NCBI GenBank assembly: GCA_001449105.1
Contig: LNIY01000084.1
Location: 1 to 64,000 of the forward strand
DNA: 64,000 nucleotides
Source of the DNA: Caulobacter vibrioides
Lineage (GTDB): Bacteria; Pseudomonadota; Alphaproteobacteria; Caulobacterales; Caulobacteraceae
Reading direction: 5' to 3'
In this document: one piece after another, positions 1-64,000 of the stretch
Layout of the letters: every line of letters starts with the position of its first letter
Numbering within the stretch: the stretch's first letter is position 1
The notes under the pieces: model-generated
Database searches by the model: none
What the model was told of the DNA's origin: nothing
What the model saw: only the letters and a program-made list of their open reading frames with translations
Position numbers and translations under genes: made by a program

Positions 1-23
1 TATGAGCGCTCCCACCTTCCGTG

Positions 24-113
24 AAATCCCCGCGAAAGCGGGGACCCAGGCTTTTTCTGAACCCCACGGCGCTCGAAGATAAAACACCTGGGTCCCCGCT
101 TTCGCGGGGATTT
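24..113. repeat. Perfect long inverted repeat (palindromic intergenic element)
   Basis: Two 27-bp arms, at 24-50 and 87-113, are exact reverse complements and are separated by 36 bp. Each arm holds the core CCCCGCGAAAGCGGGG, which is itself a hairpin. The same short core recurs, shortened or varied, at 11156-11176 and 55461-55480. The unit looks like a dispersed extragenic palindrome and not a transposable element with its own gene. No coding sequence is visible in 1-257. Confidence 0.8.
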
Positions 114-125
114 TACGGGTTAGGT

Positions 126-252
126 GGCCTGCCCCTGTGGGGGAGGCGATCGCGTCAGCGATCGGTGGGGGGATGACCATCCAGCACCTAGACAGCTGAA
201 AACGTCCCCCCCCCGTCGCCTTTGGCGACACCTCCCCCAGAGGGGGAGGATC
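126..252. repeat. GC-rich palindromic repeat, CCCCTGTGGGGGAGG type
   Basis: A CCCCTGTGGGGGAGG hairpin near 130-146 is followed by a second, inverted hairpin that ends in CTCCCCCAGAGGGGGAGG near 235-252. The unit sits just after the 3' end of the minus-strand FecR gene. The same family occurs in multiple copies at 24505-24710. A role in transcript ends is possible but not shown. Confidence 0.7.
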
Positions 253-257
253 TTCGG

Positions 258-1250
258 CTATCCCTTGCGGGCCAGGCGGATGACGCCGTCCTCGCCTTCG
301 CTGGCCCGCACCGGGAAGGTGTGGGTGACGGCGGTGACGAAGGCCATGGGCTCGGTGCTCTGGAAGTAGCCGGCCAGCCGCAGGTCGGCGATCGACGGGT
401 CGGCGATGCGCACCTTGCGGCGGGTGTAGCGGTTGAACTCGGCCACGGCCTGGCTCAGCGACTGGCCGTTCAGCGCGATGGCGCCTTGCCGCCAGGCCAG
501 GGCCCGGTCGATCTCGGCGTCCGACAGCGGCTGGGCGTGGCTGCCGGCGGGGCCGTAGACCATGGCCGTGCCGGCCGCGATCTTGGTTTCCTTGGCCGGA
601 CCCTTGCCGTCGGGCTCAACCTCCACCGCGCCGCGCCGCACGGTGACGGCGGCGTTCTCGGCGCCCAGGCGGACGGAAAGCTCGCCGGCGGCGGTCTCGA
701 TGCGGGCGTCGCGGGCCTTGACCACGAAGGGACGCTTGTCGGCGGCGGCCTCGAACAGGGCCTCGCCCTTGACCAGCTTCACCTCGCGCACGCCGCCGCG
801 ATAGCGGACCACGACCTTGCTGTCGGTGTTGAGCTCGATGCGGCTGTTGTCGGCCAGCACCACGACCCGGCGCTCGCCGATGTCGGTGGCGTAGGCGGTC
901 GAGGCGGTGGCGCTCATCACCCCGGTGCCGACCACGCCGGCGATGGCGGCGAGCGCGGCCATCAGCGTCCAGGGCGAGCGGCGGTCGAAGGCGCGGCGCG
1001 GGGCGTCTTCCGGCGCGAACAGGTCGGCGTCCGGCTTGGCGAGCCCCGGCTTGAAGGCGCGCAGGCGCTCGGTCCGCTCCCAGGCGGCGTGGGCGCGCTC
1101 GAACGCGGCCTCGTTCTCGAAGCTTTCGGCGCGCCAGGCCTCGAAGGCCGCGCGCGTATCAGCCGCGCAGGCGGGATCGGACAGCCGCACCGCCCATTCG
1201 GCGGCGGCCGCTCTCACCGCTTCGCGTCGCGATCCCGCTTCCCGGCCCAT
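258..1250 (-). CDS. FecR-type anti-sigma factor / signal transducer
   Basis: FecR proteins sit in the inner membrane, hold or activate a partner ECF sigma factor, and receive a signal from a TonB-dependent receptor. The protein (330 aa) starts with a DUF4880-like cytoplasmic helical region. A single membrane span follows at about residues 91-115, then a periplasmic FecR beta domain (GERRVVVLADNSRIELNTDS) and a C-terminal DUF4974/STN-like region (LSQAVAEFNRYTRRKVRIAD). The ATG at 1250 was chosen because the family start MGREAGSRREA is there; the frame stays open upstream through the sigma gene. The gene overlaps the sigma gene by 37 bp, so the two are almost certainly cotranscribed. No receptor gene is visible next to it; one may lie left of the window. 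Confidence 0.85.
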   Translation of the reverse strand: MGREAGSRREAVRAAAAEWAVRLSDPACAADTRAAFEAWRAESFENEAAFERAHAAWERTERLRAFKPGLAKPDADLFAPEDAPRRAFDRRSPWTLMAALAAIAGVVGTGVMSATASTAYATDIGERRVVVLADNSRIELNTDSKVVVRYRGGVREVKLVKGEALFEAAADKRPFVVKARDARIETAAGELSVRLGAENAAVTVRRGAVEVEPDGKGPAKETKIAAGTAMVYGPAGSHAQPLSDAEIDRALAWRQGAIALNGQSLSQAVAEFNRYTRRKVRIADPSIADLRLAGYFQSTEPMAFVTAVTHTFPVRASEGEDGVIRLARKG

Positions 1251-1807
1251 GAACGCCCTTCGTCGATACGCACTGACTGGGTCGCGCTCGCGCGGCCCAG
1301 CTTTTCGGAACAATAGCGAAGCCCCTTGATCAGGTGCTTCTCCACCGTTGAGACGGACAGACCCATGCGGACCGCTATCTCGCCCGGCGACAGGCTATAA
1401 ACTTTCCGAAGGGTGAATACACGCCGACATTGTGTCGGCAGTTCCGATATCGCTTCGCGCAACTGGCGCAGCTCGTCGCGCGACACCAGTGCAGCTTCCG
1501 GACCGGGCGCCTCGTCCATGCCGCCGATCAGCTCGAAGTCGGCGACGGCGGTGATGGTCAGCACCTTGCGGCGGCGCAGGCCGTCGAAGGCCACGTTGCG
1601 CAGGGTGCGCGAGGCGAAGGCGGCCGGATTGGCGATCTCGCGCCAGGTCTTGCAGGCGATCACGCGGGTGAAGGCGTCGTGGACCAGATCCTCCGGATCG
1701 GTCTCGCCGTCGCGGCAGAACTTTCGCGCATAGGCCAGAAGCCTTGGCTCCAGGGGCAGGATCTCCCTCCGGAACCAGGCGCGCCGCTCTTCGTCGTCTG
1801 CTGTCAT
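1214..1807 (-). CDS. ECF RNA polymerase sigma factor, FecI-like
   Basis: This 197-aa protein is an extracytoplasmic-function sigma factor. Region 2 is visible around LLAYARKFCRDGETDPEDLV, and region 4 as a helix-turn-helix around YSLSPGEIAVRMGLSVSTVE. There is no region 1.1 or 3, as expected for the class. The ATG at 1807 gives MTADDEERRAWF; an upstream in-frame start would add nine residues. It overlaps the downstream FecR gene, which is the usual sigma/anti-sigma arrangement. Its likely target is a TonB-receptor promoter, but none is present in this part of the window. Confidence 0.88.
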   Translation of the reverse strand: MTADDEERRAWFRREILPLEPRLLAYARKFCRDGETDPEDLVHDAFTRVIACKTWREIANPAAFASRTLRNVAFDGLRRRKVLTITAVADFELIGGMDEAPGPEAALVSRDELRQLREAISELPTQCRRVFTLRKVYSLSPGEIAVRMGLSVSTVEKHLIKGLRYCSEKLGRASATQSVRIDEGRSWAGKRDRDAKR

Positions 1808-2018
1808 CGCCCCTCTTCCCCGGCCGGGAACCAACCCCGGCAGCGCCGTCGTGGCAAGAGGCGAAGGAGCGCCCCGGGCGGCGGGGAGGGCTTATGCGCC
1901 CGGTTCCGGCGCCAAGTATTACGAGGCGGGGCAAGGGATTGCGTGCGAACGGACGTCGCCGAAAGATTGAGCAGATTTTTTGCGCGGACCGCCCGTCAGG
2001 CGAGCGTCTTTGCTCGCT

Positions 2019-3530
2019 TTAGTCGATCAGCTTGGCAAGCTCGCCCGCAAGGCGCAGGTCTTTGACGAATTCGGCCCGGGCCTGTTCGCGTGCGTCGGCG
2101 TCGGGCAGGCGCAGCAGGAACGAGGGGTGATAGGTCACCACCGCCTGGGCCTGGCCATGAGCTTGGCTTGGCAGTTGCAGGGCCCGGCCGCGATTGGCGG
2201 CGATGGGCGTGGCCTTGCCGATCACCGCATGGGCCGCGGTGGCGCCCAGGGCGACGATCACCCGAGGGCGCACCAGCCGCCGCTCGGCGTCCAGCCACCA
2301 GCGGCAGGCCTGCACCTCGCCCCGGTCCGGGGTCTTGTGGATGCGCCGCTTGCCGCGCGGCTCGTGCTTGAAGTGCTTCACCGCGTTGGTGACGAAGGTG
2401 CGATCGCGCGGGACGCCGGCTTCCTCCAGGGCCTGGTTGAACACCTGGCCGGCGGGGCCGACGAAGGGGCGTCCGGCCAGGTCCTCCTGGTCGCCCGGCT
2501 GTTCGCCGACGAACATCAGCGGCGCATGGGCCGCGCCTTCGCCCGCCACGCCCTGGGTCGCATCGCGCCAGAGGTCGCAGCGCCGGCAGACCTGCACCGC
2601 GGCCGCCACTTCGTCGAGGCTGGTGGGGACGTCGCCGTTGTACGCGCCGTCGCGGGCCTGGCGCAGGGCGGCCTTCAGCACGCGATCGGGCGCGGGGGAG
2701 GGCGGTGCGGCGACCATGGCGGCGGCGCGCTCCTGGGCGGTTTCGATCAGCTGCGGAATGAGCCGCGCCTCGGGCAGGTTCCGCCAGTACCGCTTGGGCA
2801 TTTCCTGGCGCATCATCCTCTCGTTCAGCCGCGCCGGGTTGAAGATCGAGGCGTAGTAGGTGCGCCACAGCTCTTCCTGCGCGTCCTCGGCCGGCGCGTC
2901 GGCCGGATCGGCGCCGTCCGACACCTTCAGCGTCCGGCCGTCCCAGGCCACGCAGGCGTCGGGTGTCAGGATCGTCCAGGCCATGTTGGTGAAGCGGCGC
3001 GCGAAGAACGGCGCGGCGGCCTCGGTCACGCGGTGGGCCGGCTCGAACCAGGCCGCGTAGGTTTCCGGATCGGTCTCGATCAGGCGAAAGCGCACGAAGG
3101 CGTGCATCTTGTGGATCGCCCGGTCGACCGCCTTGGCCATGTCGCGCGCCCCGGCGACGTCGGGATCGGCCGGATTGTCGATCAGCCGCGGCTCGCGCTC
3201 CAGCCGCCACAGCAGGCGGTAGAGCAGGGCGAAACGTTCGCCGGACCGGTGCAGGATCACGGAGCGGGCCAGATCGACGAAGGCCGGCGGCACGGTGAAG
3301 CCCCTCTCCTTTGCGGGGAGGGGGAGGGGCGGGGGAGTTGGTTCTGAAACGGCCGGCACGGAGCCGACACCCCCACCCCCTGACCCCTCCCCGCAAGGGG
3401 GAGGGGAGAAGAGGTCGCTTTGAATCGTCCAGAAGACGGTCTCGGGCGAAACGCCTTGGGCTCGCAGATCGCGGGCCGCCCTGCGCCAGCCGTCGAAGTC
3501 GATCTCCGAGGAAAGCCGCACCACCCGCAT
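2019..3530 (-). CDS. udgX: UdgX-type uracil-DNA glycosylase fused to a TIGR03915-like domain
   Basis: The protein has 503 residues. The N-terminal half (about 1-290) matches the SAM/repair-associated family TIGR03915 (for example ALLYRLLWRLEREPRL). The C-terminal half (about 300-503) is a family-4-like uracil-DNA glycosylase with GEQPGDQED at 342-350, the KRRIH motif at 394-398 and TYHPS at 466-470. KRRIH is the signature of UdgX, which in mycobacteria binds uracil-containing DNA covalently through that histidine (H398 here). The paired Cys motif VCRRCDLW fits the iron-sulfur ligands. The start codon overlaps the stop of the radical SAM gene (TGATG), so the two are translationally coupled. 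Residues about 42-79 are encoded by an inserted palindromic repeat. Confidence 0.88.
   Translation of the reverse strand: MRVVRLSSEIDFDGWRRAARDLRAQGVSPETVFWTIQSDLFSPPPCGEGSGGGGVGSVPAVSEPTPPPLPLPAKERGFTVPPAFVDLARSVILHRSGERFALLYRLLWRLEREPRLIDNPADPDVAGARDMAKAVDRAIHKMHAFVRFRLIETDPETYAAWFEPAHRVTEAAAPFFARRFTNMAWTILTPDACVAWDGRTLKVSDGADPADAPAEDAQEELWRTYYASIFNPARLNERMMRQEMPKRYWRNLPEARLIPQLIETAQERAAAMVAAPPSPAPDRVLKAALRQARDGAYNGDVPTSLDEVAAAVQVCRRCDLWRDATQGVAGEGAAHAPLMFVGEQPGDQEDLAGRPFVGPAGQVFNQALEEAGVPRDRTFVTNAVKHFKHEPRGKRRIHKTPDRGEVQACRWWLDAERRLVRPRVIVALGATAAHAVIGKATPIAANRGRALQLPSQAHGQAQAVVTYHPSFLLRLPDADAREQARAEFVKDLRLAGELAKLID
3299..3413. repeat. Palindromic repeat inserted in frame inside the udgX gene
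   Basis: Two GC-rich arms, at about 3301-3340 and 3367-3412, are imperfect reverse complements, with cores CCCCTCTCCTTTGCGGGGAG and CTCCCCGCAAGGGGGAGGGG. The element resembles the intergenic palindromes elsewhere in the window, yet it lies wholly within a coding region. It adds about 38 low-complexity residues (Pro/Gly-rich, such as SPPPCGEGSGGGG) between TIQSDLF and VPPAFVDLAR without breaking the frame. Confidence 0.8.
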
Positions 3531-4756
3531 CAGAACAGGCTCAGTTGCGCCGGTTCCACCAGGCGGGCCTTCAGGTGCTCGCCGTCGGCAGCCATGCCCG
3601 GCGTCCAGCCCTCGGCGACGACGAAGGCCCTGGCCCGCTTGACCACGGCCCCCACGCCCTTGAGGTCGTCGATCGTCAGTCGCGCCTGCCTGCGGGCCAG
3701 CAGGATGCGGTCGACCGCCTTGGCGCCCAGGCCCGGCACGCGCAGCAGGGTCTCGCGGTCGGCGGTGTTGACGTCGACCGGGAACCTGTCGCGGTTCCTC
3801 AACGCCCAGCCGGTCTTGGGATCGACCGACAGGTCCAGGTCCTCGCCCTTGCCGATGATCTCGGGCTGGTCGAAGCCGTAGAAGCGCATCAGCCAGTCGG
3901 CCTGGTACAGTCGGTGCTCGCGCAGCAGCGGCGGCCGGGACGAGGGCAGGCGGTGGCTGGAATCCGGGATCGGGCTGAAGGCCGAGTAGTAGACGCGGCT
4001 GAGGCGATAGGCGCCGTACAGCGAGGCGCTGCGGGCCAGGATGTCGCCGTCCCTGGCCGCATCGGCGCCGACGATCAGCTGGGTCGACTGGCTGCGCGCG
4101 AAGCTCTTGCGCGGCGCCTTGCGGGCCGGCTCGGCCTTGTCTTCGATGGCCAGCCGCATGCGGCCCATGGCCCGCTTGATGTCGCCGACGTCCTTCTCGG
4201 GAGCCAGCGACTTCAGGCTGTCGTCGCGCGGCAGCTCGATGTTGATCGACACCCGGTCGGCATAGAGCCCGGCCTCCGTCGCCAGCTCCGGCGAGGCCTC
4301 GGGGATGAGCTTCAGGTGGATGTAGCCCCGGAAGTCGTGGTCCAGCCGCAGGGACCTGGCGATGCGGACCATCTCCTCCATGGTGTAGTCGCCGTTGCGG
4401 ATCACCCCCGACGACAGGAACAGCCCCTCGATGTAGTTGCGCTTGTAGAAGTTGAGGGTGAGATCCACGACCTCCTTCACCGAAAACCGCGCCCGGGGCG
4501 TGTTCGACGACACCCGGTTGATGCAGTAGGCGCAGTCGTAGATGCAGAAGTTGGTCAGCAGGATCTTCAGCAGGCTGATGCAGCGCCCGTCGGGGGCGTA
4601 GGCATGGCAGATGCCCATGCCCTCGGTGGAGCCCACGCCCTTGCCGCCCACGGAGTCGCGTTTTTCCCCGCCCGATGAGGCGCAGGAGGCGTCGTACTTG
4701 GCGGCGTCGGCGAGGATGGCGAGCTTGCGGCGGATATCGAGAACGGCCATCCGCAT
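3530..4756 (-). CDS. Putative DNA modification/repair radical SAM protein (TIGR03916-like)
   Basis: This 408-aa protein has the radical SAM cluster motif CIYDCAYC, with cysteines at 71, 75 and 78. Further cysteines lie just before it (GICHAYAPDGRC). The C-terminal part has a helix-hairpin-helix DNA-binding motif (TLLRVPGLGAKAVDRILLAR). These fit the family found next to the TIGR03915/UdgX partner, and the partner follows directly with overlapping stop and start codons. The reaction is unknown; a role in DNA repair or base modification is inferred from the partner and the HhH motif. A second in-frame ATG two codons downstream cannot be ruled out as the start. Confidence 0.87.
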   Translation of the reverse strand: MRMAVLDIRRKLAILADAAKYDASCASSGGEKRDSVGGKGVGSTEGMGICHAYAPDGRCISLLKILLTNFCIYDCAYCINRVSSNTPRARFSVKEVVDLTLNFYKRNYIEGLFLSSGVIRNGDYTMEEMVRIARSLRLDHDFRGYIHLKLIPEASPELATEAGLYADRVSINIELPRDDSLKSLAPEKDVGDIKRAMGRMRLAIEDKAEPARKAPRKSFARSQSTQLIVGADAARDGDILARSASLYGAYRLSRVYYSAFSPIPDSSHRLPSSRPPLLREHRLYQADWLMRFYGFDQPEIIGKGEDLDLSVDPKTGWALRNRDRFPVDVNTADRETLLRVPGLGAKAVDRILLARRQARLTIDDLKGVGAVVKRARAFVVAEGWTPGMAADGEHLKARLVEPAQLSLF

Positions 4757-4861
4757 AGCCTATAGTTCTTCTTTTGTTCCGTCGAGTTCTGCGATGTCGC
4801 ACCCGGCGCGGAACCGGCCGAGGGCTTCGCGCGATCCCTTTGCGGAAAAGGGAGTTTCGCC

Positions 4862-5149
4862 ATGGCGCGTCGCAAGGATGACTGGCCCTCGACGCTGATG
4901 GACGCCTGGGCGCTGAGCCTGGAGGCTTCCACCGTCATCGGCCTTAGGACCATGGTCCTGGCCGGCGGCGGGGCCAAGGCCCAGGCGGAAGCCGTGCGCA
5001 TGACCACCGAGAAGATGGCCGCCGCCGCCGACATCGGCCTGAAGTTCTGGACCGGCGGACTGCCCCAGGCCCCCGACGCGGCGACCCGGGCGGTGGTGAA
5101 GCACTATCGCGCCAAGGTGCGGGCCAATCGGAAGCGGCTGGCGCGGTAG
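4862..5149 (+). CDS. Small conserved-looking hypothetical protein (95 aa), phasin-like in character
   Basis: The ORF has a good ribosome-binding site (AAAGGGAG) before its ATG and ends with a basic tail (RAKVRANRKRLAR). Its body is helical and amphipathic (STLMDAWALSLEASTVIGLR), reminiscent of phasins or other granule-associated helical proteins; that resemblance is only one of composition. It lies between the radical SAM gene (divergent) and a LysR gene (convergent), so it is probably transcribed alone. Function unknown. Confidence 0.6.
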   Translation: MARRKDDWPSTLMDAWALSLEASTVIGLRTMVLAGGGAKAQAEAVRMTTEKMAAAADIGLKFWTGGLPQAPDAATRAVVKHYRAKVRANRKRLAR

Positions 5150-5158
5150 GGGCGGCGC

Positions 5159-6064
5159 CTAGGCTCCTGCGACCACCAGTTCGGCCGCCAGGAAGTCGAC
5201 GAAGGCGCGCACCTTGGGCGTCAGCTGCCGGTTGGACGGCCACACCACGCGGAACACGCCGGTGCTCTTCAGGAACGGCTCCAGCACCGAGACCAGCGCC
5301 CCGCTGGCCAGCTGCGGGCGTACCGAGAACAGGGGCACGCAGGTGACGCCCTGTCCTTGTTCGGCCAGATAGATCAGCGGTTCGAGGGTGCTGGCCGTCA
5401 CGGCCGTGGGCAGGCCTCCGCCGACGAAGACGTCGTCGCGCCAGAGCGGCCAGCGCTCCAGCTTGCCCGTCGAGGGATAGCGGTGCTGCAGGCAGGCGTG
5501 GCCGATCAGGTCCTCGGGCGAGGCTGGACGGCCGTGGCGCTCGAAATAGCCGGGCGAGCCCACCACGCGGTGCTCGAACGCGCCCAGCGATCGCGTCATC
5601 AGCCGGGAATCGGAGACCTCGCCGGTGCGGACGACGGCGTCGAAGCCCTCTTCGATGACGTCGACGATGCGATCGGTGAAATCCAGGTCGAGCTCTATCT
5701 CCGGATAGGCGCGCATGAACGCCGACAGCGTCGGCATCAGCAGCATGCCCACCAGCGGGAAGCTGACGCGCAGGCGGCCGCGCGGGGCTTCCCGCGAGGC
5801 CGAAAGCTCGCCGGTCAGCGCGTCGATCTCGGCGAAGATCCGCCGGCAGCGGTCCAGCAGCAGTCCGCCCTCGGCGGTCAGGGCGACCGAGCGGGTGCTG
5901 CGGTGGAAAAGGCGCGTTCCAAGCTGGGCCTCCAGCCGCGCGACGGCCTTGCCCACCGCCGAGGGCGAAACGCCCAGCCGGCTGGCCGCGCCCACGAAGC
6001 TGCGGGTCTCGGTGACCCGCACGAACACGTTCAGGGCGCCCAGGCTGTCCACGGCAGTCTCCAT
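5159..6064 (-). CDS. LysR-family transcriptional regulator
   Basis: The protein (301 aa) has an N-terminal winged helix-turn-helix (SFVGAASRLGVSPSAVGKAV) followed by a periplasmic-binding-like effector domain, the normal LysR layout and length. The start at 6064 (METAVDSLGALNVFVRV) places the HTH at the usual distance from the N-terminus; the frame stays open upstream but has no family features there. It is divergent from a small monooxygenase gene and an MFS exporter and probably controls them from the shared intergenic region, like many LysR regulators. Confidence 0.9.
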   Translation of the reverse strand: METAVDSLGALNVFVRVTETRSFVGAASRLGVSPSAVGKAVARLEAQLGTRLFHRSTRSVALTAEGGLLLDRCRRIFAEIDALTGELSASREAPRGRLRVSFPLVGMLLMPTLSAFMRAYPEIELDLDFTDRIVDVIEEGFDAVVRTGEVSDSRLMTRSLGAFEHRVVGSPGYFERHGRPASPEDLIGHACLQHRYPSTGKLERWPLWRDDVFVGGGLPTAVTASTLEPLIYLAEQGQGVTCVPLFSVRPQLASGALVSVLEPFLKSTGVFRVVWPSNRQLTPKVRAFVDFLAAELVVAGA

Positions 6065-6087
6065 TGCGGACCTTTTTGTCCGGACTG

Positions 6088-6113
6088 AGCGAAGCTGTGG
6101 CCTGTTTTTCGCT
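6088..6113. promoter_or_regulatory. Dyad in the LysR/monooxygenase divergent promoter region
   Basis: AGCGAA at 6088-6093 and TTCGCT at 6108-6113 form a dyad with a 14-bp spacer between the divergent LysR (start 6064) and monooxygenase (start 6177) genes. A second short dyad, GGAC-N6-GTCC, lies at about 6068-6081. Either could be the LysR site; the assignment is inferred from position only. Confidence 0.4.
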
Positions 6114-6176
6114 AGTTGTCTCGCAGTCATCGTCCGGGGCGCGGCCAGTCGGGCCGCTTCACGGATCTTTCCAGCC

Positions 6177-6533
6177 ATGACCACCCCGCCCGTCGCCGCC
6201 TTCGCCGCCGCGCCCACGCCGACCGTCTTCATCGTCAACGTCATCCACGCCCGGGAAGGGCGGCAGGACCAGGCGTTCGACATCATCCAGGACGTTGTCC
6301 GCCTGGCGTCGGGCAAGCCGGGCTTCCTGTGGAGCAACCTGGCCAAGAGCACCGACGGCCTGACGGTGGTGAACATCGAGGCCATCGCCGACGAGGGCAA
6401 TGTCGGCGAGTTCTTCTCCGATCCGGTCTTCGTCGAGAAGTTCCGCCGGCTCGACGAGGTCTCCACCAGCGAATTTCACACCTATCGCGTCACCGACCTG
6501 ATCCTGCCGACCATCGCCGGGCAGGCGTCGTGA
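6177..6533 (+). CDS. Antibiotic biosynthesis monooxygenase (ABM) domain protein
   Basis: The 118-aa product has the ferredoxin-like ABM pattern: strand TVFIVNVIHA, helix REGRQDQAFDIIQDVVRLAS, then GFLWSNLAKSTDGLTVVNIE and a C-terminal FHTYRVTDLI strand. Small ABM proteins act as quinol- or polyketide-type monooxygenases or as heme/quinone-binding proteins. The exact substrate cannot be read from the sequence. Its stop overlaps the GTG start of the next gene, an MFS exporter, so the pair is coupled and probably works together under the divergent LysR regulator. Confidence 0.8.
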   Translation: MTTPPVAAFAAAPTPTVFIVNVIHAREGRQDQAFDIIQDVVRLASGKPGFLWSNLAKSTDGLTVVNIEAIADEGNVGEFFSDPVFVEKFRRLDEVSTSEFHTYRVTDLILPTIAGQAS

Positions 6534-7705
6534 GCGAGGCGACGGAGCAGCGGCCCAGGGAGCGGCTGCCGCTCCCTGGCCTGTCGGCCCTGGCGACGGC
6601 CGGGTTCCTGACCATCCTGACCGAGGCCCTGCCGGCCGGGCTGCTGTCGAGCATCGGGGCCGACCTGATGGTGTCCGAGGCGATGGTCGGCCAACTGGTG
6701 ACGGCCTACGCGCTGGGCTCGCTGGTCGCGGCCATTCCGCTGACGGCGGCCACGCGGCGCTGGCGCAGGCGATCACTGCTGATGCTGGCGGTCGGCGGCT
6801 TCCTGGTGACCAACGCGGTCACCGCTGTGTCGCACAGCTACGTCCTGACGCTGGCGGCGCGGTTCGTGGCGGGCGTGTTCGCGGGCCTGGTCTGGGCGCT
6901 GCTGGCCGGCTACGCGGGCCGCATGTCTCCGGAAAGCCTGCGCGGCCGGGCCATCGCCGTGGCCATGGTCGGCACGCCGCTGGCGCTGGCGATAGGCATT
7001 CCGGCCGGAACCCTGCTGGGCGGGGTGATCGGCTGGCGCGCGGTGTTCCTGATCATGAGCGTATCAAGCCTGCTGCTGGTCGGCTGGATCGCCTGGCTGG
7101 TCCCCGACTTCCCGGGGCAGGCCGATGCGCGGCGCGGCGGCCTGAAGGCCGTCCTCGCCCTGCCGGGTCTGAAGACCATTCTGGCCGTCACCCTGGCGTT
7201 CGTCCTGGCTCACAACGTCCTCTACACCTACGTCGCCCCGCTGTTGCAGCGGGCGGGTCTGGCCGATCGCGTCGACGCGGCGCTGCTGCTGTTCGGGGTC
7301 GTGGCCCTGGGCGGCATCTGGGTGGTCGGGGCGCAGGTCGATCGCCGCCTGGGAACCCTGACCCGGGCCAGCATCGTGCTGTTCGCGGCGGCGGCCCTGG
7401 TGCTGGGCGTGTTCGGCGCCAGGCCGGGACTGGTCCTGGCGGCCATCGCCGTCTGGGGCGCGGCCTTCGGCGGGGCGGCCACCCTGTTCCAGGCTGCGTC
7501 GGCGCGCGTCGCCGGGGAGGCGACCGACGTCGCACAGTCGATGATCGTCACGGTCTGGAACCTGGCGATCGCCGGCGGCGGGGTGATCGGCGGGCTGATC
7601 CTGCGCGAGCAAGGGCCTGAGGGCCTGCCCTGGAGCGTCGTGGCGCTGCTGGCGGCGGCGGGGCTCCTGGCCGTGCTCGGCCGGCGCGCGGGGTTTCGGA
7701 ACTAG
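6530..7705 (+). CDS. MFS transporter, DHA1-type efflux family
   Basis: The protein (391 aa) is very hydrophobic with about 12 predicted membrane segments, typical of the major facilitator superfamily. It resembles AraJ/sugar-efflux or drug-efflux DHA1 proteins: the N-terminal TEALPAGLLSSIGADL motif is characteristic, and basic loop residues (TRRWRRRSLL) follow the second span. The GTG at 6530 overlaps the preceding TGA (GTGA), giving translational coupling to the monooxygenase gene. Export of a product or a toxic small molecule is likely; the substrate is unknown. Confidence 0.88.
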   Translation: MSEATEQRPRERLPLPGLSALATAGFLTILTEALPAGLLSSIGADLMVSEAMVGQLVTAYALGSLVAAIPLTAATRRWRRRSLLMLAVGGFLVTNAVTAVSHSYVLTLAARFVAGVFAGLVWALLAGYAGRMSPESLRGRAIAVAMVGTPLALAIGIPAGTLLGGVIGWRAVFLIMSVSSLLLVGWIAWLVPDFPGQADARRGGLKAVLALPGLKTILAVTLAFVLAHNVLYTYVAPLLQRAGLADRVDAALLLFGVVALGGIWVVGAQVDRRLGTLTRASIVLFAAAALVLGVFGARPGLVLAAIAVWGAAFGGAATLFQAASARVAGEATDVAQSMIVTVWNLAIAGGGVIGGLILREQGPEGLPWSVVALLAAAGLLAVLGRRAGFRN

Positions 7706-7709
7706 GCGC

Positions 7710-8657
7710 TCACTCCCGCGCAAGCCGCCGCGCATAGGCCTCCCGCGCCCGGCCCGAGCGCACGAACACCCGGGTGATGCGCTTGTCGACGCCCTGGATC
7801 AGGTCGGCGAAGTGGTCGCCGGCGGCTTCGATGTCGGCGGCGGTCAGGTGGTCCTGGAAGTCCAGGGTGACGCTGAGCAGGATCTCCTGGGGGCCCAGGT
7901 GCATGCTCAGCACCTCGGCGACGCTGTCGATGCGCGGGTCGGCCTCCAGGACCTTGCGGACCTCCGCCACGATGCGCGGGGAGGCGGCCTCGCCGGTCAG
8001 CAGGCTGCGGGTCTCGTTGGCCAGGAAGACGGCGACCACCACCAGCAGCACGCCGATCGCCACCGAGGCCGCGCCGTCGGCCCAGGCCAGGCCCAGCGTC
8101 GCGCCCGCCACGCCCAGGGCGGCGATGGCCAGGCCGGCCAGGGCCGCGCCGTCCTCCAGCAGCACCGCGAAGATCGACGGGTCCTTGCTGCGGCGGATGG
8201 CGGCGAAGAACGGGGCGTCGCCGCGCAGGGTCTTGAACTCGCGCAGGGCCACCAGGAACGAGCCGCCCTCGAAGACGGCCGCCAGGCCCAGCACGACGAA
8301 ATTGATCCACGGCCGGTCGATGGCCTCGGGGCTGCGGATCTTGATGATCCCCTCGTAGATCGAGAAGGCCCCGCCCAGGGCGAAGATCATCAGCGCCACC
8401 ACGAACGACCAGAAATAGACCTCCATGCCGTAGCCGAACGGATGGCTGGCGCTGGGCTTCTTGCGGGCGCGGGCCAGGCCCAGCAGCAGCAGGCCCTGGT
8501 TGCCGGTGTCGACGCTGGAATGGATGGCCTCGGTCAGCATCGCCGACGAGCCGGTCAGGGCGAAGGCGACGAACTTGGTCGCGGCGATGGCCAGGTTGCC
8601 GGCCAGGGCCGCGTAGACGACCACATGGGCGCTGCTTCTGTTCGCGGTCGAGGCCAT
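7710..8657 (-). CDS. Cation diffusion facilitator (CDF) family metal transporter
   Basis: The 315-aa protein has the CDF layout: about six membrane spans in residues 15-215 and a cytoplasmic C-terminal metal-binding domain. The second span has EAIHSSVD (H46 and D50), the position of the transport-site ligands, followed by SHPFGYG (71-77), a family signature. A later span has LLEDGAALAG, where other members carry the second half of the site. Such proteins export divalent cations (Zn, Fe, Mn, Co) in exchange for protons. The metal cannot be assigned. The gene is convergent with the MFS gene, with four bases between the stops. Confidence 0.9.
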   Translation of the reverse strand: MASTANRSSAHVVVYAALAGNLAIAATKFVAFALTGSSAMLTEAIHSSVDTGNQGLLLLGLARARKKPSASHPFGYGMEVYFWSFVVALMIFALGGAFSIYEGIIKIRSPEAIDRPWINFVVLGLAAVFEGGSFLVALREFKTLRGDAPFFAAIRRSKDPSIFAVLLEDGAALAGLAIAALGVAGATLGLAWADGAASVAIGVLLVVVAVFLANETRSLLTGEAASPRIVAEVRKVLEADPRIDSVAEVLSMHLGPQEILLSVTLDFQDHLTAADIEAAGDHFADLIQGVDKRITRVFVRSGRAREAYARRLARE

Positions 8658-8795
8658 GGTGCGGCAACGCGGCCTTGGCGCGCGCGTTCCTCCCGCGATC
8701 GCCGTTCGCGCCCTTTACCCGCGAGCGGCGAGCCCTTACGCAGGGCGCTCTTCATCGAGCCGCGCCGGGCGGCCGAATCCACGCAAGGTCCTTCC

Positions 8796-9734
8796 ATGCC
8801 CTCGGGTCTCGTCGCGCTTCTGGATGACGTCGCAGGCATCGCCAAGATCGCCGCCGCCTCGGTCGACGACATCGGCGCCGCCGCCGGCAAGGCGGGCACC
8901 AAGGCCGTGGGCGTGGTCGTCGACGACGCCGCCGTGACCCCGGGCTACGCCATGGGCTTCACGCCCGACCGCGAGCTGCCGATTGTGGCCAAGATCGCCG
9001 TCGGCTCGCTGCGCAACAAGCTGCTGTTCCTGCTGCCCGGCGCGCTGCTGCTCAGCGCCTTCGCGCCGTGGGCGGTGACGCCGATCCTGATGCTGGGCGG
9101 CGCCTACCTGGCCTTCGAGGCCACCGAGAAGATCATCGAGATGTTCGTCCCCCACGGGGACGAGGTCGAGACCGAGGACCTGGCCCTCAGCGGCCCCGAG
9201 CTGGAAAAGCAGAAGGTCGCCGGCGCCATCCGCACCGACCTGATCCTGTCGGCCGAGATCATGGCCATCGCCCTGGCCGACGTCAGCGGCATGTCCCTGC
9301 CGATCCAGGCGGCCGCCCTGGCCCTGGTCGGCGTGGTGATCACCATCCTCGTCTACGGCGTCGTCGCCCTGATCGTGAAGATGGACGACATCGGCCTGCA
9401 CATGGCCAAGAGCCCGCGCGCCCCGACGCAGAAGTTCGGTCGCGGCCTGGTCAAGGCCATGCCCGTGGCCATGAGCAGCCTGGCCTATATCGGCACCGCG
9501 GCCATGCTGTGGGTCGGCGGCGGCATCATCGTGCACGGCCTGCACCACTTCCACTTGACGCCCATTCCAGCCTGGGTCGAGGGCGCCTCGCACTTCGCCG
9601 GCCAGGTCCCGGGGATCGGCGCGGTCACCGGCTGGCTGGCCACCGCGATCGGCTCGGCCATCGTCGGCCTGATCGTCGGCGGCGTCATCGCCGGCGGGCT
9701 GCATTTCATCCCGCGCAAGAAGGCGGCGCACTAG
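8796..9734 (+). CDS. DUF808 (YedI-like) inner-membrane protein
   Basis: The 312-aa product starts MPSGLVALLDDVAGIAKIAA, the conserved opening of DUF808 proteins, and continues with the typical GFTPDRELPIVAKIA segment. Several hydrophobic spans follow (LLFLLPGALLLSAFAPWAV and four or more later). The family is found across proteobacteria and its function is not established. It is divergent from the CDF transporter and is followed after 10 bp by a DUF6880-like gene, so these two may share a transcript. Confidence 0.88.
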   Translation: MPSGLVALLDDVAGIAKIAAASVDDIGAAAGKAGTKAVGVVVDDAAVTPGYAMGFTPDRELPIVAKIAVGSLRNKLLFLLPGALLLSAFAPWAVTPILMLGGAYLAFEATEKIIEMFVPHGDEVETEDLALSGPELEKQKVAGAIRTDLILSAEIMAIALADVSGMSLPIQAAALALVGVVITILVYGVVALIVKMDDIGLHMAKSPRAPTQKFGRGLVKAMPVAMSSLAYIGTAAMLWVGGGIIVHGLHHFHLTPIPAWVEGASHFAGQVPGIGAVTGWLATAIGSAIVGLIVGGVIAGGLHFIPRKKAAH

Positions 9735-9744
9735 GAGAGGGCGG

Positions 9745-11124
9745 TTGGCCGAACCCAAGCCGAAAGCCGTCAAGAAGGCCGCGCCGCGCAAGTCGGTCAA
9801 CGCGGCCAACCTCGCGCACCTGGGGCCCGAGGCCCTGGCGGCCCTGCTGATCGAGGTCGCCGACGGCCATGCCTCGATCAAGCGCCGCCTGAAGCTGGCC
9901 CTGCTGGGCGAGGTGGGCGCGGCCGACCTGGCGGCCGAGATCGACAAGCGCATCGACGCCATCGCCGGCAGCGGCGCGCGCATCAACTGGCGCAAGTTCA
10001 AGGACTTCGTCCGCGACCTGGACGCCCACCGCGCCGCCGCCGGCGGCAAGCTGGGCGAGCTGGACCCCGACATCGCCGTGCCGGTGCTGGTGCGGCTGGT
10101 GCGGGTGTCCGAAGACCTGGAAGGCCGGATCAAGGATCCCAAGGGCGAACTGGCGGCCGTGTTCGACCAGGCCGTGGCCGACGTCGCCCGCCTGTCGCCC
10201 AAGGCCCTGACGCTGGACAGCCGCTACCTGGCCGATGCGCTGCTGGCCTTCGTCGAGAGCGCCTCGACCAAGCTGTCGGTCGACCTGCTGCGCGCCGCAG
10301 CCCCCGCCCTGGCCGGAGACGCCGTCGCCGTGCTGCGGACCAAGGTGCGCGAGCGCCTGGCCGCCCAGCGCCGTCCCGATCCGCGCCTGCGCGCCGCCGC
10401 CCAGGTGCTGGCCGACCTGGAAGGCGACGTCGAGGGCTTCGCGGCCCTGTTCACCGAGTCCCAGCAGGTGCTGCCGCCGATCGGCGCCCAGATCGCCCGC
10501 CGTCACCTCGCCGTCGGCCAGGTGGCGCAGGCCCTGGCCGCCCTCGACCGCTCGGCCCCGGGCGCGAGCCTGGCCGAGCAGGCCGATCCCGGCGCCGTCG
10601 CCTGGAGCCAGGCCCGCATCGCCGCGCTCGAAGCCTCCGGCGAGACCCTGGAGGCCCAGGCCATGCGCTGGGCGGGCTTCAAGGCCACCTTGTCGGTCGA
10701 GGGCTTGCGGGCCTTCCTCAAGGGCCTGCCTGACTTCGAGGACGTCGAGGCCGAGGAGCAGGCGCTGGACTACGCCCAGACCTATCCCGACCCGTTCAAG
10801 GCCCTGGCCTTCCTGACCGCCTGGCCGTCGGCCGCCGGCGCCGCCAAGCTGGTCATGGAGCGCGGTCCGGCCCTGCACGGCGACCGGCCCGAGGTGCTGG
10901 AGCCCGCCGCGCGGCTGCTGGAGCACCGCCATCCGCTGGCGGCCACCGTGCTGCTGCGGGCCATGGTCGACGACGTGGTGCGCTTCGGCCGCGCCGACCG
11001 CTACGCCGACGCCGCCCGCTGGCTGCTGGAGGCCGAGTCCCTGGTTCCCGGCCTGCCGGACGACGTGGCGATCGACGACCACGCGGTCTGGGCGCGGCGC
11101 GTGGCGGGCTATCGGCGGCTGTAG
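9745..11124 (+). CDS. DUF6880-like alpha-helical repeat protein
   Basis: The 459-aa product is soluble, Ala-rich and almost entirely helical, with helix pairs that recall TPR or HEAT-like repeats (for example LAFLTAWPSAAGAAKLVMER). It seems to match the DUF6880 family of unknown function; that assignment is from memory of family character and not a search. The start chosen is TTG at 9745 (MAEPKPKAVKK), which has GGAGAGGG just upstream. It follows the DUF808 gene by 10 bp. No catalytic motif is seen. Confidence 0.65.
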   Translation: MAEPKPKAVKKAAPRKSVNAANLAHLGPEALAALLIEVADGHASIKRRLKLALLGEVGAADLAAEIDKRIDAIAGSGARINWRKFKDFVRDLDAHRAAAGGKLGELDPDIAVPVLVRLVRVSEDLEGRIKDPKGELAAVFDQAVADVARLSPKALTLDSRYLADALLAFVESASTKLSVDLLRAAAPALAGDAVAVLRTKVRERLAAQRRPDPRLRAAAQVLADLEGDVEGFAALFTESQQVLPPIGAQIARRHLAVGQVAQALAALDRSAPGASLAEQADPGAVAWSQARIAALEASGETLEAQAMRWAGFKATLSVEGLRAFLKGLPDFEDVEAEEQALDYAQTYPDPFKALAFLTAWPSAAGAAKLVMERGPALHGDRPEVLEPAARLLEHRHPLAATVLLRAMVDDVVRFGRADRYADAARWLLEAESLVPGLPDDVAIDDHAVWARRVAGYRRL

Positions 11125-11155
11125 GCCGGATCGCGCTCGTTCGCCTCTCACCCGT

Positions 11156-11176
11156 TTTCCCCGCGAAGGCGGGGAG
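11156..11176. repeat. Short hairpin of the CCCCGCGAAxGCGGGG repeat family
   Basis: TTTCCCCGCGAAGGCGGGGA is a single small hairpin in the 203-bp gap after the DUF6880-like gene. Its core matches the arms of the inverted repeat at 24-113. The rest of this gap shows no gene. Confidence 0.6.
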
Positions 11177-11327
11177 GCTCGGTGAAGATGGCTGGGAGCG
11201 CTGAAGCTTGATCCGTCCCGACGGCCGCGACATCGCGCCACACCGGGGCCTAAGCGCCTGATCATCAAGCCTTAAATATGCAGAGCGCAGGAACGGCGAT
11301 CGATCTTCAGCCGCCGCGACGCCTCAT

Positions 11328-13280
11328 TTGCCCTGGTTCCGACCCGCCCCGACCACGCCCGAACTCCTGAAAGCCCAGGTCCGCGCCTTCTCGCGCCAGG
11401 TGCCGATGATGTACGCGCTGGTGCTGGTCAACACGATCGCGCTTTCGGCCACCCACCTGCACAGCAGCCCGCCGCTGCTGACTCTGGGCTTTCCGGGGCT
11501 GCTGGGCGTGATCAGCCTGGCGCGGCTGGTCATCTGGTGGCGCGCGCAGAAGACCGCCATCGATCACGCGGCCGCCCAGCGGCTGCTGCGCCAGACCCTG
11601 GTCTTCGCCGGCGTGCTGGGCTGCGGCTTCACCTTCTGGGCCTTCGCGCTGTTCCCGTACGGCGACGCCTTCGGCAAGGCGCACGTCGTGTTCTACATGG
11701 CCATCACCGCCATTGGCTGCGTGTTCTGCATGATGCACATGCGGGCCGCGGCCCTGCTTCTGACCGCCATCGTCGTCGGCCCGATCACCGTCTTCCTGCT
11801 GGTCAGCGGCAATCCCGTGCTGGCGGCCATCGGCTTCAACATGGCGCTGGTGGCGGTGACCATGCTGGTCATCCTGCTGATCTCGTACCGCGACTTCTCG
11901 CGGCTGGTGGAATCCCGCCGGGGCCTGGAGGAGCGGCAGGCCGAGATCCAGAGCCTCAGCGACGACTACCTGCGCCTGGCCAACATGGACGGCCTGACCG
12001 GCCTGCCCAATCGCCGCCAGTTCTTCTCGCGCCTGCAGCGGGTGACCGACGCGGCCGCCGCCTCGGGCCGCCGCTTCGCCGTCGGCGTCATCGACCTTGA
12101 CGGCTTCAAGCCGGTCAACGACGCCTATGGCCACGCCGTGGGCGACAAGGTGCTGGTCGAGGCCGGCGACCGCCTCAGCCGCGACCATGGCCAGCCGCTG
12201 TTCGTGGCCCGCCTGGGCGGCGACGAGTACGGCCTGATCATCGAGGCCGACCTCGACGCCGACGCGTTGCAGCGCCTGGGCGTGGACCTCTGCGCGGCCC
12301 TGCGCGAGCCCTACTGCTTTCCAGGCGTCACCGCCCAGGTCTCCGGCTCGGTGGGCTTTGCGGTCTATCCGCAGGCCGCGAGCGCGCCCAACCTGCTCTA
12401 CGAGCGCGCCGACTACGCGCTCTATCACGCCAAGCAGAACGTTCGCGGCGCGGCGGTGGTGTTCTCGGCCGACCACGAGACTGCGATCAAGACCTCGGGG
12501 CTGATCGAACAGGCCCTGCGCCACGCCGACATGGACGCCGAGTTCAGCCTGGCCTTCCAGCCCCTGGTCGACACCCGCAGCGAGCGCACCGTCGGCTTCG
12601 AGGCCCTGGCCCGCTGGACCAGCCCGACCCTGGGCGTGGTGTCGCCCGGCGACTTCGTGCCGGTGGCCGAGCGCTCGGGCCTGATCGCGGCCATGTCGCC
12701 GGTGCTGCTGTCCTGGGCGCTGAAGGCGGCGACGACCTGGCCCGACGACGTGCGCCTGTCGTTCAACCTGTCGGTCCGCGACATCGCCTCGCCCGAGCAG
12801 ATCGCCCGCATCGTCGAGATCATCCAGGCAAGCGGCGTCGCGCCCGAGCGCATCGACCTGGAGATCACCGAGACGGCGGTGATGCGCGACTTCGACCAGG
12901 CCGCCCGCTCGCTGGCCACGCTGAAGGCGCTGGGCGTGCGCATCGCGCTGGACGACTTCGGGGCCGGCTATTCCAGCCTCAGCTACGTGCACCGCCTGCC
13001 GATCGACAAGCTGAAGATCGACGGCAGCTTCATGCGGGGCCTGGAGGCGGCCGACAAGCGCCGCGCCATCGTCAAGACCATCCTCGACCTCTGCCGCAAT
13101 CTCGGCCTCGACTGCGTGGTCGAAGGCGTCGAGGCGCCCGAGCAGCTGGTGCTGCTGCGCCCGCTGGGCTGCCGAGTCGTGCAGGGCTACCTGTTCGCGC
13201 GGCCGATGCCGCTGGAGGCGGTGGCGGAGTACCTGGCGGCCGAGCGAGAGCCGGGCCAGGCGCTGCGGTCGGCGGGGTAG
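11328..13280 (+). CDS. Membrane GGDEF-EAL cyclic-di-GMP signalling protein
   Basis: The 650-aa protein has an N-terminal integral membrane sensor (about 30-187, five to six spans). A short linker is followed by a GGDEF domain (about 215-380) and an EAL domain (about 390-640). The cyclase active site reads GGDEY (297-301), an accepted variant of GG(D/E)EF; no inhibitory RxxD site precedes it. The EAL domain keeps the phosphodiesterase residues E425 (FEALARW), N480, E512 (LEITE), DDFGAGYSS (542-550) and K561. Both activities may therefore exist, with hydrolysis of c-di-GMP best supported. The start is TTG at 11328; a downstream ATG at 11407 is an alternative. Confidence 0.9.
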   Translation: MPWFRPAPTTPELLKAQVRAFSRQVPMMYALVLVNTIALSATHLHSSPPLLTLGFPGLLGVISLARLVIWWRAQKTAIDHAAAQRLLRQTLVFAGVLGCGFTFWAFALFPYGDAFGKAHVVFYMAITAIGCVFCMMHMRAAALLLTAIVVGPITVFLLVSGNPVLAAIGFNMALVAVTMLVILLISYRDFSRLVESRRGLEERQAEIQSLSDDYLRLANMDGLTGLPNRRQFFSRLQRVTDAAAASGRRFAVGVIDLDGFKPVNDAYGHAVGDKVLVEAGDRLSRDHGQPLFVARLGGDEYGLIIEADLDADALQRLGVDLCAALREPYCFPGVTAQVSGSVGFAVYPQAASAPNLLYERADYALYHAKQNVRGAAVVFSADHETAIKTSGLIEQALRHADMDAEFSLAFQPLVDTRSERTVGFEALARWTSPTLGVVSPGDFVPVAERSGLIAAMSPVLLSWALKAATTWPDDVRLSFNLSVRDIASPEQIARIVEIIQASGVAPERIDLEITETAVMRDFDQAARSLATLKALGVRIALDDFGAGYSSLSYVHRLPIDKLKIDGSFMRGLEAADKRRAIVKTILDLCRNLGLDCVVEGVEAPEQLVLLRPLGCRVVQGYLFARPMPLEAVAEYLAAEREPGQALRSAG

Positions 13281-13290
13281 GGGCGTTTGA

Positions 13291-13506
13291 CCCTCTCTCT
13301 TCGAGAGAGGGAGGGGCCCAGGCGAAGCCTGGGAGGGTGAGAGGTTACACCCCGTCCGAAGCTCCCGTCGCTTTGATCGACACCTTTGCGGCATCGGCGA
13401 AGCGATTTCCGATTGAGAGAAGCGAGGTTTCCCGGTCGACGGTGAAACCTCTCACCCTCCCACCGCCTGTGGCGGCGGGCCCCTCCCTCTCTCCATGAGA
13501 GAGGGA
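13291..13506. repeat. Large composite inverted repeat, CCCTCTCT-type
   Basis: Arms at 13291-13346 and 13446-13506 are imperfect reverse complements about 55-60 bp long. Each is built of three stems: CCCTCTCT...AGAGAGGG, a GGGGCCC/GGGAGGG part, and GGGTGAGAGGTT. A closely similar element lies at 49075-49257. It fills most of the gap after the GGDEF-EAL gene. The remaining 100 bp between the arms show no gene. Confidence 0.8.
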
Positions 13507-13610
13507 TCTAAAGCTAACGTCGATCTGCGAAATCGTACCCATTTTCCCAAACTGAGTAGCGCCGCCGCCGAACCTGTGATTGCATCGTCAAAAAACAGGG
13601 TGGAAACAAC

Positions 13611-13736
13611 ATGCAGATGGCTCAATGGCCGGCGCTGATCGTACTGGCGCTCAGCGTCATCGTGTGGGGCGGCATCATCCTCTATCGTGGAAGACGGGAC
13701 GGCCCGCAGACGGCCGACGAGGATCTCGACCCCTAG
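13611..13736 (+). CDS. Possible 41-residue single-span membrane protein
   Basis: The ATG at 13611 opens a short frame with one clear hydrophobic segment (PALIVLALSVIVWGGIILY), then a basic stretch (RGRRDG) and an acidic tail (ADEDLDP) ending at TAG 13736. A modest ribosome-binding sequence (CAGGGTGG) precedes it. The hydrophobic core followed by positive charges is what a small N-out/C-in membrane peptide looks like. There is no homology evidence, so it is only a candidate. Confidence 0.45.
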   Translation: MQMAQWPALIVLALSVIVWGGIILYRGRRDGPQTADEDLDP

Positions 13737-13876
13737 AAACCTGACGCTTCACTGATCTGATCTAAGAGATTCGAGCCGCCGCGAGCCGCCGCCTGGGCGG
13801 GGCTCGCGTCCTGGCGCGTGCGCAGCGGCTCGCGCGAATCCTGGCGTCGTCCGGCGGGCTCGCCTAGCTTGCCGCC

Positions 13877-14239
13877 ATGACCTCCACGCCCACGCCGCTT
13901 GCCGCCCTGAAGCCCATCGTCCTGACCAATGAGGCGGGCGTCGCCTTCCTGCGGCGGCATCCGGCGACTCGCGAGGTGGCGACCAGCGACTCGGCGAACG
14001 GCCTGGTGCGGGCGGCCCTGCATTTTGTCGACGCCATCGAGCCGCCCGATGCGGACCTGTGGGTCATGCCCAACGCCGGGGTTCCGGAGGATCGCGAGCA
14101 CGACCTGAGCTTCGAGAACGACGGCCACGCGCCGCCCTACGGGTTCTGGATCACCCATCCCGACGTCCAGGCCTGGACGACGCTGATGACCGAAGACGAG
14201 CGCCCCGACTGGTGGGTCAAGGTCTGGCTGAAAGCCTAG
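13877..14239 (+). CDS. Hypothetical protein (120 aa)
   Basis: The frame begins ATGACCTCCACGCCC after a weak ribosome-binding region and codes for a small acidic soluble protein with several Trp residues (DADLWVMPNAG, FWITHPDVQAW, RPDWWVKVWLKA). No known motif is recognised. Codon bias matches the neighbours. It stands alone between two repeat-rich gaps, upstream of the tRNA-Leu gene on the opposite strand. Confidence 0.5.
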   Translation: MTSTPTPLAALKPIVLTNEAGVAFLRRHPATREVATSDSANGLVRAALHFVDAIEPPDADLWVMPNAGVPEDREHDLSFENDGHAPPYGFWITHPDVQAWTTLMTEDERPDWWVKVWLKA

Positions 14240-14271
14240 GTCGGATCGGCATTCAAAATCTGAGACGAAAA

Positions 14272-14358
14272 CCTCGTCCTTCGACAGGCTCAGGATGAGG
14301 TTTTTCTACGACCTGAGCCTGTAAATGGTCCTCATCCTGAGCTTGTCGAAGGACGAGG
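14272..14358. repeat. Inverted repeat, TCGTCCTTCGACAGGCTCAG family
   Basis: Arms of 29 bp at 14272-14300 and 14330-14358 are reverse complements with one mismatch. The core is GTCCTTCGACAGGCTCAGGA. The same family, with one arm slightly changed, is at 55515-55620. Confidence 0.8.
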
Positions 14359-14389
14359 ACCACGCTCGAACCTTGAATGTCGATACGGT

Positions 14390-14466
14390 CCAGGGGCCGG
14401 CGCGATGCGGTTGCCCCTGGGGCCCGGCTCTACAGCCGCAAGGCGAGCTTTCGGCCGGGATGACGA
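14390..14466. repeat. Partial copy of the CCGGGATGACGA palindromic repeat
   Basis: The segment contains CCAGGGGCC...GGCCCGGCTCT and ends in GGCCGGGATGACGAC, matching the right half of the full elements at 14717-14830 and 18801-18953. The left TCGTCATCCCGG arm is missing, so it appears truncated. Confidence 0.6.
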
Positions 14467-14513
14467 CCTATTGCGCCCGATGCCGGGGATCGCCTGTCTA
14501 TGTCTGGAAAAGT

Positions 14514-14598
14514 TGGTGCGGGCGGTCGGGGTCGAACCGACACTCCTTTCGGAACCGGATTTTGAGTCCGGCGCGTCTACCAGTTTCACCACGCCCGC
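14514..14598 (-). tRNA. tRNA-Leu (anticodon CAA)
   Basis: On the minus strand the sequence folds as a long-variable-arm tRNA. The acceptor stem is GCGGGCG (5' end at 14598) paired with CGCCCGC, followed by discriminator A and an encoded CCA at 14514-14516. The D-loop reads TGAAACTGGTAGACG, the anticodon stem-loop is CCGGA-CTCAAAA-TCCGG with anticodon CAA, and the T-arm contains GGTTCGACCCC. It reads UUG leucine codons. It is flanked on both sides by palindromic repeats and by no obvious integrase or attachment site. Confidence 0.95.
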
Positions 14599-14716
14599 GC
14601 CTCGCCGGGCGCGCGGCCCGAAGCGAAGAGGCGACTACCTAGCAGTGGTCGCCGGGAAGTTCCAGAGGCGTTTGAACTCGTTGATTTCAATCTCCGAGCG
14701 CCGATGTCCCTTCGGC

Positions 14717-14830
14717 TCGTCATCCCGGGCGAAGGTCCGCGAAGCGGCCGTAGAACCGGGACCCAGGGGGAGCCGAAATGCGTCGGCCCCTGGGTTCCGG
14801 CTCTCCGCTACGCTCCGGCCGGGATGACGA
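14717..14830. repeat. Palindromic repeat, TCGTCATCCCGG...CCGGGATGACGA family
   Basis: The element opens with TCGTCATCCCGGGCGAAG and closes with its complement, CGGCCGGGATGACGA. Between them CCGGGACCCAGGGG pairs with CCCCTGGGTTCCGG. A near-identical unit is at 18801-18953. It lies between the tRNA-Leu gene and the 3' end of a LysR gene. Confidence 0.8.
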
Positions 14831-14842
14831 ACTGGGAGGGCC

Positions 14843-15751
14843 TCACCCCAGCCACGGCGCCTTGGCCAGGCGTTCGGCCAGGAACTCCATCAGCACGCGC
14901 ACGCGGGCCGGGCGGATCGGGTTGGGCGGAGTGACCAGGTGCATGGCGATGGGCGGCGGGGTCCAGTCGGCCAGGACCTGCACCAGCATGCCGTCGGCGA
15001 CGTCCTTCCAGACCATGAAGTCCGGCTGCATGGCCAGGGCCTGGCCGTCCAGCAGCAGGGCGCGGAAGACGTCGGCGTTGTTGGCCCTAAGCGGCGCGGG
15101 CACGCTGATGGCGTACTGGCCGTGGACCTTGTGCTCGAACCGCCAGGCGTCGCGCGAGCGGCCGCCGGTGTAGAAGAGGGCGCGGTGGCGGACCAGGTCC
15201 TTGGGGTGCTCGGGGCGGCCGTGGCGTTCGAAATAGCCGGGCGAGCCGACCAGCATCACCCGCACCGGGCAAAGCCGCCGGGCCAGCAGGCTGGAATCCT
15301 CCAGCGCCGAGATCCGCAGGGCGAGATCGAAGCCGTCCTCGACGATGTCGATCAGCTGGTCCGACAGCGACAGTTCGACCGACACTTCCGGATAGAGCGC
15401 GAAGAAGTCCGACAGGGCAGGGCCCAGATAGCCGATGCCGAACGACATCGGCGCGGCCATCCGCACCAGGCCTCTTGGCACCGCCGACTGGGCCGAGGCC
15501 TCCAGCTCCAGCGTTTCGCCGTCGGCCAGCAGCCGGCTGGCGGCCTCCAGCGAGCTCTGGCCGCTGTCGGTCAGCGACAGCCGGCGGGAGGTGCGATGGA
15601 AGAGGGTGGCGCCCAGCCGCTGCTCCAGGCGCGAAACCGCCTTGGACACCGTCGCGTTCGACAGGCCCAGATCCTTGGCGGCCCGGGCGAACGAGCCGGT
15701 CTCGGCCACCTTGGCGAACACGGCCCAGGCCTCGAAGTCGGGAAGTTTCAT
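14843..15751 (-). CDS. LysR-family transcriptional regulator of the pirin/wrbA locus
   Basis: The protein (302 aa) has the N-terminal LysR helix-turn-helix (SFARAAKDLGLSNATVSKAV) and the substrate-binding domain of the usual length. It is divergent from the pirin gene with a 125-bp intergenic region that holds a clear dyad. By analogy with quinone/electrophile-responsive LysR regulators next to pirin and WrbA genes, it probably controls those two genes; the inducer is not known. Confidence 0.9.
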   Translation of the reverse strand: MKLPDFEAWAVFAKVAETGSFARAAKDLGLSNATVSKAVSRLEQRLGATLFHRTSRRLSLTDSGQSSLEAASRLLADGETLELEASAQSAVPRGLVRMAAPMSFGIGYLGPALSDFFALYPEVSVELSLSDQLIDIVEDGFDLALRISALEDSSLLARRLCPVRVMLVGSPGYFERHGRPEHPKDLVRHRALFYTGGRSRDAWRFEHKVHGQYAISVPAPLRANNADVFRALLLDGQALAMQPDFMVWKDVADGMLVQVLADWTPPPIAMHLVTPPNPIRPARVRVLMEFLAERLAKAPWLG

Positions 15752-15764
15752 GATGTCATTTTTG

Positions 15765-15788
15765 GAAATGGTTTCTTTCGACCATTTC
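15765..15788. promoter_or_regulatory. Probable LysR operator upstream of the pirin gene
   Basis: GAAATGG at 15765-15771 and CCATTTC at 15782-15788 form a perfect 7-bp dyad with a 10-bp spacer, in an AT-rich island of this otherwise GC-rich DNA. It lies 14 bp from the LysR start and about 90 bp from the pirin start. Size and position fit a LysR recognition site. Confidence 0.55.
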
Positions 15789-15876
15789 TATTTCGGATCA
15801 AGCGATCTGTCTCCATCTTCCTCGTCAACGGAGAGGCCAACACGGCCAGCCACACAAGACACTCCAGGAGATCGAC

Positions 15877-16575
15877 ATGATCGAAGTTCGCAAGTTCGAC
15901 AGCCTGGGCGGCGCCAATCACGGTTGGCTCGACGCCAAGCACCACTTCTCGTTCGCCGGCTACCATGATCCCAAGCGCGTCCACTGGGGCGCCCTGCGGG
16001 TCTGGAACGACGACACCATCGCCGCCGGCACCGGCTTCCCGCCGCACCCGCACAACGACATGGAGATCATCACCTATGTCCGCGAGGGGGCGATCACCCA
16101 CCAGGACAGCCTGGGCAACAAGGGCCGCACCGAAGCGGGCGACGTGCAGGTGATGAGCGCCGGCACCGGCATCCGCCACTCGGAGTACAACCTCGAGCCG
16201 GGCGTGACCAAGATCTTCCAGATCTGGATCATTCCGGACCGCGGCGGCGAGCCGCCCGCCTGGGGCGCCAAGCCGTTCCCCAAGGGCGACCGTTCCGGCA
16301 AGTTCGTGGCCCTGGCCAGCGGCTTCGAAGGAGACGCCGACGCCCTGCCGATCCGCACCGACGCCCGCGTCCTGGGCGCGACGCTGAAGGCCGGCGAGGA
16401 AACCGAGTACACGCTGGGCGCCGGCCGCCACGCCTACCTGGTGCCTTCGACCGGTTCGATCGAAGTCAACGGCGTCCTGCTCGAGACCCGCGACGGCGCG
16501 GCGATCGCCAACGAGAACACCATTCGCGTCAAGGCCCTGGCCGACGCTGAGCTGGTGCTGGTCGACGCGGCGTAA
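15877..16575 (+). CDS. Pirin family protein (YhhW-like, possible quercetin 2,3-dioxygenase)
   Basis: The 232-aa protein is a bicupin of the pirin family. The metal-binding residues are present: H57 and H59 in FPPHPHNDMEI, H101 and E103 in GIRHSEYNL. Bacterial members such as E. coli YhhW bind a divalent metal and can oxidise quercetin; the natural role is unclear. It is followed by a strong terminator and then wrbA, so the two genes probably belong to the same quinone- or flavonoid-related response without one transcript being required. Confidence 0.92.
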   Translation: MIEVRKFDSLGGANHGWLDAKHHFSFAGYHDPKRVHWGALRVWNDDTIAAGTGFPPHPHNDMEIITYVREGAITHQDSLGNKGRTEAGDVQVMSAGTGIRHSEYNLEPGVTKIFQIWIIPDRGGEPPAWGAKPFPKGDRSGKFVALASGFEGDADALPIRTDARVLGATLKAGEETEYTLGAGRHAYLVPSTGSIEVNGVLLETRDGAAIANENTIRVKALADAELVLVDAA

Positions 16576-16600
16576 ACAAAGCGTCGCTGAATTCCTTCAA

Positions 16601-16627
16601 GACGCGGCTCACGCAGCCGCGTCTTTT
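16601..16627 (+). terminator. Rho-independent terminator after the pirin gene
   Basis: The stem GACGCGGCT/AGCCGCGTC (9 bp, perfect), with loop CACGC, is followed by TTTT. It begins 26 bp after the pirin stop codon. Confidence 0.85.
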
Positions 16628-16667
16628 CCTCCCCAACCTCAAAGAAGACTTTCTCTAGGAGACTCTC

Positions 16668-17267
16668 ATGGCCAAGGTTCTGGTTCTCTACTACTCGTCG
16701 TACGGCCACATCGAAACGATGGCCAAGGCCATCGCCGAAGGCGCTCGCAGCGCCGGCGCCACCGTCGACATCAAGCGCGTTCCGGAAACCGTGCCGGAAG
16801 AGATCGCCAAGGGCGCTCACTTCAAGCTGGATCAAGAGGCTCCGATCGCCACCGTCGCCGAACTGGCCGACTACGACGCCATCATCGTCGGCACCGGCAC
16901 GCGTTTTGGCCGCATGAGCTCGCAGATGGCCGCGTTCCTCGACCAGGCCGGCGGCCTGTGGGCCCGCGGCGCGCTGAACGGCAAGGTCGGCGGCGCGTTC
17001 GTCTCGACCGCCAGCCAGCACGGCGGCCAGGAAACCACCCTGTTCTCGATCATCACCAACCTGCTGCACTTCGGCATGACGATCATCGGCCTGCCCTATA
17101 GCCACCAGGGCCAGATGAACAACGACGAGATCGTCGGCGGCGCGCCCTACGGCGCCACCACCGTCGCCGGCGGCGACGGCAGCCGCCAGCCGACCCAGAT
17201 CGACCTGGACGGCGCCCGCCACCAGGGCGAACTGATCGCCGCCGCGGCCATCAAGCTGCACGGCTAA
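16668..17267 (+). CDS. wrbA: NAD(P)H:quinone oxidoreductase, WrbA type
   Basis: This 199-aa flavodoxin-fold protein has the WrbA FMN loop [12 protein letters not shown] near its N-terminus, [13 protein letters not shown], and the aromatic/quinone-site segment [13 protein letters not shown]. WrbA is a tetrameric FMN enzyme that reduces quinones by two electrons and so avoids semiquinone radicals. A good AGGAG ribosome-binding site precedes the ATG. The adjacent pirin and LysR genes suggest induction by quinones or other electrophiles. Confidence 0.95.
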
Positions 17268-17310
17268 GAACCCGCCGGCTGGATTCCTCCCCCAACGGTC
17301 CGGCCGGCCC

Positions 17311-17362
17311 AGCCGCGTCGCGCTTCATCCTCCCCCAGGAAGCGCGGCGCGGCTTTTCTTTT
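17311..17362 (+). terminator. Rho-independent terminator after wrbA
   Basis: A 15-bp stem (AGCCGCGTCGCGCTT with AAGCGCGGCGCGGCT, one G-T pair) and a 14-nt loop are followed by TTTTCTTTT. Confidence 0.85.
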
Positions 17363-17449
17363 GGAAAACGGCCGCTTAACCGCGTTTGTGAGCGTCGTGT
17401 TCAGCCTGATGCGTGAAGATGCCCGCACGCAGGGGACAGCGAGGCGGGC

Positions 17450-17569
17450 GTGGCTAAGAAGATCAAGGCAGCGAAGCGGAGGTCGGGAATGGCCGACTTC
17501 ATGACGCTCCTGGTCTGCATCGGCTGCACCGTCTGGGCCTTCAGGACAATCGTCGGCCTCGGCGGCTGA
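17450..17569 (+). CDS. Possible 39-residue basic membrane peptide
   Basis: A GTG at 17450 opens VAKKIKAAKRRSGMADFM and continues into a hydrophobic segment with TLLVCIGCTVWAF, ending at TGA 17569. A purine-rich stretch precedes it. The basic N-terminus plus one hydrophobic helix fits a small membrane protein, but no homology is known, and an internal ATG at codon 14 could be the true start. Confidence 0.35.
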   Translation: MAKKIKAAKRRSGMADFMTLLVCIGCTVWAFRTIVGLGG

Positions 17570-17643
17570 TTAGCGCTTGGCCTGAAGGCCGGAAGGCGGC
17601 ACTTGAGCGGTAAAGCCGTTTCAAGACCAGGATACCGCCGCCC

Positions 17644-18288
17644 ATGTCGACCCAATCCCTTCCGGGCGTCACCATCGTCGACCACCCGCTGGTGCAGCAC
17701 AAGCTGACCCTGATGCGGGACAAGGAAACCTCCACCAAGACCTTCCGCGCCCTGATGCGCGAGACCGCGACCCTGATCTGCTACGAGGTCACGCGGCAGC
17801 TCTCGATGGACGAGGTCGAGATCCTGACCCCGGTCGCGCCGACCAAGGCCAAGGTCATCGCCGGCAAGAAGCTGGTCTTCGCCCCGATCCTGCGCGCGGG
17901 CTTAGGCATGGCCGAGGGCATGCTGGATCTCGTGCCGGCCGCCCGCGTGGCGCACATCGGCCTCTATCGCGACCCCGAGACGCTGGAAGCGGTCGAATAT
18001 TACTTCAAGACGCCGGAAGACATCGCCGACCGCCTGGTCATCGTCGTCGACCCGATGCTGGCCACCGGCCACACGGCCGTCGCCGCCATCGACCTGCTGA
18101 AGAAGCGCGGCGTGCGCGACCTGCGCTTCGTCTGCCTGCTGGCCTCGGTCCCGGGCGTGGAGACCCTGCGCGCGGCCCACCCGGACGTCGAGATCTGGAC
18201 GGCGGCGGTGGATCCGCAGCTCAACGATCACGGCTACATCGTTCCAGGCCTCGGCGACGCCGGCGACCGCACTTTCGGCACGCGGTGA
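17644..18288 (+). CDS. upp: Uracil phosphoribosyltransferase
   Basis: The 214-aa enzyme converts uracil and PRPP to UMP in pyrimidine salvage. The PRPP-binding loop is clear ([20 protein letters not shown]), as are the N-terminal [20 protein letters not shown] and the C-terminal [15 protein letters not shown] that shapes the uracil site. Length and motifs are those of standard bacterial Upp. It is apparently monocistronic. Confidence 0.97.
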
Positions 18289-18393
18289 TCCGGCGGTGCG
18301 CGCTGAGCCCTGATCCGGGCCGAGTGTGCGCTTGAGCACTTGCGCGACTCCACGGGCGGGGTAAGCAGCAGCGTTAACCTTGTTCGAGTTCGC

Positions 18394-18777
18394 ATGCTGG
18401 TTACGCCGCCTCAGATCTATGTCGCCGACGACGACGCCCTGACGCGCGAGCTGGTCGAGATCCAGCTCGGTCGCGGCGGCTATGGCGCGCGCACCTTCGA
18501 GACGGTGGAGGAACTGCTGTCGGCGGTGGCTTCCGCGCCGCCGTCGCTGATCCTGCTCGACGTGCGCATGCCGGGCCTTTCCGGCCTCGACGCCCTGCGC
18601 AGCCTGAAGTCGGCCCAGGGCGCCGAAGAGATCCCCGTGCTGATGCTGACGGGGGAGGGGCGTCTGGACCGCATCGTCCAGGCCCTGCAGCTGGGCGCGG
18701 CCGGCTACGTGATGAAGCCCTTCACCGGCAAGGCGCTGGTCGACAAGGTCGCCGAGGTGCTGGCGGCGGGCGGCTGA
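18394..18777 (+). CDS. Single-domain response regulator (CheY-like receiver)
   Basis: The 127-aa protein is a stand-alone receiver domain. The acidic pocket DDD (12-14), phosphoacceptor D56 (LLDVRMP), T86 (LMLTGEG) and K108 (YVMKPF) are all in place, so it should accept phosphate. No output domain follows, so it must act by protein contact or as a phosphate sink or relay. No histidine kinase is adjacent. The ATG at 18394 (MLVTPPQIYVADDD) was chosen because it puts the receiver at the N-terminus. Confidence 0.9.
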   Translation: MLVTPPQIYVADDDALTRELVEIQLGRGGYGARTFETVEELLSAVASAPPSLILLDVRMPGLSGLDALRSLKSAQGAEEIPVLMLTGEGRLDRIVQALQLGAAGYVMKPFTGKALVDKVAEVLAAGG

Positions 18778-18800
18778 GGCTCCCCAAGGCTCAAGTCAGC

Positions 18801-18953
18801 TCGTCATCCCGGGCGAAGGACCGCGAGCGGACCGTAGACCCGGGACCCAGGGGACTGGGCGCGGTGATGTGGTTCGCTTCTGCGCGCTGTCGTCGGCGCT
18901 CTGCGGTGGCCGCTGGGTCCCGGCTCTGCGCTTCGCTCCGGCCGGGATGACGA
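18801..18953. repeat. Palindromic repeat, TCGTCATCCCGG...CCGGGATGACGA family
   Basis: Outer arms TCGTCATCCCGGGCGAAG and CCGGCCGGGATGACGA flank an inner pair, CGGGACCCAGGGG/GCTGGGTCCCGG. The sequence is very close to 14717-14830, but the central spacer is longer. It lies between the response regulator gene and the convergent phosphomutase gene. Confidence 0.8.
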
Positions 18954-18979
18954 TGAGGGGGAGTTCAGTGCCCAAACAA

Positions 18980-19007
18980 AAAGGCCGGGGATTGCTCCCC
19001 GGCCTTT
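18980..19007. terminator. Bidirectional terminator between the response regulator and phosphomutase genes
   Basis: An 11-bp stem AAAGGCCGGGG/CCCCGGCCTTT with loop ATTGCT is flanked by A-rich and T-rich ends. It therefore works for both converging genes and sits 25 bp after the phosphomutase stop. Confidence 0.85.
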
Positions 19008-19031
19008 CGTTCTTCAGGGGCGTGGGCCCGA

Positions 19032-20528
19032 TCAGATTTCCTGGTTGTACTTGCCGACCCGTGCGCCCAGGCGCGGCTTCACTTCCTGGTGGAAGAGGGC
19101 CTTCATGTCGTCTTCCGACTGGGTGCTCTCGACCACGACCACCACTTCGGGCTTGTTCGACGAGGCGCGGACCAGCACCCACGAGCCGTCTTCCAGGTGC
19201 ACGCGCACGCCGTTGACGGTGATCACCTCGACGATCTTGCGGCCCAGGATCGAGCCGCCGGCGGCGAACAGGTCTTCGTATTCCTTCACCACCTCGGCGA
19301 CGACGCCGTACTTCTTCTCGTCGTCGCAGTGCGGGCTCATGGTCAGCGAGGTGAAGGCGATCGGCAGGGCCTTGCGCAGGTCCGACAGCTTCTTGCCCGG
19401 GTTGCGGTCGAGCATGGCCAGCACGGCGGCCGCGGCGGTCAGGCCGCAGTCGTAGCCGTAGCCCAGCGGGTCGTTCATGAAGAAGTGGCCGCTCTTCTCG
19501 AAGCCGGCCAGGGCGCCCGTCTCGGCGCTCTTGCGCTTGATGTAGCTGTGGCCGGTCTTCCAGTAGATGACCTTGCAGCCGTGCTCCTTGAGGATCGGGT
19601 CGGTGGCGTAGAGGCCGGTCGACTTGACGTCGACGACGAAGGTCGCGCCGGGGTGCAGCGGGGCCAGGTCGCGGGCCAGCATCAGGCCGATCTTGTCGGC
19701 GAAGATTTCCTCGCCCTCGTCGTCCACGACGCCGCAGCGGTCGCCGTCGCCGTCGAAGCCGAAGGCCAGGTCCGCGCCGTGCTCACGGACGGCCTTGGCC
19801 ATCTCGTGCAGCATCTCCAGGTCTTCCGGGTTCGGATTGTACTTCGGGAAGGTGTAGTCGAGGTCGACATCCATGCCGATCACGTCCGACACGCCCATGC
19901 GCTGCAGGGCGTCGACGGCGAAGGCGCCGGCCGTGCCGTTGCCGCAGGCGGCCAGCACCTTCAGCGGGCGGCTCACCTTGGCGCGGGTGGCGACGTTGGC
20001 GATGTAGCGCTCGGCCTGGCCTTCGACGCGGATCAGCTTGCCGCCTTCACGCTCGACGAACTTCGCGCCCAGCACGATGTCCTTCAGCTTGCCCATCTCG
20101 TCCGGGCCGAAGGTGAGGGGGCGCTGGGCGCCCATCTTCACGCCGGTCCAGCCGTTTTCATTGTGGCTGGCGGTGACCATGGCCACGCAGGGGATGTCGA
20201 GGTCGAACTGGGCGAAGTAGGCGGTGGGCGACAAGGCCAGGCCGATGTCGTGCACTTCGCAGCCGGCGCTCAGCAGGCCCAGGATCAGGGCGTTCTTGAT
20301 CGACGACGAATAGGAGCGGAAGTCGTGGCCGACCACGATCTTCGACTGGCCCAGTTCATGGATGTAGGTGCCCAGGCCCAGGCCCAGGGCCTGGACGCCC
20401 AGCAAGTTGATCTCGGGGCCGAACAGCCAGCGTGCATCGTATTCGCGGAAGCCCGTCGCCTTGACCAGCGGCTCGTTTTCGTAAGCGGCGGTATTCGGAA
20501 CCAGATCGGCGCGGGGAGTCGAGAACAT
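19032..20528 (-). CDS. Phosphomannomutase/phosphoglucomutase
   Basis: The 498-aa alpha-D-phosphohexomutase interconverts hexose 1- and 6-phosphates, supplying precursors for surface polysaccharides. The phosphoserine loop TASHNENGWTG (S121) and the metal-binding loop DGDGDR (259-264) are present. KSGHFFM near residue 350 is the sugar-binding part, and the C-terminal VRASSNKPEVVVVVE is the phosphate-binding part. The ATG at 20528 is preferred over a TTG five codons upstream. An unusual perfect 10-bp dyad lies 78-103 bp upstream. Confidence 0.93.
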   Translation of the reverse strand: MFSTPRADLVPNTAAYENEPLVKATGFREYDARWLFGPEINLLGVQALGLGLGTYIHELGQSKIVVGHDFRSYSSSIKNALILGLLSAGCEVHDIGLALSPTAYFAQFDLDIPCVAMVTASHNENGWTGVKMGAQRPLTFGPDEMGKLKDIVLGAKFVEREGGKLIRVEGQAERYIANVATRAKVSRPLKVLAACGNGTAGAFAVDALQRMGVSDVIGMDVDLDYTFPKYNPNPEDLEMLHEMAKAVREHGADLAFGFDGDGDRCGVVDDEGEEIFADKIGLMLARDLAPLHPGATFVVDVKSTGLYATDPILKEHGCKVIYWKTGHSYIKRKSAETGALAGFEKSGHFFMNDPLGYGYDCGLTAAAAVLAMLDRNPGKKLSDLRKALPIAFTSLTMSPHCDDEKKYGVVAEVVKEYEDLFAAGGSILGRKIVEVITVNGVRVHLEDGSWVLVRASSNKPEVVVVVESTQSEDDMKALFHQEVKPRLGARVGKYNQEI

Positions 20529-20605
20529 TGGAGCTCGCTTCAATGAGTGATGGGGTGCGTTTAGCTGTCGGAGTGGTTGTTTTCCACCCTCTTCGTATGA
20601 CGATG

Positions 20606-20631
20606 ATCGATCAATGTGACGATTGATCGAT
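20606..20631. promoter_or_regulatory. Perfect 10-bp inverted repeat upstream of the phosphomutase gene
   Basis: ATCGATCAAT at 20606-20615 and ATTGATCGAT at 20622-20631 are exact reverse complements with a 6-bp spacer (GTGACG). The site lies between the stop of the small membrane gene at 20652 and the phosphomutase start. No T-run follows on either strand, so it looks like an operator and not a terminator. The binding protein is unknown. Confidence 0.6.
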
Positions 20632-20651
20632 AATGACGCGCGAAGAAGCGA

Positions 20652-20897
20652 CTATTGCGCGGGGGCGCCGGTAGCGGCGGCCGCGGTGGCGGCTTCCTGG
20701 GCGCGGCGCTGCTCGCTGACGCGCGCGGCGGTCTTTTCCTTCTCGATCAGCGCCTTCATCTCCGGGGTCTGCTGGATGGGCGTGGAGCCGAACGGCGCCG
20801 GCGAGCGGTCGCCGTAGCCCTGCGGCCAGACCATCGCGAATGCGATCATCGCCAGGGCGACCAACGCGCAGAGGGGCATGAAGATGCGATCAGGCAT
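20652..20897 (-). CDS. Small membrane-anchored hypothetical protein (81 aa)
   Basis: The product has one N-terminal hydrophobic helix (IFMPLCALVALAMIAFAMVW), a short Pro/Ser linker and a charged helical tail (EMKALIEKEKTAARVSEQRR) that ends Ala-rich. It could be a signal anchor or a single-span protein with a soluble tail. It is not recognised. Codon use is like that of its neighbours. It is divergent from gpmA and upstream of the phosphomutase on the same strand. Confidence 0.6.
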   Translation of the reverse strand: MPDRIFMPLCALVALAMIAFAMVWPQGYGDRSPAPFGSTPIQQTPEMKALIEKEKTAARVSEQRRAQEAATAAAATGAPAQ

Positions 20898-20996
20898 GGT
20901 CCGCCTATACCACGCCTCTTGTGGCTGGATAGGGGCGATGCTTGACGCGGCGTCCCGCGCGCCTTAGCCCGCCATGACCAATTCCAAGGAGCTCAG

Positions 20997-21710
20997 ATGC
21001 CCGTCCTCGTCCTGCTTCGCCACGGCCAGAGCCAGTGGAACCTCGAGAACCGCTTCACCGGCTGGGTCGACGTCGACCTGACCGCCGAGGGCGAGGCCCA
21101 GGCCCGCAAGGGCGGCGAGCTGATCAAGGCCGCCGGCCTCGACATCGACGAGGCCTTCACCTCGGTCCAGACCCGCGCCATCCGCACCTGCAACCTGGCC
21201 CTCGACGCCGCGTCGCAAAGCTTCGTGCCGGTCACCAAGGACTGGCGCCTGAACGAGCGCCACTACGGCGGCCTGACGGGCCTGAACAAGGCCGAGACCG
21301 CCGAGAAGCACGGCGAGGAGCAGGTCACCATCTGGCGCCGCTCCTACGACGTTCCGCCCCCGGAACTGGCCCCGGGCGGCGAATACGACTTCGCCAGCGA
21401 CCGCCGCTACAAGGGCGCCAGCCTGCCCTCGACCGAAAGCCTGGCCACCACGCTCGTCCGTGTGCTGCCCTATTGGGAAGAGGCCATCGCGCCCAAGCTG
21501 AAGGCCGGCGAGAACATCCTGGTCGCCGCCCACGGCAACTCGCTGCGCGCCATCGTCAAGCACCTGTTCGCGGTGCCCGACGACCAGATCGTCAAGGTCG
21601 AGATCCCCACCGGCAACCCGCTGGCCATCGAACTGGACGCCGACCTGAAGCCGACGCGCGCCCGCTACCTCGACGAGGCCCGCGCCGAGAAGCTGCCGGC
21701 CATCGGCTGA
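20997..21710 (+). CDS. gpmA: 2,3-bisphosphoglycerate-dependent phosphoglycerate mutase
   Basis: The 237-aa enzyme interconverts 3- and 2-phosphoglycerate in glycolysis and gluconeogenesis. It has the histidine phosphatase motif LLRHGQSQWN (H9 is the phosphohistidine), NRFTGWVDVDLT, the ERHYGGLTGLNK segment that marks the cofactor-dependent mutase, and AAHGNSLRAIVKHL with the second catalytic His. An AGGAG ribosome-binding site precedes the ATG. Confidence 0.96.
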   Translation: MPVLVLLRHGQSQWNLENRFTGWVDVDLTAEGEAQARKGGELIKAAGLDIDEAFTSVQTRAIRTCNLALDAASQSFVPVTKDWRLNERHYGGLTGLNKAETAEKHGEEQVTIWRRSYDVPPPELAPGGEYDFASDRRYKGASLPSTESLATTLVRVLPYWEEAIAPKLKAGENILVAAHGNSLRAIVKHLFAVPDDQIVKVEIPTGNPLAIELDADLKPTRARYLDEARAEKLPAIG

Positions 21711-21724
21711 CTGTAGAGACTTCG

Positions 21725-21756
21725 GGGTTCCTTTCGTCCGAGGGCGAAAGGAACCC
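21725..21756 (+). terminator. Hairpin after gpmA, probable terminator
   Basis: GGGTTCCTTTCG and CGAAAGGAACCC form a perfect 12-bp stem with an 8-nt loop, 14 bp after the gpmA stop. Only a weak T-run follows, so termination is likely but not certain. Confidence 0.55.
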
Positions 21757-21865
21757 TAGGTCGTTTCAGGTGGTCGCTACGCGCTGGAAGCGCCCTGAAA
21801 CACGACGTTAATGCTGATGGGCGCATCAAGTTGGTCTACCCTTCGGGGAAACGACGCGAGCTTGC

Positions 21866-23125
21866 ATGAACACCCCGGCAGCGGCGGGCCAGGAACACCG
21901 GCGCCTGACGCAACAAGAAGTCGACGTGATCTGCGCCAAGCACGACCGCCTATGGTCGGCTAGGCTCGGCGGCGCGCGCGCGGTGTTCGCCTTCTGCGAC
22001 CTGTCGGGCCTGGTTCTGCACGGCCGCAATCTGTGCGACGCCGACTTCACCGGCGCGCTGCTGGTCGGGACCGACCTGCGCCGCTGCAAGCTCGACAACG
22101 CCAACCTCTACGGCGCCGACATGCAGGGCGCCGACCTCACCGATTCTTCGCTGCGCCGGGCCGACCTGCGCGGCTCCAGCCTGCGCGGCGCCAACCTGAC
22201 CGGCGCAGACCTGTTCGAGGCCGACCTGCGCGAGGGCCAGATCGCCGCCGCCGATCGCGAGAAGGGCTATCGCATCATCGAGCCCGTGCAGCGCGAGGCC
22301 TACGCCACGGGCGCCAACCTCTCGGGGGCCAACCTCGAGCGCTCGCGCCTGTCGGGCATCGTCGCCACCAAGGCCGACTTCAGCGACGCCATCCTCAAGG
22401 ACGCCAAGCTGGTCCGCGCCAATCTCAAGCAGGCCAACTTCAACGGCGCCAACATGGCCGGCGCCGACCTGTCGGGCGCCAACCTCGCCGGGGCCGACCT
22501 GCGCAACACGGTGCTGGTGGGGGTCAAGACCCTGTCCTGGAACGTCACCGGCGCCAGCATGGAAGGGGCCCTGACCGACAAGGCCTCGGGCGTCGACGTC
22601 TCCGACATGCCCTACGAGCAGATGATCGCCGACCACGCCCGCTGGTGCGAGACCGGCGGCGGCGAGGGCAAGCCGTCGGTGTTCGACCGGGCCGACCTGC
22701 GCAATCTCAAGAGCATCCGCGGCTTCAACCTGACGGCCCTGTCGGCCAAGGGCGCGGTGTTCTACGGCCTCGACATGGAAGGCGTGCAGATGCAGGGCGC
22801 CCAGCTCGAAGGCGCCGACCTTCGGGCCTGCAACCTGCGCCGGGCCGACCTGCGCGGGGCTCGCCTGAAGGGCGCCAAGCTGTCCGGCTCCGACCTGCGC
22901 GACGCCCAGCTGGGGCCGCTGCTGATCGGCAAGGAAAGGCTGCTGCCGGCCGACCTGACCGGCGTGCTGCTGACCAACGCCGACCTGGCGCGGGCCGACC
23001 TGCGCGGCGCGTGCCTGATCGGCGCGGACCTGTCGCGGGCCAACTTCACCAACGCCAATCTCAAGGACGTCGACATCACCGGCTCGGTCCGGCTGGGCGC
23101 CCGAGGGCTCGAAGACCTCATCTAA
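21866..23125 (+). CDS. Pentapeptide-repeat protein, copy 1
   Basis: The 419-aa protein has an N-terminal helical segment (LTQQEVDVICAKHDRLWSAR) and then long runs of A(D/N)LxG pentapeptides, such as ADLTDSSLRRADLRGSSLRG. These fold as a right-handed quadrilateral beta-helix. The run is broken near residues 245-280 by a non-repeat segment (ARWCETGGGEG). It is a clear paralogue of the gene that follows 107 bp downstream, which shares the N-terminal segment and the CETGG insert. Some pentapeptide proteins mimic DNA and protect gyrase; many have no known role. No signal peptide is seen. Confidence 0.9.
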   Translation: MNTPAAAGQEHRRLTQQEVDVICAKHDRLWSARLGGARAVFAFCDLSGLVLHGRNLCDADFTGALLVGTDLRRCKLDNANLYGADMQGADLTDSSLRRADLRGSSLRGANLTGADLFEADLREGQIAAADREKGYRIIEPVQREAYATGANLSGANLERSRLSGIVATKADFSDAILKDAKLVRANLKQANFNGANMAGADLSGANLAGADLRNTVLVGVKTLSWNVTGASMEGALTDKASGVDVSDMPYEQMIADHARWCETGGGEGKPSVFDRADLRNLKSIRGFNLTALSAKGAVFYGLDMEGVQMQGAQLEGADLRACNLRRADLRGARLKGAKLSGSDLRDAQLGPLLIGKERLLPADLTGVLLTNADLARADLRGACLIGADLSRANFTNANLKDVDITGSVRLGARGLEDLI

Positions 23126-23232
23126 GCTACCCAATTTGAGAAGAATGGAGCGACCTTAACCGTTCGCTCGTCGATTCCTGTTATCCGATTGTCCGCAAGT
23201 GATTTTCCAGTAAGACGGGAGGGGGTCCCGCA

Positions 23233-24495
23233 ATGAACGCCGCACAGAGCATCGCGGGACGCCGCAAGCTCAGTCAGGCCGAACTCGACATGATCGTCAC
23301 GGCCCACGAGAAATTCGTGACCGGCAAGCAGGGCGGCAAGCGCGCCTCGCTGCGGTTCATGAACCTGTCGGGCCTGGACCTGTCGTTCCGCAACCTGACC
23401 GACGCCGACCTGTCCGCCTCGATCCTCGACGGCTGCCGCATGGTGCGCGCCAAGCTCGATCGCGCCAGCCTGTTCGGCTGCGACCTGCGCAAGGCCGACC
23501 TGCGCCAGGCGAGCCTGCAGCGCGCCGACCTGCGCGGGGCCTGCCTGCGCGGCGCCAACCTCTCGCAGGCCGACCTGACCCAGGCCGACTTCCGCGAGGG
23601 CCAGATCGCCATCCCGCATCCGCGCAAGGGCCTGGACACCGTCAAGCACGAGACCCGCAACGGCGAGGTCGACGAGGTCAACTTCTCGGGCGCCACCCTG
23701 GACGGCTCGCAGTTCACCGGCGTGTCGGCCTTCAAGGCCGACTTCTCCGACTGCTCCCTGCGCGGGGCCAAGCTGTCGGGCGCCAACCTGAAGGAAGCCA
23801 ATCTGGTCGGGGCCATCCTCGACAACGCCGACGTCAAGGGCGCCAACCTCGAAGGCGCCAACCTCCAGGGCGCGGTGATGTCGGGGGTCGACACCTCGAC
23901 GGCCCGGGTCAGCGGCGCGCACATGACCGGGGCCCTGACGGCTTCGACGCCCGAGGCGGTGAACAAGGCCCGCGAGCTCTACGCCCGGTGCCTGGCCAAC
24001 CAGCAATGGTGCCAGACCGGCGGCAAGGAGGGCGCGGCCGCCCGCCTCGACGGCGAGGACCTGCGTCCGATCGGCGACCGCCTGAAGGGCCTGCGCCTGA
24101 CGGCGATGAGCGCCAAGGGCGCCTGCTTCGTCGGCATGGACCTGTCCGGCGCGCAATTGCAGGGGGCCAACCTGCAGAACGCCGACCTGCGCGCGGCCAA
24201 CCTTCGCGGCGCCGACCTGCGCGGGGCCAAGCTGACCGGCGCCAACCTCACCAAGGCCGACCTGCGCCAGGCCTTCCTGTCGCCCCTGCCGCTGGGGCCC
24301 GAGCGCAAGACCGTCGGCAACCTGGCCGCCGCGCGTCTGCGCTACGCCATGCTGCAGACCGCCGACCTCTCCGAAGCCGTCCTCGACGGCGCCGACCTGC
24401 GCGGCGCCGACTTCACCGGCGCCCGCATCGCCAAGGCCAGCTTCCGCGATTGCGACGTCGGCCAGGCCCAAGGCCTGGAATTCTCCCTGGCATAA
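23233..24495 (+). CDS. Pentapeptide-repeat protein, copy 2
   Basis: The 420-aa protein is built like its upstream neighbour: an N-terminal LSQAELDMIVTAHEKFVTGK segment, two blocks of pentapeptide repeats, and a central CQTGGKEGAA insert near residue 260. The two are tandem duplicates that have diverged. A GGGAGGGGG ribosome-binding site precedes the ATG. The gene converges on the ten-gene minus-strand operon, with about 250 bp of repeats between. A shared function with that operon is possible from position only. Confidence 0.9.
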   Translation: MNAAQSIAGRRKLSQAELDMIVTAHEKFVTGKQGGKRASLRFMNLSGLDLSFRNLTDADLSASILDGCRMVRAKLDRASLFGCDLRKADLRQASLQRADLRGACLRGANLSQADLTQADFREGQIAIPHPRKGLDTVKHETRNGEVDEVNFSGATLDGSQFTGVSAFKADFSDCSLRGAKLSGANLKEANLVGAILDNADVKGANLEGANLQGAVMSGVDTSTARVSGAHMTGALTASTPEAVNKARELYARCLANQQWCQTGGKEGAAARLDGEDLRPIGDRLKGLRLTAMSAKGACFVGMDLSGAQLQGANLQNADLRAANLRGADLRGAKLTGANLTKADLRQAFLSPLPLGPERKTVGNLAAARLRYAMLQTADLSEAVLDGADLRGADFTGARIAKASFRDCDVGQAQGLEFSLA

Positions 24496-24504
24496 CCCGG
24501 AAGG

Positions 24505-24710
24505 CCCTCTCCCTGTGGGGGGAGGGGGCGATCATGAGGAACCTCCCCCTGTGGGGGAGGTTCGCCGCCCTGGATCCTCCCCCTAAAGGGGGAGGTGGCC
24601 CGGAGGGCCGGAGGGGGAAGTGTCCCGTGAGGTCAGTTCACCCCCAAAGTCAGCAATCACTTCCCCCTCAGTCGGCTTCGCCGACAGCTCCCCCTTCAGG
24701 GGGAGCGTCT
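24505..24710. repeat. Cluster of four CTCCCCCTxxxGGGGGAG hairpins
   Basis: Successive units CCCTCTCCCTGTGGGGGGAG, CCTCCCCCTGTGGGGGAGG and CCTCCCCCTAAAGGGGGAGG are followed by a CTTCCCCCTCAG...CTCCCCCTTCAGGGGGAG pair. They fill the convergent gap between the pentapeptide gene and the minus-strand operon. The family also occurs at 126-252. Confidence 0.8.
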
Positions 24711-24744
24711 TGGCGCCTCAGATTCTGGCCTCTGGAGAGACCGG

Positions 24745-25386
24745 CTAAGCCAGTCCCAGCGTCACCACGCCCGTGGTGCGCACCAGGGCGCGGGCGGGGG
24801 CGTCTTGGGTGGCGACCTTCTGTTCGGCGGCCTTTTCGGGAGGCACGGTCTCGCCCTTGGAGTCGACGAAGGCCGCGGTGATGCCCCGGGCCGACATGGC
24901 GACCGCCGCCGCCGCGCCGGTCAGGCCGCGGACCTCGGGCATGGGGGCGGCGTCGTCGAGGGCGGCTGGGGGCGGCACCGGCACGATCTTGAAGGTCAGC
25001 TTGGCCGCGCCGCTGGCCTGGAAGGCGTAGCGTTGCTGGAAGGCCGCGTCGACCGGGGTGACATAGGTGCGGGCCTTGCCGATCGCCGCAGCCTGGCCCG
25101 ACGTGCCGGCGCTGCCGTCGGCCCCGCCCGTGCCGCCGATGTGCATCGAGACCTGCACCTCGCAGGTGGTCTCGGGCAGGACGTAGAAGGTGGGCTGGTA
25201 GCCGATCGAGCGCAGCGCTTCGAGACCCTCGTCGCCGTCGCTCTCGTACATCGCCAGGGTGGCGGCGAGCGAGGCCTGGTCGAGGGCGGCCTGGGCCTCG
25301 GCCACCCCGCGCCCGACCGCGGCGATGACCTCGCCCAGCGGCGTGGCCAGGCTTTCGCTGAGCAGCTCGGAGGCGTCCTGCGACAT
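24745..25386 (-). CDS. PTFY-module protein A with C-terminal PASTA-like domain (last gene of the ten-gene operon)
   Basis: The 213-aa protein is not a recognised family member. Residues about 8-140 match the module shared across this operon: a helix with VAEAQAALDQASL, the motif GYQPTFYVL (62-70), a strand-rich middle, and the closing strand TFKIVPVPPP. The last 65 residues (from MPEVRGLTGAAAA to the VTLGLA end) have the layout of a PASTA domain, a fold known to bind peptidoglycan or beta-lactams. There is no signal peptide or membrane span. It begins 3 bp after the stop of the preceding gene and ends the operon. Function unknown. Confidence 0.75.
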   Translation of the reverse strand: MSQDASELLSESLATPLGEVIAAVGRGVAEAQAALDQASLAATLAMYESDGDEGLEALRSIGYQPTFYVLPETTCEVQVSMHIGGTGGADGSAGTSGQAAAIGKARTYVTPVDAAFQQRYAFQASGAAKLTFKIVPVPPPAALDDAAPMPEVRGLTGAAAAVAMSARGITAAFVDSKGETVPPEKAAEQKVATQDAPARALVRTTGVVTLGLA

Positions 25387-25389
25387 CGG

Positions 25390-26784
25390 TCAGGCTCCCT
25401 GTTCGTCGGCGAAGATGACCATCACCCGCGCGCCGCGGGCGATGATGGTTCCGGCCCCGGGCGACTGCACCATGGCCTGGCCGGGGGCCACGGCGGGGTT
25501 CAGGCCGCGCGGACCGGTGCTGGCCTCCAGCACCAGCCCCACCGAGGTCAGCACCCGGCGCACGGCGCTTTCGGTCAGCTGCAGCACGTCGGGCACGCGC
25601 GGGCCGTCGTCGCTGGCCGGCACTTTCTCGGGGATGAACTGGAACTTCAGGTCGCTCAGAGAGTCCTGCGGCAGGGCCTTCAGGGTCTCGGTGTCGGGGA
25701 ACTCCATGCTGCCGGTGTCGCGCAGCACGCCCTTGGCGCTGATCTGGATCGTGCCCAGCGAGAAGCCGGTGGGCTTCAGCGTCTTCTGGGCGGTGTCGAG
25801 CTGGGTGGCCATGTCGGTGGCCAGATCCGTGACGGCGACCGTCCGCAGCGTGGCGACGGCCGGATTGATCGCGCCTGTCGTTCCACCGACGGTTCCGGTG
25901 GTGGTCCCGGTCGTCGTGCCCAAGGTCGGCCGGGTCTTGATCTCCTCGATCTCCAGATCCTTGGCGACCAGCGTCGCGCGCAGGCCGGAGATCTCTTTCT
26001 CCTGATCGGCGACAACCCGCCCCCGCTCGACCAGCTGGGCGTCGCGCGTCGCCAGTTCCTGGTCGCGCTGGGCCAGGCGGGCGTTGACCTTGGCCGTCTC
26101 GTCGGCGGCCTGCGCCCGCACGGCGGCGACCTCGACCTTCTCGGCCCGCAGCGTCGCGATCTGGGCGTCGCGGGCGGCGAGGTCCTGGTCGTTCTTGGTC
26201 TTCGCGGCGGCGATCTGGGCGTCGCGTTCGGCCAGCTGCCTGGTCTGGGCGGCGATCTGGGTGTCGCGCGACGCCAGGTCCTGGTCGCTCTTGGCCAGGC
26301 GGGCGGTGAAGGTCTTGGTCGTGTCGTCCACCGCTTGGGCGCGGATGGACGCGGCGTCGATCGTCGGCGCTGCGGCGATCGGGGCGATCGGGGCGTCGGT
26401 GGCCACCACGCCGCCGATCGGGGTCGCCGTGCGCAGGGTGCGGGCCGACAGCGTGCGGGCGATCACCGTCTCGGCCACCGCCAGCCGACGGACCTGGCCG
26501 AAGTCGATGGTCAGGGCGCCGGTGCGGGCGTTGCGGGTGAATTCGGGACTGGCCGACATCACCGCCGCGCCTTCCACCAGCCGGAAGGCCGGGGCGAAGG
26601 GCAGGGTGTCGTCGGCCACGGCGCCCGCGCCCTTGGCGACGCCCGTGGCGTCGGTCTTGGCGCTGGAGACGCTGGCCCAGGCGCCGGCCTTCAGGTCGAA
26701 CAGCTGGACGTCCAGCGTCGCGCCGACGGCGAGGTTGCCGTCGGCGTCGGTCAGCCGCGCGGTCCAGGAGAAGGCGGTGCTCAT
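25390..26784 (-). CDS. Coiled-coil protein with C-terminal PASTA-like domain
   Basis: The 464-aa protein has an N-terminal beta domain (about 1-95), a long coiled coil (about 145-275) with repeated RDAQIA/RDQELA units, a Thr/Gly linker, and a C-terminal PASTA-like domain from VPDVLQLTESAVRRVL. Between linker and PASTA there is a weak copy of the operon module: DLATDMATQLDTAQKTL, then SLSDLKFQFIPEKVP. No export signal is visible. The ATG overlaps the previous stop by four bases. The length of the coiled coil suggests a spacer or scaffold; this is inference. Confidence 0.72.
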   Translation of the reverse strand: MSTAFSWTARLTDADGNLAVGATLDVQLFDLKAGAWASVSSAKTDATGVAKGAGAVADDTLPFAPAFRLVEGAAVMSASPEFTRNARTGALTIDFGQVRRLAVAETVIARTLSARTLRTATPIGGVVATDAPIAPIAAAPTIDAASIRAQAVDDTTKTFTARLAKSDQDLASRDTQIAAQTRQLAERDAQIAAAKTKNDQDLAARDAQIATLRAEKVEVAAVRAQAADETAKVNARLAQRDQELATRDAQLVERGRVVADQEKEISGLRATLVAKDLEIEEIKTRPTLGTTTGTTTGTVGGTTGAINPAVATLRTVAVTDLATDMATQLDTAQKTLKPTGFSLGTIQISAKGVLRDTGSMEFPDTETLKALPQDSLSDLKFQFIPEKVPASDDGPRVPDVLQLTESAVRRVLTSVGLVLEASTGPRGLNPAVAPGQAMVQSPGAGTIIARGARVMVIFADEQGA

Positions 26785-27434
26785 CCCACTTCCTCCAGCC
26801 CGACCACGCCTCGGCCGCTATAGGCGCCGATCGAGGCGACGACGACGACGACGGCGCGGGCCGGTTCCTTGGCGATCGACAAGGTGGCGAGGGCCCGGCC
26901 CTCGGCGTTGGTGCGCAGCAGGGCCTGCTGCAACCGGGTGCCGGGCTGGCGCACGAAGCTGGCCACGCCGCGCGCCGCCGACAGGGTGGCGCTGGCCGCG
27001 TCGTCGATGTTCAGCTCGACCGGCTGGTCGGCCAGCACCTCGCCGGCGCTGTTGGTGACCAGCACCGACAGGTGGGCCAGGCCCCCGATGTTGCCGCCGC
27101 CCGAGACGGCGATGCGCGGGGTCGGCAGGCCCTCGCCGGGCGGAGTGGCCACCAGCCGGCCGCTGATCGTGCTGCTGACCTGCTGGTTGGTGCTGTTCTG
27201 GTCCTTGGCGGTGAACAGCAGGGCGATCGGGCGGCCGCCGCTGTCGGCCTTGGTCTGCATGTCGACCTTGATCGAGAAGTCGAGGAACGGCAGCTGGTAC
27301 CCGCCCAGCGGCGCGCCGCTGGCGTCGACCTTGGGGCCGCTGTTGAGCGCCAGCTGCGCCTCGCGCACCCCCTCGGCCAGGGCGACCAGAAGCTCTTCGA
27401 TCGAATTGCCGACGAAGCGGCTCTCGGCCGGCAT
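26781..27434 (-). CDS. Divergent PTFY-module protein with Ig-like C-terminal domain
   Basis: The 217-aa protein starts with the module helix (IEELLVALAEGVREAQLALN). It has strand LPFLDFSIKVDMQTK in place of the PTFYxF segment, then closes with SGRLVATPPG. Residues about 105-210 look like a bacterial Ig-like or invasin-type beta domain (HLSVLVTNSAGEVLADQPVE). The overall form recalls DUF2589 proteins, but I cannot confirm that by search. The start ATG overlaps the stop of the upstream gene (TGATG). It has no signal peptide. Function unknown. Confidence 0.7.
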   Translation of the reverse strand: MPAESRFVGNSIEELLVALAEGVREAQLALNSGPKVDASGAPLGGYQLPFLDFSIKVDMQTKADSGGRPIALLFTAKDQNSTNQQVSSTISGRLVATPPGEGLPTPRIAVSGGGNIGGLAHLSVLVTNSAGEVLADQPVELNIDDAASATLSAARGVASFVRQPGTRLQQALLRTNAEGRALATLSIAKEPARAVVVVVASIGAYSGRGVVGLEEVG

Positions 27435-28582
27435 CAGGCGTCTCCCTCGGAACTGTCGCGGGACTCTTCGGAACGCTTGGCTTTCAGGCGTTCCAGGGCG
27501 CGATCGCGGCGGGCGTCGTCGCGCGCCTCGTCGGCTTCCTTCAGTTCGCGGACGTCGCTGGCCATCTCGCGAAGGCGGTCGGCCTTCTCGCCGAAGTCGG
27601 CGAGTTCGCCGACATAGGACGACAGCTTGCGGGCCGTCTCGCGCACATAGGGGTCGGCGCGGCCCAGGCCCGGGATGCGCTCGCGCGCCCGCTCGACCCA
27701 GTCGGACGGGATGGCGTCGCGGGCGCCGTCGAGCGCGCGTTCGGCGGCGGCGTAGGCCTTGCGGCCGCGGCTGACCATGTCGCGGGCCTTGGCCAGGCGG
27801 CGGTCCAGCGGGTCGCTGACGGTCGCCGCGCGGGGGCGTTCGGCGGGGTCGCGCAGCGCGCGGCCGGCGTCGCGCAGGCCGCGTCCGGCGTCGGCCAGCG
27901 ACGACAGGCGGCGCGACGGCTCGGTCGCTGGGACGTCCTCGCGCCGGGCGGCCAGGCGCTCCCAGGGGGCTTCGCGCGGCGAGGCGGCGGGGCGTTCCCA
28001 CGGCGTTTCCCGAGGCGTGGCGGCGGGACGTTCCCAGGCCGCCTCGCGGGGCGAAGCCGGCGCTCGCTCCCACGCCGCTTCACGCGGGGAGGGGGCGGGG
28101 CGCTCGAACACCTCGGCCGGATTGAAGCGCCGAAGGTCGGGAGTCAGGTCGCCCGGCGTCGGCCGCACCTGCTCGCCCGGCGTGCCGCGCAGGCCTTCGC
28201 CGGCCGTGGCGCGCAGGGCGTCGGCGGTCGTGCCCCGCAGCGACGGCGGCAAGGCCGGCGGATGCGGATCCGGGCGCGGACCGGCGGCGGCGCGCGCGGC
28301 GTCGCGGCCGGCGCTCCAGCGTTCCAGCTCGGCCCGGCGCTGGTTCAGCGGCGTGACGGCGTAGCGTGGATCGCCGAGCGCGCCCTGGCCGGTCAGCTGG
28401 GCCATCTTGCCCTCCAGCGCCTGGCGTTCGGCCAGCAGCCGCGCCAGGTTCGGCGACACGGCGGCCGGATCGGCGCCCGGCGGCAGGCCGACGGACGGAG
28501 AGGGGGGCGCGCGGGCCGGCGCAGGCGCCGGCGTCGGCGCCTTGGCGCGACGCAGCGCGTCCTTCCAGGGCGGATCGCTCAT
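27434..28582 (-). CDS. Arg/Pro-rich repeat protein with helical C-terminus
   Basis: The 382-aa protein has no recognised domain. The N-terminal 110 residues are Pro/Ala-rich. An eight-residue repeat of the LRGTTADA/LRATAGEG type runs about 115-146. Four 12-residue repeats of the ERPAPSPREAAW type cover 160-207, and a charged helical region (about 225-382) ends in SSEGDA. It is likely to be largely disordered up to about residue 215, with a coiled-coil tail. It overlaps both neighbours by 1-4 bases, so it is translated with the operon. An adaptor or linker role is only a guess. Confidence 0.7.
   Translation of the reverse strand: MSDPPWKDALRRAKAPTPAPAPARAPPSPSVGLPPGADPAAVSPNLARLLAERQALEGKMAQLTGQGALGDPRYAVTPLNQRRAELERWSAGRDAARAAAGPRPDPHPPALPPSLRGTTADALRATAGEGLRGTPGEQVRPTPGDLTPDLRRFNPAEVFERPAPSPREAAWERAPASPREAAWERPAATPRETPWERPAASPREAPWERLAARREDVPATEPSRRLSSLADAGRGLRDAGRALRDPAERPRAATVSDPLDRRLAKARDMVSRGRKAYAAAERALDGARDAIPSDWVERARERIPGLGRADPYVRETARKLSSYVGELADFGEKADRLREMASDVRELKEADEARDDARRDRALERLKAKRSEESRDSSEGDA
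27962..28105 (-). repeat. Four 36-bp tandem coding repeats (ERPAxSPREAxW units)
   Basis: Codons 160-207 of the Arg/Pro-rich gene encode four 12-residue units: ERPAPSPREAAW, ERAPASPREAAW, ERPAATPRETPW and ERPAASPREAPW, followed by a partial ERLAARRED. The Trp spacing is exactly 12. Such tandem units can vary in number between strains. Confidence 0.85.
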
Positions 28583-29148
28583 CCGTCGTCGTCTTCCTTG
28601 GGCGGCTCGGCGGCGGCGCGCCGCTGCTCGATCAGGGCGCGGACGCGCTCTTCGAACAGGGCCGGCGGCGGGATCGGCACCAGCTTGGTGCGCATCAGGC
28701 TCGAGCCCTCGGCGCTGTACTGGTACTTGGCCGCGTAGCTGGCGCTGACGCTGCTGGCGCTGACCGCGCCGCCGCCGCCGAACGGCGTCCAGAAGCCGCC
28801 CGCCTTGACCGTCGTGGCGCTGCTGCTGCGCTTGATCTCGGTCTCGGACTTGAACGAGATCGACATCTTCAGCTCGATGACGGTGTCGACGAACTGATAG
28901 AAGGTCGGGGTGAAGCCCAGCTCCAGCAGGCTGTATTCCTGCCCGTCGCCGAACTTGACCATGAAACTCTTGGACTTGGCGCCTTCGCCGTCCTTCTCCT
29001 CGTCGGCGTCCTCGTCATAGCCGGCCATCATCCGGGCGATGCGGAGCGATACGAGGTCGAGTTGGAGCTGGGCGGTGGCGATGCCCACACCCAGGCGCTG
29101 CACCATCTCCGGGAAGGGGACGGCGAGCAGTTCTGTGCCCACGCTCAT
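28579..29148 (-). CDS. PTFY-module protein B
   Basis: The 189-aa protein is a near-minimal form of the shared module. It has helix MVQRLGVGIATAQLQLDLVS (14-33), an acidic loop, GFTPTFYQF (78-86), strand IELKMSISFK, a Ser/Gly/Phe-rich middle (GGFWTPFGGGG), then YQYSAEGSSLMRTKLVPIPP and a charged tail. It is most similar to the upstream paralogue at 29170 (both have YSAEGSSL(M/L)RTKLVPIP), so the two are probably recent duplicates. A GGAGGA ribosome-binding site precedes the ATG. No signal peptide; function unknown. Confidence 0.75.
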   Translation of the reverse strand: MSVGTELLAVPFPEMVQRLGVGIATAQLQLDLVSLRIARMMAGYDEDADEEKDGEGAKSKSFMVKFGDGQEYSLLELGFTPTFYQFVDTVIELKMSISFKSETEIKRSSSATTVKAGGFWTPFGGGGAVSASSVSASYAAKYQYSAEGSSLMRTKLVPIPPPALFEERVRALIEQRRAAAEPPKEDDDG

Positions 29149-29169
29149 GGCGCGTCCTCCGTCCGGGGA

Positions 29170-29931
29170 TTAGTCGTCCTTCTTCTCTTCCTTGCCCAGC
29201 TTGGCGTCGAGCAGGCGGCGGCGACGCTCGACCTCCTCGTCCAGCTGGCGGCGGATGCGCTCTTCCAGGATGGCCGGCTGCGGGATCGGCACCAGCTTGG
29301 TGCGCAGCAGGCTCGAGCCCTCGGCCGAGTAGCTGTATTTCGAGGAGTAGGTGGCGTCGACCTGGCTGGTCGTGACCTGGGTGCTGTTACTGGTGCCGGC
29401 CCGGCCGCGGAACAGGCTCCAGCTGAAGCTCGAACCCTTGGTCGTCACCTGGTTGGAGTAGCGCGAGGTGTGGCTCGACTCGCTGGTGTGGGTGATCTTG
29501 ATGGCGATCTTCACCTCGATGATCGTGTCGACGAACTGGTAGAAGGTCGGCGAGAAGCCCAGCTCCAGCATCGACAGCCGCGTCGGGACGCGGATGAGGG
29601 TCTTGGGATCTTCCTTGTTTTTGACGAGCTCGGCCTTCTGGGTCTCGATGACCTTGACCAGCGCCGCGGTGTCGCCGCCCGAGATGGCGTTGTCGGCCTC
29701 GATATAGGCCAGGGCGTCCGTGGGGGTCATCAGGTCGTAGCCGAAGAAGATCCGGCTGTCGTCGAAGGTGGTGTTGCCCTCGTCGTCGGTGACGGTCTGC
29801 AGGCCGCCCATCATCTCGGCGACCTCGATGCTGTTGGCGTCCAGCTTGATCTGGCCCTCGGCGATGGCGAAGGCCATCTGCCGGATCATGTCCCCCATGG
29901 GGACGTTCAGAAGTTCTCTCCCGATCGACAT
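29170..29931 (-). CDS. PTFY-module protein C
   Basis: The 253-aa protein shares the module: helix MIRQMAFAIAEGQIKLDANS, GFSPTFYQF at 125-133, strand IIEVKIAIKITH, a Ser/Thr-rich middle (SSFSWSLFRGRAGTS) and SYSAEGSSLLRTKLVPIP. Between helix and motif it has an extra segment of about 70 residues that mixes helix and charged turns (FFGYDLMTPTDALAYIEAD). It ends in a basic/acidic coiled tail. There is no export signal. It lies 12 bp after the stop of paralogue D and 21 bp before the start of B. Confidence 0.75.
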   Translation of the reverse strand: MSIGRELLNVPMGDMIRQMAFAIAEGQIKLDANSIEVAEMMGGLQTVTDDEGNTTFDDSRIFFGYDLMTPTDALAYIEADNAISGGDTAALVKVIETQKAELVKNKEDPKTLIRVPTRLSMLELGFSPTFYQFVDTIIEVKIAIKITHTSESSHTSRYSNQVTTKGSSFSWSLFRGRAGTSNSTQVTTSQVDATYSSKYSYSAEGSSLLRTKLVPIPQPAILEERIRRQLDEEVERRRRLLDAKLGKEEKKDD

Positions 29932-29943
29932 GTCTGGTCCTTC

Positions 29944-30432
29944 CTAGGGATTGGGTTCGGGCGCAGGCGCGGGCGCGCCCTCGCTGATCTTGCGGAGCAG
30001 GGTTTCGAGGTTCTCGGGCGGCGGCAGGCTGACCAGCCGGGCCGCGATCGAGCTCATGCCCTCGGCGCTGACCGAGAACTTGCGCGCGTAGCTGACGTTG
30101 ACCGAGGCGGCGACCATGACGAAGCCGGCCTGGACGCCGACCGTGGCCCCGGCCGAGACGCCGAACTCGGTGCTCTCGGTCATGCTGAACGAGAGCTTGG
30201 CCTCCACCGTCGCCTCGGTGAAGCTGTAGAAGGTGGGCGTGAAGCCCAGCGAGATCAGGTTGTGCGTCTCGCCGCCGAGCTCGATCTCGGCCTCGGCCAT
30301 GGCCTTGGCCGTCTCGATGCTGTTGCGGTCGAGCGCCGACTGGGCCTGGGCGATGGCGATGCCCAGGCGCTCGATGATCTGCGGCAGCGGCGCCGAGAGC
30401 AGCTGCCGGGTGACGGAAGCGGTCTCGCTCAT
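29944..30432 (-). CDS. PTFY-module protein D (shortest member)
   Basis: The 162-aa protein is the simplest full copy of the module: helix PQIIERLGIAIAQAQSALDR (16-35), GFTPTFYSF (63-71), strands VEAKLSFSMTES and VSYARKFSVSAEG, the closing strand ARLVSLPPPENL, and an Ala/Pro tail. It is useful as the reference for the family. Its ATG overlaps the stop of the OmpA-containing paralogue by four bases (ATGA). The pattern of one helix and several beta strands suggests a small beta-sandwich subunit; the fold is inferred. Confidence 0.78.
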   Translation of the reverse strand: MSETASVTRQLLSAPLPQIIERLGIAIAQAQSALDRNSIETAKAMAEAEIELGGETHNLISLGFTPTFYSFTEATVEAKLSFSMTESTEFGVSAGATVGVQAGFVMVAASVNVSYARKFSVSAEGMSSIAARLVSLPPPENLETLLRKISEGAPAPAPEPNP

Positions 30433-32225
30433 GGGGTGGGCGTCGGCGTGGGCGTCGGGGTCGAATCCTTGGCCGGCGTCAGGAACGTCTTGATTTCTTC
30501 CAGGAACTCGACGGGCGCGGGCACGGCGACGATGCGGGCCGAGATGCTGCTGTTGCCGTTGATCGACTGCTCGAACTGCCGGCTGGTGCGGTAGTCGACC
30601 GACAGGCCGACGGCGACCGAGACCTTGGGCTTGTCGGCGCTGGCGGTCGGGGCGGCCGCGATCTTGTCCAGCGCCTTGGTGACGCTGGCGCCCTCGGCGG
30701 CCGACAGGGCGATGTCGTTGGCCGACAGGGTGACGAGGTTGATGATCACCGCGTCCTTGGCGTCGGAGAAGCTGACCACGCCGCCCTTGCGCACGGCGCG
30801 CACGCCGTGGGTGGCGCTGCCGGCGTTGACGTCGCGCGCCAGGTTGAAGGCGTAGGCCTGGGGCGAGTTGGCCTCGAGCGTCGCCCCGCCGTCGCTGGCG
30901 GCCGCGCCGCTGATGGCGACTTCGGTGTCCGAGGCCCCGACCTTCACCGCCGTGCCGTCCACCGGCACGGCCTCGAAGTGGCGCACGATGATGAAGCCGT
31001 TGCCGCCGCCCGAGCTGGTCTTGTCCGGCGTCGGCGTGGCCTGCAGCTGGGTTCCGGCCGACTCGACCACCACCAGCAGATCGTTGGAGTCGGCCAGCAT
31101 CACCTCGGCGCGGCGGAACTGCTGGTTGGCGACCTTGTCGTCCGTCCCCAGCCATCGGCTCTCGCCGCGGCTTTCGGTCTTGCGGATCTGGCTGGACTTC
31201 ACGCCGTTGTCGATCAGGAACGCAGCGACCTTGTTGGCGCGGTCCTGGCCCAGTTTCAGGTTGTAGGCGTCGCCGCCCTGGCGGTCGGTGAAGCCGATGA
31301 CGTCGACGGTGGCGCCATTGGCCTTCAAGGCCCGGGCGACCGGGGTCAGTTCGTCGATCGCTTCCTTCTTCAGGTCGGACTTGTCGGTGTCGAACAGCGC
31401 CAGGCCCAGGGTGCCGCCGCCGACCGGCAGGTCGGAGCCGACCGGGTCGCGCAGCAGCTTGGCCTTGAAGCCGCCCAGCGCGTTGATCTGGCTGGCCACC
31501 GCGCGGGCGTAGAGCAGGCTGTTGGCCTTGGCCTCGACCTTGGTGCTCTTGCCCGAGGCCAGCACGAACTCCTCGCTGGTCTTGTCGGGCGGGGTCTCGA
31601 TGATGCGGATGACGCCGAGACTGGACTCCGTGGCGGCGTAGAACGCCACGCTGGTGTCGGTCTTGATCGGGTTCTTGGCGTTGTCGGGGAGCAGCTTGAA
31701 CGGCACCTTGGTGCGCTTGGCGCTGACATAGGCGCGCTCGAACTTTCCCGAAGGCGTGCCGAGCTTCTTGGCCAGGTCCTCGGCCGCGGCCTCGACGTCG
31801 GCGCCGGCGGCGTCGGTCTTGGTTCCGTCGACGGTGACGCTGGCGGGCAGGCTCTTGAGCGTGATCTGGGCCTCGCGGGCGCTGGCGGGGGCCTGGGGGC
31901 CGCCCTGGCCGAAGCCGAAGTCCAGCTTGCCGCCGATGCCGAAGGCGCTGGCCTCGCCGACCTTCATGGTCAGCTGCATCGAGACCGACAGGTCGGCGTG
32001 CTGGTAGTGGTAGAAGGGCGGCGACAGGCCCAGCTGCAGCAGGCTCTTGCCGCCGAGGCCGGGGCGCGGTTCGACGTACTCGCCGACCTGGGCCAGGCTG
32101 TTGAGGTCGAGCGCCTTCTGGGCGTCGGCGATCGACAGGCCCATGGCCTTGATGAACTCGGCGACGCTGGCGTCGGCCAGGATCTGGCCGGGCGTCATCT
32201 TCTCGATGGGGTTCTCGTCAGCCAT
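30429..32225 (-). CDS. PTFY-module protein E with a nested OmpA-like domain
   Basis: The 598-aa protein starts with the module helix (VAEFIKAMGLSIADAQKALD, 21-40) and the variant motif GLSPPFYHY (66-74). The module resumes only at 534-583 (SVDYRTSRQFEQSINGNSSI, then ARIVAVPAPVEFLEEI). About 420 residues lie between. They include an OmpA/MotB-like domain (about 271-380: ALFDTDKSDLKKEA, GFTDRQGGDAYNLKLGQDRA, FRRAEVML) and a Val/Ala-rich beta region. OmpA-like domains normally bind peptidoglycan, yet there is no signal peptide. The C-terminus is a TPTPTPTP run. An AAGGAG ribosome-binding site lies inside the end of the previous gene. Confidence 0.8.
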   Translation of the reverse strand: MADENPIEKMTPGQILADASVAEFIKAMGLSIADAQKALDLNSLAQVGEYVEPRPGLGGKSLLQLGLSPPFYHYQHADLSVSMQLTMKVGEASAFGIGGKLDFGFGQGGPQAPASAREAQITLKSLPASVTVDGTKTDAAGADVEAAAEDLAKKLGTPSGKFERAYVSAKRTKVPFKLLPDNAKNPIKTDTSVAFYAATESSLGVIRIIETPPDKTSEEFVLASGKSTKVEAKANSLLYARAVASQINALGGFKAKLLRDPVGSDLPVGGGTLGLALFDTDKSDLKKEAIDELTPVARALKANGATVDVIGFTDRQGGDAYNLKLGQDRANKVAAFLIDNGVKSSQIRKTESRGESRWLGTDDKVANQQFRRAEVMLADSNDLLVVVESAGTQLQATPTPDKTSSGGGNGFIIVRHFEAVPVDGTAVKVGASDTEVAISGAAASDGGATLEANSPQAYAFNLARDVNAGSATHGVRAVRKGGVVSFSDAKDAVIINLVTLSANDIALSAAEGASVTKALDKIAAAPTASADKPKVSVAVGLSVDYRTSRQFEQSINGNSSISARIVAVPAPVEFLEEIKTFLTPAKDSTPTPTPTPTP

Positions 32226-32802
32226 GCATCGGCTCCTTGGTCAGCGGCTCCGTGAGCGCAGCGGGGGACTCGCAGGCGCGCGCCCGGTCGACGGTGTCGG
32301 CGCGCACGGTCCAGTAGCCGTGGACGCGCTGGGCTTCGGACAGCCGGCCGGCGGGCACGCCGAGGCCGCGGGCGGTCCAGGCCAGAAGGCTGCGGGAAAG
32401 GGGCAGGGCCTCGTCCAGGGCGACGGCCGCCGTCAGGCTTTCGCGGGCGGCGGTCACGTCGCCGGCCTGCAACTCGTTGACGCCCTTGCGTTCCAGCAGG
32501 CAGGCGCGGTCGCGGCGCTGGAAGTCGCTGGGCGTGCCGTCGCCCAGTTCGGCGGCCGCGCTGCTGGCGGCTTCGCCGGCCAGGATGGCGGCCTGCTGGT
32601 GGGCGCCGGTGCGCTCCAGGCTTTCCAGTACGCAGTGCAGATAGTGGCGGGCGAATATCTGCGGGGCGCGCACGCCATGGGCCAGGCGCAGGGCCTCGCG
32701 ATACTTGGCCAGGGCCTGGTCGTGGCGGCCCTTCAGCGCCAGGACCTTGCCGGCTTCGGCGACGCCGGCGTGCAGGCGATGGATGTCGGGGGCGCCGGTC
32801 AT
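32218..32802 (-). CDS. TPR-like helical protein
   Basis: The 194-aa protein consists of paired helices of TPR character: AGKVLALKGRHDQALAKYRE, then HYLHCVLESLERTGAHQQAA and RKGVNELQAGDVTAARESL. These match the alternating small/large residue pattern of tetratricopeptide repeats. Such proteins assist assembly by binding partners. It overlaps its upstream neighbour by four bases and its downstream neighbour by eight. No signal peptide. It may act as a chaperone or assembly factor for the operon products; this is inference. Confidence 0.72.
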   Translation of the reverse strand: MTGAPDIHRLHAGVAEAGKVLALKGRHDQALAKYREALRLAHGVRAPQIFARHYLHCVLESLERTGAHQQAAILAGEAASSAAAELGDGTPSDFQRRDRACLLERKGVNELQAGDVTAARESLTAAVALDEALPLSRSLLAWTARGLGVPAGRLSEAQRVHGYWTVRADTVDRARACESPAALTEPLTKEPMHG

Positions 32803-33881
32803 GCCCGGACCTCGGAGAACAGCACCTCGGCGCCGGCCGCTTCCAGCCGATGGCGCAGCAGAAGCGCGCGCGGGCGCGGCATCAGCTCCGTCGACACCGG
32901 GGCGACGCCGGACAGCCCGAGCTGCGCCAGCAGTCCGGCGGGCGCTGAAAGCACGTCGAGCGCCTGATAGGAGAAGGTTTCCAGCTCGGCGCGCACCGTC
33001 AGCCCGGCCTCGGCGTAGGCGGCCATGCGGTCTTCGAGGTCGGCGAAGGCGACGCCGGCCTCGATGGGAACCGGCAGGGCCTGGCGCAGCAGGTCGAAGT
33101 CCTCGACCGGCACGCCGGCCAGGGTCTCCAGCGCGGCGGCGGCTTCCGCGGGCGCGGCGACCAGTTCCAGGGTGAAGCGCAGGAAGGCCTGATCGACGAT
33201 CCGCACCTGCTCGGGGGCCTTCAGCCGGCGCCACAGGGCGTCGGCCTCGCCGCGGGGCAGGTCGAAGACGGTGGCCGAACCGCCGGTCGAGATGTCGGTC
33301 CCCGCCGGCAGCCGTTGGCGCAGGACGCCGACCTGCAGGTGCGACAGGTTGCTGGCGAAGAGGGCGAAGCGGGCCTGGTCCGGACGGCTGGCGGTCAGGC
33401 GCACGGCGCCGGGCGGCAGCGCGGCCTCCAGGGCGCGGACGGTGGCCTCGGTGACCGCGCCGAGGATCACGCCCGGCGGCGTCAGCAGCAGGTTGAGGGC
33501 GGCGGCGGGCTCCATGCCCAGGAAGCGGCCGAGCACCGTGCTCACGGCGTCGGCGGCGTCGAGATCCAGAAGTTCGCCGGCCAGGTCCATGGGCGGGGCG
33601 CGGACGAGGGCGGCGCCGGCGGGCGCGACCTCGGCCTCGACGCCGAGCGTTCCGATCAGCGCGGCCAGACGCGCGGCGTCGGTCGCGGGCAGGTTGGCCA
33701 ACAGCCGGGCGGGAGCGCGATAGAGGGCGTCCACCACCGTTTCGACCGGCAGTTCCAGCGCCTGGCTGAGCACGGAGGCGGCGCGCGGAGACGCGTTCCC
33801 GATGCTGGTGATCAGCAGGTCGGCGGCCTCAGGTTCGACGCTTGGATACGCTACGCTGGGGTACACCGACGACTCGAGCAC
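32799..33881 (-). CDS. Protein of about five L7/L12-like alpha/beta repeats (first gene of the operon)
   Basis: The 360-aa protein is unrecognised as a whole. It can be divided into about five segments of 55-70 residues. Each has a strand, a helix, a proline-containing turn and a final helix-strand ending of the LxxxLxxxGAEVxx type. The best one reads SQALELPVETVVDALYRAPA followed by ALIGTLGVEAEVAP. This is the pattern of the C-terminal domain of ribosomal protein L7/L12. The GTG at 33881 is preferred as start because GGGAGG lies five bases before it; the frame continues five codons upstream to a TTG that would place the ribosome-binding site inside the gene. It leads the operon and overlaps the TPR gene by four bases. 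Confidence 0.7.
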   Translation of the reverse strand: MLESSVYPSVAYPSVEPEAADLLITSIGNASPRAASVLSQALELPVETVVDALYRAPARLLANLPATDAARLAALIGTLGVEAEVAPAGAALVRAPPMDLAGELLDLDAADAVSTVLGRFLGMEPAAALNLLLTPPGVILGAVTEATVRALEAALPPGAVRLTASRPDQARFALFASNLSHLQVGVLRQRLPAGTDISTGGSATVFDLPRGEADALWRRLKAPEQVRIVDQAFLRFTLELVAAPAEAAAALETLAGVPVEDFDLLRQALPVPIEAGVAFADLEDRMAAYAEAGLTVRAELETFSYQALDVLSAPAGLLAQLGLSGVAPVSTELMPRPRALLLRHRLEAAGAEVLFSEVRA

Positions 33882-33986
33882 CAACACCTCCCTCAAGGCT
33901 GGTTTCGACCGGGCTATCCACGCTCTAGTTGGCGCGGCGGCAGACTCGTGTCAGAGTTGTATTGCTTTGTAAAGTTCCGAAATCTT

Positions 33987-34012
33987 GCACGTGGTGAATT
34001 CACGCCATGTGC
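33987..34012. promoter_or_regulatory. Dyad in the promoter region of the ten-gene operon
   Basis: The perfect palindrome GTGAATTCAC (33994-34003) lies at the centre of a longer imperfect dyad (GCACGTGG...CCATGTGC). It is about 110-130 bp upstream of the first gene of the operon and 27-52 bp past the stop of the MFS gene, in a relatively AT-rich gap. It could be an operator or part of a transcript end; no T-run supports the latter. Confidence 0.4.
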
Positions 34013-34038
34013 GATCGATCGTGTGCGGAGGATCGGCG

Positions 34039-35274
34039 CTATCGCCGTGCGAGCAAGGCCGTCGCGCCGGCGAGCGCCGCCAGGGCGGCCGCTGCGAAAA
34101 CGCCGCGAAGGTCGCCGCCGGCCGAGGCCACGGCGATGCCGAGCAGCGGGCCCAGCGCCTGCGACGCCGCCACGGCCACGTTCATGACGCCCAGGTCGCG
34201 TCCATTGCGGGCGCCGTCGGGCAACACCTCGGCCACGAGGGCCAGGTTGCTGGTCGAATAGACGCCGTGGCCGATCCCGAAGACGATCTGGGCGACCAGC
34301 GGACCGGGCCAGCCCGGAACCAGCAGCAGCAGCGAGACGCCGGCGGCGATCAGCACGCCGCCCGCGATCACTACGGGGCGACGGCCCAGCCGGTCCGATA
34401 GCGCTCCGCTCACCGCGCCCGCCGCCAGCATCCCCAGGGTCGAGGCCGTCAGCAGCAGGCCGAAAGCCGCCTCGGGCGTCACGCCCGGGAGCCGACTGGC
34501 CAGGTCGCCGCGGTCCTTGAGGTAGAAGAACAGGTAGAGGGTGTGCAGGGCCACGGCCGTCTCGACCAGCAGCCGCGAGGCGAAGACCATCCGGAAGCGG
34601 CCGTCGGCGAAGGCGGTCAGGCGGAGGCTCGGCCAGCCGATGGGCGAGCGCGCGGGCGCGGGCGGCTCGCGCAGGGTCAGGGCGAAGGGCAGGACCAGCA
34701 GGGTGGTGGCGGCGATGACGGCGGCGTAGCGGCTGGCCGCCGAGACCAGCAGGGCGCCGACCACCAGGGCCGTGAACAGCTTCGAAGCGGGCAGGGCCAG
34801 GCCCGCCCAGGCCGCCGCCGCGCCCTTCTGGTGGTCGGGCACGAGGTCGGGCAGCACGGCCGCCAGCGGCGCGTAGAGGGCGTTCACCGCCAGCTGCAGC
34901 AGAACGATCGCGCCCAGCATCTGCCACGGGGTCTGGGCCAGGCCGATCAGCGCCAGGCTGACGGCCGTGGCCGCCCAGCCGCCGAGGATCCACGGTCGGC
35001 GGCGACCCAGGCGGCCGCGCGTGGCGTCGCTGAGCGCGCCGAAGGCGATGTGGGCGGCGGCGGCCGTGATCGCCCCCACGATCGAAACCTGGCTGAGCGT
35101 CAGGTCGCGGGCGTGCGGCGCGACCTCGGCGGCCTTCAGCGGCGCCAGCAGGGTCAGCAGCGGGATGAAGGAGATGAAGGCGCCCGCATTGGCCAGGCCG
35201 TAGCCCGCCAGGAAAAGCCGTGACCGCCCGGCGGCGGCTTTGGGGTCGGGAAATGGGCGGCCGCCTTGATCCAT
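34039..35274 (-). CDS. MFS sugar transporter (GPH/SUT-like)
   Basis: The 411-aa protein has about 12 membrane spans. Two conserved loops, SDATRGRLGRRRPW and SDRLGRRPVV, occur at equivalent places in the two halves, as in MFS disaccharide transporters. It is divergent from a LacI regulator that heads a TonB receptor/GH3/GH30 locus, so it probably carries the released glucose or oligosaccharide through the inner membrane. The direct substrate is not known. Confidence 0.85.
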   Translation of the reverse strand: MDQGGRPFPDPKAAAGRSRLFLAGYGLANAGAFISFIPLLTLLAPLKAAEVAPHARDLTLSQVSIVGAITAAAAHIAFGALSDATRGRLGRRRPWILGGWAATAVSLALIGLAQTPWQMLGAIVLLQLAVNALYAPLAAVLPDLVPDHQKGAAAAWAGLALPASKLFTALVVGALLVSAASRYAAVIAATTLLVLPFALTLREPPAPARSPIGWPSLRLTAFADGRFRMVFASRLLVETAVALHTLYLFFYLKDRGDLASRLPGVTPEAAFGLLLTASTLGMLAAGAVSGALSDRLGRRPVVIAGGVLIAAGVSLLLLVPGWPGPLVAQIVFGIGHGVYSTSNLALVAEVLPDGARNGRDLGVMNVAVAASQALGPLLGIAVASAGGDLRGVFAAAALAALAGATALLARR

Positions 35275-35371
35275 CCGTGGTTTATGCGATCAGGACAGCT
35301 TGCGGTCGAGCTATTGTCAGCGCGGCCGATCGTCCTCATCGTGTCGCACCGCGTTCGGTTCGGAGAGTTCA

Positions 35372-36415
35372 TTGACGGCAAGACGGCCCACCATCGACGA
35401 CGTGGCGCGCCTTTCGGGCGTCGCGCGGACGACGGTCTCGCGGGTGCTCAACGACGGCCCCAACGTCCGCGACGAGGTGCGGGCCCGGGTGATGGAAGCC
35501 GTCAGGACGCTGGACTACAAGGTCAATCCGCAGGCCCGCTCGCTGGCCGGCGGCGGCAGCCGGCTGCTGGGGCTGGTGTTCGCCTCCGACCTGGAGAGCG
35601 AGCCCAACTCGTTCTACCACTCGGCCCTTGAGCTGGGCGCGCTGCGCGGCTGCCTGGAGCTGGGCTACCAGCTGGTCACGCGCCACATCCCCCTGCAGAG
35701 CGCCGACCGCGAGCAGCAGGTCTACGACCTGATCGCCACCCAGCGCTGCGAAGGGCTGATCTTCACGCCGCCTTATTCGGACGACGCGGCCCTGATCGCC
35801 GAGGTGCTGCGGCGCGGCTGCAAGGTTGTGTCGATCTCGCCGGGCGGGGCGGGCAGGGGTCTCGCCGACGGGGTGGGCATGGACGACGAGGCCGGCGGCT
35901 ACGACATCGCCCGTCGGCTGATCGAGCTGGGCCATCGCCGATTCGCCTTCATGGGCGGCATCGAGGGCCACCTTTCGGCCGACCGGCGCCTCGACGGCCT
36001 GATGCGTGCGCTGTCCGAGGCGGGTCTTGGCCAGGGCGACCTGATCCAGGTTCGCGGCGACTTCACCTTCCGCTCGGGGGTGGAGCTGACGCCCGGTCTG
36101 CTGGACGATCCGCTGCATCCGACGGCGCTGGTCTGCGCCAATGACGACATGGCCGCCGGCGCCCTTTCGGTGGTTCACGGGAGGGGCGTGAAAGTGCCCC
36201 AGGACCTGTCGGTTACAGGCTTCGACGACACGCCGGTGTCGGCCATCGTCTGGCCGCCGCTGACCACCGTGCACCAGCCGCTGAAGGACATGGGACGCCG
36301 CGCCGTGGCCCTTCTGGCCAGCCGCCTGACCGGTGGACGATCCGAGGCCGAACCGGAGTTCGATTGCCTCGACCACGCGGTGGTCGAACGGGGCACCGCC
36401 GCCTCCGCACCCTGA
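35372..36415 (+). CDS. LacI-family transcriptional repressor
   Basis: The 347-aa protein has the N-terminal LacI helix-turn-helix with hinge (PTIDDVARLSGVARTTVSRV) followed by a periplasmic-binding-type sugar domain (GLVFASDLESEPNSFYHSAL; FMGGIEGHLSADRRLDGL). The TTG at 35372 is the best start: GGAGAG lies seven bases upstream and the HTH begins at residue 6. Upstream in-frame sequence has no family features. It sits between the divergent MFS transporter and the TonB receptor gene. A perfect LacI-type palindrome occurs just downstream of its stop, in the receptor promoter. Confidence 0.93.
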   Translation: MTARRPTIDDVARLSGVARTTVSRVLNDGPNVRDEVRARVMEAVRTLDYKVNPQARSLAGGGSRLLGLVFASDLESEPNSFYHSALELGALRGCLELGYQLVTRHIPLQSADREQQVYDLIATQRCEGLIFTPPYSDDAALIAEVLRRGCKVVSISPGGAGRGLADGVGMDDEAGGYDIARRLIELGHRRFAFMGGIEGHLSADRRLDGLMRALSEAGLGQGDLIQVRGDFTFRSGVELTPGLLDDPLHPTALVCANDDMAAGALSVVHGRGVKVPQDLSVTGFDDTPVSAIVWPPLTTVHQPLKDMGRRAVALLASRLTGGRSEAEPEFDCLDHAVVERGTAASAP

Positions 36416-36460
36416 TCGAACGTCGATCCCCTTGACAAGGCCGACGCGTTGCGGCCTTTG

Positions 36461-36476
36461 TTGGAAGCGCTTCCAA
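36461..36476. promoter_or_regulatory. LacI-type operator upstream of the TonB receptor
   Basis: TTGGAAGCGCTTCCAA is a perfect 16-bp palindrome with the central CG and flanking pattern typical of LacI/GalR sites. It lies 87 bp before the receptor start. A TTGACA hexamer occurs at 36432-36437, so the operator would overlap or closely follow the core promoter and block transcription when the repressor is bound. Confidence 0.8.
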
Positions 36477-36563
36477 TTCACGAAAGCGCGGCCTTTCGAC
36501 GCCAAATCCGCAAAGAGACGGGGCGAGGAGGGCCAGGGAAGAGACGCAGGAGGGGAGAGTCCT

Positions 36564-39329
36564 TTGATCCATCACGCCCATTCGGTCGCACGCGCCCATG
36601 CCGGCGGCGAGCGCGCCATCGCGGCCTTCAAGCGCGTGGCCTACGCCTCGGCCGGGGCCCTGGCCCTGCTGGCCGGCGCCGCCCACGCTCAGGACGCCGC
36701 TCCGGCTCAAGAGAACACCGCCGTCGACGAGGTGGTGGTCACCGGCTATCGCCGCAGCCTGGAGCAGTCGGCCGAGATCAAGCGCCGCGAGGTCGGCGTG
36801 GTCGAAGCCGTTTCGGCCGAGGACATCGGCAAGCTGCCCGACGTGTCGATCGCCGAGTCCCTGGCCCGCCTGCCGGGCCTGACCGGCCAGCGCGTCAACG
36901 GCCGGGTGCAGGTGATCTCGATCCGCGGCCTGTCGCCCGACTTCTCGACCACGCTGCTGAACGGCCGCCAGCAGGTCAGCGCCGGCGACAACCGCGCCGC
37001 CGAGTTCGACCAGTATCCGTCCGAGCTGCTCAACAGCGTCGTCGTCTACAAGACCTCGAACGCGGCCCTGATCGGCCAGGGGCTGTCGGGCACGGTCGAC
37101 ATGCGCACCGTCCGCCCGCTGGACCAGAAGGGCCGGGTGATGACGCTGAACGCCCGCCGCGAGATCAGCGACCTCGACAAGGCCAATCCGGACGGCTCCA
37201 AGAGCGGCTACCGCTTCAGCGCCTCCTATATCGACCAGTTCGCCGACGGTACGATCGGCGTCGCCCTTGGTTACGCCCACCTCGACAGCCCGACCCAGGT
37301 CCAGCAGTACAAAGCCTGGTACTGGGAGCAGCCGGCCCAGTTCACCGGCGCCAACGCCGGGGCCTACAGCCTGGGCGGCCAGGAAATCTTCGCGACCAAC
37401 CGCGACCAGGTGCGCGACGGCTACATGGGCGTGCTGGAATGGCGGCCCAACGACAGGCTGCACTCGACGCTGGACCTGTTCTACTCGACCTTCGACCAGA
37501 AGGAGGTCCGCCGCGGCATGCAGTGGTTCTCCAGCCCCAGCACGCCCGACGGCACGGTGTTCCTGAACCCCGGCTTCACCAAGGTCGGCAATTCGCTGAT
37601 CAACACCTCGGGCACGGCGACCAACGTCACCCCGATCGTCCGCAACGACCTCAACACCCGCAAGGACGAGCAGTTCGCCCTGGGCTGGAACACCTCGTAC
37701 GTCTCGGGCGCGACAACCTATACCGCCGACATCGGCTATTCGAAGGTCGAGCGTCGCGAGCAGATCCTCGAGACCTACGCCGGCTACGGCCCGATCCGCA
37801 CCTTCGACAACATCGGCTATGACCTGAACTTCAACGGCGTGGGCAAGTACACGACGGGCTTCGACTACGCCGACGCCAGCCGCATGCAGCTGGGCGATCC
37901 GGCGGCCTGGGGCGGCTGGGGCCACGACGGCGCCATCCGCTTCCCCGAGGTCGAGGACCGGATGTTCACCGGCGACTTCCGCATCGACCACGACGTTTCG
38001 GAGACCCGCCTCGGCGGCTTCCTCAGCAGCGTGCAGGCCGGGATCAACTACGCCGACCGCAAGAAGGACAAGACGGTCTCCGACAACGACCTGTTCCTGA
38101 AGAACGGCCGCGCGCCGACGACGGTGGCCTCGCAGTACCTGCTTTCGCCGGCTTCGCTGTCGTTCGCGGGCATCGACCAGGTGCTGGCCATCAACCTGCC
38201 CAAGGCCCTGCCGGTCTATTACGACATCGTGCCGATCGGGAACGCCGACGACTACAACAAGGACTGGAAGATCCAGGAGCGCCTGACCACGGCCTACCTG
38301 ATGGCCAAGATCGACACCCATGTCGGCGCGCTGCCGATCAAGGGCGACATCGGCCTGCAGTACATCTCCACCAAGCAGGAATCGACGGGCTACACCGTCA
38401 GCGGCGGCACGGCCCAGGCGCCGAGCCTGGTCACGGTCGAGGACACCTATGACGAGCTGCTGCCGAGTCTGAACCTGACGGCCGAACCGGTCGAGAACCT
38501 CTATGTCCGCTTCGGCGTGGCCAAGACCTCGGCCCGTCCGCGCCTGGACGACATGCGCGCCAGCATCACCGCCGGCGTCGACGCCCTGACCTTCCGCTGG
38601 AGCGGCTCGGGCGGCAACCCGTACCTGAAGCCGTGGAAGGCCACCGCCTTCGACCTGTCGATCGAGAAGTACTTCTCGCCGGGCACCTATCTGGCCGTCG
38701 CCGGCTACTACAAGGACCTGGAGACCTACATCTACAACAAGTCGGTCGACTACGACTTCTCCAACGTGCCCAACACCGGCACGGTCACGCCGATCAGCAA
38801 CATCGGCCTGCTGACCCGTCCGGAGAACGGCGAGGGCGGCAAGCTCTATGGCTACGAGATTTCGGGCGCGGTCGACTTCGGCCTGATCTCGCCGTGGCTG
38901 AAGGGCTTCGGCTTCGTCGGCAGCATGTCGCACACCAAGACCGACATCCAGCCGGACGGCCCGGGGTCGAGCAACGCGCTGCCCGGCCTGTCGGGCGACG
39001 TCTACAACGTCACCGGCTACTACGAGCGGGCGGGCTTCTCGGCCCGGATCAGCAAGCGCCACCGCTCGGCCTTCCGCGGCGAGGTCGTGCAGCTGTTCGC
39101 CTATCGCGGCTTCACCCAGGTGCTGGCCGACGAGCAGATCGACGCCCAGATCGGCTACGAGTTCCAGAGCGGACCGCTCCAGGGCCTCAGCGCCGTGTTC
39201 CAGGTCAACAACCTCGACAACAGTCCCTACCGCACCCGCACCGGCGTGCTCTCGGACGGCACCCTGCTGCCCGAGACCAACGACCAGTACGGCCGGCAGT
39301 ACATCTTCGGTCTGAACTACAAGTTCTGA
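36564..39329 (+). CDS. TonB-dependent receptor for an oligo- or polysaccharide
   Basis: The 921-aa outer-membrane receptor has a signal peptide (core YASAGALALLAGAAHAQ), a TonB-box-like segment (VDEVVVTGY), a plug domain (LPDVSIAESLARLPGLTGQR; RGLSPDFSTTLLNGR) and a 22-strand-type beta barrel ending in IFGLNYKF with a terminal Phe. The start is TTG at 36564, behind AGGAGGGG; there is no in-frame ATG nearby. The absence of an STN domain fits control by the LacI repressor instead of a FecIR pair. It probably imports the product for the following GH3 and GH30 enzymes. Confidence 0.93.
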   Translation: MIHHAHSVARAHAGGERAIAAFKRVAYASAGALALLAGAAHAQDAAPAQENTAVDEVVVTGYRRSLEQSAEIKRREVGVVEAVSAEDIGKLPDVSIAESLARLPGLTGQRVNGRVQVISIRGLSPDFSTTLLNGRQQVSAGDNRAAEFDQYPSELLNSVVVYKTSNAALIGQGLSGTVDMRTVRPLDQKGRVMTLNARREISDLDKANPDGSKSGYRFSASYIDQFADGTIGVALGYAHLDSPTQVQQYKAWYWEQPAQFTGANAGAYSLGGQEIFATNRDQVRDGYMGVLEWRPNDRLHSTLDLFYSTFDQKEVRRGMQWFSSPSTPDGTVFLNPGFTKVGNSLINTSGTATNVTPIVRNDLNTRKDEQFALGWNTSYVSGATTYTADIGYSKVERREQILETYAGYGPIRTFDNIGYDLNFNGVGKYTTGFDYADASRMQLGDPAAWGGWGHDGAIRFPEVEDRMFTGDFRIDHDVSETRLGGFLSSVQAGINYADRKKDKTVSDNDLFLKNGRAPTTVASQYLLSPASLSFAGIDQVLAINLPKALPVYYDIVPIGNADDYNKDWKIQERLTTAYLMAKIDTHVGALPIKGDIGLQYISTKQESTGYTVSGGTAQAPSLVTVEDTYDELLPSLNLTAEPVENLYVRFGVAKTSARPRLDDMRASITAGVDALTFRWSGSGGNPYLKPWKATAFDLSIEKYFSPGTYLAVAGYYKDLETYIYNKSVDYDFSNVPNTGTVTPISNIGLLTRPENGEGGKLYGYEISGAVDFGLISPWLKGFGFVGSMSHTKTDIQPDGPGSSNALPGLSGDVYNVTGYYERAGFSARISKRHRSAFRGEVVQLFAYRGFTQVLADEQIDAQIGYEFQSGPLQGLSAVFQVNNLDNSPYRTRTGVLSDGTLLPETNDQYGRQYIFGLNYKF

Positions 39330-39338
39330 CCCCTGCTC

Positions 39339-39378
39339 GCGGAGGGCCGATCCCTTCCCCCGGCCCTCCGCGCTTTTT
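39339..39378 (+). terminator. Hairpin terminator between the TonB receptor and GH3 genes
   Basis: GCGGAGGGCCG and CGGCCCTCCGC form a perfect 11-bp stem with an 11-nt loop, followed by GCTTTTT. It lies 9 bp after the receptor stop. It may reduce, but need not block, read-through into the enzyme genes. Confidence 0.85.
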
Positions 39379-39469
39379 CCCTTCAACGACGCCCGCCATC
39401 GAAAGAGGCGCGGGCGCTCGGCGCCCCGCGAGGCGGCGCCCCTTCGATCCCGACGATACGGAGTACGCC

Positions 39470-41749
39470 ATGACGACCCAGCCTTCGTCCGCCCTGCGGA
39501 TCCTGCGCCGGACCTCCACCGCCGTGGCGCTGCTGGCCCTGCTGCCGGCCGCGAGCCTGGCCCAGACCATGCCCACCAAGGACAGCGCGCCGCTGGCCGC
39601 GCGCGCCAACGATCCGGTCTGGGCGCGCGCCGACGCGCTCGTCAGGCAGATGACGCTCGACGAGAAGATCACGTACCTGCACGGCCTGTTCCCGCCCAAC
39701 ACCAAGCCGGCTCCGGCGGACATGATCCCGTCGGCCGGCTACGTGCCCGGCGTGCCGCGCCTGAAGATCCCGACCCTGCGCGAAAGCGACGCCAGCCTGG
39801 GCGTCGCCAACCAGGTCGAGCAGCGCAAGGGCGACACTGCCACGGCCCTGCCGTCGGGCCTGGCCTTGGCCGCGACCTTCGAGCCGAAGCTGGCCTACGA
39901 GTCCGGCGCGATGATCGGCGCCGAAGCCCGCGCCAAGACCTTCAACGTGCTGCTGGCCGGCGGGGTCAACCTGACCCGCGACCCGTGGGGCGGTCGCAAT
40001 TTCGAGTATCTGGGCGAGGATCCGCTGCTGGCCGGCGAGATGGCCGGGGAGTCGATCCGCGGCGTGCAGAGCAACCACATCGTCTCGACCATCAAGCACT
40101 TCGCCCTCAATCCGCAGGAGACCGGCCGCCACGTGATGGACGCTCGCATCGGCGAGGCCGACCTGCGGGAAAGCGACCTGCTGGCCTTCCAGATCGCCAT
40201 CGAGAAGGGCAAGCCGGCCTCGGTGATGTGCGCCTACAACAAGGTGGGCGGCGACTGGGCCTGCGAGAACGACTTCCTGCTCAACAAGGTGCTCAAGCGC
40301 GACTGGAACTATCCGGGCTGGGTGATGTCGGACTGGGGCGCGGTGCACAGCACCACCAAGGCCGCCCTGGCGGGCCTGGACCAGCAGTCCGGCCAGGAAC
40401 TGGACAAGCAGATCTACTTCGGCGACGACCTGAAGGCCGCCGTCGCCAAGGGCGAGGTCAGCCAGGCGCGGGTCGACGACATGGTCCGCCGCATCCTCTA
40501 CGGCGTCATCGCCACCGGCCTGATCGACAACCCGATCCCGGCCAGCGCCCAGCCGATCGACTACGCCCATAACGCCAGGATCGCCCAGACCCTGGCCGAA
40601 CGCGGCGCGGTGCTGCTGAAGAACGACCGGGGCCTGCTGCCGCTGGCCAGGACGGCGAAGAAGATCGTGCTGGTCGGCGCCCACGCCGATGTCGGCGTGC
40701 TGTCGGGCGGTGGTTCGTCCCAGGTGCGCTCGGTCGGCGGCGCGCCGGTCGAGATCCCGCTGAACGGTGGCGAGGCGGCCTCGTTCGTCCGCGTCACCTG
40801 GCACGCCTCCTCGCCGCTGCAGGCGATCAAGGCGGCCTATCCAAACGCCGAGGTCTCCTATGTCGACGGCAAGGACCCGGCCGCGGCGGCCGCCGCCGCG
40901 CGCGACGCCGATCTCGCCATCGTCTTCGCCTGGCACTGGCAGACCGAGGCCCAGGACGCCCCGTCCATCGCCCTGCCCGAGAACCAGGACGCCCTGATCG
41001 ACGCGGTGGCGGGCGCCAACAGGAACTCCCTGGTGGTGCTGGAGACCGGCGGTCCGGTGCTGATGCCCTGGCTCGATCGGGTGGGCGGCGTGCTGCAGGC
41101 CTGGTATCCGGGCCAGCGCGGCGGCGAGGCCATCGCCGGCGTGCTCAGCGGCGCGGTCAATCCGTCGGGCCGCCTGCCGATGACCTTCCCCAAGTCCGAA
41201 GACCAGGCCCCGCGCGCCTCGGCCCCCGGCTATGCCGAACAGGCCGCCATCGACGACGCCCGCCGCGCGGGCAAGGAGGCCGGGCCGATCAAGAGCTTCC
41301 CGGTCGAGTACGTGGAGGGCGCCGCCGTCGGCTATCGCTGGTTCGCCCAGCAGAACCAGCAGCCGCTCTATCCGTTCGGCTACGGCCTTTCGTACACCAG
41401 CTTTGGCTACAAGAACCTCAAGGTCGAGGACGGCGAAGGGCTGAAGGTCAGCTTCGACGTCACCAACACCGGCAAGGTCGCCGGCGCCGACGCCCCGCAG
41501 CTCTACGTCACCGCCGGCAAGCGCAAGCCGATGGTGCGCCTGGCCGGCTTCCAGAAGGTCGACCTGCAACCGGGCGAGACCCGGCGCGTGACGCTCAGCG
41601 TCGATCCGCGCGTGCTGGCCGACTACGACACCGCCAAGCCGGGCTGGACCCTGCCGGCCGGTTCGTATCCGCTGTATGTCGGCGCCCATGCCGGCGATCC
41701 GGCCCTGACCGGATCGGCCAAGCTGAAGGCCTGGAGCCGCAAGCCGTGA
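39470..41749 (+). CDS. Glycoside hydrolase family 3 enzyme (beta-glucosidase type)
   Basis: The 759-aa secreted enzyme has a signal peptide (TAVALLALLPAASLAQ). The GH3 (alpha/beta)8 domain has GEDPLLAGEM and KHFALNPQETGRH, with the nucleophile Asp288 in WVMSDWG. The C-terminal (alpha/beta)6 sandwich and a fibronectin type III domain (SFDVTNTGKVAGADAPQLYV) follow. This is the full-length bacterial beta-glucosidase layout. It removes terminal beta-linked sugar residues in the periplasm. The stop overlaps the start of the GH30 gene (TGATG), so both enzymes are made together. Confidence 0.94.
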   Translation: MTTQPSSALRILRRTSTAVALLALLPAASLAQTMPTKDSAPLAARANDPVWARADALVRQMTLDEKITYLHGLFPPNTKPAPADMIPSAGYVPGVPRLKIPTLRESDASLGVANQVEQRKGDTATALPSGLALAATFEPKLAYESGAMIGAEARAKTFNVLLAGGVNLTRDPWGGRNFEYLGEDPLLAGEMAGESIRGVQSNHIVSTIKHFALNPQETGRHVMDARIGEADLRESDLLAFQIAIEKGKPASVMCAYNKVGGDWACENDFLLNKVLKRDWNYPGWVMSDWGAVHSTTKAALAGLDQQSGQELDKQIYFGDDLKAAVAKGEVSQARVDDMVRRILYGVIATGLIDNPIPASAQPIDYAHNARIAQTLAERGAVLLKNDRGLLPLARTAKKIVLVGAHADVGVLSGGGSSQVRSVGGAPVEIPLNGGEAASFVRVTWHASSPLQAIKAAYPNAEVSYVDGKDPAAAAAAARDADLAIVFAWHWQTEAQDAPSIALPENQDALIDAVAGANRNSLVVLETGGPVLMPWLDRVGGVLQAWYPGQRGGEAIAGVLSGAVNPSGRLPMTFPKSEDQAPRASAPGYAEQAAIDDARRAGKEAGPIKSFPVEYVEGAAVGYRWFAQQNQQPLYPFGYGLSYTSFGYKNLKVEDGEGLKVSFDVTNTGKVAGADAPQLYVTAGKRKPMVRLAGFQKVDLQPGETRRVTLSVDPRVLADYDTAKPGWTLPAGSYPLYVGAHAGDPALTGSAKLKAWSRKP

Positions 41750-43167
41750 TGCGCCTAGCCCTGATCTCGACGGTCGCCGTCCTGGCCCTGGGCGGCTGCG
41801 CCAGCGTCTCGCAGGCTCCGACGAGCGCCGCCCGCGCCTGGGTGACGACCGGCGACAGGTCCCAACTGCTGGCCGAGCAGCCGGCGCCGGCCGACCTGAC
41901 GGCGGGCGAGGGCGCGGACCTGCCGGTCGTCGCCGTCGACGTCGCCCAGCGCGACCAGGCGATCGTCGGCTTCGGGGCGTCGATCACCGACGCCTCGGCC
42001 TGGCTGATCCAGACCAGGATGTCGCCAGCGCAGCGCCAGGCGCTGCTTTCCGAGCTGTTCGGGCGCGGGGAGGGCGGTCTCGGCTTCAGCTTCACCCGCG
42101 TGACCATCGGCGCCTCGGACTTCTCGCTCGACCACTACAGCCTGGACGACGCGCCGGACGGGGCGGCCGATCCGGAGCTTGCGCACTTCTCGACGGCGCG
42201 GCCCGAGCAGTACGTGTTCCCGACCGTACGGGCGGCGCTGAAGGTCAATCCGGACCTCAAGGTCATGGCCTCGCCGTGGAGCGCGCCAGCCTGGATGAAG
42301 ACCACCGGTTCGCTGGTTAAGGGCCGGCTGAAGCCCGACGCCTATCCGGCCTATGCCGAGTTCTTCGCCAGTTACGTCAAGGCGGCCAAGGCCCAGGGCG
42401 TGCCGACCGACTATCTCAGCATCCAGAACGAGCCGGACTTCGAGCCCGAGAACTATCCGGGCATGCGCTGGCCGGCGGTCGATCGGGCGCGGTTCTTCGG
42501 CCAGAACTTGGGCCCCGTCTTCGCCCGCGAGCGGATCGGAACCAAGGTGCTGGACTGGGATCACAACTGGGACCAGCCGCAGCAGCCGATGACCGTGCTG
42601 GCCGATGCGAAGGCCAGGGCCTTCGTGTCGGGCGTGGCCTGGCACTGCTACGCCGGCGACGTCACGGCCCAGGACGAGGTGCGCAAGGCCCATCCCGACA
42701 AGGACGTGTTCTTCACCGAATGCTCCGGCGGCCAGTGGGCGGCCAGGTTCGACGAGAGCTTCCTGTGGATGATGGACAAGCTGATCGTCGGCTCCACCCG
42801 GGGCGGCGCCCGGGGCGTGCTGATGTGGAACCTGGCGCTGGACGAAAAGTACGGCCCGCACGCCGGCGGCTGCGGCGACTGCCGGGGCGTGGTGACCATC
42901 GACCAGGCCACCGGCGCGGTCGAGCGGAACCAGGAATACTACGCCTTCGGCCACGCCAGCCGCTTCGTGCGACCGGGCGCGGTGCGGGTCGCATCGCCGG
43001 CCGAGGTCGCGGGGCTGAAGACCGTGGCCTTCGTCAATCCGGACGGCGGCCGGGCCCTGATCGTGCTGAACCAGACGGGCGAGGAGAAGGCCTTCGCCAT
43101 CGTCGACGGCGCCCGGCGCCTGAAGGCGAAGCTTCCCGCGAAGTCGGCGGGCACCTTCACCTGGTGA
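41749..43167 (+). CDS. Glycoside hydrolase family 30 lipoprotein (beta-1,6-glucanase/glucosylceramidase type)
   Basis: The 472-aa protein has a lipoprotein signal (ALGGC, Cys17). Its GH30 catalytic domain has SPWSAPAWMKT, the acid/base Glu228 in SIQNEPD and the nucleophile Glu324 in FFTECSGGQW. The C-terminal part, with LALDEKYGPHAGGCGDCRG, resembles GH30 subfamilies 1-3, which act on beta-glucosyl links (glucosylceramide or beta-1,6-glucan). A beta-1,6-glucan target is likely given the locus, but not proven. The ATG at 41749 is preferred over an adjacent GTG. Confidence 0.9.
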   Translation: MRLALISTVAVLALGGCASVSQAPTSAARAWVTTGDRSQLLAEQPAPADLTAGEGADLPVVAVDVAQRDQAIVGFGASITDASAWLIQTRMSPAQRQALLSELFGRGEGGLGFSFTRVTIGASDFSLDHYSLDDAPDGAADPELAHFSTARPEQYVFPTVRAALKVNPDLKVMASPWSAPAWMKTTGSLVKGRLKPDAYPAYAEFFASYVKAAKAQGVPTDYLSIQNEPDFEPENYPGMRWPAVDRARFFGQNLGPVFARERIGTKVLDWDHNWDQPQQPMTVLADAKARAFVSGVAWHCYAGDVTAQDEVRKAHPDKDVFFTECSGGQWAARFDESFLWMMDKLIVGSTRGGARGVLMWNLALDEKYGPHAGGCGDCRGVVTIDQATGAVERNQEYYAFGHASRFVRPGAVRVASPAEVAGLKTVAFVNPDGGRALIVLNQTGEEKAFAIVDGARRLKAKLPAKSAGTFTW

Positions 43168-43277
43168 CGTGAAGGGGCGGCGGAAGAACTGTCACGAAGC
43201 CGTGGTAGCCGCCGCCCCATGCTCCCGAAGGCCGCTTCTTCCGCGCCGGTGCGCCGTGCCGCGCCACCTGTCGCGCC

Positions 43278-43784
43278 ATGACCGACCTGGCGTCCCTGCG
43301 CGCCCAGCGCGACGAGCTCTATCACTTCATCGTCCGTCGCACCCGTGACCCGGCCGCCGCCGACGACCTGGTGCAGGAAACCTTCGCGCGCCTTTTGACC
43401 TACGAGAAGGCGCGCACCGTCGCTGACCGGGCGGCGCTCGGCTACCGCATCGCCCTCAACCTCGTCCGCGACCATTTCCGCAGCCGCAAGCGGCGGCCGA
43501 CCGAGATGCTGGACGATGAAATTCCCTGCCAAGCCCCGGCGCCGGAACAGATCCTCATGCATCGCCAGAAGGTCGAGGTGTTCGGCAAGGTGCTGGACGC
43601 CATGCCGCCGCTGCGCCGCGACGTCTTCATCCGCCGACGCCTGCACGGCCAGTCGACGCGCGAGATCGCGCACGCCCTGGCCATGAACGAGGCCGCCGTC
43701 GAGAAGCACATGGTGCGGGCGCTGGAACAGCTGCACCGCGAGATGAGCAAGGCCGAGCGCCGCGCCGCGGGAGGCCGCCGATGA
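43278..43784 (+). CDS. ECF RNA polymerase sigma factor, FecI type
   Basis: The 168-aa protein shows sigma region 2 (RRTRDPAAADDLVQETFARL; ALGYRIALNLVRDHFRSRK) and a region 4 helix-turn-helix (HGQSTREIAHALAMNEAAVE). It is the first gene of a sigma/FecR/TonB-receptor/phosphatase set and probably transcribes the receptor and phosphatase genes. Its stop overlaps the start of fecR by four bases. The upstream gap holds GGGGCGGCGG/CCGCCGCCCC arms (43174-43218). Confidence 0.92.
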   Translation: MTDLASLRAQRDELYHFIVRRTRDPAAADDLVQETFARLLTYEKARTVADRAALGYRIALNLVRDHFRSRKRRPTEMLDDEIPCQAPAPEQILMHRQKVEVFGKVLDAMPPLRRDVFIRRRLHGQSTREIAHALAMNEAAVEKHMVRALEQLHREMSKAERRAAGGRR

Positions 43785-44719
43785 GCCGCGCCCGCCGCAC
43801 CGCCGCCCTGTGGGCCGCCCGCCGCATGGACCCGGCCTTCCGCGACGAGGCGGGGTTCGAGGCGTGGAAGTCGGACGATCCGGCCAACGCCGAGGCCTTT
43901 GACCAGGTCTGGGGCGTCAACCAGGACTCGGCCCTGACCGAGGCCATGAAGCTCAGCGAGCAACGCCGCGCCGCCAAGCGGCGCCAGGCGGGGCCGATCG
44001 CCGCCCTGGCCGGCGGGGTGCTGGCCTGCGGCCTGGCCGTGGCGCTGGCGTGGCCTCAACTGCAGCTGATGACCGTGACGCCGACCGCCTTCGAGACGGC
44101 GCGCGGCGAGCATCGCACGATCGCCCTGGCCGACGGCACCAAGGTCGTGCTCGACGGCGACACGCGGCTGGAGGTGCGCCTGGGCGCGGGCCGTCGCGAG
44201 GTGGCGCTGAGCAAGGGCGAGGCCTTCTTCGACGTCGCCCACGACGAGACCCGGCCCTTCACGGTGAAGACCGCCGCCGGCTCGGCCCGGGTGCTGGGCA
44301 CCGCTTTCGACCTGGAGGTCAGCGACGAGCGCGGTCCCGAGCGGCTGGAGCTGTCGGTGCATCGCGGCCGGGTCCGCCTGGCGCCCGACGGTCTGATCCG
44401 TCGCACGGCCGTGCTGACGCCCGGCCAGCGCGCCTTCGCGACCGAAGGGCGGCTGTCCAAGGTGCGGACCTTCGATCCGGCGGCCGACGACTGGCGCTCG
44501 GGCTGGCTGGAGACCGACGGGGTCACGCTGGGCCGGCTGGTCGAGCGGCTGAACCGCGCTTCGGAGCGCCGCATCGTCATCGCCGATCCGGAGCTGGCTC
44601 GCCAGCGCGTGGCGGGTCGCTTCCGGATGGACGAGCCGGCGGCCCTGGTCCGCAACCTGGCCTTGGTTCACGGCTTCGAGGTGCGCGAAGGTCCTGGCGG
44701 ACTGGTGCTCAGCCGGTGA
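43781..44719 (+). CDS. FecR-type anti-sigma factor / signal transducer
   Basis: The 312-aa protein has a short cytoplasmic N-terminus (ALWAARRMDPAFRDEAGFEA), one membrane span (about 68-90), the periplasmic FecR domain (HRTIALADGTKVVLDGDTRL; KGEAFFDVAHDETRPF) and a C-terminal STN-like region. It would link the signal from the next gene's STN-containing receptor to the upstream sigma factor. The ATG overlaps the sigma stop (ATGA). Confidence 0.92.
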   Translation: MSRARRTAALWAARRMDPAFRDEAGFEAWKSDDPANAEAFDQVWGVNQDSALTEAMKLSEQRRAAKRRQAGPIAALAGGVLACGLAVALAWPQLQLMTVTPTAFETARGEHRTIALADGTKVVLDGDTRLEVRLGAGRREVALSKGEAFFDVAHDETRPFTVKTAAGSARVLGTAFDLEVSDERGPERLELSVHRGRVRLAPDGLIRRTAVLTPGQRAFATEGRLSKVRTFDPAADDWRSGWLETDGVTLGRLVERLNRASERRIVIADPELARQRVAGRFRMDEPAALVRNLALVHGFEVREGPGGLVLSR

Positions 44720-44829
44720 CGCGCGCGGCTCGTCGCCGAAACTTCACAAAATTCCCTGTCCTGAACGGGGGGGCGGCGACGTCTTCCCCGCCGAAGCCGG
44801 CCTGACGCCGTGCATTCGGGGATAGTACG

Positions 44830-47730
44830 ATGACCTTCAAGACCTGGACCCTGTGGAGCACGGCCTCGGCCGCGGTCCTGATGTCGGCGACGACGGCGAT
44901 GGCCGCTCCGGCGCCCAAGCCCGCCCTGGCCATCCCGGCCGGCGACCTGGCCTCGGCCCTGCCGGCCTTCTCGCGCGCCACCGGCCTGCAGGTCCTGGCC
45001 GATCCGGCCCTGCTGGCGGGCAAGCGCACCGCCGGCGTGCGCGGCGAGGTCGACGCCGAGCAAGGCCTGAACCAGCTGCTGCGCGGCACCGGCCTGACCT
45101 TCGTGCGCAACGGCGGCGCGGCCGTCCTGCGTCCCGCTGTCCAGAAGATCTCGACCGCCCCGGCGCCCGCCCGCCGCGCCGAGGCCGCCGCGCCCGCCGC
45201 CGCCGAGCCGGCCGCCGACGATAGCGCAACCGTCGAGGAGGTCGTCGTAACGGGCGGCTTCGCCAACTCGCTGGCGCGTGCGTTGGCCGACAAGCGCAAG
45301 GCCGCCAACGTCGTCGACGCCATCTCGGCCGAGGACATCGGCAAGTTCCCGTCCAACAACATCGCCGAAGCCCTGCAGCGCGTGCCGGGCGTGGCCATCA
45401 CCCGCGACCGCGGCGAGGGCCTGTTCGTCCGCGTCCGGGGCCTGGGTCCCAACTTCCAGATCGTCACGCTGAACGGCCGCAGCGCCGCGGTGAACGAGAA
45501 CATGCGCGACAGCGGCCAGAGCGGCCGTCAGTTCCGCTTCGACACCCTGCCGTCCGAACTGGTCGCCGGCGTCGAGGTCGGCAAGACGCCCCTGGCCTCG
45601 CTGGACGAAGGCGCCATCGGCGGCGTGGTCGACATCAAGACCTTTCGCCCCCTGAACCTGGGCAAGAACACCATCGCAGCCTCGGCTACCGCCAGCCATC
45701 CAGAGCTGGCCGGCGCCACCGATCCGCGCGTGTCGGGCCTGCTCAGCTGGGTCAACGACGACAAGAGCTTCGGCGCGCTGCTGGCTCTGGTCTACGACCA
45801 GCGCACCCTGCGCCAGGATCGCGTGACCGGCGTCAGCTGGAGCTACACCGACACCTCGACCGCCCTGGGCAGGAGCCTGGCCGCGCAGGGGATCAACCTC
45901 TATCCGACCGCGATCCGTCCGACGCTGGAGCGCGAGGACCGCGAGCGCAAGGGCCTGGTGTTCTCGGCCCAGTACCGTCCGACCGACGCCACCGAGATCA
46001 CCTTCGACGCCAGCTACACCCACCTCGACGACCACTATGACGAGCTGACCTATTCGGTCGACCAGACGGCATCGACCCTGGTTCCCGGCTCGGTCGTGGT
46101 GCGCGACGGCACGCTGGTCGGCGGCACGGTCACCTCGACCAGCCAGATCGGCCGCGAGGTCAGCGATCTGGCCCACGACAACCTGATGCTGGCCATCAAC
46201 GGCAAGCAGCGGATCGGCGAATGGACCTTCTCGGGCGACGCGGCCTACGCCCGAGCCTACTCGGAGACCTCCAAGCCGATCACCCGCACCCGCCTGCTGG
46301 GCGCCATCGGCCAGACGACCTTCAACATGAGCAAGGTCGACGACGACGTCCTGCCCAGCGTCACCCTGGCCACGGCGAACCTGTCGAACCCCTCGCTGCT
46401 GCCTTTCCGCCGCATCGAGTGGCGCACCAACGACTCCCTGGACCTGGAAAAGGCCATCCAGGCCGACGCCGAGCGTCCGATCGCGCTGGGCCCGTTCAGC
46501 CGCGTGGCCTTCGGCGTGAAGTTCCGCGAGCGTGAGCGCACCTACAATCGCGCCGACATCAACTTCACCACCAACCTGGCCAACAAGTACTTCGACGCCA
46601 GCTACTTCGAGGCGTTCCCGGCCGGCGACTTCCTCGGCGAAGTGGGCGGCAGCCTGCCGCGCACCTGGGTGATGCCCGATCCGGCGAAGTTCTGGGCCCT
46701 GGCCGACAAGACCCAGAAGGGGACCGCCCGCGCCGACCAGCGCAACTCCTACTTCGTGTCGGAAGAGATCCTGGCCGGCTACGGCCTGACCGACATGGAC
46801 ACGCAAGTGTTCGGCCGTCCGCTGCGCGGGCAGCTGGGCGTGCGCGTCGCCCAGACCAAGCAGGTCTCGGCCGGTCACGCCGACAACGGCAGCGCCGCCA
46901 TCCCGGTGCGCTACGAGAAGACCTATACCGACGTCCTGCCGACGCTGAACTTCGCCATGGACATCACCGACACCCTGCAGGCCCGCGTCGCGGCGGCCAA
47001 GGTGATCACCCGTCCGTCGCTGGCCGATCTGGCCCCGCGCCTGACGCTGAACTCGTCGGGCACGGTGCTGACGGCGGTGGGCGGCAACCCGCAGCTCCAG
47101 CCGTTCGAGGCCTGGCAGTACGACGCGACGCTGGAATGGTACTTCGCCCCCGGCAGCGCCCTGGTGGCCGGCGTCTTCTACAAGGACATCACCACCTTCG
47201 TTTACAGCCAGAAGACCAACATCGTGGTCGACGGCCAGACCTACCAGCTGACCTCGCCGACCAATGGCGGGCAGGCCAGCATCAAGGGCGTCGAGCTGGC
47301 CTACCAGCACCTGTTCAAGAACCTGCCCGCGCCGTTCGACGGCCTCGGCTTCCTGGCCAACTATACCTACACCGACACCGAAGCGACCTACTCGCCGACC
47401 TTGAAGGACGAGATGGTCAACGTGGCCAAGAACAGCTTCAACATCACCGGCTTCTACGAGAAGGACCGCATCGCCGCCCGCGCCAGCTACAGCTGGGTGG
47501 ACGACGTGCTGCAGGACGTCGGCGGCGCCGGCCTGTCGGCCCTGAACGACGCGGCCTTCGGCTCGCTGGACGCCAGCGTCAGCTACAAGATCACCGACAA
47601 CATCACCGCGGCCCTCGAAGGCCAGAACCTGACCGACGCCGCCCAGTGGCAGTTCGTGAAGGGCGGCTGGTTCGGCGGCTACACGCACTACGGCCGCACC
47701 GTCAGCTTCGGCCTGCGCGCCAAGTTCTAG
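44830..47730 (+). CDS. TonB-dependent receptor/transducer with N-terminal STN signalling domain
   Basis: The 966-aa outer-membrane protein has a signal peptide (SASAAVLMSATTAMAA), a secretin/TonB N-terminal (STN) domain at about 33-108 (IPAGDLASALPAFSRATGLQ), an Ala/Pro linker, a TonB-box-like VEEVVVTGG, a plug (NNIAEALQRVPGVAITRDRG) and a barrel that ends in SFGLRAKF. The STN domain marks it as the signal-sending partner of the preceding FecR/sigma pair. The following phosphatase gene suggests a phosphorylated organic ligand such as inositol phosphate; this is inference. Confidence 0.94.
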   Translation: MTFKTWTLWSTASAAVLMSATTAMAAPAPKPALAIPAGDLASALPAFSRATGLQVLADPALLAGKRTAGVRGEVDAEQGLNQLLRGTGLTFVRNGGAAVLRPAVQKISTAPAPARRAEAAAPAAAEPAADDSATVEEVVVTGGFANSLARALADKRKAANVVDAISAEDIGKFPSNNIAEALQRVPGVAITRDRGEGLFVRVRGLGPNFQIVTLNGRSAAVNENMRDSGQSGRQFRFDTLPSELVAGVEVGKTPLASLDEGAIGGVVDIKTFRPLNLGKNTIAASATASHPELAGATDPRVSGLLSWVNDDKSFGALLALVYDQRTLRQDRVTGVSWSYTDTSTALGRSLAAQGINLYPTAIRPTLEREDRERKGLVFSAQYRPTDATEITFDASYTHLDDHYDELTYSVDQTASTLVPGSVVVRDGTLVGGTVTSTSQIGREVSDLAHDNLMLAINGKQRIGEWTFSGDAAYARAYSETSKPITRTRLLGAIGQTTFNMSKVDDDVLPSVTLATANLSNPSLLPFRRIEWRTNDSLDLEKAIQADAERPIALGPFSRVAFGVKFRERERTYNRADINFTTNLANKYFDASYFEAFPAGDFLGEVGGSLPRTWVMPDPAKFWALADKTQKGTARADQRNSYFVSEEILAGYGLTDMDTQVFGRPLRGQLGVRVAQTKQVSAGHADNGSAAIPVRYEKTYTDVLPTLNFAMDITDTLQARVAAAKVITRPSLADLAPRLTLNSSGTVLTAVGGNPQLQPFEAWQYDATLEWYFAPGSALVAGVFYKDITTFVYSQKTNIVVDGQTYQLTSPTNGGQASIKGVELAYQHLFKNLPAPFDGLGFLANYTYTDTEATYSPTLKDEMVNVAKNSFNITGFYEKDRIAARASYSWVDDVLQDVGGAGLSALNDAAFGSLDASVSYKITDNITAALEGQNLTDAAQWQFVKGGWFGGYTHYGRTVSFGLRAKF

Positions 47731-47764
47731 GCCGCGTTTCCTCCCCTTAGAGTTCCCCTCGACT

Positions 47765-47799
47765 GGCCCGCGCGCTCATCCCGCGCGGGCCTCTTTTTC
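47765..47799 (+). terminator. Terminator after the STN TonB receptor
   Basis: GGCCCGCGCG and CGCGCGGGCC form a perfect 10-bp stem with loop CTCATCC, followed by TCTTTTTC, 34 bp after the receptor stop and before the phosphatase gene. Confidence 0.85.
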
Positions 47800-47819
47800 T
47801 TCGCAAGGAGCTATCGCCC

Positions 47820-49055
47820 ATGCGCCTCTTGGCCCGCCTGGCCGTTGCCGCCCTGGCCGTGCTTTCGGCCACGCCCGCCGCCGCCGACACGCTCGAAAAG
47901 GTCGTCGTCGTCACCCGCCACGGCGTTCGCGCCGCCATGTCCAGCCCGGAGCGTCTGGAGACGGCCACGGCCCGGCCCTGGCCGCGCTTCTCGGTTCCCG
48001 CCGGTCACCTGACGACCAACGGCGCTGAGCTTTCCACGCTGTTCGGCGGCTACTATCGCGACCTCTATGTGAAGCAGGGCCTGCTGACCGGCGCCGACTG
48101 CGGACAGGTCTATTACTGGGCCAACGTCACCCAGCGCACGATCGCCACGGCCAAGGCGCTGGGGCAGGGGCTTTCGCCGGGCTGCGCCGCCCCGGTCCAC
48201 ACGGTAGGCGAGGGCAAGGTCGACCCGATGTTCGAACCGGTCGCCGCGGGCGTCATCAAGCCCGACATCGCCAAGGCCCGCGCCGCCGTCTCCGGCCGGG
48301 TGGGCGGGGATCTCTCCGCCTGGAGCGCAGGCCACCGCGACGCCATCGACAGCCTCGATGAACTCTTGATGCAGTGCGACGCCGCGCCGTGCCCGGCGCT
48401 TCCGGGCAAGCGCCGGATCTCCGACGCCAAGCCCGGCTTCTCGGCCGAGGCCGACGCCACGGTGGGCATCGAGGGGCCGGAAGCCTTCGCCTCGGGCGTC
48501 ACTGAAAGCCTGCTGATGGCCTGGGCTGACGGCCAGGACTTCGCGGGCCTGGGCTGGAAGGGACTGGACGAGGCCTCGCTGCTGCGGGTCTTCCCGTTGC
48601 ACCAGGCCGAGTTCGACCTGCGCCTGCGCACGCCCGAGGTCGCTCGGATCGGCGCCTCGCACCTGGCCGAGCGGGTGCTGGCGACCCTGAACGACGGACA
48701 AGGCGGCGTCGGCGGCAAGGATGCGAAGATCGTGATGATCGTCGGCCACGACGGCACCTTGGCCATGCTGGGCGGGCTGCTGGGCCTGGACTGGACCGCG
48801 CCGGGCTATCAGCCGGGCCAGATCGCGCCGGGCGGGGCGCTGGTGTTCGAACGCTGGAAGCGCGACGACGGCGTGCGGGTGATACGCGCGCGCTACACGG
48901 TGCAGACCCTGTCGCAACTGCGGGAGAAGAAGCCGCTGACCCTGGCCGCCCCGCCGGCCAGCTCGCCGATCTTCGTGCCCCGGTGCAGCGAGGCCAGTCT
49001 CGATTGTCCGATCGACCGGTTTGCGGCGGTGGTGAAGGGGGCGGTGGCGCGCTAA
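47820..49055 (+). CDS. Periplasmic histidine acid phosphatase (AppA/Agp-like, phytase type)
   Basis: The 411-aa protein has a signal peptide (LAVAALAVLSATPAAA). It carries the catalytic motif VVTRHGVRA (R33, H34; H34 is the phosphohistidine) and the proton-donor pair H310-D311 in VGHDGTLAML. Four or more Cys residues suit periplasmic disulfides. This is the two-domain histidine acid phosphatase family of E. coli AppA (phytase) and Agp (glucose-1-phosphatase). Next to an STN TonB receptor it probably cleaves phytate or another sugar phosphate imported through the outer membrane. Confidence 0.92.
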   Translation: MRLLARLAVAALAVLSATPAAADTLEKVVVVTRHGVRAAMSSPERLETATARPWPRFSVPAGHLTTNGAELSTLFGGYYRDLYVKQGLLTGADCGQVYYWANVTQRTIATAKALGQGLSPGCAAPVHTVGEGKVDPMFEPVAAGVIKPDIAKARAAVSGRVGGDLSAWSAGHRDAIDSLDELLMQCDAAPCPALPGKRRISDAKPGFSAEADATVGIEGPEAFASGVTESLLMAWADGQDFAGLGWKGLDEASLLRVFPLHQAEFDLRLRTPEVARIGASHLAERVLATLNDGQGGVGGKDAKIVMIVGHDGTLAMLGGLLGLDWTAPGYQPGQIAPGGALVFERWKRDDGVRVIRARYTVQTLSQLREKKPLTLAAPPASSPIFVPRCSEASLDCPIDRFAAVVKGAVAR

Positions 49056-49074
49056 GAGGGAAGCTGACACCGAA

Positions 49075-49257
49075 CCCCTCTCTCATGGAGAGAGGGAGGG
49101 GCCCGCGCCGTAAGGCGTGGGAGGGTGAGTGAGTAGGCGAAGCCCCTGGACGATCTCGGCTCTGTTGCGAGCGATGTGCCGGCACGCCGGCTGAGGGTGT
49201 AACCACTCACCCTCCCATGCTCCGCATGGGCCCCTCCCTCTCTCTAAGAGAGAGGGG
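49075..49257. repeat. Large composite inverted repeat, CCCTCTCT type
   Basis: The left arm (about 49075-49133) and right arm (about 49203-49257) are imperfect reverse complements made of CCCCTCTCTCATGGAGAGAG, GGGCCC/GTGGGAGGG and GTGAGTGAG parts. The structure is the same as that at 13291-13506. It fills the convergent gap between the phosphatase and the emrB-like gene. Confidence 0.8.
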
Positions 49258-49295
49258 TCAATAAGGGGAGCAGCCTTCGCCGCTCCCCTTTCGAT

Positions 49296-50849
49296 CTAGT
49301 GCACCGCCGACGTATCGGCTACCCGCGTCGGCTTGGGGGCCAGCCAGACGATGGTGGCGGCCACCACGAACAGCACGGCCATCGCCATGAACACCTGGTT
49401 GGTGGCCAGCATCACGCCCTGGCTCTGGACCATGTTGTCCAGCGTGCCGCGCGCCTGGTCGGCGCTCATGCCTAAGCCCTTCAGCTGGTCCATCGTGCCC
49501 TGCGCGCCGTTCAGCACGCCCGACAGTTCGTTGTGGTTGCGGCTGGCGCCGTCGGCCCACACCGTGGTCACCACCGAGGTCGCAAACGCCCCCGAGAGCG
49601 TGCGGCAGAAGTTCATCAGGCCCGCGGCGCTGGCGGTTTCCTCGACCTTGACGCTGGCCAGGGCCAAAGCGGTCACGGGAACGAAGAAGAACGGCATGCC
49701 GAAGCCCTGGAACAGCAGCCAGTGGGCGATGTCGAAATAGCCCATCTGCTGGTTGGCCTGCGCCCGGAAGAAGGTCATCACCGCCATCCAGATCAGGCCC
49801 AGGAACACCAGTTTCCGGGCGTCGAACTTGGCCGACATGCCAGCCGCCAGCGGCGCGACCATGACGGCCGTGACGCCCAGCAGGGCCGAGACATAGCCCG
49901 CCCAGGTGGCCGTGTAGCCCATGTTCTGCTGCAGCCAGAGCGGGTTGAGCACGTTGATCCCGAAGAACGCTCCGAAGGCCACGCTGAGGGTTATGACCGC
50001 CGCGGTGTAGCCCCGGTGACGGAAGACCCGCAGGTCGACTATCGGGTTCTCCTCGGTCAGCTCCCACATCAGGAACGCGACGAAGCCGACGGCCGCGACG
50101 ATGGCCAGGCCGATGATCATCGGCGAGGCGAACCAGTCGTGCTCCTTGCCCAGGTCGAGCATGATCTGCAGCGCGCCGACCCAGACGATCAGCAGGCCCA
50201 GGCCCACCAGGTCGACCTTCGCACGGGCCAGCGGCGTCTCGTGGCCCTTCAGCAGGTTCCAGGCGAACCAGGCGCAGGCGATGGCGATCGGCACGTTGAT
50301 CCAGAAGATGAAGGCCCAGCCGATGCTGTCGCACAGCGCCCCGCCCAGGATCGGCCCCAGGATCGGGGCGATCAGGGTGGTCATGGCCCACAGGCCCGTG
50401 GCCGCCGCCGCCTTCTCCTTGGGGAAGACGCGCAGAAGCAGGGTCTGGGACAGAGGCATCAGCGGACCGCCGCAGGCGCCTTGCAGGATGCGGAACAGCA
50501 CCAGGAAGCCCAGCGAGGGCGCCAGGCCGCACAGGAACGAGAAGATCCCGAACCCGATCATGCCGAAGACGAACACCCGCACCGCGCCGAAGCGGGCCGA
50601 CAGCCAGCCGGTCAGGGGCACGACCACGGCCTCGGCCACGGCGTAGGAGGTGATCACCCACGTGCCCTGGCTGGGCGAGACGCCCAGGGCGCCGGCGATG
50701 TTGGACACCGAGACGTTGGCGATGGTGGTGTCGAGCACCACCAGGAAGTTGGCCGCCGCCAGGATCAGGCCGGCGAAGATCATCGCCGGCCCGCTGAGCG
50801 GCGCGGGTTCGGAGGCCGCCCGGGCGGGGGCGGCTTGAGCGCTGGCCAT
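49296..50849 (-). CDS. emrB: DHA2-family multidrug MFS transporter, EmrB type
   Basis: The 517-aa protein has 14 predicted membrane spans and the DHA2 signatures LDTTIANVSVSNIA in span 1, GWLSARFGAVRVF in loop 2-3, and the antiporter motif GPILGGALCDSIGWAFIFWI in span 5. With the upstream EmrA-like and outer-membrane genes it forms a tripartite pump that exports drugs in exchange for protons. It lies 23 bp after the emrA-like stop. The symbol reflects family resemblance and not a proven substrate range. Confidence 0.92.
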   Translation of the reverse strand: MASAQAAPARAASEPAPLSGPAMIFAGLILAAANFLVVLDTTIANVSVSNIAGALGVSPSQGTWVITSYAVAEAVVVPLTGWLSARFGAVRVFVFGMIGFGIFSFLCGLAPSLGFLVLFRILQGACGGPLMPLSQTLLLRVFPKEKAAAATGLWAMTTLIAPILGPILGGALCDSIGWAFIFWINVPIAIACAWFAWNLLKGHETPLARAKVDLVGLGLLIVWVGALQIMLDLGKEHDWFASPMIIGLAIVAAVGFVAFLMWELTEENPIVDLRVFRHRGYTAAVITLSVAFGAFFGINVLNPLWLQQNMGYTATWAGYVSALLGVTAVMVAPLAAGMSAKFDARKLVFLGLIWMAVMTFFRAQANQQMGYFDIAHWLLFQGFGMPFFFVPVTALALASVKVEETASAAGLMNFCRTLSGAFATSVVTTVWADGASRNHNELSGVLNGAQGTMDQLKGLGMSADQARGTLDNMVQSQGVMLATNQVFMAMAVLFVVAATIVWLAPKPTRVADTSAVH

Positions 50850-50872
50850 GACGGCCTCCTTGCTGCTCGGGT

Positions 50873-52036
50873 TTAGTCGCGGGTGTCGATCGTGGCCTTC
50901 ATCGAAAGGCCGATGCGCAGCGGGTGGGCCTTCAGGTCGGCCGGGTCGACGGCGACGCGGACGGGCAGGCGCTGCACGACCTTGATCCAGTTGCCCGTGG
51001 CGTTCTGGGCCGGGATCAGGGCGAAGGCCGCCCCGGTGCCGCCCGACAGGCCGGCGACCTTGCCGTGGTACTTCACCGAGGCGCCGTAGAGGTCGGCGGT
51101 CAGCTCGACCGGCTGGCCGATCTTGACCTTGCGCAGCTGGCCTTCCTTGAAGTTGGCGTCGACATAGGCCGCGGCGATCGGCACGACCTGCATCACCGGC
51201 GCGCCGGCGGCGACGCGTTGGCCGACCTGGACGGCGCGCTTGGCCACCACGCCGTCGATCGGCGCGCGGATCACGGTGCGCGACAGGTCAAGCTGGGCTT
51301 GCTCGAACTTGGCGCGGGCGGCGGCGACTTCGGGGTTGGTGTCGACGGTGGTTCCGTCGGTCAGCACGGCGTTGGCGGCCAGCGAGCCGGCGGCGGCGGC
51401 GCGGTTGGCTTGCGCCTGGGCCTGGGAGGCCTTGGCCGAGGCGAAGGCGGCCTGGGCGTTGGCGAAGGCGTTCTGGGCGCGGGTCAGCTCGTCGCCCGAG
51501 ACGGCGCCGGTGGCGGCCAGGGCCTTGCGGCGCTCCAGGTCGACGCGGGCCCGGTCGAGGTCGGCCTGGGCCGAGGTCAGGCTGGCGGCGGCGCGGGCCT
51601 GGTCGGCGTCGCGGGCGGCGATCTGGGCCGACAGGCTCTGGTCGGTGGCCAGATAGCCGCGCACCCGGCGCTCGGCGCGGGCCAGGTCGGCCTGGGCCGA
51701 GGCCAGGGCGATGCGGGCGTCGCTGTCGTCCAGCACGACCAGCACGTCGCCGGCCTTGACGACTTGCGTGTCATGGACCGCGACGCTGCGCACCGGGCCG
51801 CCGACCAGCGGCGTCACCTGGGCGACGTCGGCGCCGACATAGGCGTTGTCGGTCTCGACGTGGTGCGAGCCGACGAGGGCGTAGTAGGCGCCATAGCCGG
51901 CGCCGGCGATCAGGACGACGGCGGCCAGGCCGAGGAACAGCTTCTTGCGCTTGGCGCCGGCGGCGGCCTTGGCCTTGGCGGCGGCTTGGGCTTCCTGGGA
52001 GGAAGAGGCGTCGGCGGAGGCTTCGGAATCGTACAT
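50873..52036 (-). CDS. emrA: EmrA-type membrane fusion protein (HlyD family)
   Basis: The 387-aa adaptor has a cytoplasmic N-terminus, one membrane span (LFLGLAAVVLIAGAGYGAYY), a biotinyl-lipoyl-like half (DNAYVGADVAQVTPLVGGPV), a long Ala-rich coiled-coil hairpin (about 115-250), the second lipoyl half (TVIRAPIDGVVAKRAVQVGQ) and a beta-barrel domain. It bridges EmrB to the outer-membrane channel encoded just upstream (23 bp gap). Confidence 0.92.
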   Translation of the reverse strand: MYDSEASADASSSQEAQAAAKAKAAAGAKRKKLFLGLAAVVLIAGAGYGAYYALVGSHHVETDNAYVGADVAQVTPLVGGPVRSVAVHDTQVVKAGDVLVVLDDSDARIALASAQADLARAERRVRGYLATDQSLSAQIAARDADQARAAASLTSAQADLDRARVDLERRKALAATGAVSGDELTRAQNAFANAQAAFASAKASQAQAQANRAAAAGSLAANAVLTDGTTVDTNPEVAAARAKFEQAQLDLSRTVIRAPIDGVVAKRAVQVGQRVAAGAPVMQVVPIAAAYVDANFKEGQLRKVKIGQPVELTADLYGASVKYHGKVAGLSGGTGAAFALIPAQNATGNWIKVVQRLPVRVAVDPADLKAHPLRIGLSMKATIDTRD

Positions 52037-52059
52037 GGGGGAGGGCTCCGGGAAACGGG

Positions 52060-53499
52060 TCAGGCGGCGCGGTAGCCGCCGCCGAGGGCGCGCACGAGCG
52101 CCACGTCGAGGGTGAAGGCGCGGGTCTCGAGGTCGGCGAGCGTCCGCTGGTTGGCGATCAGGGCGTCCTCGGCGGTGAGGACCTCCAGGTAGGTGGCCAG
52201 GCCCCCGCGATAGCGCTGCAGGGCGATGTCGTGGGCGGCCGAGGAGGCGGCCACGGCCTTGCGGGTCTCGCCCAGGCGGGTGTCGAGGGCGCGGGCGCTG
52301 ACGGCGGCGTCGGCGACGTCCTTCAGGGCCTGGGCCAGGGTCCCGTTGTAGCTGGCGACGGCGGCGTCGTAGTCGGCCGCGGCGCCGCGATAGTTGGCCC
52401 GCAGCGCGCCGCCCTGGAAGATCGGCAGGCGCACGGCCGGGCCGATCGAGCCGATCCGCGAGCCGCCCTTGGTCAGCAGGTCGAGACCCAGCGACTGCTG
52501 GCCGAAATAGGCCGACAGGTCGACGTTGGGATAGAACTCGGCCTTGGCCTGCTTGATCGACTGGCCGGCGGCCTCGGCGCGCAGGCGGGCGGCGACCACG
52601 TCGGGCCGGCGGCCGATCAGGTCGGCCGACAGGTTGGCCGGCAGGCCGAAGGCCTTCAGCGTCCCCACCTTGGGACGCTCGATGGAAAGCCCCCGGTCGG
52701 GACCGGCGCCCAGCAGGGCGGCGAGGCGATTGCGGGTCAGTCCGACGGCTTCGTCGGCGGCGGCCAGCTGGGCCCGGGACGAGGCCAGGGCGGCCTTCGA
52801 CTGCTCGGTCGAGCCCTTGTTCTCCAGGCCGTTGGCGGTGCGGTCGGCGGTCAGCTGGGCCGTCTGCTCGCGGGTCTTCACCGCGTCGGCGGCCGCATCG
52901 CGGTCGGCGAACAGCTGGGCCAGATCGGCGTAGGCGGCCGCGACGCTGGTCGACAGCACCAGCCGCGCCTCGGCGGCGTCGGCCCGCGAGGCCTGCGCCT
53001 GCGAGGTCGCCGCGGCCAGGGCCGCGCGGTTCTTGCCGAAGAAGTCGAGCTCCCAGGAGAAGTCGAGCGCGGCGCGGCCGGTGTCGTTGTAGCCCTGGGG
53101 CACGAAGGCGGCCGGGATGCCGTTGTTGTAGCTCTGCTTGACCGAGGCGTAGGTCGCGCCGGCGCTCAGGCTCGGCAGCGTGGCCGAACGGGCCTGGCCC
53201 GCCAGGGCCTGCGCCTTGCGGACGCGCGCCTCGGCGGCGGCCAGGTCGGGCGAGCCGGCCAGGGCCTCGTCGACCAGGGCGTCCAGCTGGGCGTCGCCAT
53301 AGGCGCTCCACCAGCGGTCGGACGGCCAGTCGGCGGTCGGGGCGGCCAGGCTCGCTTGCGACGCATAGGCGTCGGGCGCTTTGATCGCCTGGGCCGGCGG
53401 CAGCTTGGGCACGGCCGCGCAGCCCGCCAGGGCCGTGGTCGCCAGGAGGCCCGCGAGGGCCAGTTTCAGGGGGGAAGTCCGGGGGAGGGCGTTTGCCAT
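52060..53499 (-). CDS. Outer-membrane efflux lipoprotein (OprM/NodT family)
   Basis: The 479-aa protein has a lipoprotein signal with TTALAGC and two outer-membrane efflux (OEP) repeats. The first has LVDEALAGSPDLAAAEARVR; the second repeats the pattern from about residue 290. The region AATSQAQASRADAAEARLVL is the typical alpha-barrel helix. It is the outer-membrane duct of the adjacent EmrAB-like pump. It is the first gene of the three-gene operon and is divergent from a TetR gene. Confidence 0.92.
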   Translation of the reverse strand: MANALPRTSPLKLALAGLLATTALAGCAAVPKLPPAQAIKAPDAYASQASLAAPTADWPSDRWWSAYGDAQLDALVDEALAGSPDLAAAEARVRKAQALAGQARSATLPSLSAGATYASVKQSYNNGIPAAFVPQGYNDTGRAALDFSWELDFFGKNRAALAAATSQAQASRADAAEARLVLSTSVAAAYADLAQLFADRDAAADAVKTREQTAQLTADRTANGLENKGSTEQSKAALASSRAQLAAADEAVGLTRNRLAALLGAGPDRGLSIERPKVGTLKAFGLPANLSADLIGRRPDVVAARLRAEAAGQSIKQAKAEFYPNVDLSAYFGQQSLGLDLLTKGGSRIGSIGPAVRLPIFQGGALRANYRGAAADYDAAVASYNGTLAQALKDVADAAVSARALDTRLGETRKAVAASSAAHDIALQRYRGGLATYLEVLTAEDALIANQRTLADLETRAFTLDVALVRALGGGYRAA

Positions 53500-53518
53500 C
53501 GGATTTGCTCGATATCAA

Positions 53519-53563
53519 ACCGTACAGGACGGTCCAAATATAACTTGACGTGACGGCGTCAAG
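53519..53563. promoter_or_regulatory. Two dyads in the efflux/tetR divergent promoter, probable TetR operators
   Basis: CTTGACG (53544-53550) and CGTCAAG (53557-53563) form a perfect 7-bp dyad with a 6-bp spacer. ACCGT-N5-ACGGT occupies 53519-53533. Both lie between the outer-membrane efflux gene (start 53499) and the TetR gene (start 53638), where the TetR repressor is expected to bind and control both directions. Confidence 0.65.
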
Positions 53564-53637
53564 TGAAAAGTGTACGGTCTGGTCCAGAAAACGGATGGGC
53601 CTGGTTAACCGGCCGATCGGAGACGGGAGGAGGGCGC

Positions 53638-54252
53638 GTGCGCGTCAAGACCGAGGAAAAGCGCAAATGCATTCTGGAAGCGGCCAAGGCCGTGTTCCTG
53701 GAGCGCGGGTTCCTGGGGGCGAGCATGGCCGAGGTGTCCGCCCGCGCCGGCGGCTCCAAGCAGACGCTCTACAGCTACTTCGCCTCCAAGGACGACCTGT
53801 TCGTCGCCACCATGCTGGAGAAGGGCGCCCAGATCATCGACCCGGTGTTCTCGACCTTCGAGACCGAGGACGACCTGCGCGCGGCGCTGAACCGGTTCGG
53901 CCGGGCGTTCCTGTCCTTCGTCTCCAGCGAGGAGGTGCTGGCCTTCCGCCGCATGATCATCGCCGAGGGCGCGCGCTCCAACCTCGGCAAGCTGTTCTTC
54001 GAGAACGGTCCCCGGCGGGGCTGGACGCGGATGACCACCCGCTTCGAGTGGTTCATGGAGCAGGGGCAGATGCGCCGGGTCGATCCCTGGCGGGCGGCCA
54101 TGCATTTCCAGGCGCTGTGCGAGTCCGGCGCGTTCTATCGCCTCCTGGAGGGCGTGCTGCCGGAGCTGTCGCCCGAGACCATCGACGAGGCTGTCGACGC
54201 GGCGGTCGACGTGTTCATGCGGGCCTACGGCAACGAGCCGGCGACCGCCTGA
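53638..54252 (+). CDS. TetR-family repressor of the efflux operon
   Basis: The 204-aa protein has the N-terminal TetR helix-turn-helix (GASMAEVSARAGGSKQTLYS; YFASKDDLF) and a helical ligand domain of the AcrR_C/TetR_C type. The GTG at 53638 is chosen because GGGAGGAGG lies five to seven bases upstream; the frame remains open further upstream without family features. Its divergent position and the dyads between make it the likely repressor of the EmrAB-like pump, relieved by a pump substrate. Confidence 0.9.
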   Translation: MRVKTEEKRKCILEAAKAVFLERGFLGASMAEVSARAGGSKQTLYSYFASKDDLFVATMLEKGAQIIDPVFSTFETEDDLRAALNRFGRAFLSFVSSEEVLAFRRMIIAEGARSNLGKLFFENGPRRGWTRMTTRFEWFMEQGQMRRVDPWRAAMHFQALCESGAFYRLLEGVLPELSPETIDEAVDAAVDVFMRAYGNEPATA

Positions 54253-54317
54253 TCGCGCGTGTTGCGCGCCGGGCGATCCGACGGCATCTTTCCCTCATGG
54301 GTTGACGGGAGGGCGGC

Positions 54318-54809
54318 ATGGCGAGCGGCGGACGGATCGCGGGACTGGCGGTTCTGGTCGTGGCGGGACTGCTGGCGGGCTGCGCCACGACGCCGGAAGC
54401 GCGCTTCGCCAGCCTGGGGCCGTTGCGCGCCGCCCTGGAGACCTCGCCCGAGACCCTGCGCCAACGCGCCGAGCGTAACGACGCCAACGCCCAGATGGCG
54501 CTGTCGCTGCTGTACCAGTACGGACAGGGCGGCTTGGCGAAGGATCCCGTCGAGGCGCTGCTGCTGCGCCAGCGCGCCGTCGCCCAGCGCGGATCGACGC
54601 CGATCACCACCTATATCGCGGGCATCAACGGCAAGCCCGGCCGGGTGTCGATGATCTTCGTGCCGCGCTATGACGTCACGCCCGCCCAGGCCGCGTTCAA
54701 CGCCGCCTGCGCTCGGGCTCTTGCGGAGGGCGATCGCTCGCCCGCGGCCGTCGAGCCCTGTGGCGGCGAGGCGCGGTACGAGCAACTCGCGGCGGGCTGG
54801 CGGCGCTAG
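54318..54809 (+). CDS. Sel1-like lipoprotein of unknown function
   Basis: The 163-aa product has a lipoprotein signal (VAGLLAGC) and then one or two Sel1-like helical repeats (ANAQMALSLLYQYGQGGLAK). The C-terminal third has a pair of Cys residues that may form a disulfide. Sel1 repeats bind other proteins. Its stop codon overlaps the stop of the convergent hydrolase gene (shared CTAG). GGGAGGG precedes the ATG. Confidence 0.7.
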   Translation: MASGGRIAGLAVLVVAGLLAGCATTPEARFASLGPLRAALETSPETLRQRAERNDANAQMALSLLYQYGQGGLAKDPVEALLLRQRAVAQRGSTPITTYIAGINGKPGRVSMIFVPRYDVTPAQAAFNAACARALAEGDRSPAAVEPCGGEARYEQLAAGWRR

Positions 54810-55447
54810 ACGGCCGCCGCGCCGGCGATCAGCTTCAGGGCTTCGTCTTCCGACACCACCTCGGCGTACTTGGCCTGCAGGTCGAAGAGGTTGGCCTCCT
54901 GCACGCGTTCGTCGCGGTCGCCGGAGGCCTCGCGCACCACGAACGGGATGAAGCCGTGCTGGAGCGCGTCCAGGGCGCTAGCCCGCACGCAGCCCGAGGT
55001 CGAGAAGCCGCCCATGATCACCGTGTCGACGCCCATGGCCCTCAGCGTCGAGGCCAGGGGCGTGCCGAAGAAGGCCGAGGCGTACTGCTTGGACAGCACG
55101 ATCTCGCCCTCGATCGGCGTGATCTCCTTGGGGAAGGCGCCCAGCGGCGAGCCTTCCTGGAAGGCCTTCAGGGCCGGCACCTTGCGATAGAACACCCCGC
55201 CGTCGCGGCCGCCGACGCCGGCCTGGTAGACGACGTTGGTCAGGATCACGGGAATGCCGGCCTTGCGCGCCGCCTGCAGCAGCCGGGCGTTGCTGGCCAG
55301 GGCCGCCTCGACGCCGGCATAGAGCGGCGAGTCCGGCAGCAGATAGGCGTCGACCACGTCGATGATCAGCAGGGCCGGGCTCCTGCCGAAGGCCAGGCGC
55401 CCGCCGAAGCCGGCCTTGTGATAGTCCGCGTCCAGGTCTTCAGCCAT
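54806..55447 (-). CDS. Isochorismatase-like cysteine hydrolase (N-carbamoylsarcosine amidase type)
   Basis: The 213-aa enzyme has the catalytic triad of the isochorismatase-like hydrolases: D30 in LLIIDVVDAY, K120 in LSKQYAS and C153 in STSGCVRASA. The C-terminal REASGDRD segment fits the N-carbamoylsarcosine amidase branch, which hydrolyses a carbamoyl group to an amine, CO2 and ammonia. The presence of hydantoinase A and B genes upstream on the same strand supports an amidase role. The ATG at 55447 has GGAG six bases upstream. Palindromic repeats separate it from the CoA-transferase gene. Confidence 0.85.
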   Translation of the reverse strand: MAEDLDADYHKAGFGGRLAFGRSPALLIIDVVDAYLLPDSPLYAGVEAALASNARLLQAARKAGIPVILTNVVYQAGVGGRDGGVFYRKVPALKAFQEGSPLGAFPKEITPIEGEIVLSKQYASAFFGTPLASTLRAMGVDTVIMGGFSTSGCVRASALDALQHGFIPFVVREASGDRDERVQEANLFDLQAKYAEVVSEDEALKLIAGAAAV

Positions 55448-55460
55448 TTCTACTCCGTGC

Positions 55461-55480
55461 ATCCCCGCCAAGGCGGGGAT
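55461..55480. repeat. Short hairpin of the ATCCCCGCxAAxGCGGGGAT family
   Basis: ATCCCCGCCAAGGCGGGGAT is a perfect 20-bp palindrome except for its central AA step. It matches the cores at 24-113 and 11156-11176. It lies between the hydrolase and CoA-transferase genes. Confidence 0.65.
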
Positions 55481-55514
55481 CCAAGCTGACTATTGGGTTG
55501 ACGCGCGGTGCGTG

Positions 55515-55620
55515 GTCCTCGTCCTTCGACAGGCTCAGGATGAGGACCAGTTTTGCAGGCCGCGGGATCGTAGGCGATTGCAGTAGAAACCTCACCCTGA
55601 GCCTGTCGAAGGGCGAGGTT
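55515..55620. repeat. Inverted repeat, TCGTCCTTCGACAGGCTCAG family
   Basis: Arms at 55515-55547 and 55588-55620 are reverse complements with a few changes (CTTCGACAGGCTCAGGATGA against CTCACCCTGAGCCTGTCGAA). The same family occurs at 14272-14358. It occupies most of the 187-bp gap inside the minus-strand catabolic operon. Confidence 0.8.
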
Positions 55621-55634
55621 TCGGATCCGTGGTC

Positions 55635-56828
55635 CTAGACCACCCCCTGCTCGGCGAAGGCCTTCAGTTCGCTCTCGGAAATCCCCAGCTCGCCCCAGAC
55701 CGCGCCGTTGTCCTGGCCCACCGCCTGGGAGGCGATGGCGCGGACGACGCCGGGGGTCTTGGACAGCTTGGGCATGACGTTCTGCATCGGCAACTCGCCC
55801 CAGCGCGGGTGTTCCAGGGTGACGATCGACTCCCGGGCCGCGAAGTGCGGGTCGGCCAGCATCTCGGGCGCGCGATAGATCTTCCCGGCCGGCACGCCGG
55901 CCTCGATCATCTTGGCCTCGACCTCGTCGACCGTCAGGGTCTTGGTCCACGCTTCGATGAGGGCGTCCAGCGCCTTCATGTTGCGGCCGCGGTTGACGTG
56001 GTTGACGTAGTCCGGGTGCTGGGCGAGCTCGGGCTGGCCCATGGCCTTGCACAGGCGGCCGAACACCGTGTCCTGATTGGCGGCGATCAGATAGTCGCCG
56101 TCCTTGCAGTGATAGACGTTCGACGGCGCGATGCCGGGCAGCACCGAGCCCGAACGCTCGCGGATGTAGCCCATGACCTTGTAGTCGGGGACGAGGCTTT
56201 CCATGACCTGCAACACCGCCTCGTAGAGCGAGCTGTCGACCACCTGGCCCTGGCCGGTGGCGTCGCGGTGGCGCAGGGCGGCGAGAGCCCCGAGGCACCC
56301 GTAGGTCGCCGCCAGGGCGTCGCCGATCGAGATGCCCATGCGCGAGGGCGCGCGGTCGGGATCGCCGACGATGTGGCGCCAGCCGCCCATGGCCTCGCCG
56401 ATGCCGCCAAAGCCCGCGCGGTCGGCATAGGGACCGGTCTGGCCGTAGCCCGACACCCGCACGATGATCAGGCCCGGGTTCTCGGCGTGCAGGGCTTCGG
56501 GCGACAGGCCCCAGCCCTCCAGCGTGCCGGGCCGGAAGTTCTCGATCAGGATGTCGGCGGTGGCGATCAGCTTGCGGGCCAGCGCCTGGCCTTCCGGCAC
56601 GCGGAGGTTGGCCGAGACCGTGCGCTTGTTGCGGGCCACGACCTCCCACCACAGCGGATAGTCGCCGCGACCCCAGTCGCGCATCGGGTCGCCCTTGCCG
56701 GGCGGCTCGATCTTGATGACGTCCGCGCCCATGTCGCCCAGCAGCTGGCCGCAGAAGGGACCGGCGATCAGCTGGCCCATCTCGACAACGCGCAGGCCCT
56801 TGAGAGGACCGGTGTTTTCAACCGTCAT
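55635..56828 (-). CDS. Family III CoA-transferase (CaiB/BaiF)
   Basis: The 397-aa enzyme has the family III fold marks: LKGLRVVEMGQLIAGPFCGQ, the CoA-binding MGADVIKIEPPGKGDPMR, KRTVSANLR, ENFRPGTLEGWGL and the catalytic Asp170 in SIGDALAATYG. Such enzymes move CoA between carboxylic acids and so activate an acid for breakdown. It follows the hydantoinase B gene by 12 bp. Together with the HMG-CoA-lyase-like gene at the right edge it suggests that the acid released by the hydantoinase route is broken down as a CoA ester; this is inference. Confidence 0.93.
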   Translation of the reverse strand: MTVENTGPLKGLRVVEMGQLIAGPFCGQLLGDMGADVIKIEPPGKGDPMRDWGRGDYPLWWEVVARNKRTVSANLRVPEGQALARKLIATADILIENFRPGTLEGWGLSPEALHAENPGLIIVRVSGYGQTGPYADRAGFGGIGEAMGGWRHIVGDPDRAPSRMGISIGDALAATYGCLGALAALRHRDATGQGQVVDSSLYEAVLQVMESLVPDYKVMGYIRERSGSVLPGIAPSNVYHCKDGDYLIAANQDTVFGRLCKAMGQPELAQHPDYVNHVNRGRNMKALDALIEAWTKTLTVDEVEAKMIEAGVPAGKIYRAPEMLADPHFAARESIVTLEHPRWGELPMQNVMPKLSKTPGVVRAIASQAVGQDNGAVWGELGISESELKAFAEQGVV

Positions 56829-56840
56829 GACGCTTACGAC

Positions 56841-58724
56841 CTACTCCGCCGCCAGGGCCAGCGGCGCGTTGCGCCACACGGGCGGACGCGGCGCGGGCAG
56901 GCCGGTGTCGGCCAGGCACGAGGCGCGCAACTCGTCGAGCGACGGACCGCGGTCGAACACTTCCAGCGGGCCGCGTTCGGCGCGGATCTTGGCGCGCAGG
57001 GCCTCGGTGGCCGCCGCATCGACCTTGCCGGCGGCGTCGAGCACCACGCCGTAGCGCTGGGCGCCCTGCGCGCTGACCAGGCCGCGGGCGACCTCCAGCT
57101 CGACCAGCTCGACCTCGCGCTCCAGCGGGTCGCCCCAGCCGCCGCCGCCCCAGGTGACGAAGTGCAGCAGGTCGCCCTTGTCGACCTGGATCCCGTCGCA
57201 CTTGGAGGGCAGGGCGATGCTCTCGCCGCTCGCCTTGTCCAGGCGCTTCCACGAGCGGGCGCCCGGCGCGCCGCCGTTGACGCCCCACGGCGGCACGAAC
57301 CAGCGGTCGTCGTGGATGGCGATCGTTCCGGCTTCCGTGAACTTGTAGGTCATGTGGATGCCGTTGCCGCCCCGGAAGCGCCCCGCGCCGCCGCTGTCGG
57401 CCACGCTCTCGTAGCGCTCGATGACCATCGGGAAGTAGCGTTCCAGGAACTCGTTCGGAACGTTGGTGAAGCCCGGCCACAGCGAGTGGCCGTCGGCGCC
57501 GTCGCCGAACGGCCGGCCCGGAATGCCGCCGAAGCCGATCTGGAACAGCTGGAACCACTCGCCCTTGCCGTCGAAGCCCGAGAACATCAGGTGCGGCGAG
57601 CTCGAGAAGCCGGCGGCGCACAGGAATTCCGGGGTCTTCTGGCCCAGGAGAGCGCCCAGCACGTCGAAGATGCGGCCGAGAGCGTGGGTGCGGCAGGACA
57701 GGGCGGCCGGGAACTTCGGCTTCAGCAGGCTGCCTTCCGGGATCCGCACGTCGACGAGGTCGTAGAAGCCGTCGTTGAACAGGATCTGCGGGTCGAAGAC
57801 CATGATCATGTAGATGCCGAAGAACATCTTGAACATGTTCTCGTTCAGCAGGAAGTTGATCGAGCTGTCCGACTGCGGATCGGTGCCGTCGAAGTCGAGC
57901 ACCACCTTGCCGCCCTCGCGCCACATGGTGCACTTGATCTTGAACGGACCAGCGCCCTTGCCGTCGTCGCAGATGTAGTCCTCGAACGACACCGGCTGCT
58001 CGCCGATCGCCGTCGAGATCAGGTGGGCCATGGCGCGGTGGTTGCGGGCCAGGAGCTCGTCCAGGGCGCTGGCGAAGACGTCGTCGCCGAAGCGCTCGCA
58101 GATCTCGACCACGCGGCGGCCGGCCACGCGGCACGAGGCGACAATGGCGTGCAGGTCGGCCTTGAACCACTCGGGCATGCGCGACTGGTGGGCGGCGATG
58201 CGCACGATGTCGGCCTGCAGCTCGCCCTTGCGGTACAGCTTAACCGGCGGCAGGCGGAAGCCTTCCTCGAAGATCGAGGCCGCGTCGGTGGGCAGGGAGC
58301 CGGGCACCTTGCCGCCGACGTCGGTCATGTGGCCGAACATCGCCGACCAGGCCACCAGGCGGCCGTCCCGGAAGATCGGGGCGATGCACAGCTGGTCGGA
58401 CGCGTGGCTGATCGCGCCCTCGACCGAATAGGGGTCGTTGACGAGGATGATGTCGCCTTCCTCGATCTCGCCGTCATAGCCCTTGAGGAAGCCGTCGATG
58501 AACGAGCCGAACTGGCCCACCACCATGCGGCCGTCGCGGTCGGCGATCAGCGGGAAGGCGTCGCCCTGCTCGCGGATGCCGGGCGACAGCGCGGTGCGGA
58601 ACAGGGTGGCGTCCATCTCGACGCGGGCGTTGCGCAGGGCGTTCTCGATGATGTCGAGCGTCACCGGATCGACGGCGACCTTGCCGAAGGGCGTGGAATT
58701 GGTTTCCAGGATGCGCGCGGGCAT
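56841..58724 (-). CDS. hyuB: Hydantoinase B/oxoprolinase family subunit
   Basis: The 627-aa protein is of normal HyuB length, with family segments TLDIIENALRNARVEMDATL, ALSPGIREQGDAFPLIAD, NDPYSVEGAISHASDQLCIA and a C-terminal GGNGIHMTYKF/VTWGGGGWGDPLERE. It is the partner of the ATPase subunit HyuA encoded 3 bp upstream. The HyuAB family opens cyclic amides (hydantoins, oxoproline, lactams) or carboxylates ketones at the cost of ATP; the exact substrate cannot be read here. Confidence 0.92.
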   Translation of the reverse strand: MPARILETNSTPFGKVAVDPVTLDIIENALRNARVEMDATLFRTALSPGIREQGDAFPLIADRDGRMVVGQFGSFIDGFLKGYDGEIEEGDIILVNDPYSVEGAISHASDQLCIAPIFRDGRLVAWSAMFGHMTDVGGKVPGSLPTDAASIFEEGFRLPPVKLYRKGELQADIVRIAAHQSRMPEWFKADLHAIVASCRVAGRRVVEICERFGDDVFASALDELLARNHRAMAHLISTAIGEQPVSFEDYICDDGKGAGPFKIKCTMWREGGKVVLDFDGTDPQSDSSINFLLNENMFKMFFGIYMIMVFDPQILFNDGFYDLVDVRIPEGSLLKPKFPAALSCRTHALGRIFDVLGALLGQKTPEFLCAAGFSSSPHLMFSGFDGKGEWFQLFQIGFGGIPGRPFGDGADGHSLWPGFTNVPNEFLERYFPMVIERYESVADSGGAGRFRGGNGIHMTYKFTEAGTIAIHDDRWFVPPWGVNGGAPGARSWKRLDKASGESIALPSKCDGIQVDKGDLLHFVTWGGGGWGDPLEREVELVELEVARGLVSAQGAQRYGVVLDAAGKVDAAATEALRAKIRAERGPLEVFDRGPSLDELRASCLADTGLPAPRPPVWRNAPLALAAE

Positions 58725-58727
58725 GGT

Positions 58728-60785
58728 TCAGCCCTCCTTGGTCGGGTTGATCAGGATGACGCCGTAGGCGTCGACGAGCGCCTCGCAGTCGGGCAGCACC
58801 AGGGTGGTCGAATCCATCTCGGTGATGATCGCCGGACCCGGGACGCGGTCGCCGGCGCGAAGCTTGGAGCGGTCGTAGATTGCGGCGGGCTTCATGCCGC
58901 CGTCGGCCCAGACCTCGTGGTCGCGGATCTTGGCGCGCGAGGGATCGCCGTCGCCCTTCTCGATCTCCAGCGAGGGGATCTCCTGCACCTTGCCCATGGC
59001 GACGGCGCGCAGGTTCACCAGCTCGTGCTCGGCGTCCATGTTGAAGGTGAAGAGGCGGCGGTGCTCCTCGTCGAAGGCGGCGGCCAGGCGTTGCAGCCCG
59101 CCGTTCTTCAGGCTGTCGAGCGTGACGTGCATCGGCACTTCGAAGGCCTGGCCGTGATAGCGGACGTCGATCTCGAAGCGGGTCTCGATCTCGGCGTCGG
59201 CGACGCCGTCGGCCTTCAGGGTGTCGCGGATCTGGCCGTCCATCTCGCCGAACAGGCCCAGCACCTCGGCCTCGGTCGCGGCCGACAGGCGCTTGGAGTA
59301 GGAGCGCGCGGTTTCGGTGCGCATCCGGGTGGTGGCGTCGCCCAGGGCGCACAGCACGCCGGGCGAAACCGGCGACACCGCCGGCCAGGAGCCCATCAGC
59401 TTGGCCACGGCGTTGACGTGCAGGGGCCCTGCGCCGCCGAAGCCCATCAGGGCGAAGTCGCGCGGGTCGTAGCCCTGCTGCACCGAGATCATGCGCAGCG
59501 CGCCGAACATGTTCTCGTTGACGATATCGATGATGCCGCGGGCGGCTTCATACAGGTCGATGCCCAGGGCGTCGGCGATGGTCTGAACCGCCGTGCGGGC
59601 CGCTTCGCGATCCAGCTTGAAGGCGCCGCCCAGCAGGTCTTCGGGCAGGTAGCCGAGCACGACGTTAGCGTCGGTGACGGTGGGAGCCGTGCCGCCCTTG
59701 CCGTAGGCGGCCGGGCCCGGCGCGGCGCCGGCCGACTCTGGGCCCACGCGCAGGGCGCGGGTCAGTTCCGGCACCTTGGCGATCGAGCCGCCGCCGGCCC
59801 CGACCGTCTTCACGTCCAGCGACGAGGCGCGGACGGTGAGGTGGCCGACGTCGGTGGTGCGCACGCGGCGCGGCTCGCCGTTCTCGATCAGCGCCACGTC
59901 GGTCGAGGTGCCGCCGACATCCAGCGTGAGAATGTTCTTCAGGCCCGAGTTGCGAGCCACCCACAGGGCGCCGGTGACGCCGCCGGCGGGACCCGACATC
60001 AGCAGGCTGACCGGGTGCTCTTCGGACTTTTCCGACGACATCAGGCCGCCGTCGGAACGCAGCAGGGCGATGCGGCCCTGCATGTCGAGGCCGCGCAGCT
60101 TGTCGCGCAGGTTCTTGACGTACTTGGAGACGACGGGGCGCACGGAAGCGTTGGCGACGGTGGTCAGGGTGCGCTCGTATTCCTGCATCTCCGGCAGGAC
60201 CTCGTGCGACAGCGACACCAGCACGCCCGGCAGGATCTCGGCGGCCAGCTCGGCCACGCGGCGCTCGTGCGAGCCGTTGAGATAGGCATTCATCAGGGCG
60301 ATGGTCACCGCCTCGACGCCCTGGTCCTTCAGCTTGGTCAGCTGGGCGCGGGCGTCAGCCTCGTCGAGCGGGCGGATCTCCTTGCCGGCCGCGTCGATGC
60401 GACCCTTGATCTCGACCGTGTCCTCCAGCTTGGCCAGCGGCTCGGGCTTGGGCCAGATGATCCAAGCGGCCAGGCCCCCGGGCACCAGCGAGCGGGCGAT
60501 CTGCATCACCTGGCGATAGCCCTCGGTGGTCACCAGGCCGACGCGTGCGCCCTTGCCTTCGAGCACGGCGTTCGTCGCGACGGTGGTGCCGTGCAGGAAG
60601 ACGTCGACGTCGGACGGCTTGACCCCGGCCTTTTCGCAGACCGCGTTGACGCCGGTCATCACGCCGACCGAGCTGTCATGCGGGGTCGACGGCGTCTTGT
60701 GCCGCCAGAAATCGCCCGTCGCCTCGTTCAGCAACAGCAGGTCGGTGAAGGTCCCGCCTACGTCCACGCCCAATCGGTAAGCCAT
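58728..60785 (-). CDS. hyuA: Hydantoinase A/oxoprolinase family subunit (ATPase-fold)
   Basis: The 685-aa protein opens with MAYRLGVDVGGTFTDLLLLN, the phosphate-binding signature of HyuA/oxoprolinase. It also has HGTTVATNAVLEGKGARVGL, LRSDGGLMSSEK, LTLDVGGTSTDVALIENGEP and VGAGGGSIAKV. These are the actin-like ATP site of the ATP-dependent amidohydrolases. The ATG at 60785 is preferred (AGAGGC upstream) over a start nine codons earlier. It heads the operon hyuA-hyuB-CoA-transferase (-hydrolase). Confidence 0.93.
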   Translation of the reverse strand: MAYRLGVDVGGTFTDLLLLNEATGDFWRHKTPSTPHDSSVGVMTGVNAVCEKAGVKPSDVDVFLHGTTVATNAVLEGKGARVGLVTTEGYRQVMQIARSLVPGGLAAWIIWPKPEPLAKLEDTVEIKGRIDAAGKEIRPLDEADARAQLTKLKDQGVEAVTIALMNAYLNGSHERRVAELAAEILPGVLVSLSHEVLPEMQEYERTLTTVANASVRPVVSKYVKNLRDKLRGLDMQGRIALLRSDGGLMSSEKSEEHPVSLLMSGPAGGVTGALWVARNSGLKNILTLDVGGTSTDVALIENGEPRRVRTTDVGHLTVRASSLDVKTVGAGGGSIAKVPELTRALRVGPESAGAAPGPAAYGKGGTAPTVTDANVVLGYLPEDLLGGAFKLDREAARTAVQTIADALGIDLYEAARGIIDIVNENMFGALRMISVQQGYDPRDFALMGFGGAGPLHVNAVAKLMGSWPAVSPVSPGVLCALGDATTRMRTETARSYSKRLSAATEAEVLGLFGEMDGQIRDTLKADGVADAEIETRFEIDVRYHGQAFEVPMHVTLDSLKNGGLQRLAAAFDEEHRRLFTFNMDAEHELVNLRAVAMGKVQEIPSLEIEKGDGDPSRAKIRDHEVWADGGMKPAAIYDRSKLRAGDRVPGPAIITEMDSTTLVLPDCEALVDAYGVILINPTKEG

Positions 60786-60941
60786 CGTCAGCCTCTGTTG
60801 CTGGCGCGCCAACTCCCCCCAGGGCGACTCCCCCCAAGTGCGACGGCGCGACGCCTATGGGGCGACATTCCCCCGATCGGGCGGCGAGCGCCGGATCGGG
60901 GGAGGGGTTTCACCGCTGTGCGGGCGCCGCCTGTTCTGTCG

Positions 60942-63425
60942 TCAGAACTTCACGGCGAGCTCGATGCCGAAGGTCGCGCCGGCGGCGGGCGAGGCGAAGT
61001 TGCCGCCGAACTCCGGCGCCGGGATCACCTCGGTCAGGTAGCGCTCGCCCGTGACGTTCTTGCCGAAGGCGGTGACGCTCCAGGTATCCGCTTCCAGCCC
61101 CGCGCGCAGGTCCAGCGTCGTGTAGGCGTCACGACGGCTCTTGGCGTAGTTGGCCCGGCCCAGGGCGCCGTAGCTGAGCTCGAAGACGGTGGGATTGTCC
61201 TGGTCCTGCACGACGTGGAACCAGGTCGGCCCCGTGCCGCGCACGTCGGCCCGCAGATGCAGGGCGAGGTTGTCGGGCAGCGGGTGGGTGTAGTCGGCCG
61301 CCAGGTTCCAGGTGTAGCGCGGCGTGTAGGGTGACTCGTTGCCGACGGTGTCGGGCCGCACGCTGTTCTTGCGGATCTCGCTGTCGGTGTAGGCGCCCGA
61401 GGCCTCCAGCGTCAGGCGCGAGCTGGCCCTGTAGCGCAGGCCCAGCTCCGCGCCCTTGATCCGCACCTCGTCGATGTTGGACACCACCCGCAGCAGGCCG
61501 AACGGGCCGACGAAGAACTCGAAGAACTGCATGTCGTCGACGTCGGTGTGATAGGCGGCGGCGTCGATGGTCAGGCGGCCGTCCAGCATCCGGCCCTTGG
61601 CCCCGATCTCGAAGCTGCTGGAGACCTCCTTGTCGAAGTCGTCGCGGATGGTCACCGGCTTGTAGCCGGCCGCCGTGCGCACCGGATTGACGAACAGGTT
61701 CACGGTCGCGGCGCTGCCCTGGCTGTTGAAGCCGCCCGACTTGAAGCCCACGCCCCAGTCTCCGTACAGCGTCCAGTCGTCGCTGGCCTTCCAGCGCAGG
61801 GCGATCTTGGGCTGGACCTGGTCGTAGGTCTTCTTCTGGTCCTTGATGCCGCCGGGATTGATCGTGGTGTCGAGGCCCGGGTTCAGGGCCGCGCCGCCGG
61901 TGTAGGGCGGGCCGTTGAAGTCGATGTACTTGGTCCGCGCCGCGGTCGGCACCAAGTTGTGCACCTTGCGCTCTTCGCGGTCGTAGCGCAGGGCCAGCGA
62001 GCCTTCGAGCGAGGGCGTGACGTCGTAGGCCAGCTGGCCGAACACGGCCGCCACGTCGCTTTCGAAGTCGTCCCAATAGAGCTGTTCGGTCGAATAGGCC
62101 GATGAGGCGGGCACGTAGAGCGCGCGCGGAACCTCGCCGCCGCCGTCCAGGCCCGTGGCCACGCCCACCTCGCGGTCGATGCGCAGGGCGTAGGCCCCCA
62201 CCATCCAGCGCAGCGGCTGGTCGGAGCGCGAGGTCAGGCGCAGCTCGCCCGAGACGTCGCTCTGGTCGCGCTTCTGGTACTGGTAGCCGTCGCAGGCCGT
62301 GGGCGTGTAGGGGCCGAAGAACGAGCCCGCCGCCGTCGGCGCCAGGTACTGCGGCGCGGGCAGGGCGATCCCCTTGGCGGTCAGGTTGGCGATCGAGGCG
62401 GCGCAGGCGGCGCTGGCGTTGAAGAAGCCGAACGAGGCCGAGGTGCCGTCGGCGACCAGGTCGTTGTCGATGTCGGAATAGAGGGTCCAGGCCGTCAGGG
62501 TGGCGAAGCCGAGGTCGCGCTCCAGCTTGGCCGAGACCTCCATCGCCTGCTGCCGGTTGGTGTGCGGCACGTTGTTCTGGAAGGCGAAGCGGTGGTCGTT
62601 GACGTCTTCGTAGTAGGAGGGCGTGGCCAGCACCGAAGCGAACGAGGGCAGGGCGAAGACGGCGTTGTAGGCGATCGCGCCCGCGGTCAGTTCGCCGTAA
62701 CGGGCCTTGAGGTCCAGCTTGGTCTTCTCGTCCAGCCGCGCCACGAGGCGGCCGTTCAGATTGTAGCCCTCGAAGCGGTCGACCGCGCCGCCGCCGAAGT
62801 CGCTGCCCCAGAAGCCGTCGGTCTTGCGGAAGTCGGCCGACAGGCTCCCCGCCAGGCGCTCGCTCAGCGGCCCGGCCACGCGGATGTCGCCGGCGAAGCT
62901 GTCGCGGTTGCCGACGCTGATCTTGCCCGCGCTCTCGAAGGTCTCGCCCGGCTCGACCGTGGAGACGATGATCGCGCCTGCGGCGGCGTTGCGACCGTAG
63001 ACCGCGCCTTGCGGACCCTTCACCACCTCGATCTGGCGCAGGTCGGAGAATTCGCGGTTGAAGGCGGCGGGATTGGCCATCTGCACCCCGTCGACGACGA
63101 AGGCGAAAGAGGCCTGTGCGTCGCGGGCGCCGTTGACGCCGCGGATGTTGACCTGGGCGTCGCCTTGCTCTGCGGCCTGCACCAGGCTGACGCCCGGGGT
63201 CAGGGCCACGAAGTCGGCTGCGCGGGCGACGCCGGCGGCTTCCAGCGTTGATTGGCTCAGGGCCGAGACGGCGGCCGGCACGTCACGCAGGTTCTCGGCC
63301 CGCTGGCGGGCGGTGACCATCACCTCGTCGACGGCGGTGGGCGTTTCCTGGGCGGACGCGGCGGTCGTCCAGCTCAGGGCCAGCAGAGATACGCCCAGCA
63401 GGGCGGCGGTCTTGTTGGTGTTCAT
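60942..63425 (-). CDS. TonB-dependent receptor of the hydantoinase locus
   Basis: The 827-aa outer-membrane receptor has a signal peptide (LLALSWTTAASAQ), a TonB-box-like VDEVMVTAR, a plug (VNIRGVNGARDAQ; IEVVKGPQGAVYGRNAAAGA) and a barrel that ends in FGIELAVKF. The KGPQGAVYGRNAAAGAI plug pattern resembles the broad Sphingomonad/Caulobacter receptor group that imports plant or aromatic compounds. No STN domain is present. It is 156 bp upstream of hyuA on the same strand and probably takes up the substrate for that operon. Confidence 0.93.
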   Translation of the reverse strand: MNTNKTAALLGVSLLALSWTTAASAQETPTAVDEVMVTARQRAENLRDVPAAVSALSQSTLEAAGVARAADFVALTPGVSLVQAAEQGDAQVNIRGVNGARDAQASFAFVVDGVQMANPAAFNREFSDLRQIEVVKGPQGAVYGRNAAAGAIIVSTVEPGETFESAGKISVGNRDSFAGDIRVAGPLSERLAGSLSADFRKTDGFWGSDFGGGAVDRFEGYNLNGRLVARLDEKTKLDLKARYGELTAGAIAYNAVFALPSFASVLATPSYYEDVNDHRFAFQNNVPHTNRQQAMEVSAKLERDLGFATLTAWTLYSDIDNDLVADGTSASFGFFNASAACAASIANLTAKGIALPAPQYLAPTAAGSFFGPYTPTACDGYQYQKRDQSDVSGELRLTSRSDQPLRWMVGAYALRIDREVGVATGLDGGGEVPRALYVPASSAYSTEQLYWDDFESDVAAVFGQLAYDVTPSLEGSLALRYDREERKVHNLVPTAARTKYIDFNGPPYTGGAALNPGLDTTINPGGIKDQKKTYDQVQPKIALRWKASDDWTLYGDWGVGFKSGGFNSQGSAATVNLFVNPVRTAAGYKPVTIRDDFDKEVSSSFEIGAKGRMLDGRLTIDAAAYHTDVDDMQFFEFFVGPFGLLRVVSNIDEVRIKGAELGLRYRASSRLTLEASGAYTDSEIRKNSVRPDTVGNESPYTPRYTWNLAADYTHPLPDNLALHLRADVRGTGPTWFHVVQDQDNPTVFELSYGALGRANYAKSRRDAYTTLDLRAGLEADTWSVTAFGKNVTGERYLTEVIPAPEFGGNFASPAAGATFGIELAVKF

Positions 63426-63605
63426 CGATCAGGCTCCCCTCCAGTGATCGAGGGTGAGCTTGCGCCGCATACCGACGTTCGCCGCGCGGTCGCGCGGGCT
63501 CCCCGCCTGTCGGGCGCCGGGGGCGGGGCGCTGGCTTCGAAGGCGCCGCCGCGCATCCTCGCGCGCCATGCCTGCCCGCGTCGCGGGCGTCGAGGAACAC
63601 GCGCC

Positions 63606-64000
63606 ATGACCACCCGCATCGAGATCGTCGAGGTGTCGCCCCGCGACGGGCTGCAGAACGAGAAGACGATGGTCTCGTCCGCCGACAAGGCCGCCCTGGT
63701 GCTCAAGGCCGTCGAGGCCGGGGCCCGGCGCGTCGAGGCGGTCAGCTTCGTCAACCCGCGCGCCGTGCCGCAGATGGCCGACGCCGACGAGGTGATGGCC
63801 CGCCTTCGCGGCCAGCAGGACCTGCGCGCGCGCGGCGTGTCGCTGATCGGCCTCGTCCTGAACCGCCGCGGCCTGGATCGCGCCATCGCCGCCGATGTCG
63901 ACGAGGTCAATTTCGTGGTGGTGGCCAGCGAGACCTTCAACGCCCGCAACCAGGGCGTCGCGGTTTCCGAGACCCTGCGCCAGATTTCCGAGGCGCCGCA
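63606..64000 (+). CDS. Hydroxymethylglutaryl-CoA lyase-like enzyme (partial, runs off the window)
   Basis: The first 131 codons match the N-terminal half of the DRE-TIM metallolyase HMG-CoA lyase: EIVEVSPRDGLQNEKTMV holds the catalytic RDGLQNE motif, followed by AGARRVEAVSFVNPRAVPQM. These enzymes cleave 3-hydroxy-3-methylglutaryl-CoA or similar acyl-CoAs. The gene is divergent from the TonB receptor across a 180-bp gap. The C-terminal half is beyond the window. With the CoA-transferase it may cleave the CoA ester made by the hydantoinase locus. Confidence 0.9.
   Translation, partial: MTTRIEIVEVSPRDGLQNEKTMVSSADKAALVLKAVEAGARRVEAVSFVNPRAVPQMADADEVMARLRGQQDLRARGVSLIGLVLNRRGLDRAIAADVDEVNFVVVASETFNARNQGVAVSETLRQISEAP

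Follow-up and report, generated by a model that had tools for sequence, protein, structure and literature searches.

A ten-gene operon of Caulobacter vibrioides that appears to encode the components of an undescribed protein machine, possibly one that grips the cell wall

The window, a stretch of 64,000 nucleotides of Caulobacter vibrioides DNA (contig LNIY01000084.1), contains a single packed unit of ten genes, J to A, all on the minus strand between positions 33881 and 24745. The junctions from A-B to I-J are, in order, +3, -4, -1, -4, +21, +12, -4, -8 and -4 bp, and these spacings of -8 to +21 bp agree with the tight packing described in a first-pass annotation of the same DNA. The starts taken for C (27434), G (30432), I (32802) and J (33881) lie within the longest open reading frames. 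The first gene, J (32799..33881, 360 aa), encodes a protein resembling the C-terminal part of ribosomal protein L7/L12, and is followed by I (32218..32802, 194 aa), which encodes a TPR protein. In H (30429..32225, 598 aa), a module that recurs in the operon is split by a large head with an OmpA/Pal-like domain, while G (29944..30432, 162 aa) consists of the bare module. F (29170..29931, 253 aa) contains the module with a long insert before the PTFY motif and a long hairpin tip, and E (28579..29148, 189 aa) also contains the module. D (27434..28582, 382 aa) is visibly rich in Arg and Pro and occupies a conserved position in the gene order, C (26781..27434, 217 aa) combines a divergent module with an Ig-like part, B (25390..26784, 464 aa) has an N-terminal domain, a coiled coil and PASTA, and A (24745..25386, 213 aa) carries the module and a PASTA-like tail. 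Assignments in G, F, E, C and A are based on a module HMM, together with an AlphaFold model for G, profile-profile comparison for C and a profile match to B for A.

Six of the operon genes (G, F, E, H, A, and C) share one module. In the search of the window proteins with the module HMM, the E-values were 1.1e-58 for F, 7.5e-58 for E, 1.2e-57 for G, 6.4e-50 for H, 2.6e-44 for A, and 3.3e-5 for C, and the ten profile-profile pairs among G, E, F, A, and H gave E-values of 6e-15 to 1e-65. The five clear copies (G, F, E, A, and H) that the first-pass annotation had recognised were thus borne out by both methods. Of the two divergent copies that it had also proposed, C held, with profile-profile matches of 7.1e-8 to A and 8.2e-5 to H (and only 0.0035-0.013 to G, E, and F), and a copy in the C-terminal part of B was not borne out: B was absent from the module HMM matches at E<=10 among the window proteins, and this part reached only 0.0055-0.31 against the other members, where reversed-profile controls reach down to 0.0038. 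The match between A and B (5.2e-10) spans the end of the module and the PASTA part. Rows with X or of odd length were omitted from the family profiles, for which, for instance, 65 of 72 rows of B, 61 of 65 of D, and 77 of 81 of H were used.

In the AlphaFold model of G, a helix (residues 16-47) is followed by two strands (68-101 and 104-136) and a second helix (140-151); the base of the hairpin has a pLDDT of about 90, and residues 88-122, which form the outer hairpin, fall below 50. Confidence in the model of H is lower for the module than for the head. The module is modelled as a helix, a beta hairpin, and a helix, with an uncertain tip. A common fold in five to seven members, which had been expected from the sequence, is backed by sequence for six members and by predicted structure for the two that were modelled, G and H. 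Across 44 loci, the mean pairwise identity of the strands at the hairpin base of G, E, and F was 0.72-0.82, compared with 0.31-0.40 for the tip.

One explanation for such a hairpin is that each subunit contributes it to a transmembrane barrel, so that the operon would encode a membrane-piercing pore or translocation tube. The hairpin fold predicted for G is consistent with this, and the nearest shapes in the PDB were pore stems, with lysenin and aerolysin lower in the list; the resemblance of G to ring-shaped pore stems, the FliF ring, and a phage portal was weak and non-significant, the best Foldseek E-value being 0.074. In addition, polar and apolar residues alternate in the base of the first strand in most sequences (57 of 80 for G, 56 of 78 for E, 54 of 73 for F, and 62 of 65 for A), and in the outgoing distal stretch of G (60 of 80). 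However, the alternation in the outgoing distal stretch is scarce in E (16 of 78), F (16 of 73), and A (4 of 64), it is nearly nil in the returning distal stretch (G 8 of 80, E 1 of 78, F 0 of 73, A 1 of 64), and the base of the second strand of G has it in 1 of 80; these counts exclude rows without a PTFY-type motif (1 of 79 for E, 7 of 80 for F, and 6 of 71 for A). Furthermore, no PDB entry was matched by Foldseek at E<=0.001, and the distal part has a pLDDT below 50. We consider the pore unlikely. Beyond the first strand, the alternation counts speak mostly against it, and a membrane barrel built from all of the subunits is mostly unsupported by them.

Among the accessory domains proposed in the first-pass annotation, the OmpA domain of H (2.1e-18) and the PASTA domain of B (8.6e-6) exceeded their Pfam cut-offs, whereas the Ig-like domain of C (Big_1, 0.0011) and PASTA in A (0.13) remained below theirs; in the profile-profile comparison, the tail of A is what matches the PASTA part of B. 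The TPR_11 match of I (6.2e-6) fell just short of the cut-off, with 26.3 bits against 26.8, and B had an SMC-type coiled-coil match at 1.3e-4. A feature absent from that annotation is the Ribosomal_L12 match, which was found in 17 of 35 J orthologues scanned (best 1.6e-7) and of which J of the window itself falls short. D matched no family at E<=1e-3 in Pfam, NCBIfam, or PHROGs.

The OmpA/Pal-like domain of H, at about residues 272-377, lies within the hairpin, in a protein lacking any evident signal peptide, and in this it differs from the known OmpA/Pal domain, of which it shares, over residues 277-376, the fold and the Asp and Arg contact residues. The H head superimposed on Pal with a TMt of 0.85, and the peptide-bound entry 3td5 was among the structures listed for this comparison. 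H was aligned with solved OmpA domains via G-F-T-D-R and a later R. In one alignment, both the Asp and the Arg were present in 33 of 33 rows, and in a wider one D314 was kept in 71 of 77 and R329 in 77 of 77, Ser replacing the Asp in the other 6 of 77; we take these two residues to be the peptidoglycan-contact positions. A search with fixed spacing recovered these residues in only 32 of 81 H proteins, because the loops between the Asp and the Arg vary in length, and the H proteins of three loci (L119, L126, and L193) are too short for an OmpA head. That these contact residues are conserved speaks for peptidoglycan binding having been retained. The operon proteins seldom have membrane or signal segments, with membrane-like stretches in 6 of 756, compared with 195 of the 693 neighbouring proteins of more than 120 aa. 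Proteins that lack signal peptides would not ordinarily come into contact with peptidoglycan, and the PASTA and OmpA folds can be put to new uses. Both points count against a function at the wall, as do the H proteins with Ser and the short ones.

The scarcity of export signals would also suit a shell or filament inside the cell, for instance a rib resembling that of gas vesicles, another compartment, or a cytoskeletal element, in which the wall-type domains would make other contacts. GvpA also has a helix-hairpin-helix topology and several paralogues, and both the topology of the module and the presence of several paralogues within one operon are in line with this explanation. However, no gas-vesicle family was among the matches listed at E<=1 for the ten proteins, and the kept OmpA contact residues favour binding to peptidoglycan. 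We regard a shell or filament as rather unlikely.

A genome scan yielded 159 relatives, and 85 loci were examined. The complete set of ten genes in one order was present in 61 of these 85 loci, four of which have one extra gene; carriers by record title include Caulobacter, Sphingomonas, Ideonella, Halomonas, Kordia, Tenacibaculum, and Myxococcus. The conservation of gene order in other genomes, by which the first-pass annotation proposed to judge the operon, was thus strongly upheld, in several phyla. Among the 24 loci without the full order, 14 were cut by contig ends, one (L069) was lost at gene calling, one (L009) is a five-gene form, six (L064, L090, L099, L108, L111, and L118) deviate at D or B by a gene that is extra, unclustered, or missing, and two (L119 and L126) combine a short H with unclustered genes at the places of D and B and a B-family gene after A. 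The J and I families occur in 77 and 78 of the 85 loci, and the largest family outside the operon, by clustering of neighbours, in 11; no ATPase, enzyme, lysis, or secretion family widely accompanies the operon. Its presence is patchy, in 8 of 101 relatives and 1 of 398 in its phylum. The pairwise distances of nine operon genes across 44 loci were correlated with r of 0.72-0.93, which supports co-inheritance but does not prove it, because shared ancestry alone also correlates distances. Alignments A4, A5, A7, and A8 comprise hand-picked loci, a subset. The preservation of this order from Caulobacter through to the myxobacteria and flavobacteria, alongside so patchy a presence, is strong evidence for one selected machine.

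A five-gene cassette was found in the same order on a Sphaerotilus plasmid (NZ_CP035710) and in a Bacteroidota genome (L192), each pair of corresponding genes matching at 2.6e-10 or better. It resembles the operon in that each copy encodes two module proteins; however, it has no homologue of J, I, D, or B at E<=1e-3, and the matches of H in it are module proteins.

The operon is undescribed in the libraries and literature searched. As the first-pass annotation had anticipated, most genes showed no strong match to a described system in Pfam, NCBIfam, PHROGs, or PADLOC, and no gene of a contractile injection system or phage tail was recognised, with no sheath, tube, baseplate, or ATPase match at E<=1e-3 in the ten proteins and none as a widely shared neighbour. 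Neither PTFY strings nor the domain combination of the operon occurred in the open-access literature searched. The Foldseek similarity to parts of phage portals and tails, which was non-significant, a match to the viral model A0A516MP19 (E 3.4e-6), and weak matches in PHROGs, to a minor tail protein for I (0.2) and to a head decoration family for J (0.32), might suggest a domesticated or phage-derived tail-like particle. However, PHROG matches at E<=1e-3 were confined to the OmpA region of H, and nothing was found with E in viral contigs or phage records, with the profile of 54 module members in viral contigs, or with Kordia G in phage records, making such a particle highly improbable. An origin from phages or plasmids was likewise rejected, as the phage and viral searches were empty and the plasmid search with E and one G returned only the Sphaerotilus five-gene form.

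Profile comparison points to one family outside the operon. Against a profile of 14 DUF2589 (PF11655) sequences, E matched at 4.3e-6 over 161 columns (reversed profile 0.081) and G at 1.8e-5 over 145 columns (reversed profile 0.22), while F, A, H, and C singly gave 0.0015-0.033 (F reversed, 0.0082), and D, I, J, and the N-terminus of B gave 0.59 or more. The set was drawn as 15 sequences, of which L151 was removed as a doubtful ORF and L145 was trimmed to its first 196 residues. A profile of five sequences gave non-significant values (0.0058-0.15), and one of ten gave mixed values, 6.9e-6 with E but 0.021 with G. None of the 54 module members exceeded the Pfam DUF2589 cut-off (23 bits), and one matched at E<=1 (0.13). 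With the 14-sequence profile, the match is full-length and co-linear, and with moderate confidence we regard the module as a probable distant relative of DUF2589 along the whole domain. DUF2589 proteins are also found as neighbouring short paralogues, as in the account of the adjacent Archaeoglobus AF0414-AF0417 (PMC3949148, in the part consulted). However, in the three DUF2589 loci compared they stood in pairs or alone, with no OmpA, PASTA, TPR, or L7/L12-like partner by eye, and co-occurrence with the operon was rejected, DUF2589 being present in just 6 of the 37 searched genomes that carry the operon.

This kinship raises the possibility of a conflict module that senses or punishes invasion, with DUF2589 and perhaps also the Trypco2 adaptors found in MoxR-vWA conflict systems as its kin. 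The patchy spread would fit, and OmpA and PASTA effectors that associate with peptidoglycan are reported from related iSTAND systems in the portion of PMC7159879 consulted. In that portion, such domains typically come after a TM segment, and TM segments are rare in the operon proteins. The likeness to Trypco2 (PF19631) consists of a single match, by one of the 54 module members (0.031, among 28 stray families), and is too weak to count. Furthermore, no peptidase, NTPase, or vWA family was matched at E<=1e-3 by the ten proteins in Pfam, neither the trypsin, MoxR, and vWA of Trypco systems nor TIR was among their Pfam matches (neighbours being compared by clustering), PADLOC matched only the OmpA part of ZorB and weak coiled-coil or stray models, and DUF2589 accompanies the operon in few genomes. 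We therefore regard a conflict module as improbable.

The explanation that we prefer, tentatively and with rather less than even confidence, is that the ten genes encode one multi-protein structure made in the cytoplasm, a hetero-oligomer of six paralogues with adaptors, which works at the cell wall. The shared module, the fixed gene order and, faintly, the weak and non-significant structural resemblance of G noted above speak in its favour; the low pLDDT of the outer hairpin, the absence of Foldseek matches in the PDB at E<=0.001, and the lack of a widely accompanying ATPase, enzyme, lysis, or secretion family count against it. G, F, E, H, A, and C would each form a long helix, a beta hairpin and, in the modelled ones, a short C-terminal helix, and could assemble laterally, by way of the conserved base of the hairpin, as a ring, rib, or tube. 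The variable tips would protrude, that of H carrying the OmpA head as an adaptor, and in A and C the adaptor, PASTA or Ig-like, would follow the module. I (TPR), J (L7/L12-like), D, and B might act as scaffolds or adaptors or assist in assembly. Through its OmpA and PASTA parts, the structure may bind the peptidoglycan of the cell itself, or that of another cell after release, and it is from this binding that we infer work at the wall. Whether the operon represents a new class of nanomachine, with six hairpin paralogues in a cytoplasmic ring or tube, a grip by OmpA and PASTA, a cassette across phyla, a five-gene minimal form, and a superfamily including DUF2589, is more doubtful. Should the assembly prove real, it would amount to a new type of bacterial structure, and the orphan family DUF2589 would gain a structural context.

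The ten minus-strand genes at 24745-33881, lettered here in order of transcription from J (start at 33881) to A (end at 24745), are real and tightly packed, as the first-pass annotation had claimed, with adjacent genes overlapping by up to 8 bp or separated by at most 21 bp. All ten were recovered by a codon-usage gene caller, whose version of F begins 11 codons further in, and the start codons used for C, G, I, and J are internal to the longest ORFs. The operon is carried by 8 of the 101 relatives searched, counting the 5.3 Mb genome that contains the window, and all eight belong to the window's genus. In tblastn searches of the seven other carriers' loci, J to A were in order in all six contiguous ones, and the fragments of the seventh, non-contiguous locus were consistent with that order. 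When genome contigs were scanned with a single peptide pattern, 159 relatives were identified among 164 candidate stretches, and gene order was tabulated for 80 of these plus five further rows (85 loci). Conserved gene order elsewhere, which had been proposed as a check, was indeed found: the order J I H G F E D C B A was present in 57 of the 85 loci and, with one additional gene, in four more (Myxococcus, Archangium, and Corallococcus), that is, in 61 of 85, or 60 of 84 distinct loci because two entries (L043 and L053) are one locus. The remaining 24 comprised fourteen loci cut by contig ends, one five-gene form, one missed by the gene caller, six in which a gene was unclustered, extra, or missing, and two in which H was short and A was followed by a B-family gene. 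When the neighbours were clustered, the largest non-operon family occurred in 11 of the 85 loci, and therefore, within the limits of clustering, the operon has no regular companion genes. A smaller, five-gene cassette with two module proteins was observed on a Sphaerotilus plasmid (L009:14643-17422; NZ_CP035710) and in a Bacteroidota genome (L192:2293-5658), in identical order and with every gene pair matching at E 2.6e-10 or better.

The genera named for the relatives fall in Pseudomonadota, Bacteroidota, and Myxococcota, and operon-bearing MAGs from other groups may reflect wrong binning. In a sample of the window's phylum, 1 of 398 genomes had the operon, namely the window's own; the Bacteroidota sample gave 2 of 296 (the centre genome and one holding the five-gene form), and the Myxococcota sample 10 of 193, of which four were already known from the contig scan and one had a single weak match. 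Two tandem pentapeptide-repeat proteins (21866-24495, named by eye) adjoin the operon, and since 59 of 61 genomes in the genus have a homologue of the second one, the pair lies outside the unit. Upstream are an MFS transporter, a LacI-type regulator, and a TonB receptor (34039-39329, also named by eye). Among the same 61 genomes, copies of the MFS gene with at least 90 percent identity were confined to the window and five other carriers, and thus the whole upstream segment may move together with the operon in Caulobacter. In another carrier of the genus (G007), the operon is flanked by other genes. Gain by transfer fits the widespread pentapeptide-repeat neighbour, the carrier-limited MFS gene, and these differing flanks. 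For nine of the genes, all except D, pairwise distances across 44 loci correlate at 0.72 to 0.93, values that shared ancestry alone also raises.

The five clear members of the PTFY module family named previously, which is predicted to have a helix and a beta-hairpin, were upheld: F, E, G, H, and A score 1e-43 or better against an HMM of the module derived from related sequences, and all ten profile-profile pairs among them reach about 6e-15 or better. The gene at 26781 (C) also holds as a divergent copy, with 3.3e-5 against the HMM and profile matches to A (7.1e-8) and H (8.2e-5), its matches to the G, E, and F profiles being only 0.0035-0.013, close to reversed-profile controls (down to 0.0038). 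The gene at 25390 (B) is unproven as a copy, since the HMM did not match it and its profile match with A is chiefly the PASTA region common to both. Two domains score above Pfam's cut-offs, the OmpA domain of H and the PASTA domain of B; the TPR match of I (narrowly), the Big_1 match of C, and the PASTA match of A fell under them, and 17 of 35 J orthologues resemble the ribosomal L7/L12 C-terminal domain. At E<=1e-3, NCBIfam further matched H to OmpA-type families and B to a coiled coil (SMC), and the only PHROG matches of the ten proteins were those of H to OmpA-region families; beyond that threshold, the PHROG matches included I with a minor tail protein (0.2) and J with a head decoration family (0.32). 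PADLOC matched the OmpA part of ZorB, besides weak coiled-coil or stray matches. Trypco2, a single weak match among 28 stray families, has been described in MoxR-vWA systems (PMC7159879, PMC10907252), but the core genes of those systems are absent among the matches of the operon proteins.

With moderate confidence, profile comparison suggests that the module is a distant homologue of DUF2589. A DUF2589 profile of 14 sequences matched E (4.3e-6) and G (1.8e-5) end to end, against 0.081 and 0.22, respectively, for reversed profiles, and J, I, D, and the N-terminus of B gave 0.59 or more. With ten sequences the values were 6.9e-6 (E) and 0.021 (G), and with five there was no significant match. 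Tandem DUF2589 genes in Archaeoglobus are described as up-regulated with lactate in a passage of PMC3949148. A DUF2589 protein at another locus (L145, about 1089-2067, minus strand) has a C-terminal extension, Ig-like by eye, in a layout resembling C, and further relatives occur on a 194 kb contig of a viral collection (L214:5001-5597) and in an unannotated 4 kb phage record (MT839761).

The AlphaFold model of G (54 sequences) has a helix (16-47), hairpin strands (68-101 and 104-136), and a second helix (140-151), with a mean pLDDT of 70, about 90 at the hairpin base and <50 at 88-122. In the model of H (33 sequences, mean pLDDT 79.5), a helix (21-51) and strands (71-92 and 548-568), modelled with only moderate or low confidence, flank a well-predicted head (~120 to 520) containing the OmpA fold, with linkers <50; the OmpA head is thus predicted to sit inside the hairpin. 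Across 44 loci, conservation is highest in the two hairpin-base strands (0.72-0.82) and lower at the hairpin tip (0.31-0.40) and C-terminal tail (0.36-0.48). Foldseek found nothing in the PDB at E<=0.001 for G; its best PDB matches (0.07-0.2) were for the most part beta stems from ring-shaped pores, alongside the FliF ring and a phage portal, and a viral protein model of 178 aa (BFVD A0A516MP19) matched at E 3.4e-6. A pore is quite unlikely and ranks below a hetero-oligomeric, wall-directed structure. Polar/apolar alternation is seen at the base of the first strand in most orthologues of G, E, F, and A and at that of the second in E (42/78), F (60/73), and A (61/65), with G at 1/80, but the distal stretches show it only in the outgoing one of G (60/80) and almost never in returning ones. 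This speaks against a transmembrane barrel built by all subunits and lowered the weight of an already unlikely pore.

A putative link to the cell wall comes from H, whose OmpA domain can be aligned to solved structures of such domains across G-F-T-D-R and the R that follows. The D and R of the OmpA domain bind diaminopimelate. All 33 H proteins of one alignment have D314 and R329, and in a wider one R is found in 77 of 77 and D in 71, the six others having S. By crude hydropathy, TM-like stretches occur in 6 of 756 operon proteins versus 195 of 693 neighbours, and signal-like N-termini in 5 versus 191 of the same sets; from this rarity, the products are probably cytoplasmic although they bear wall-binding parts. 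An intracellular shell or filament is an unlikely reading, ranked below a wall-directed structure. In one Myxococcota genome with all ten genes, H is 306 aa, too short for the OmpA head, and therefore the head may be an addition or may have been lost. The sequence facts are strong, and from them we infer a machine: on the most likely reading, which we favour tentatively, the operon would encode a hetero-oligomeric structure directed at the cell wall.
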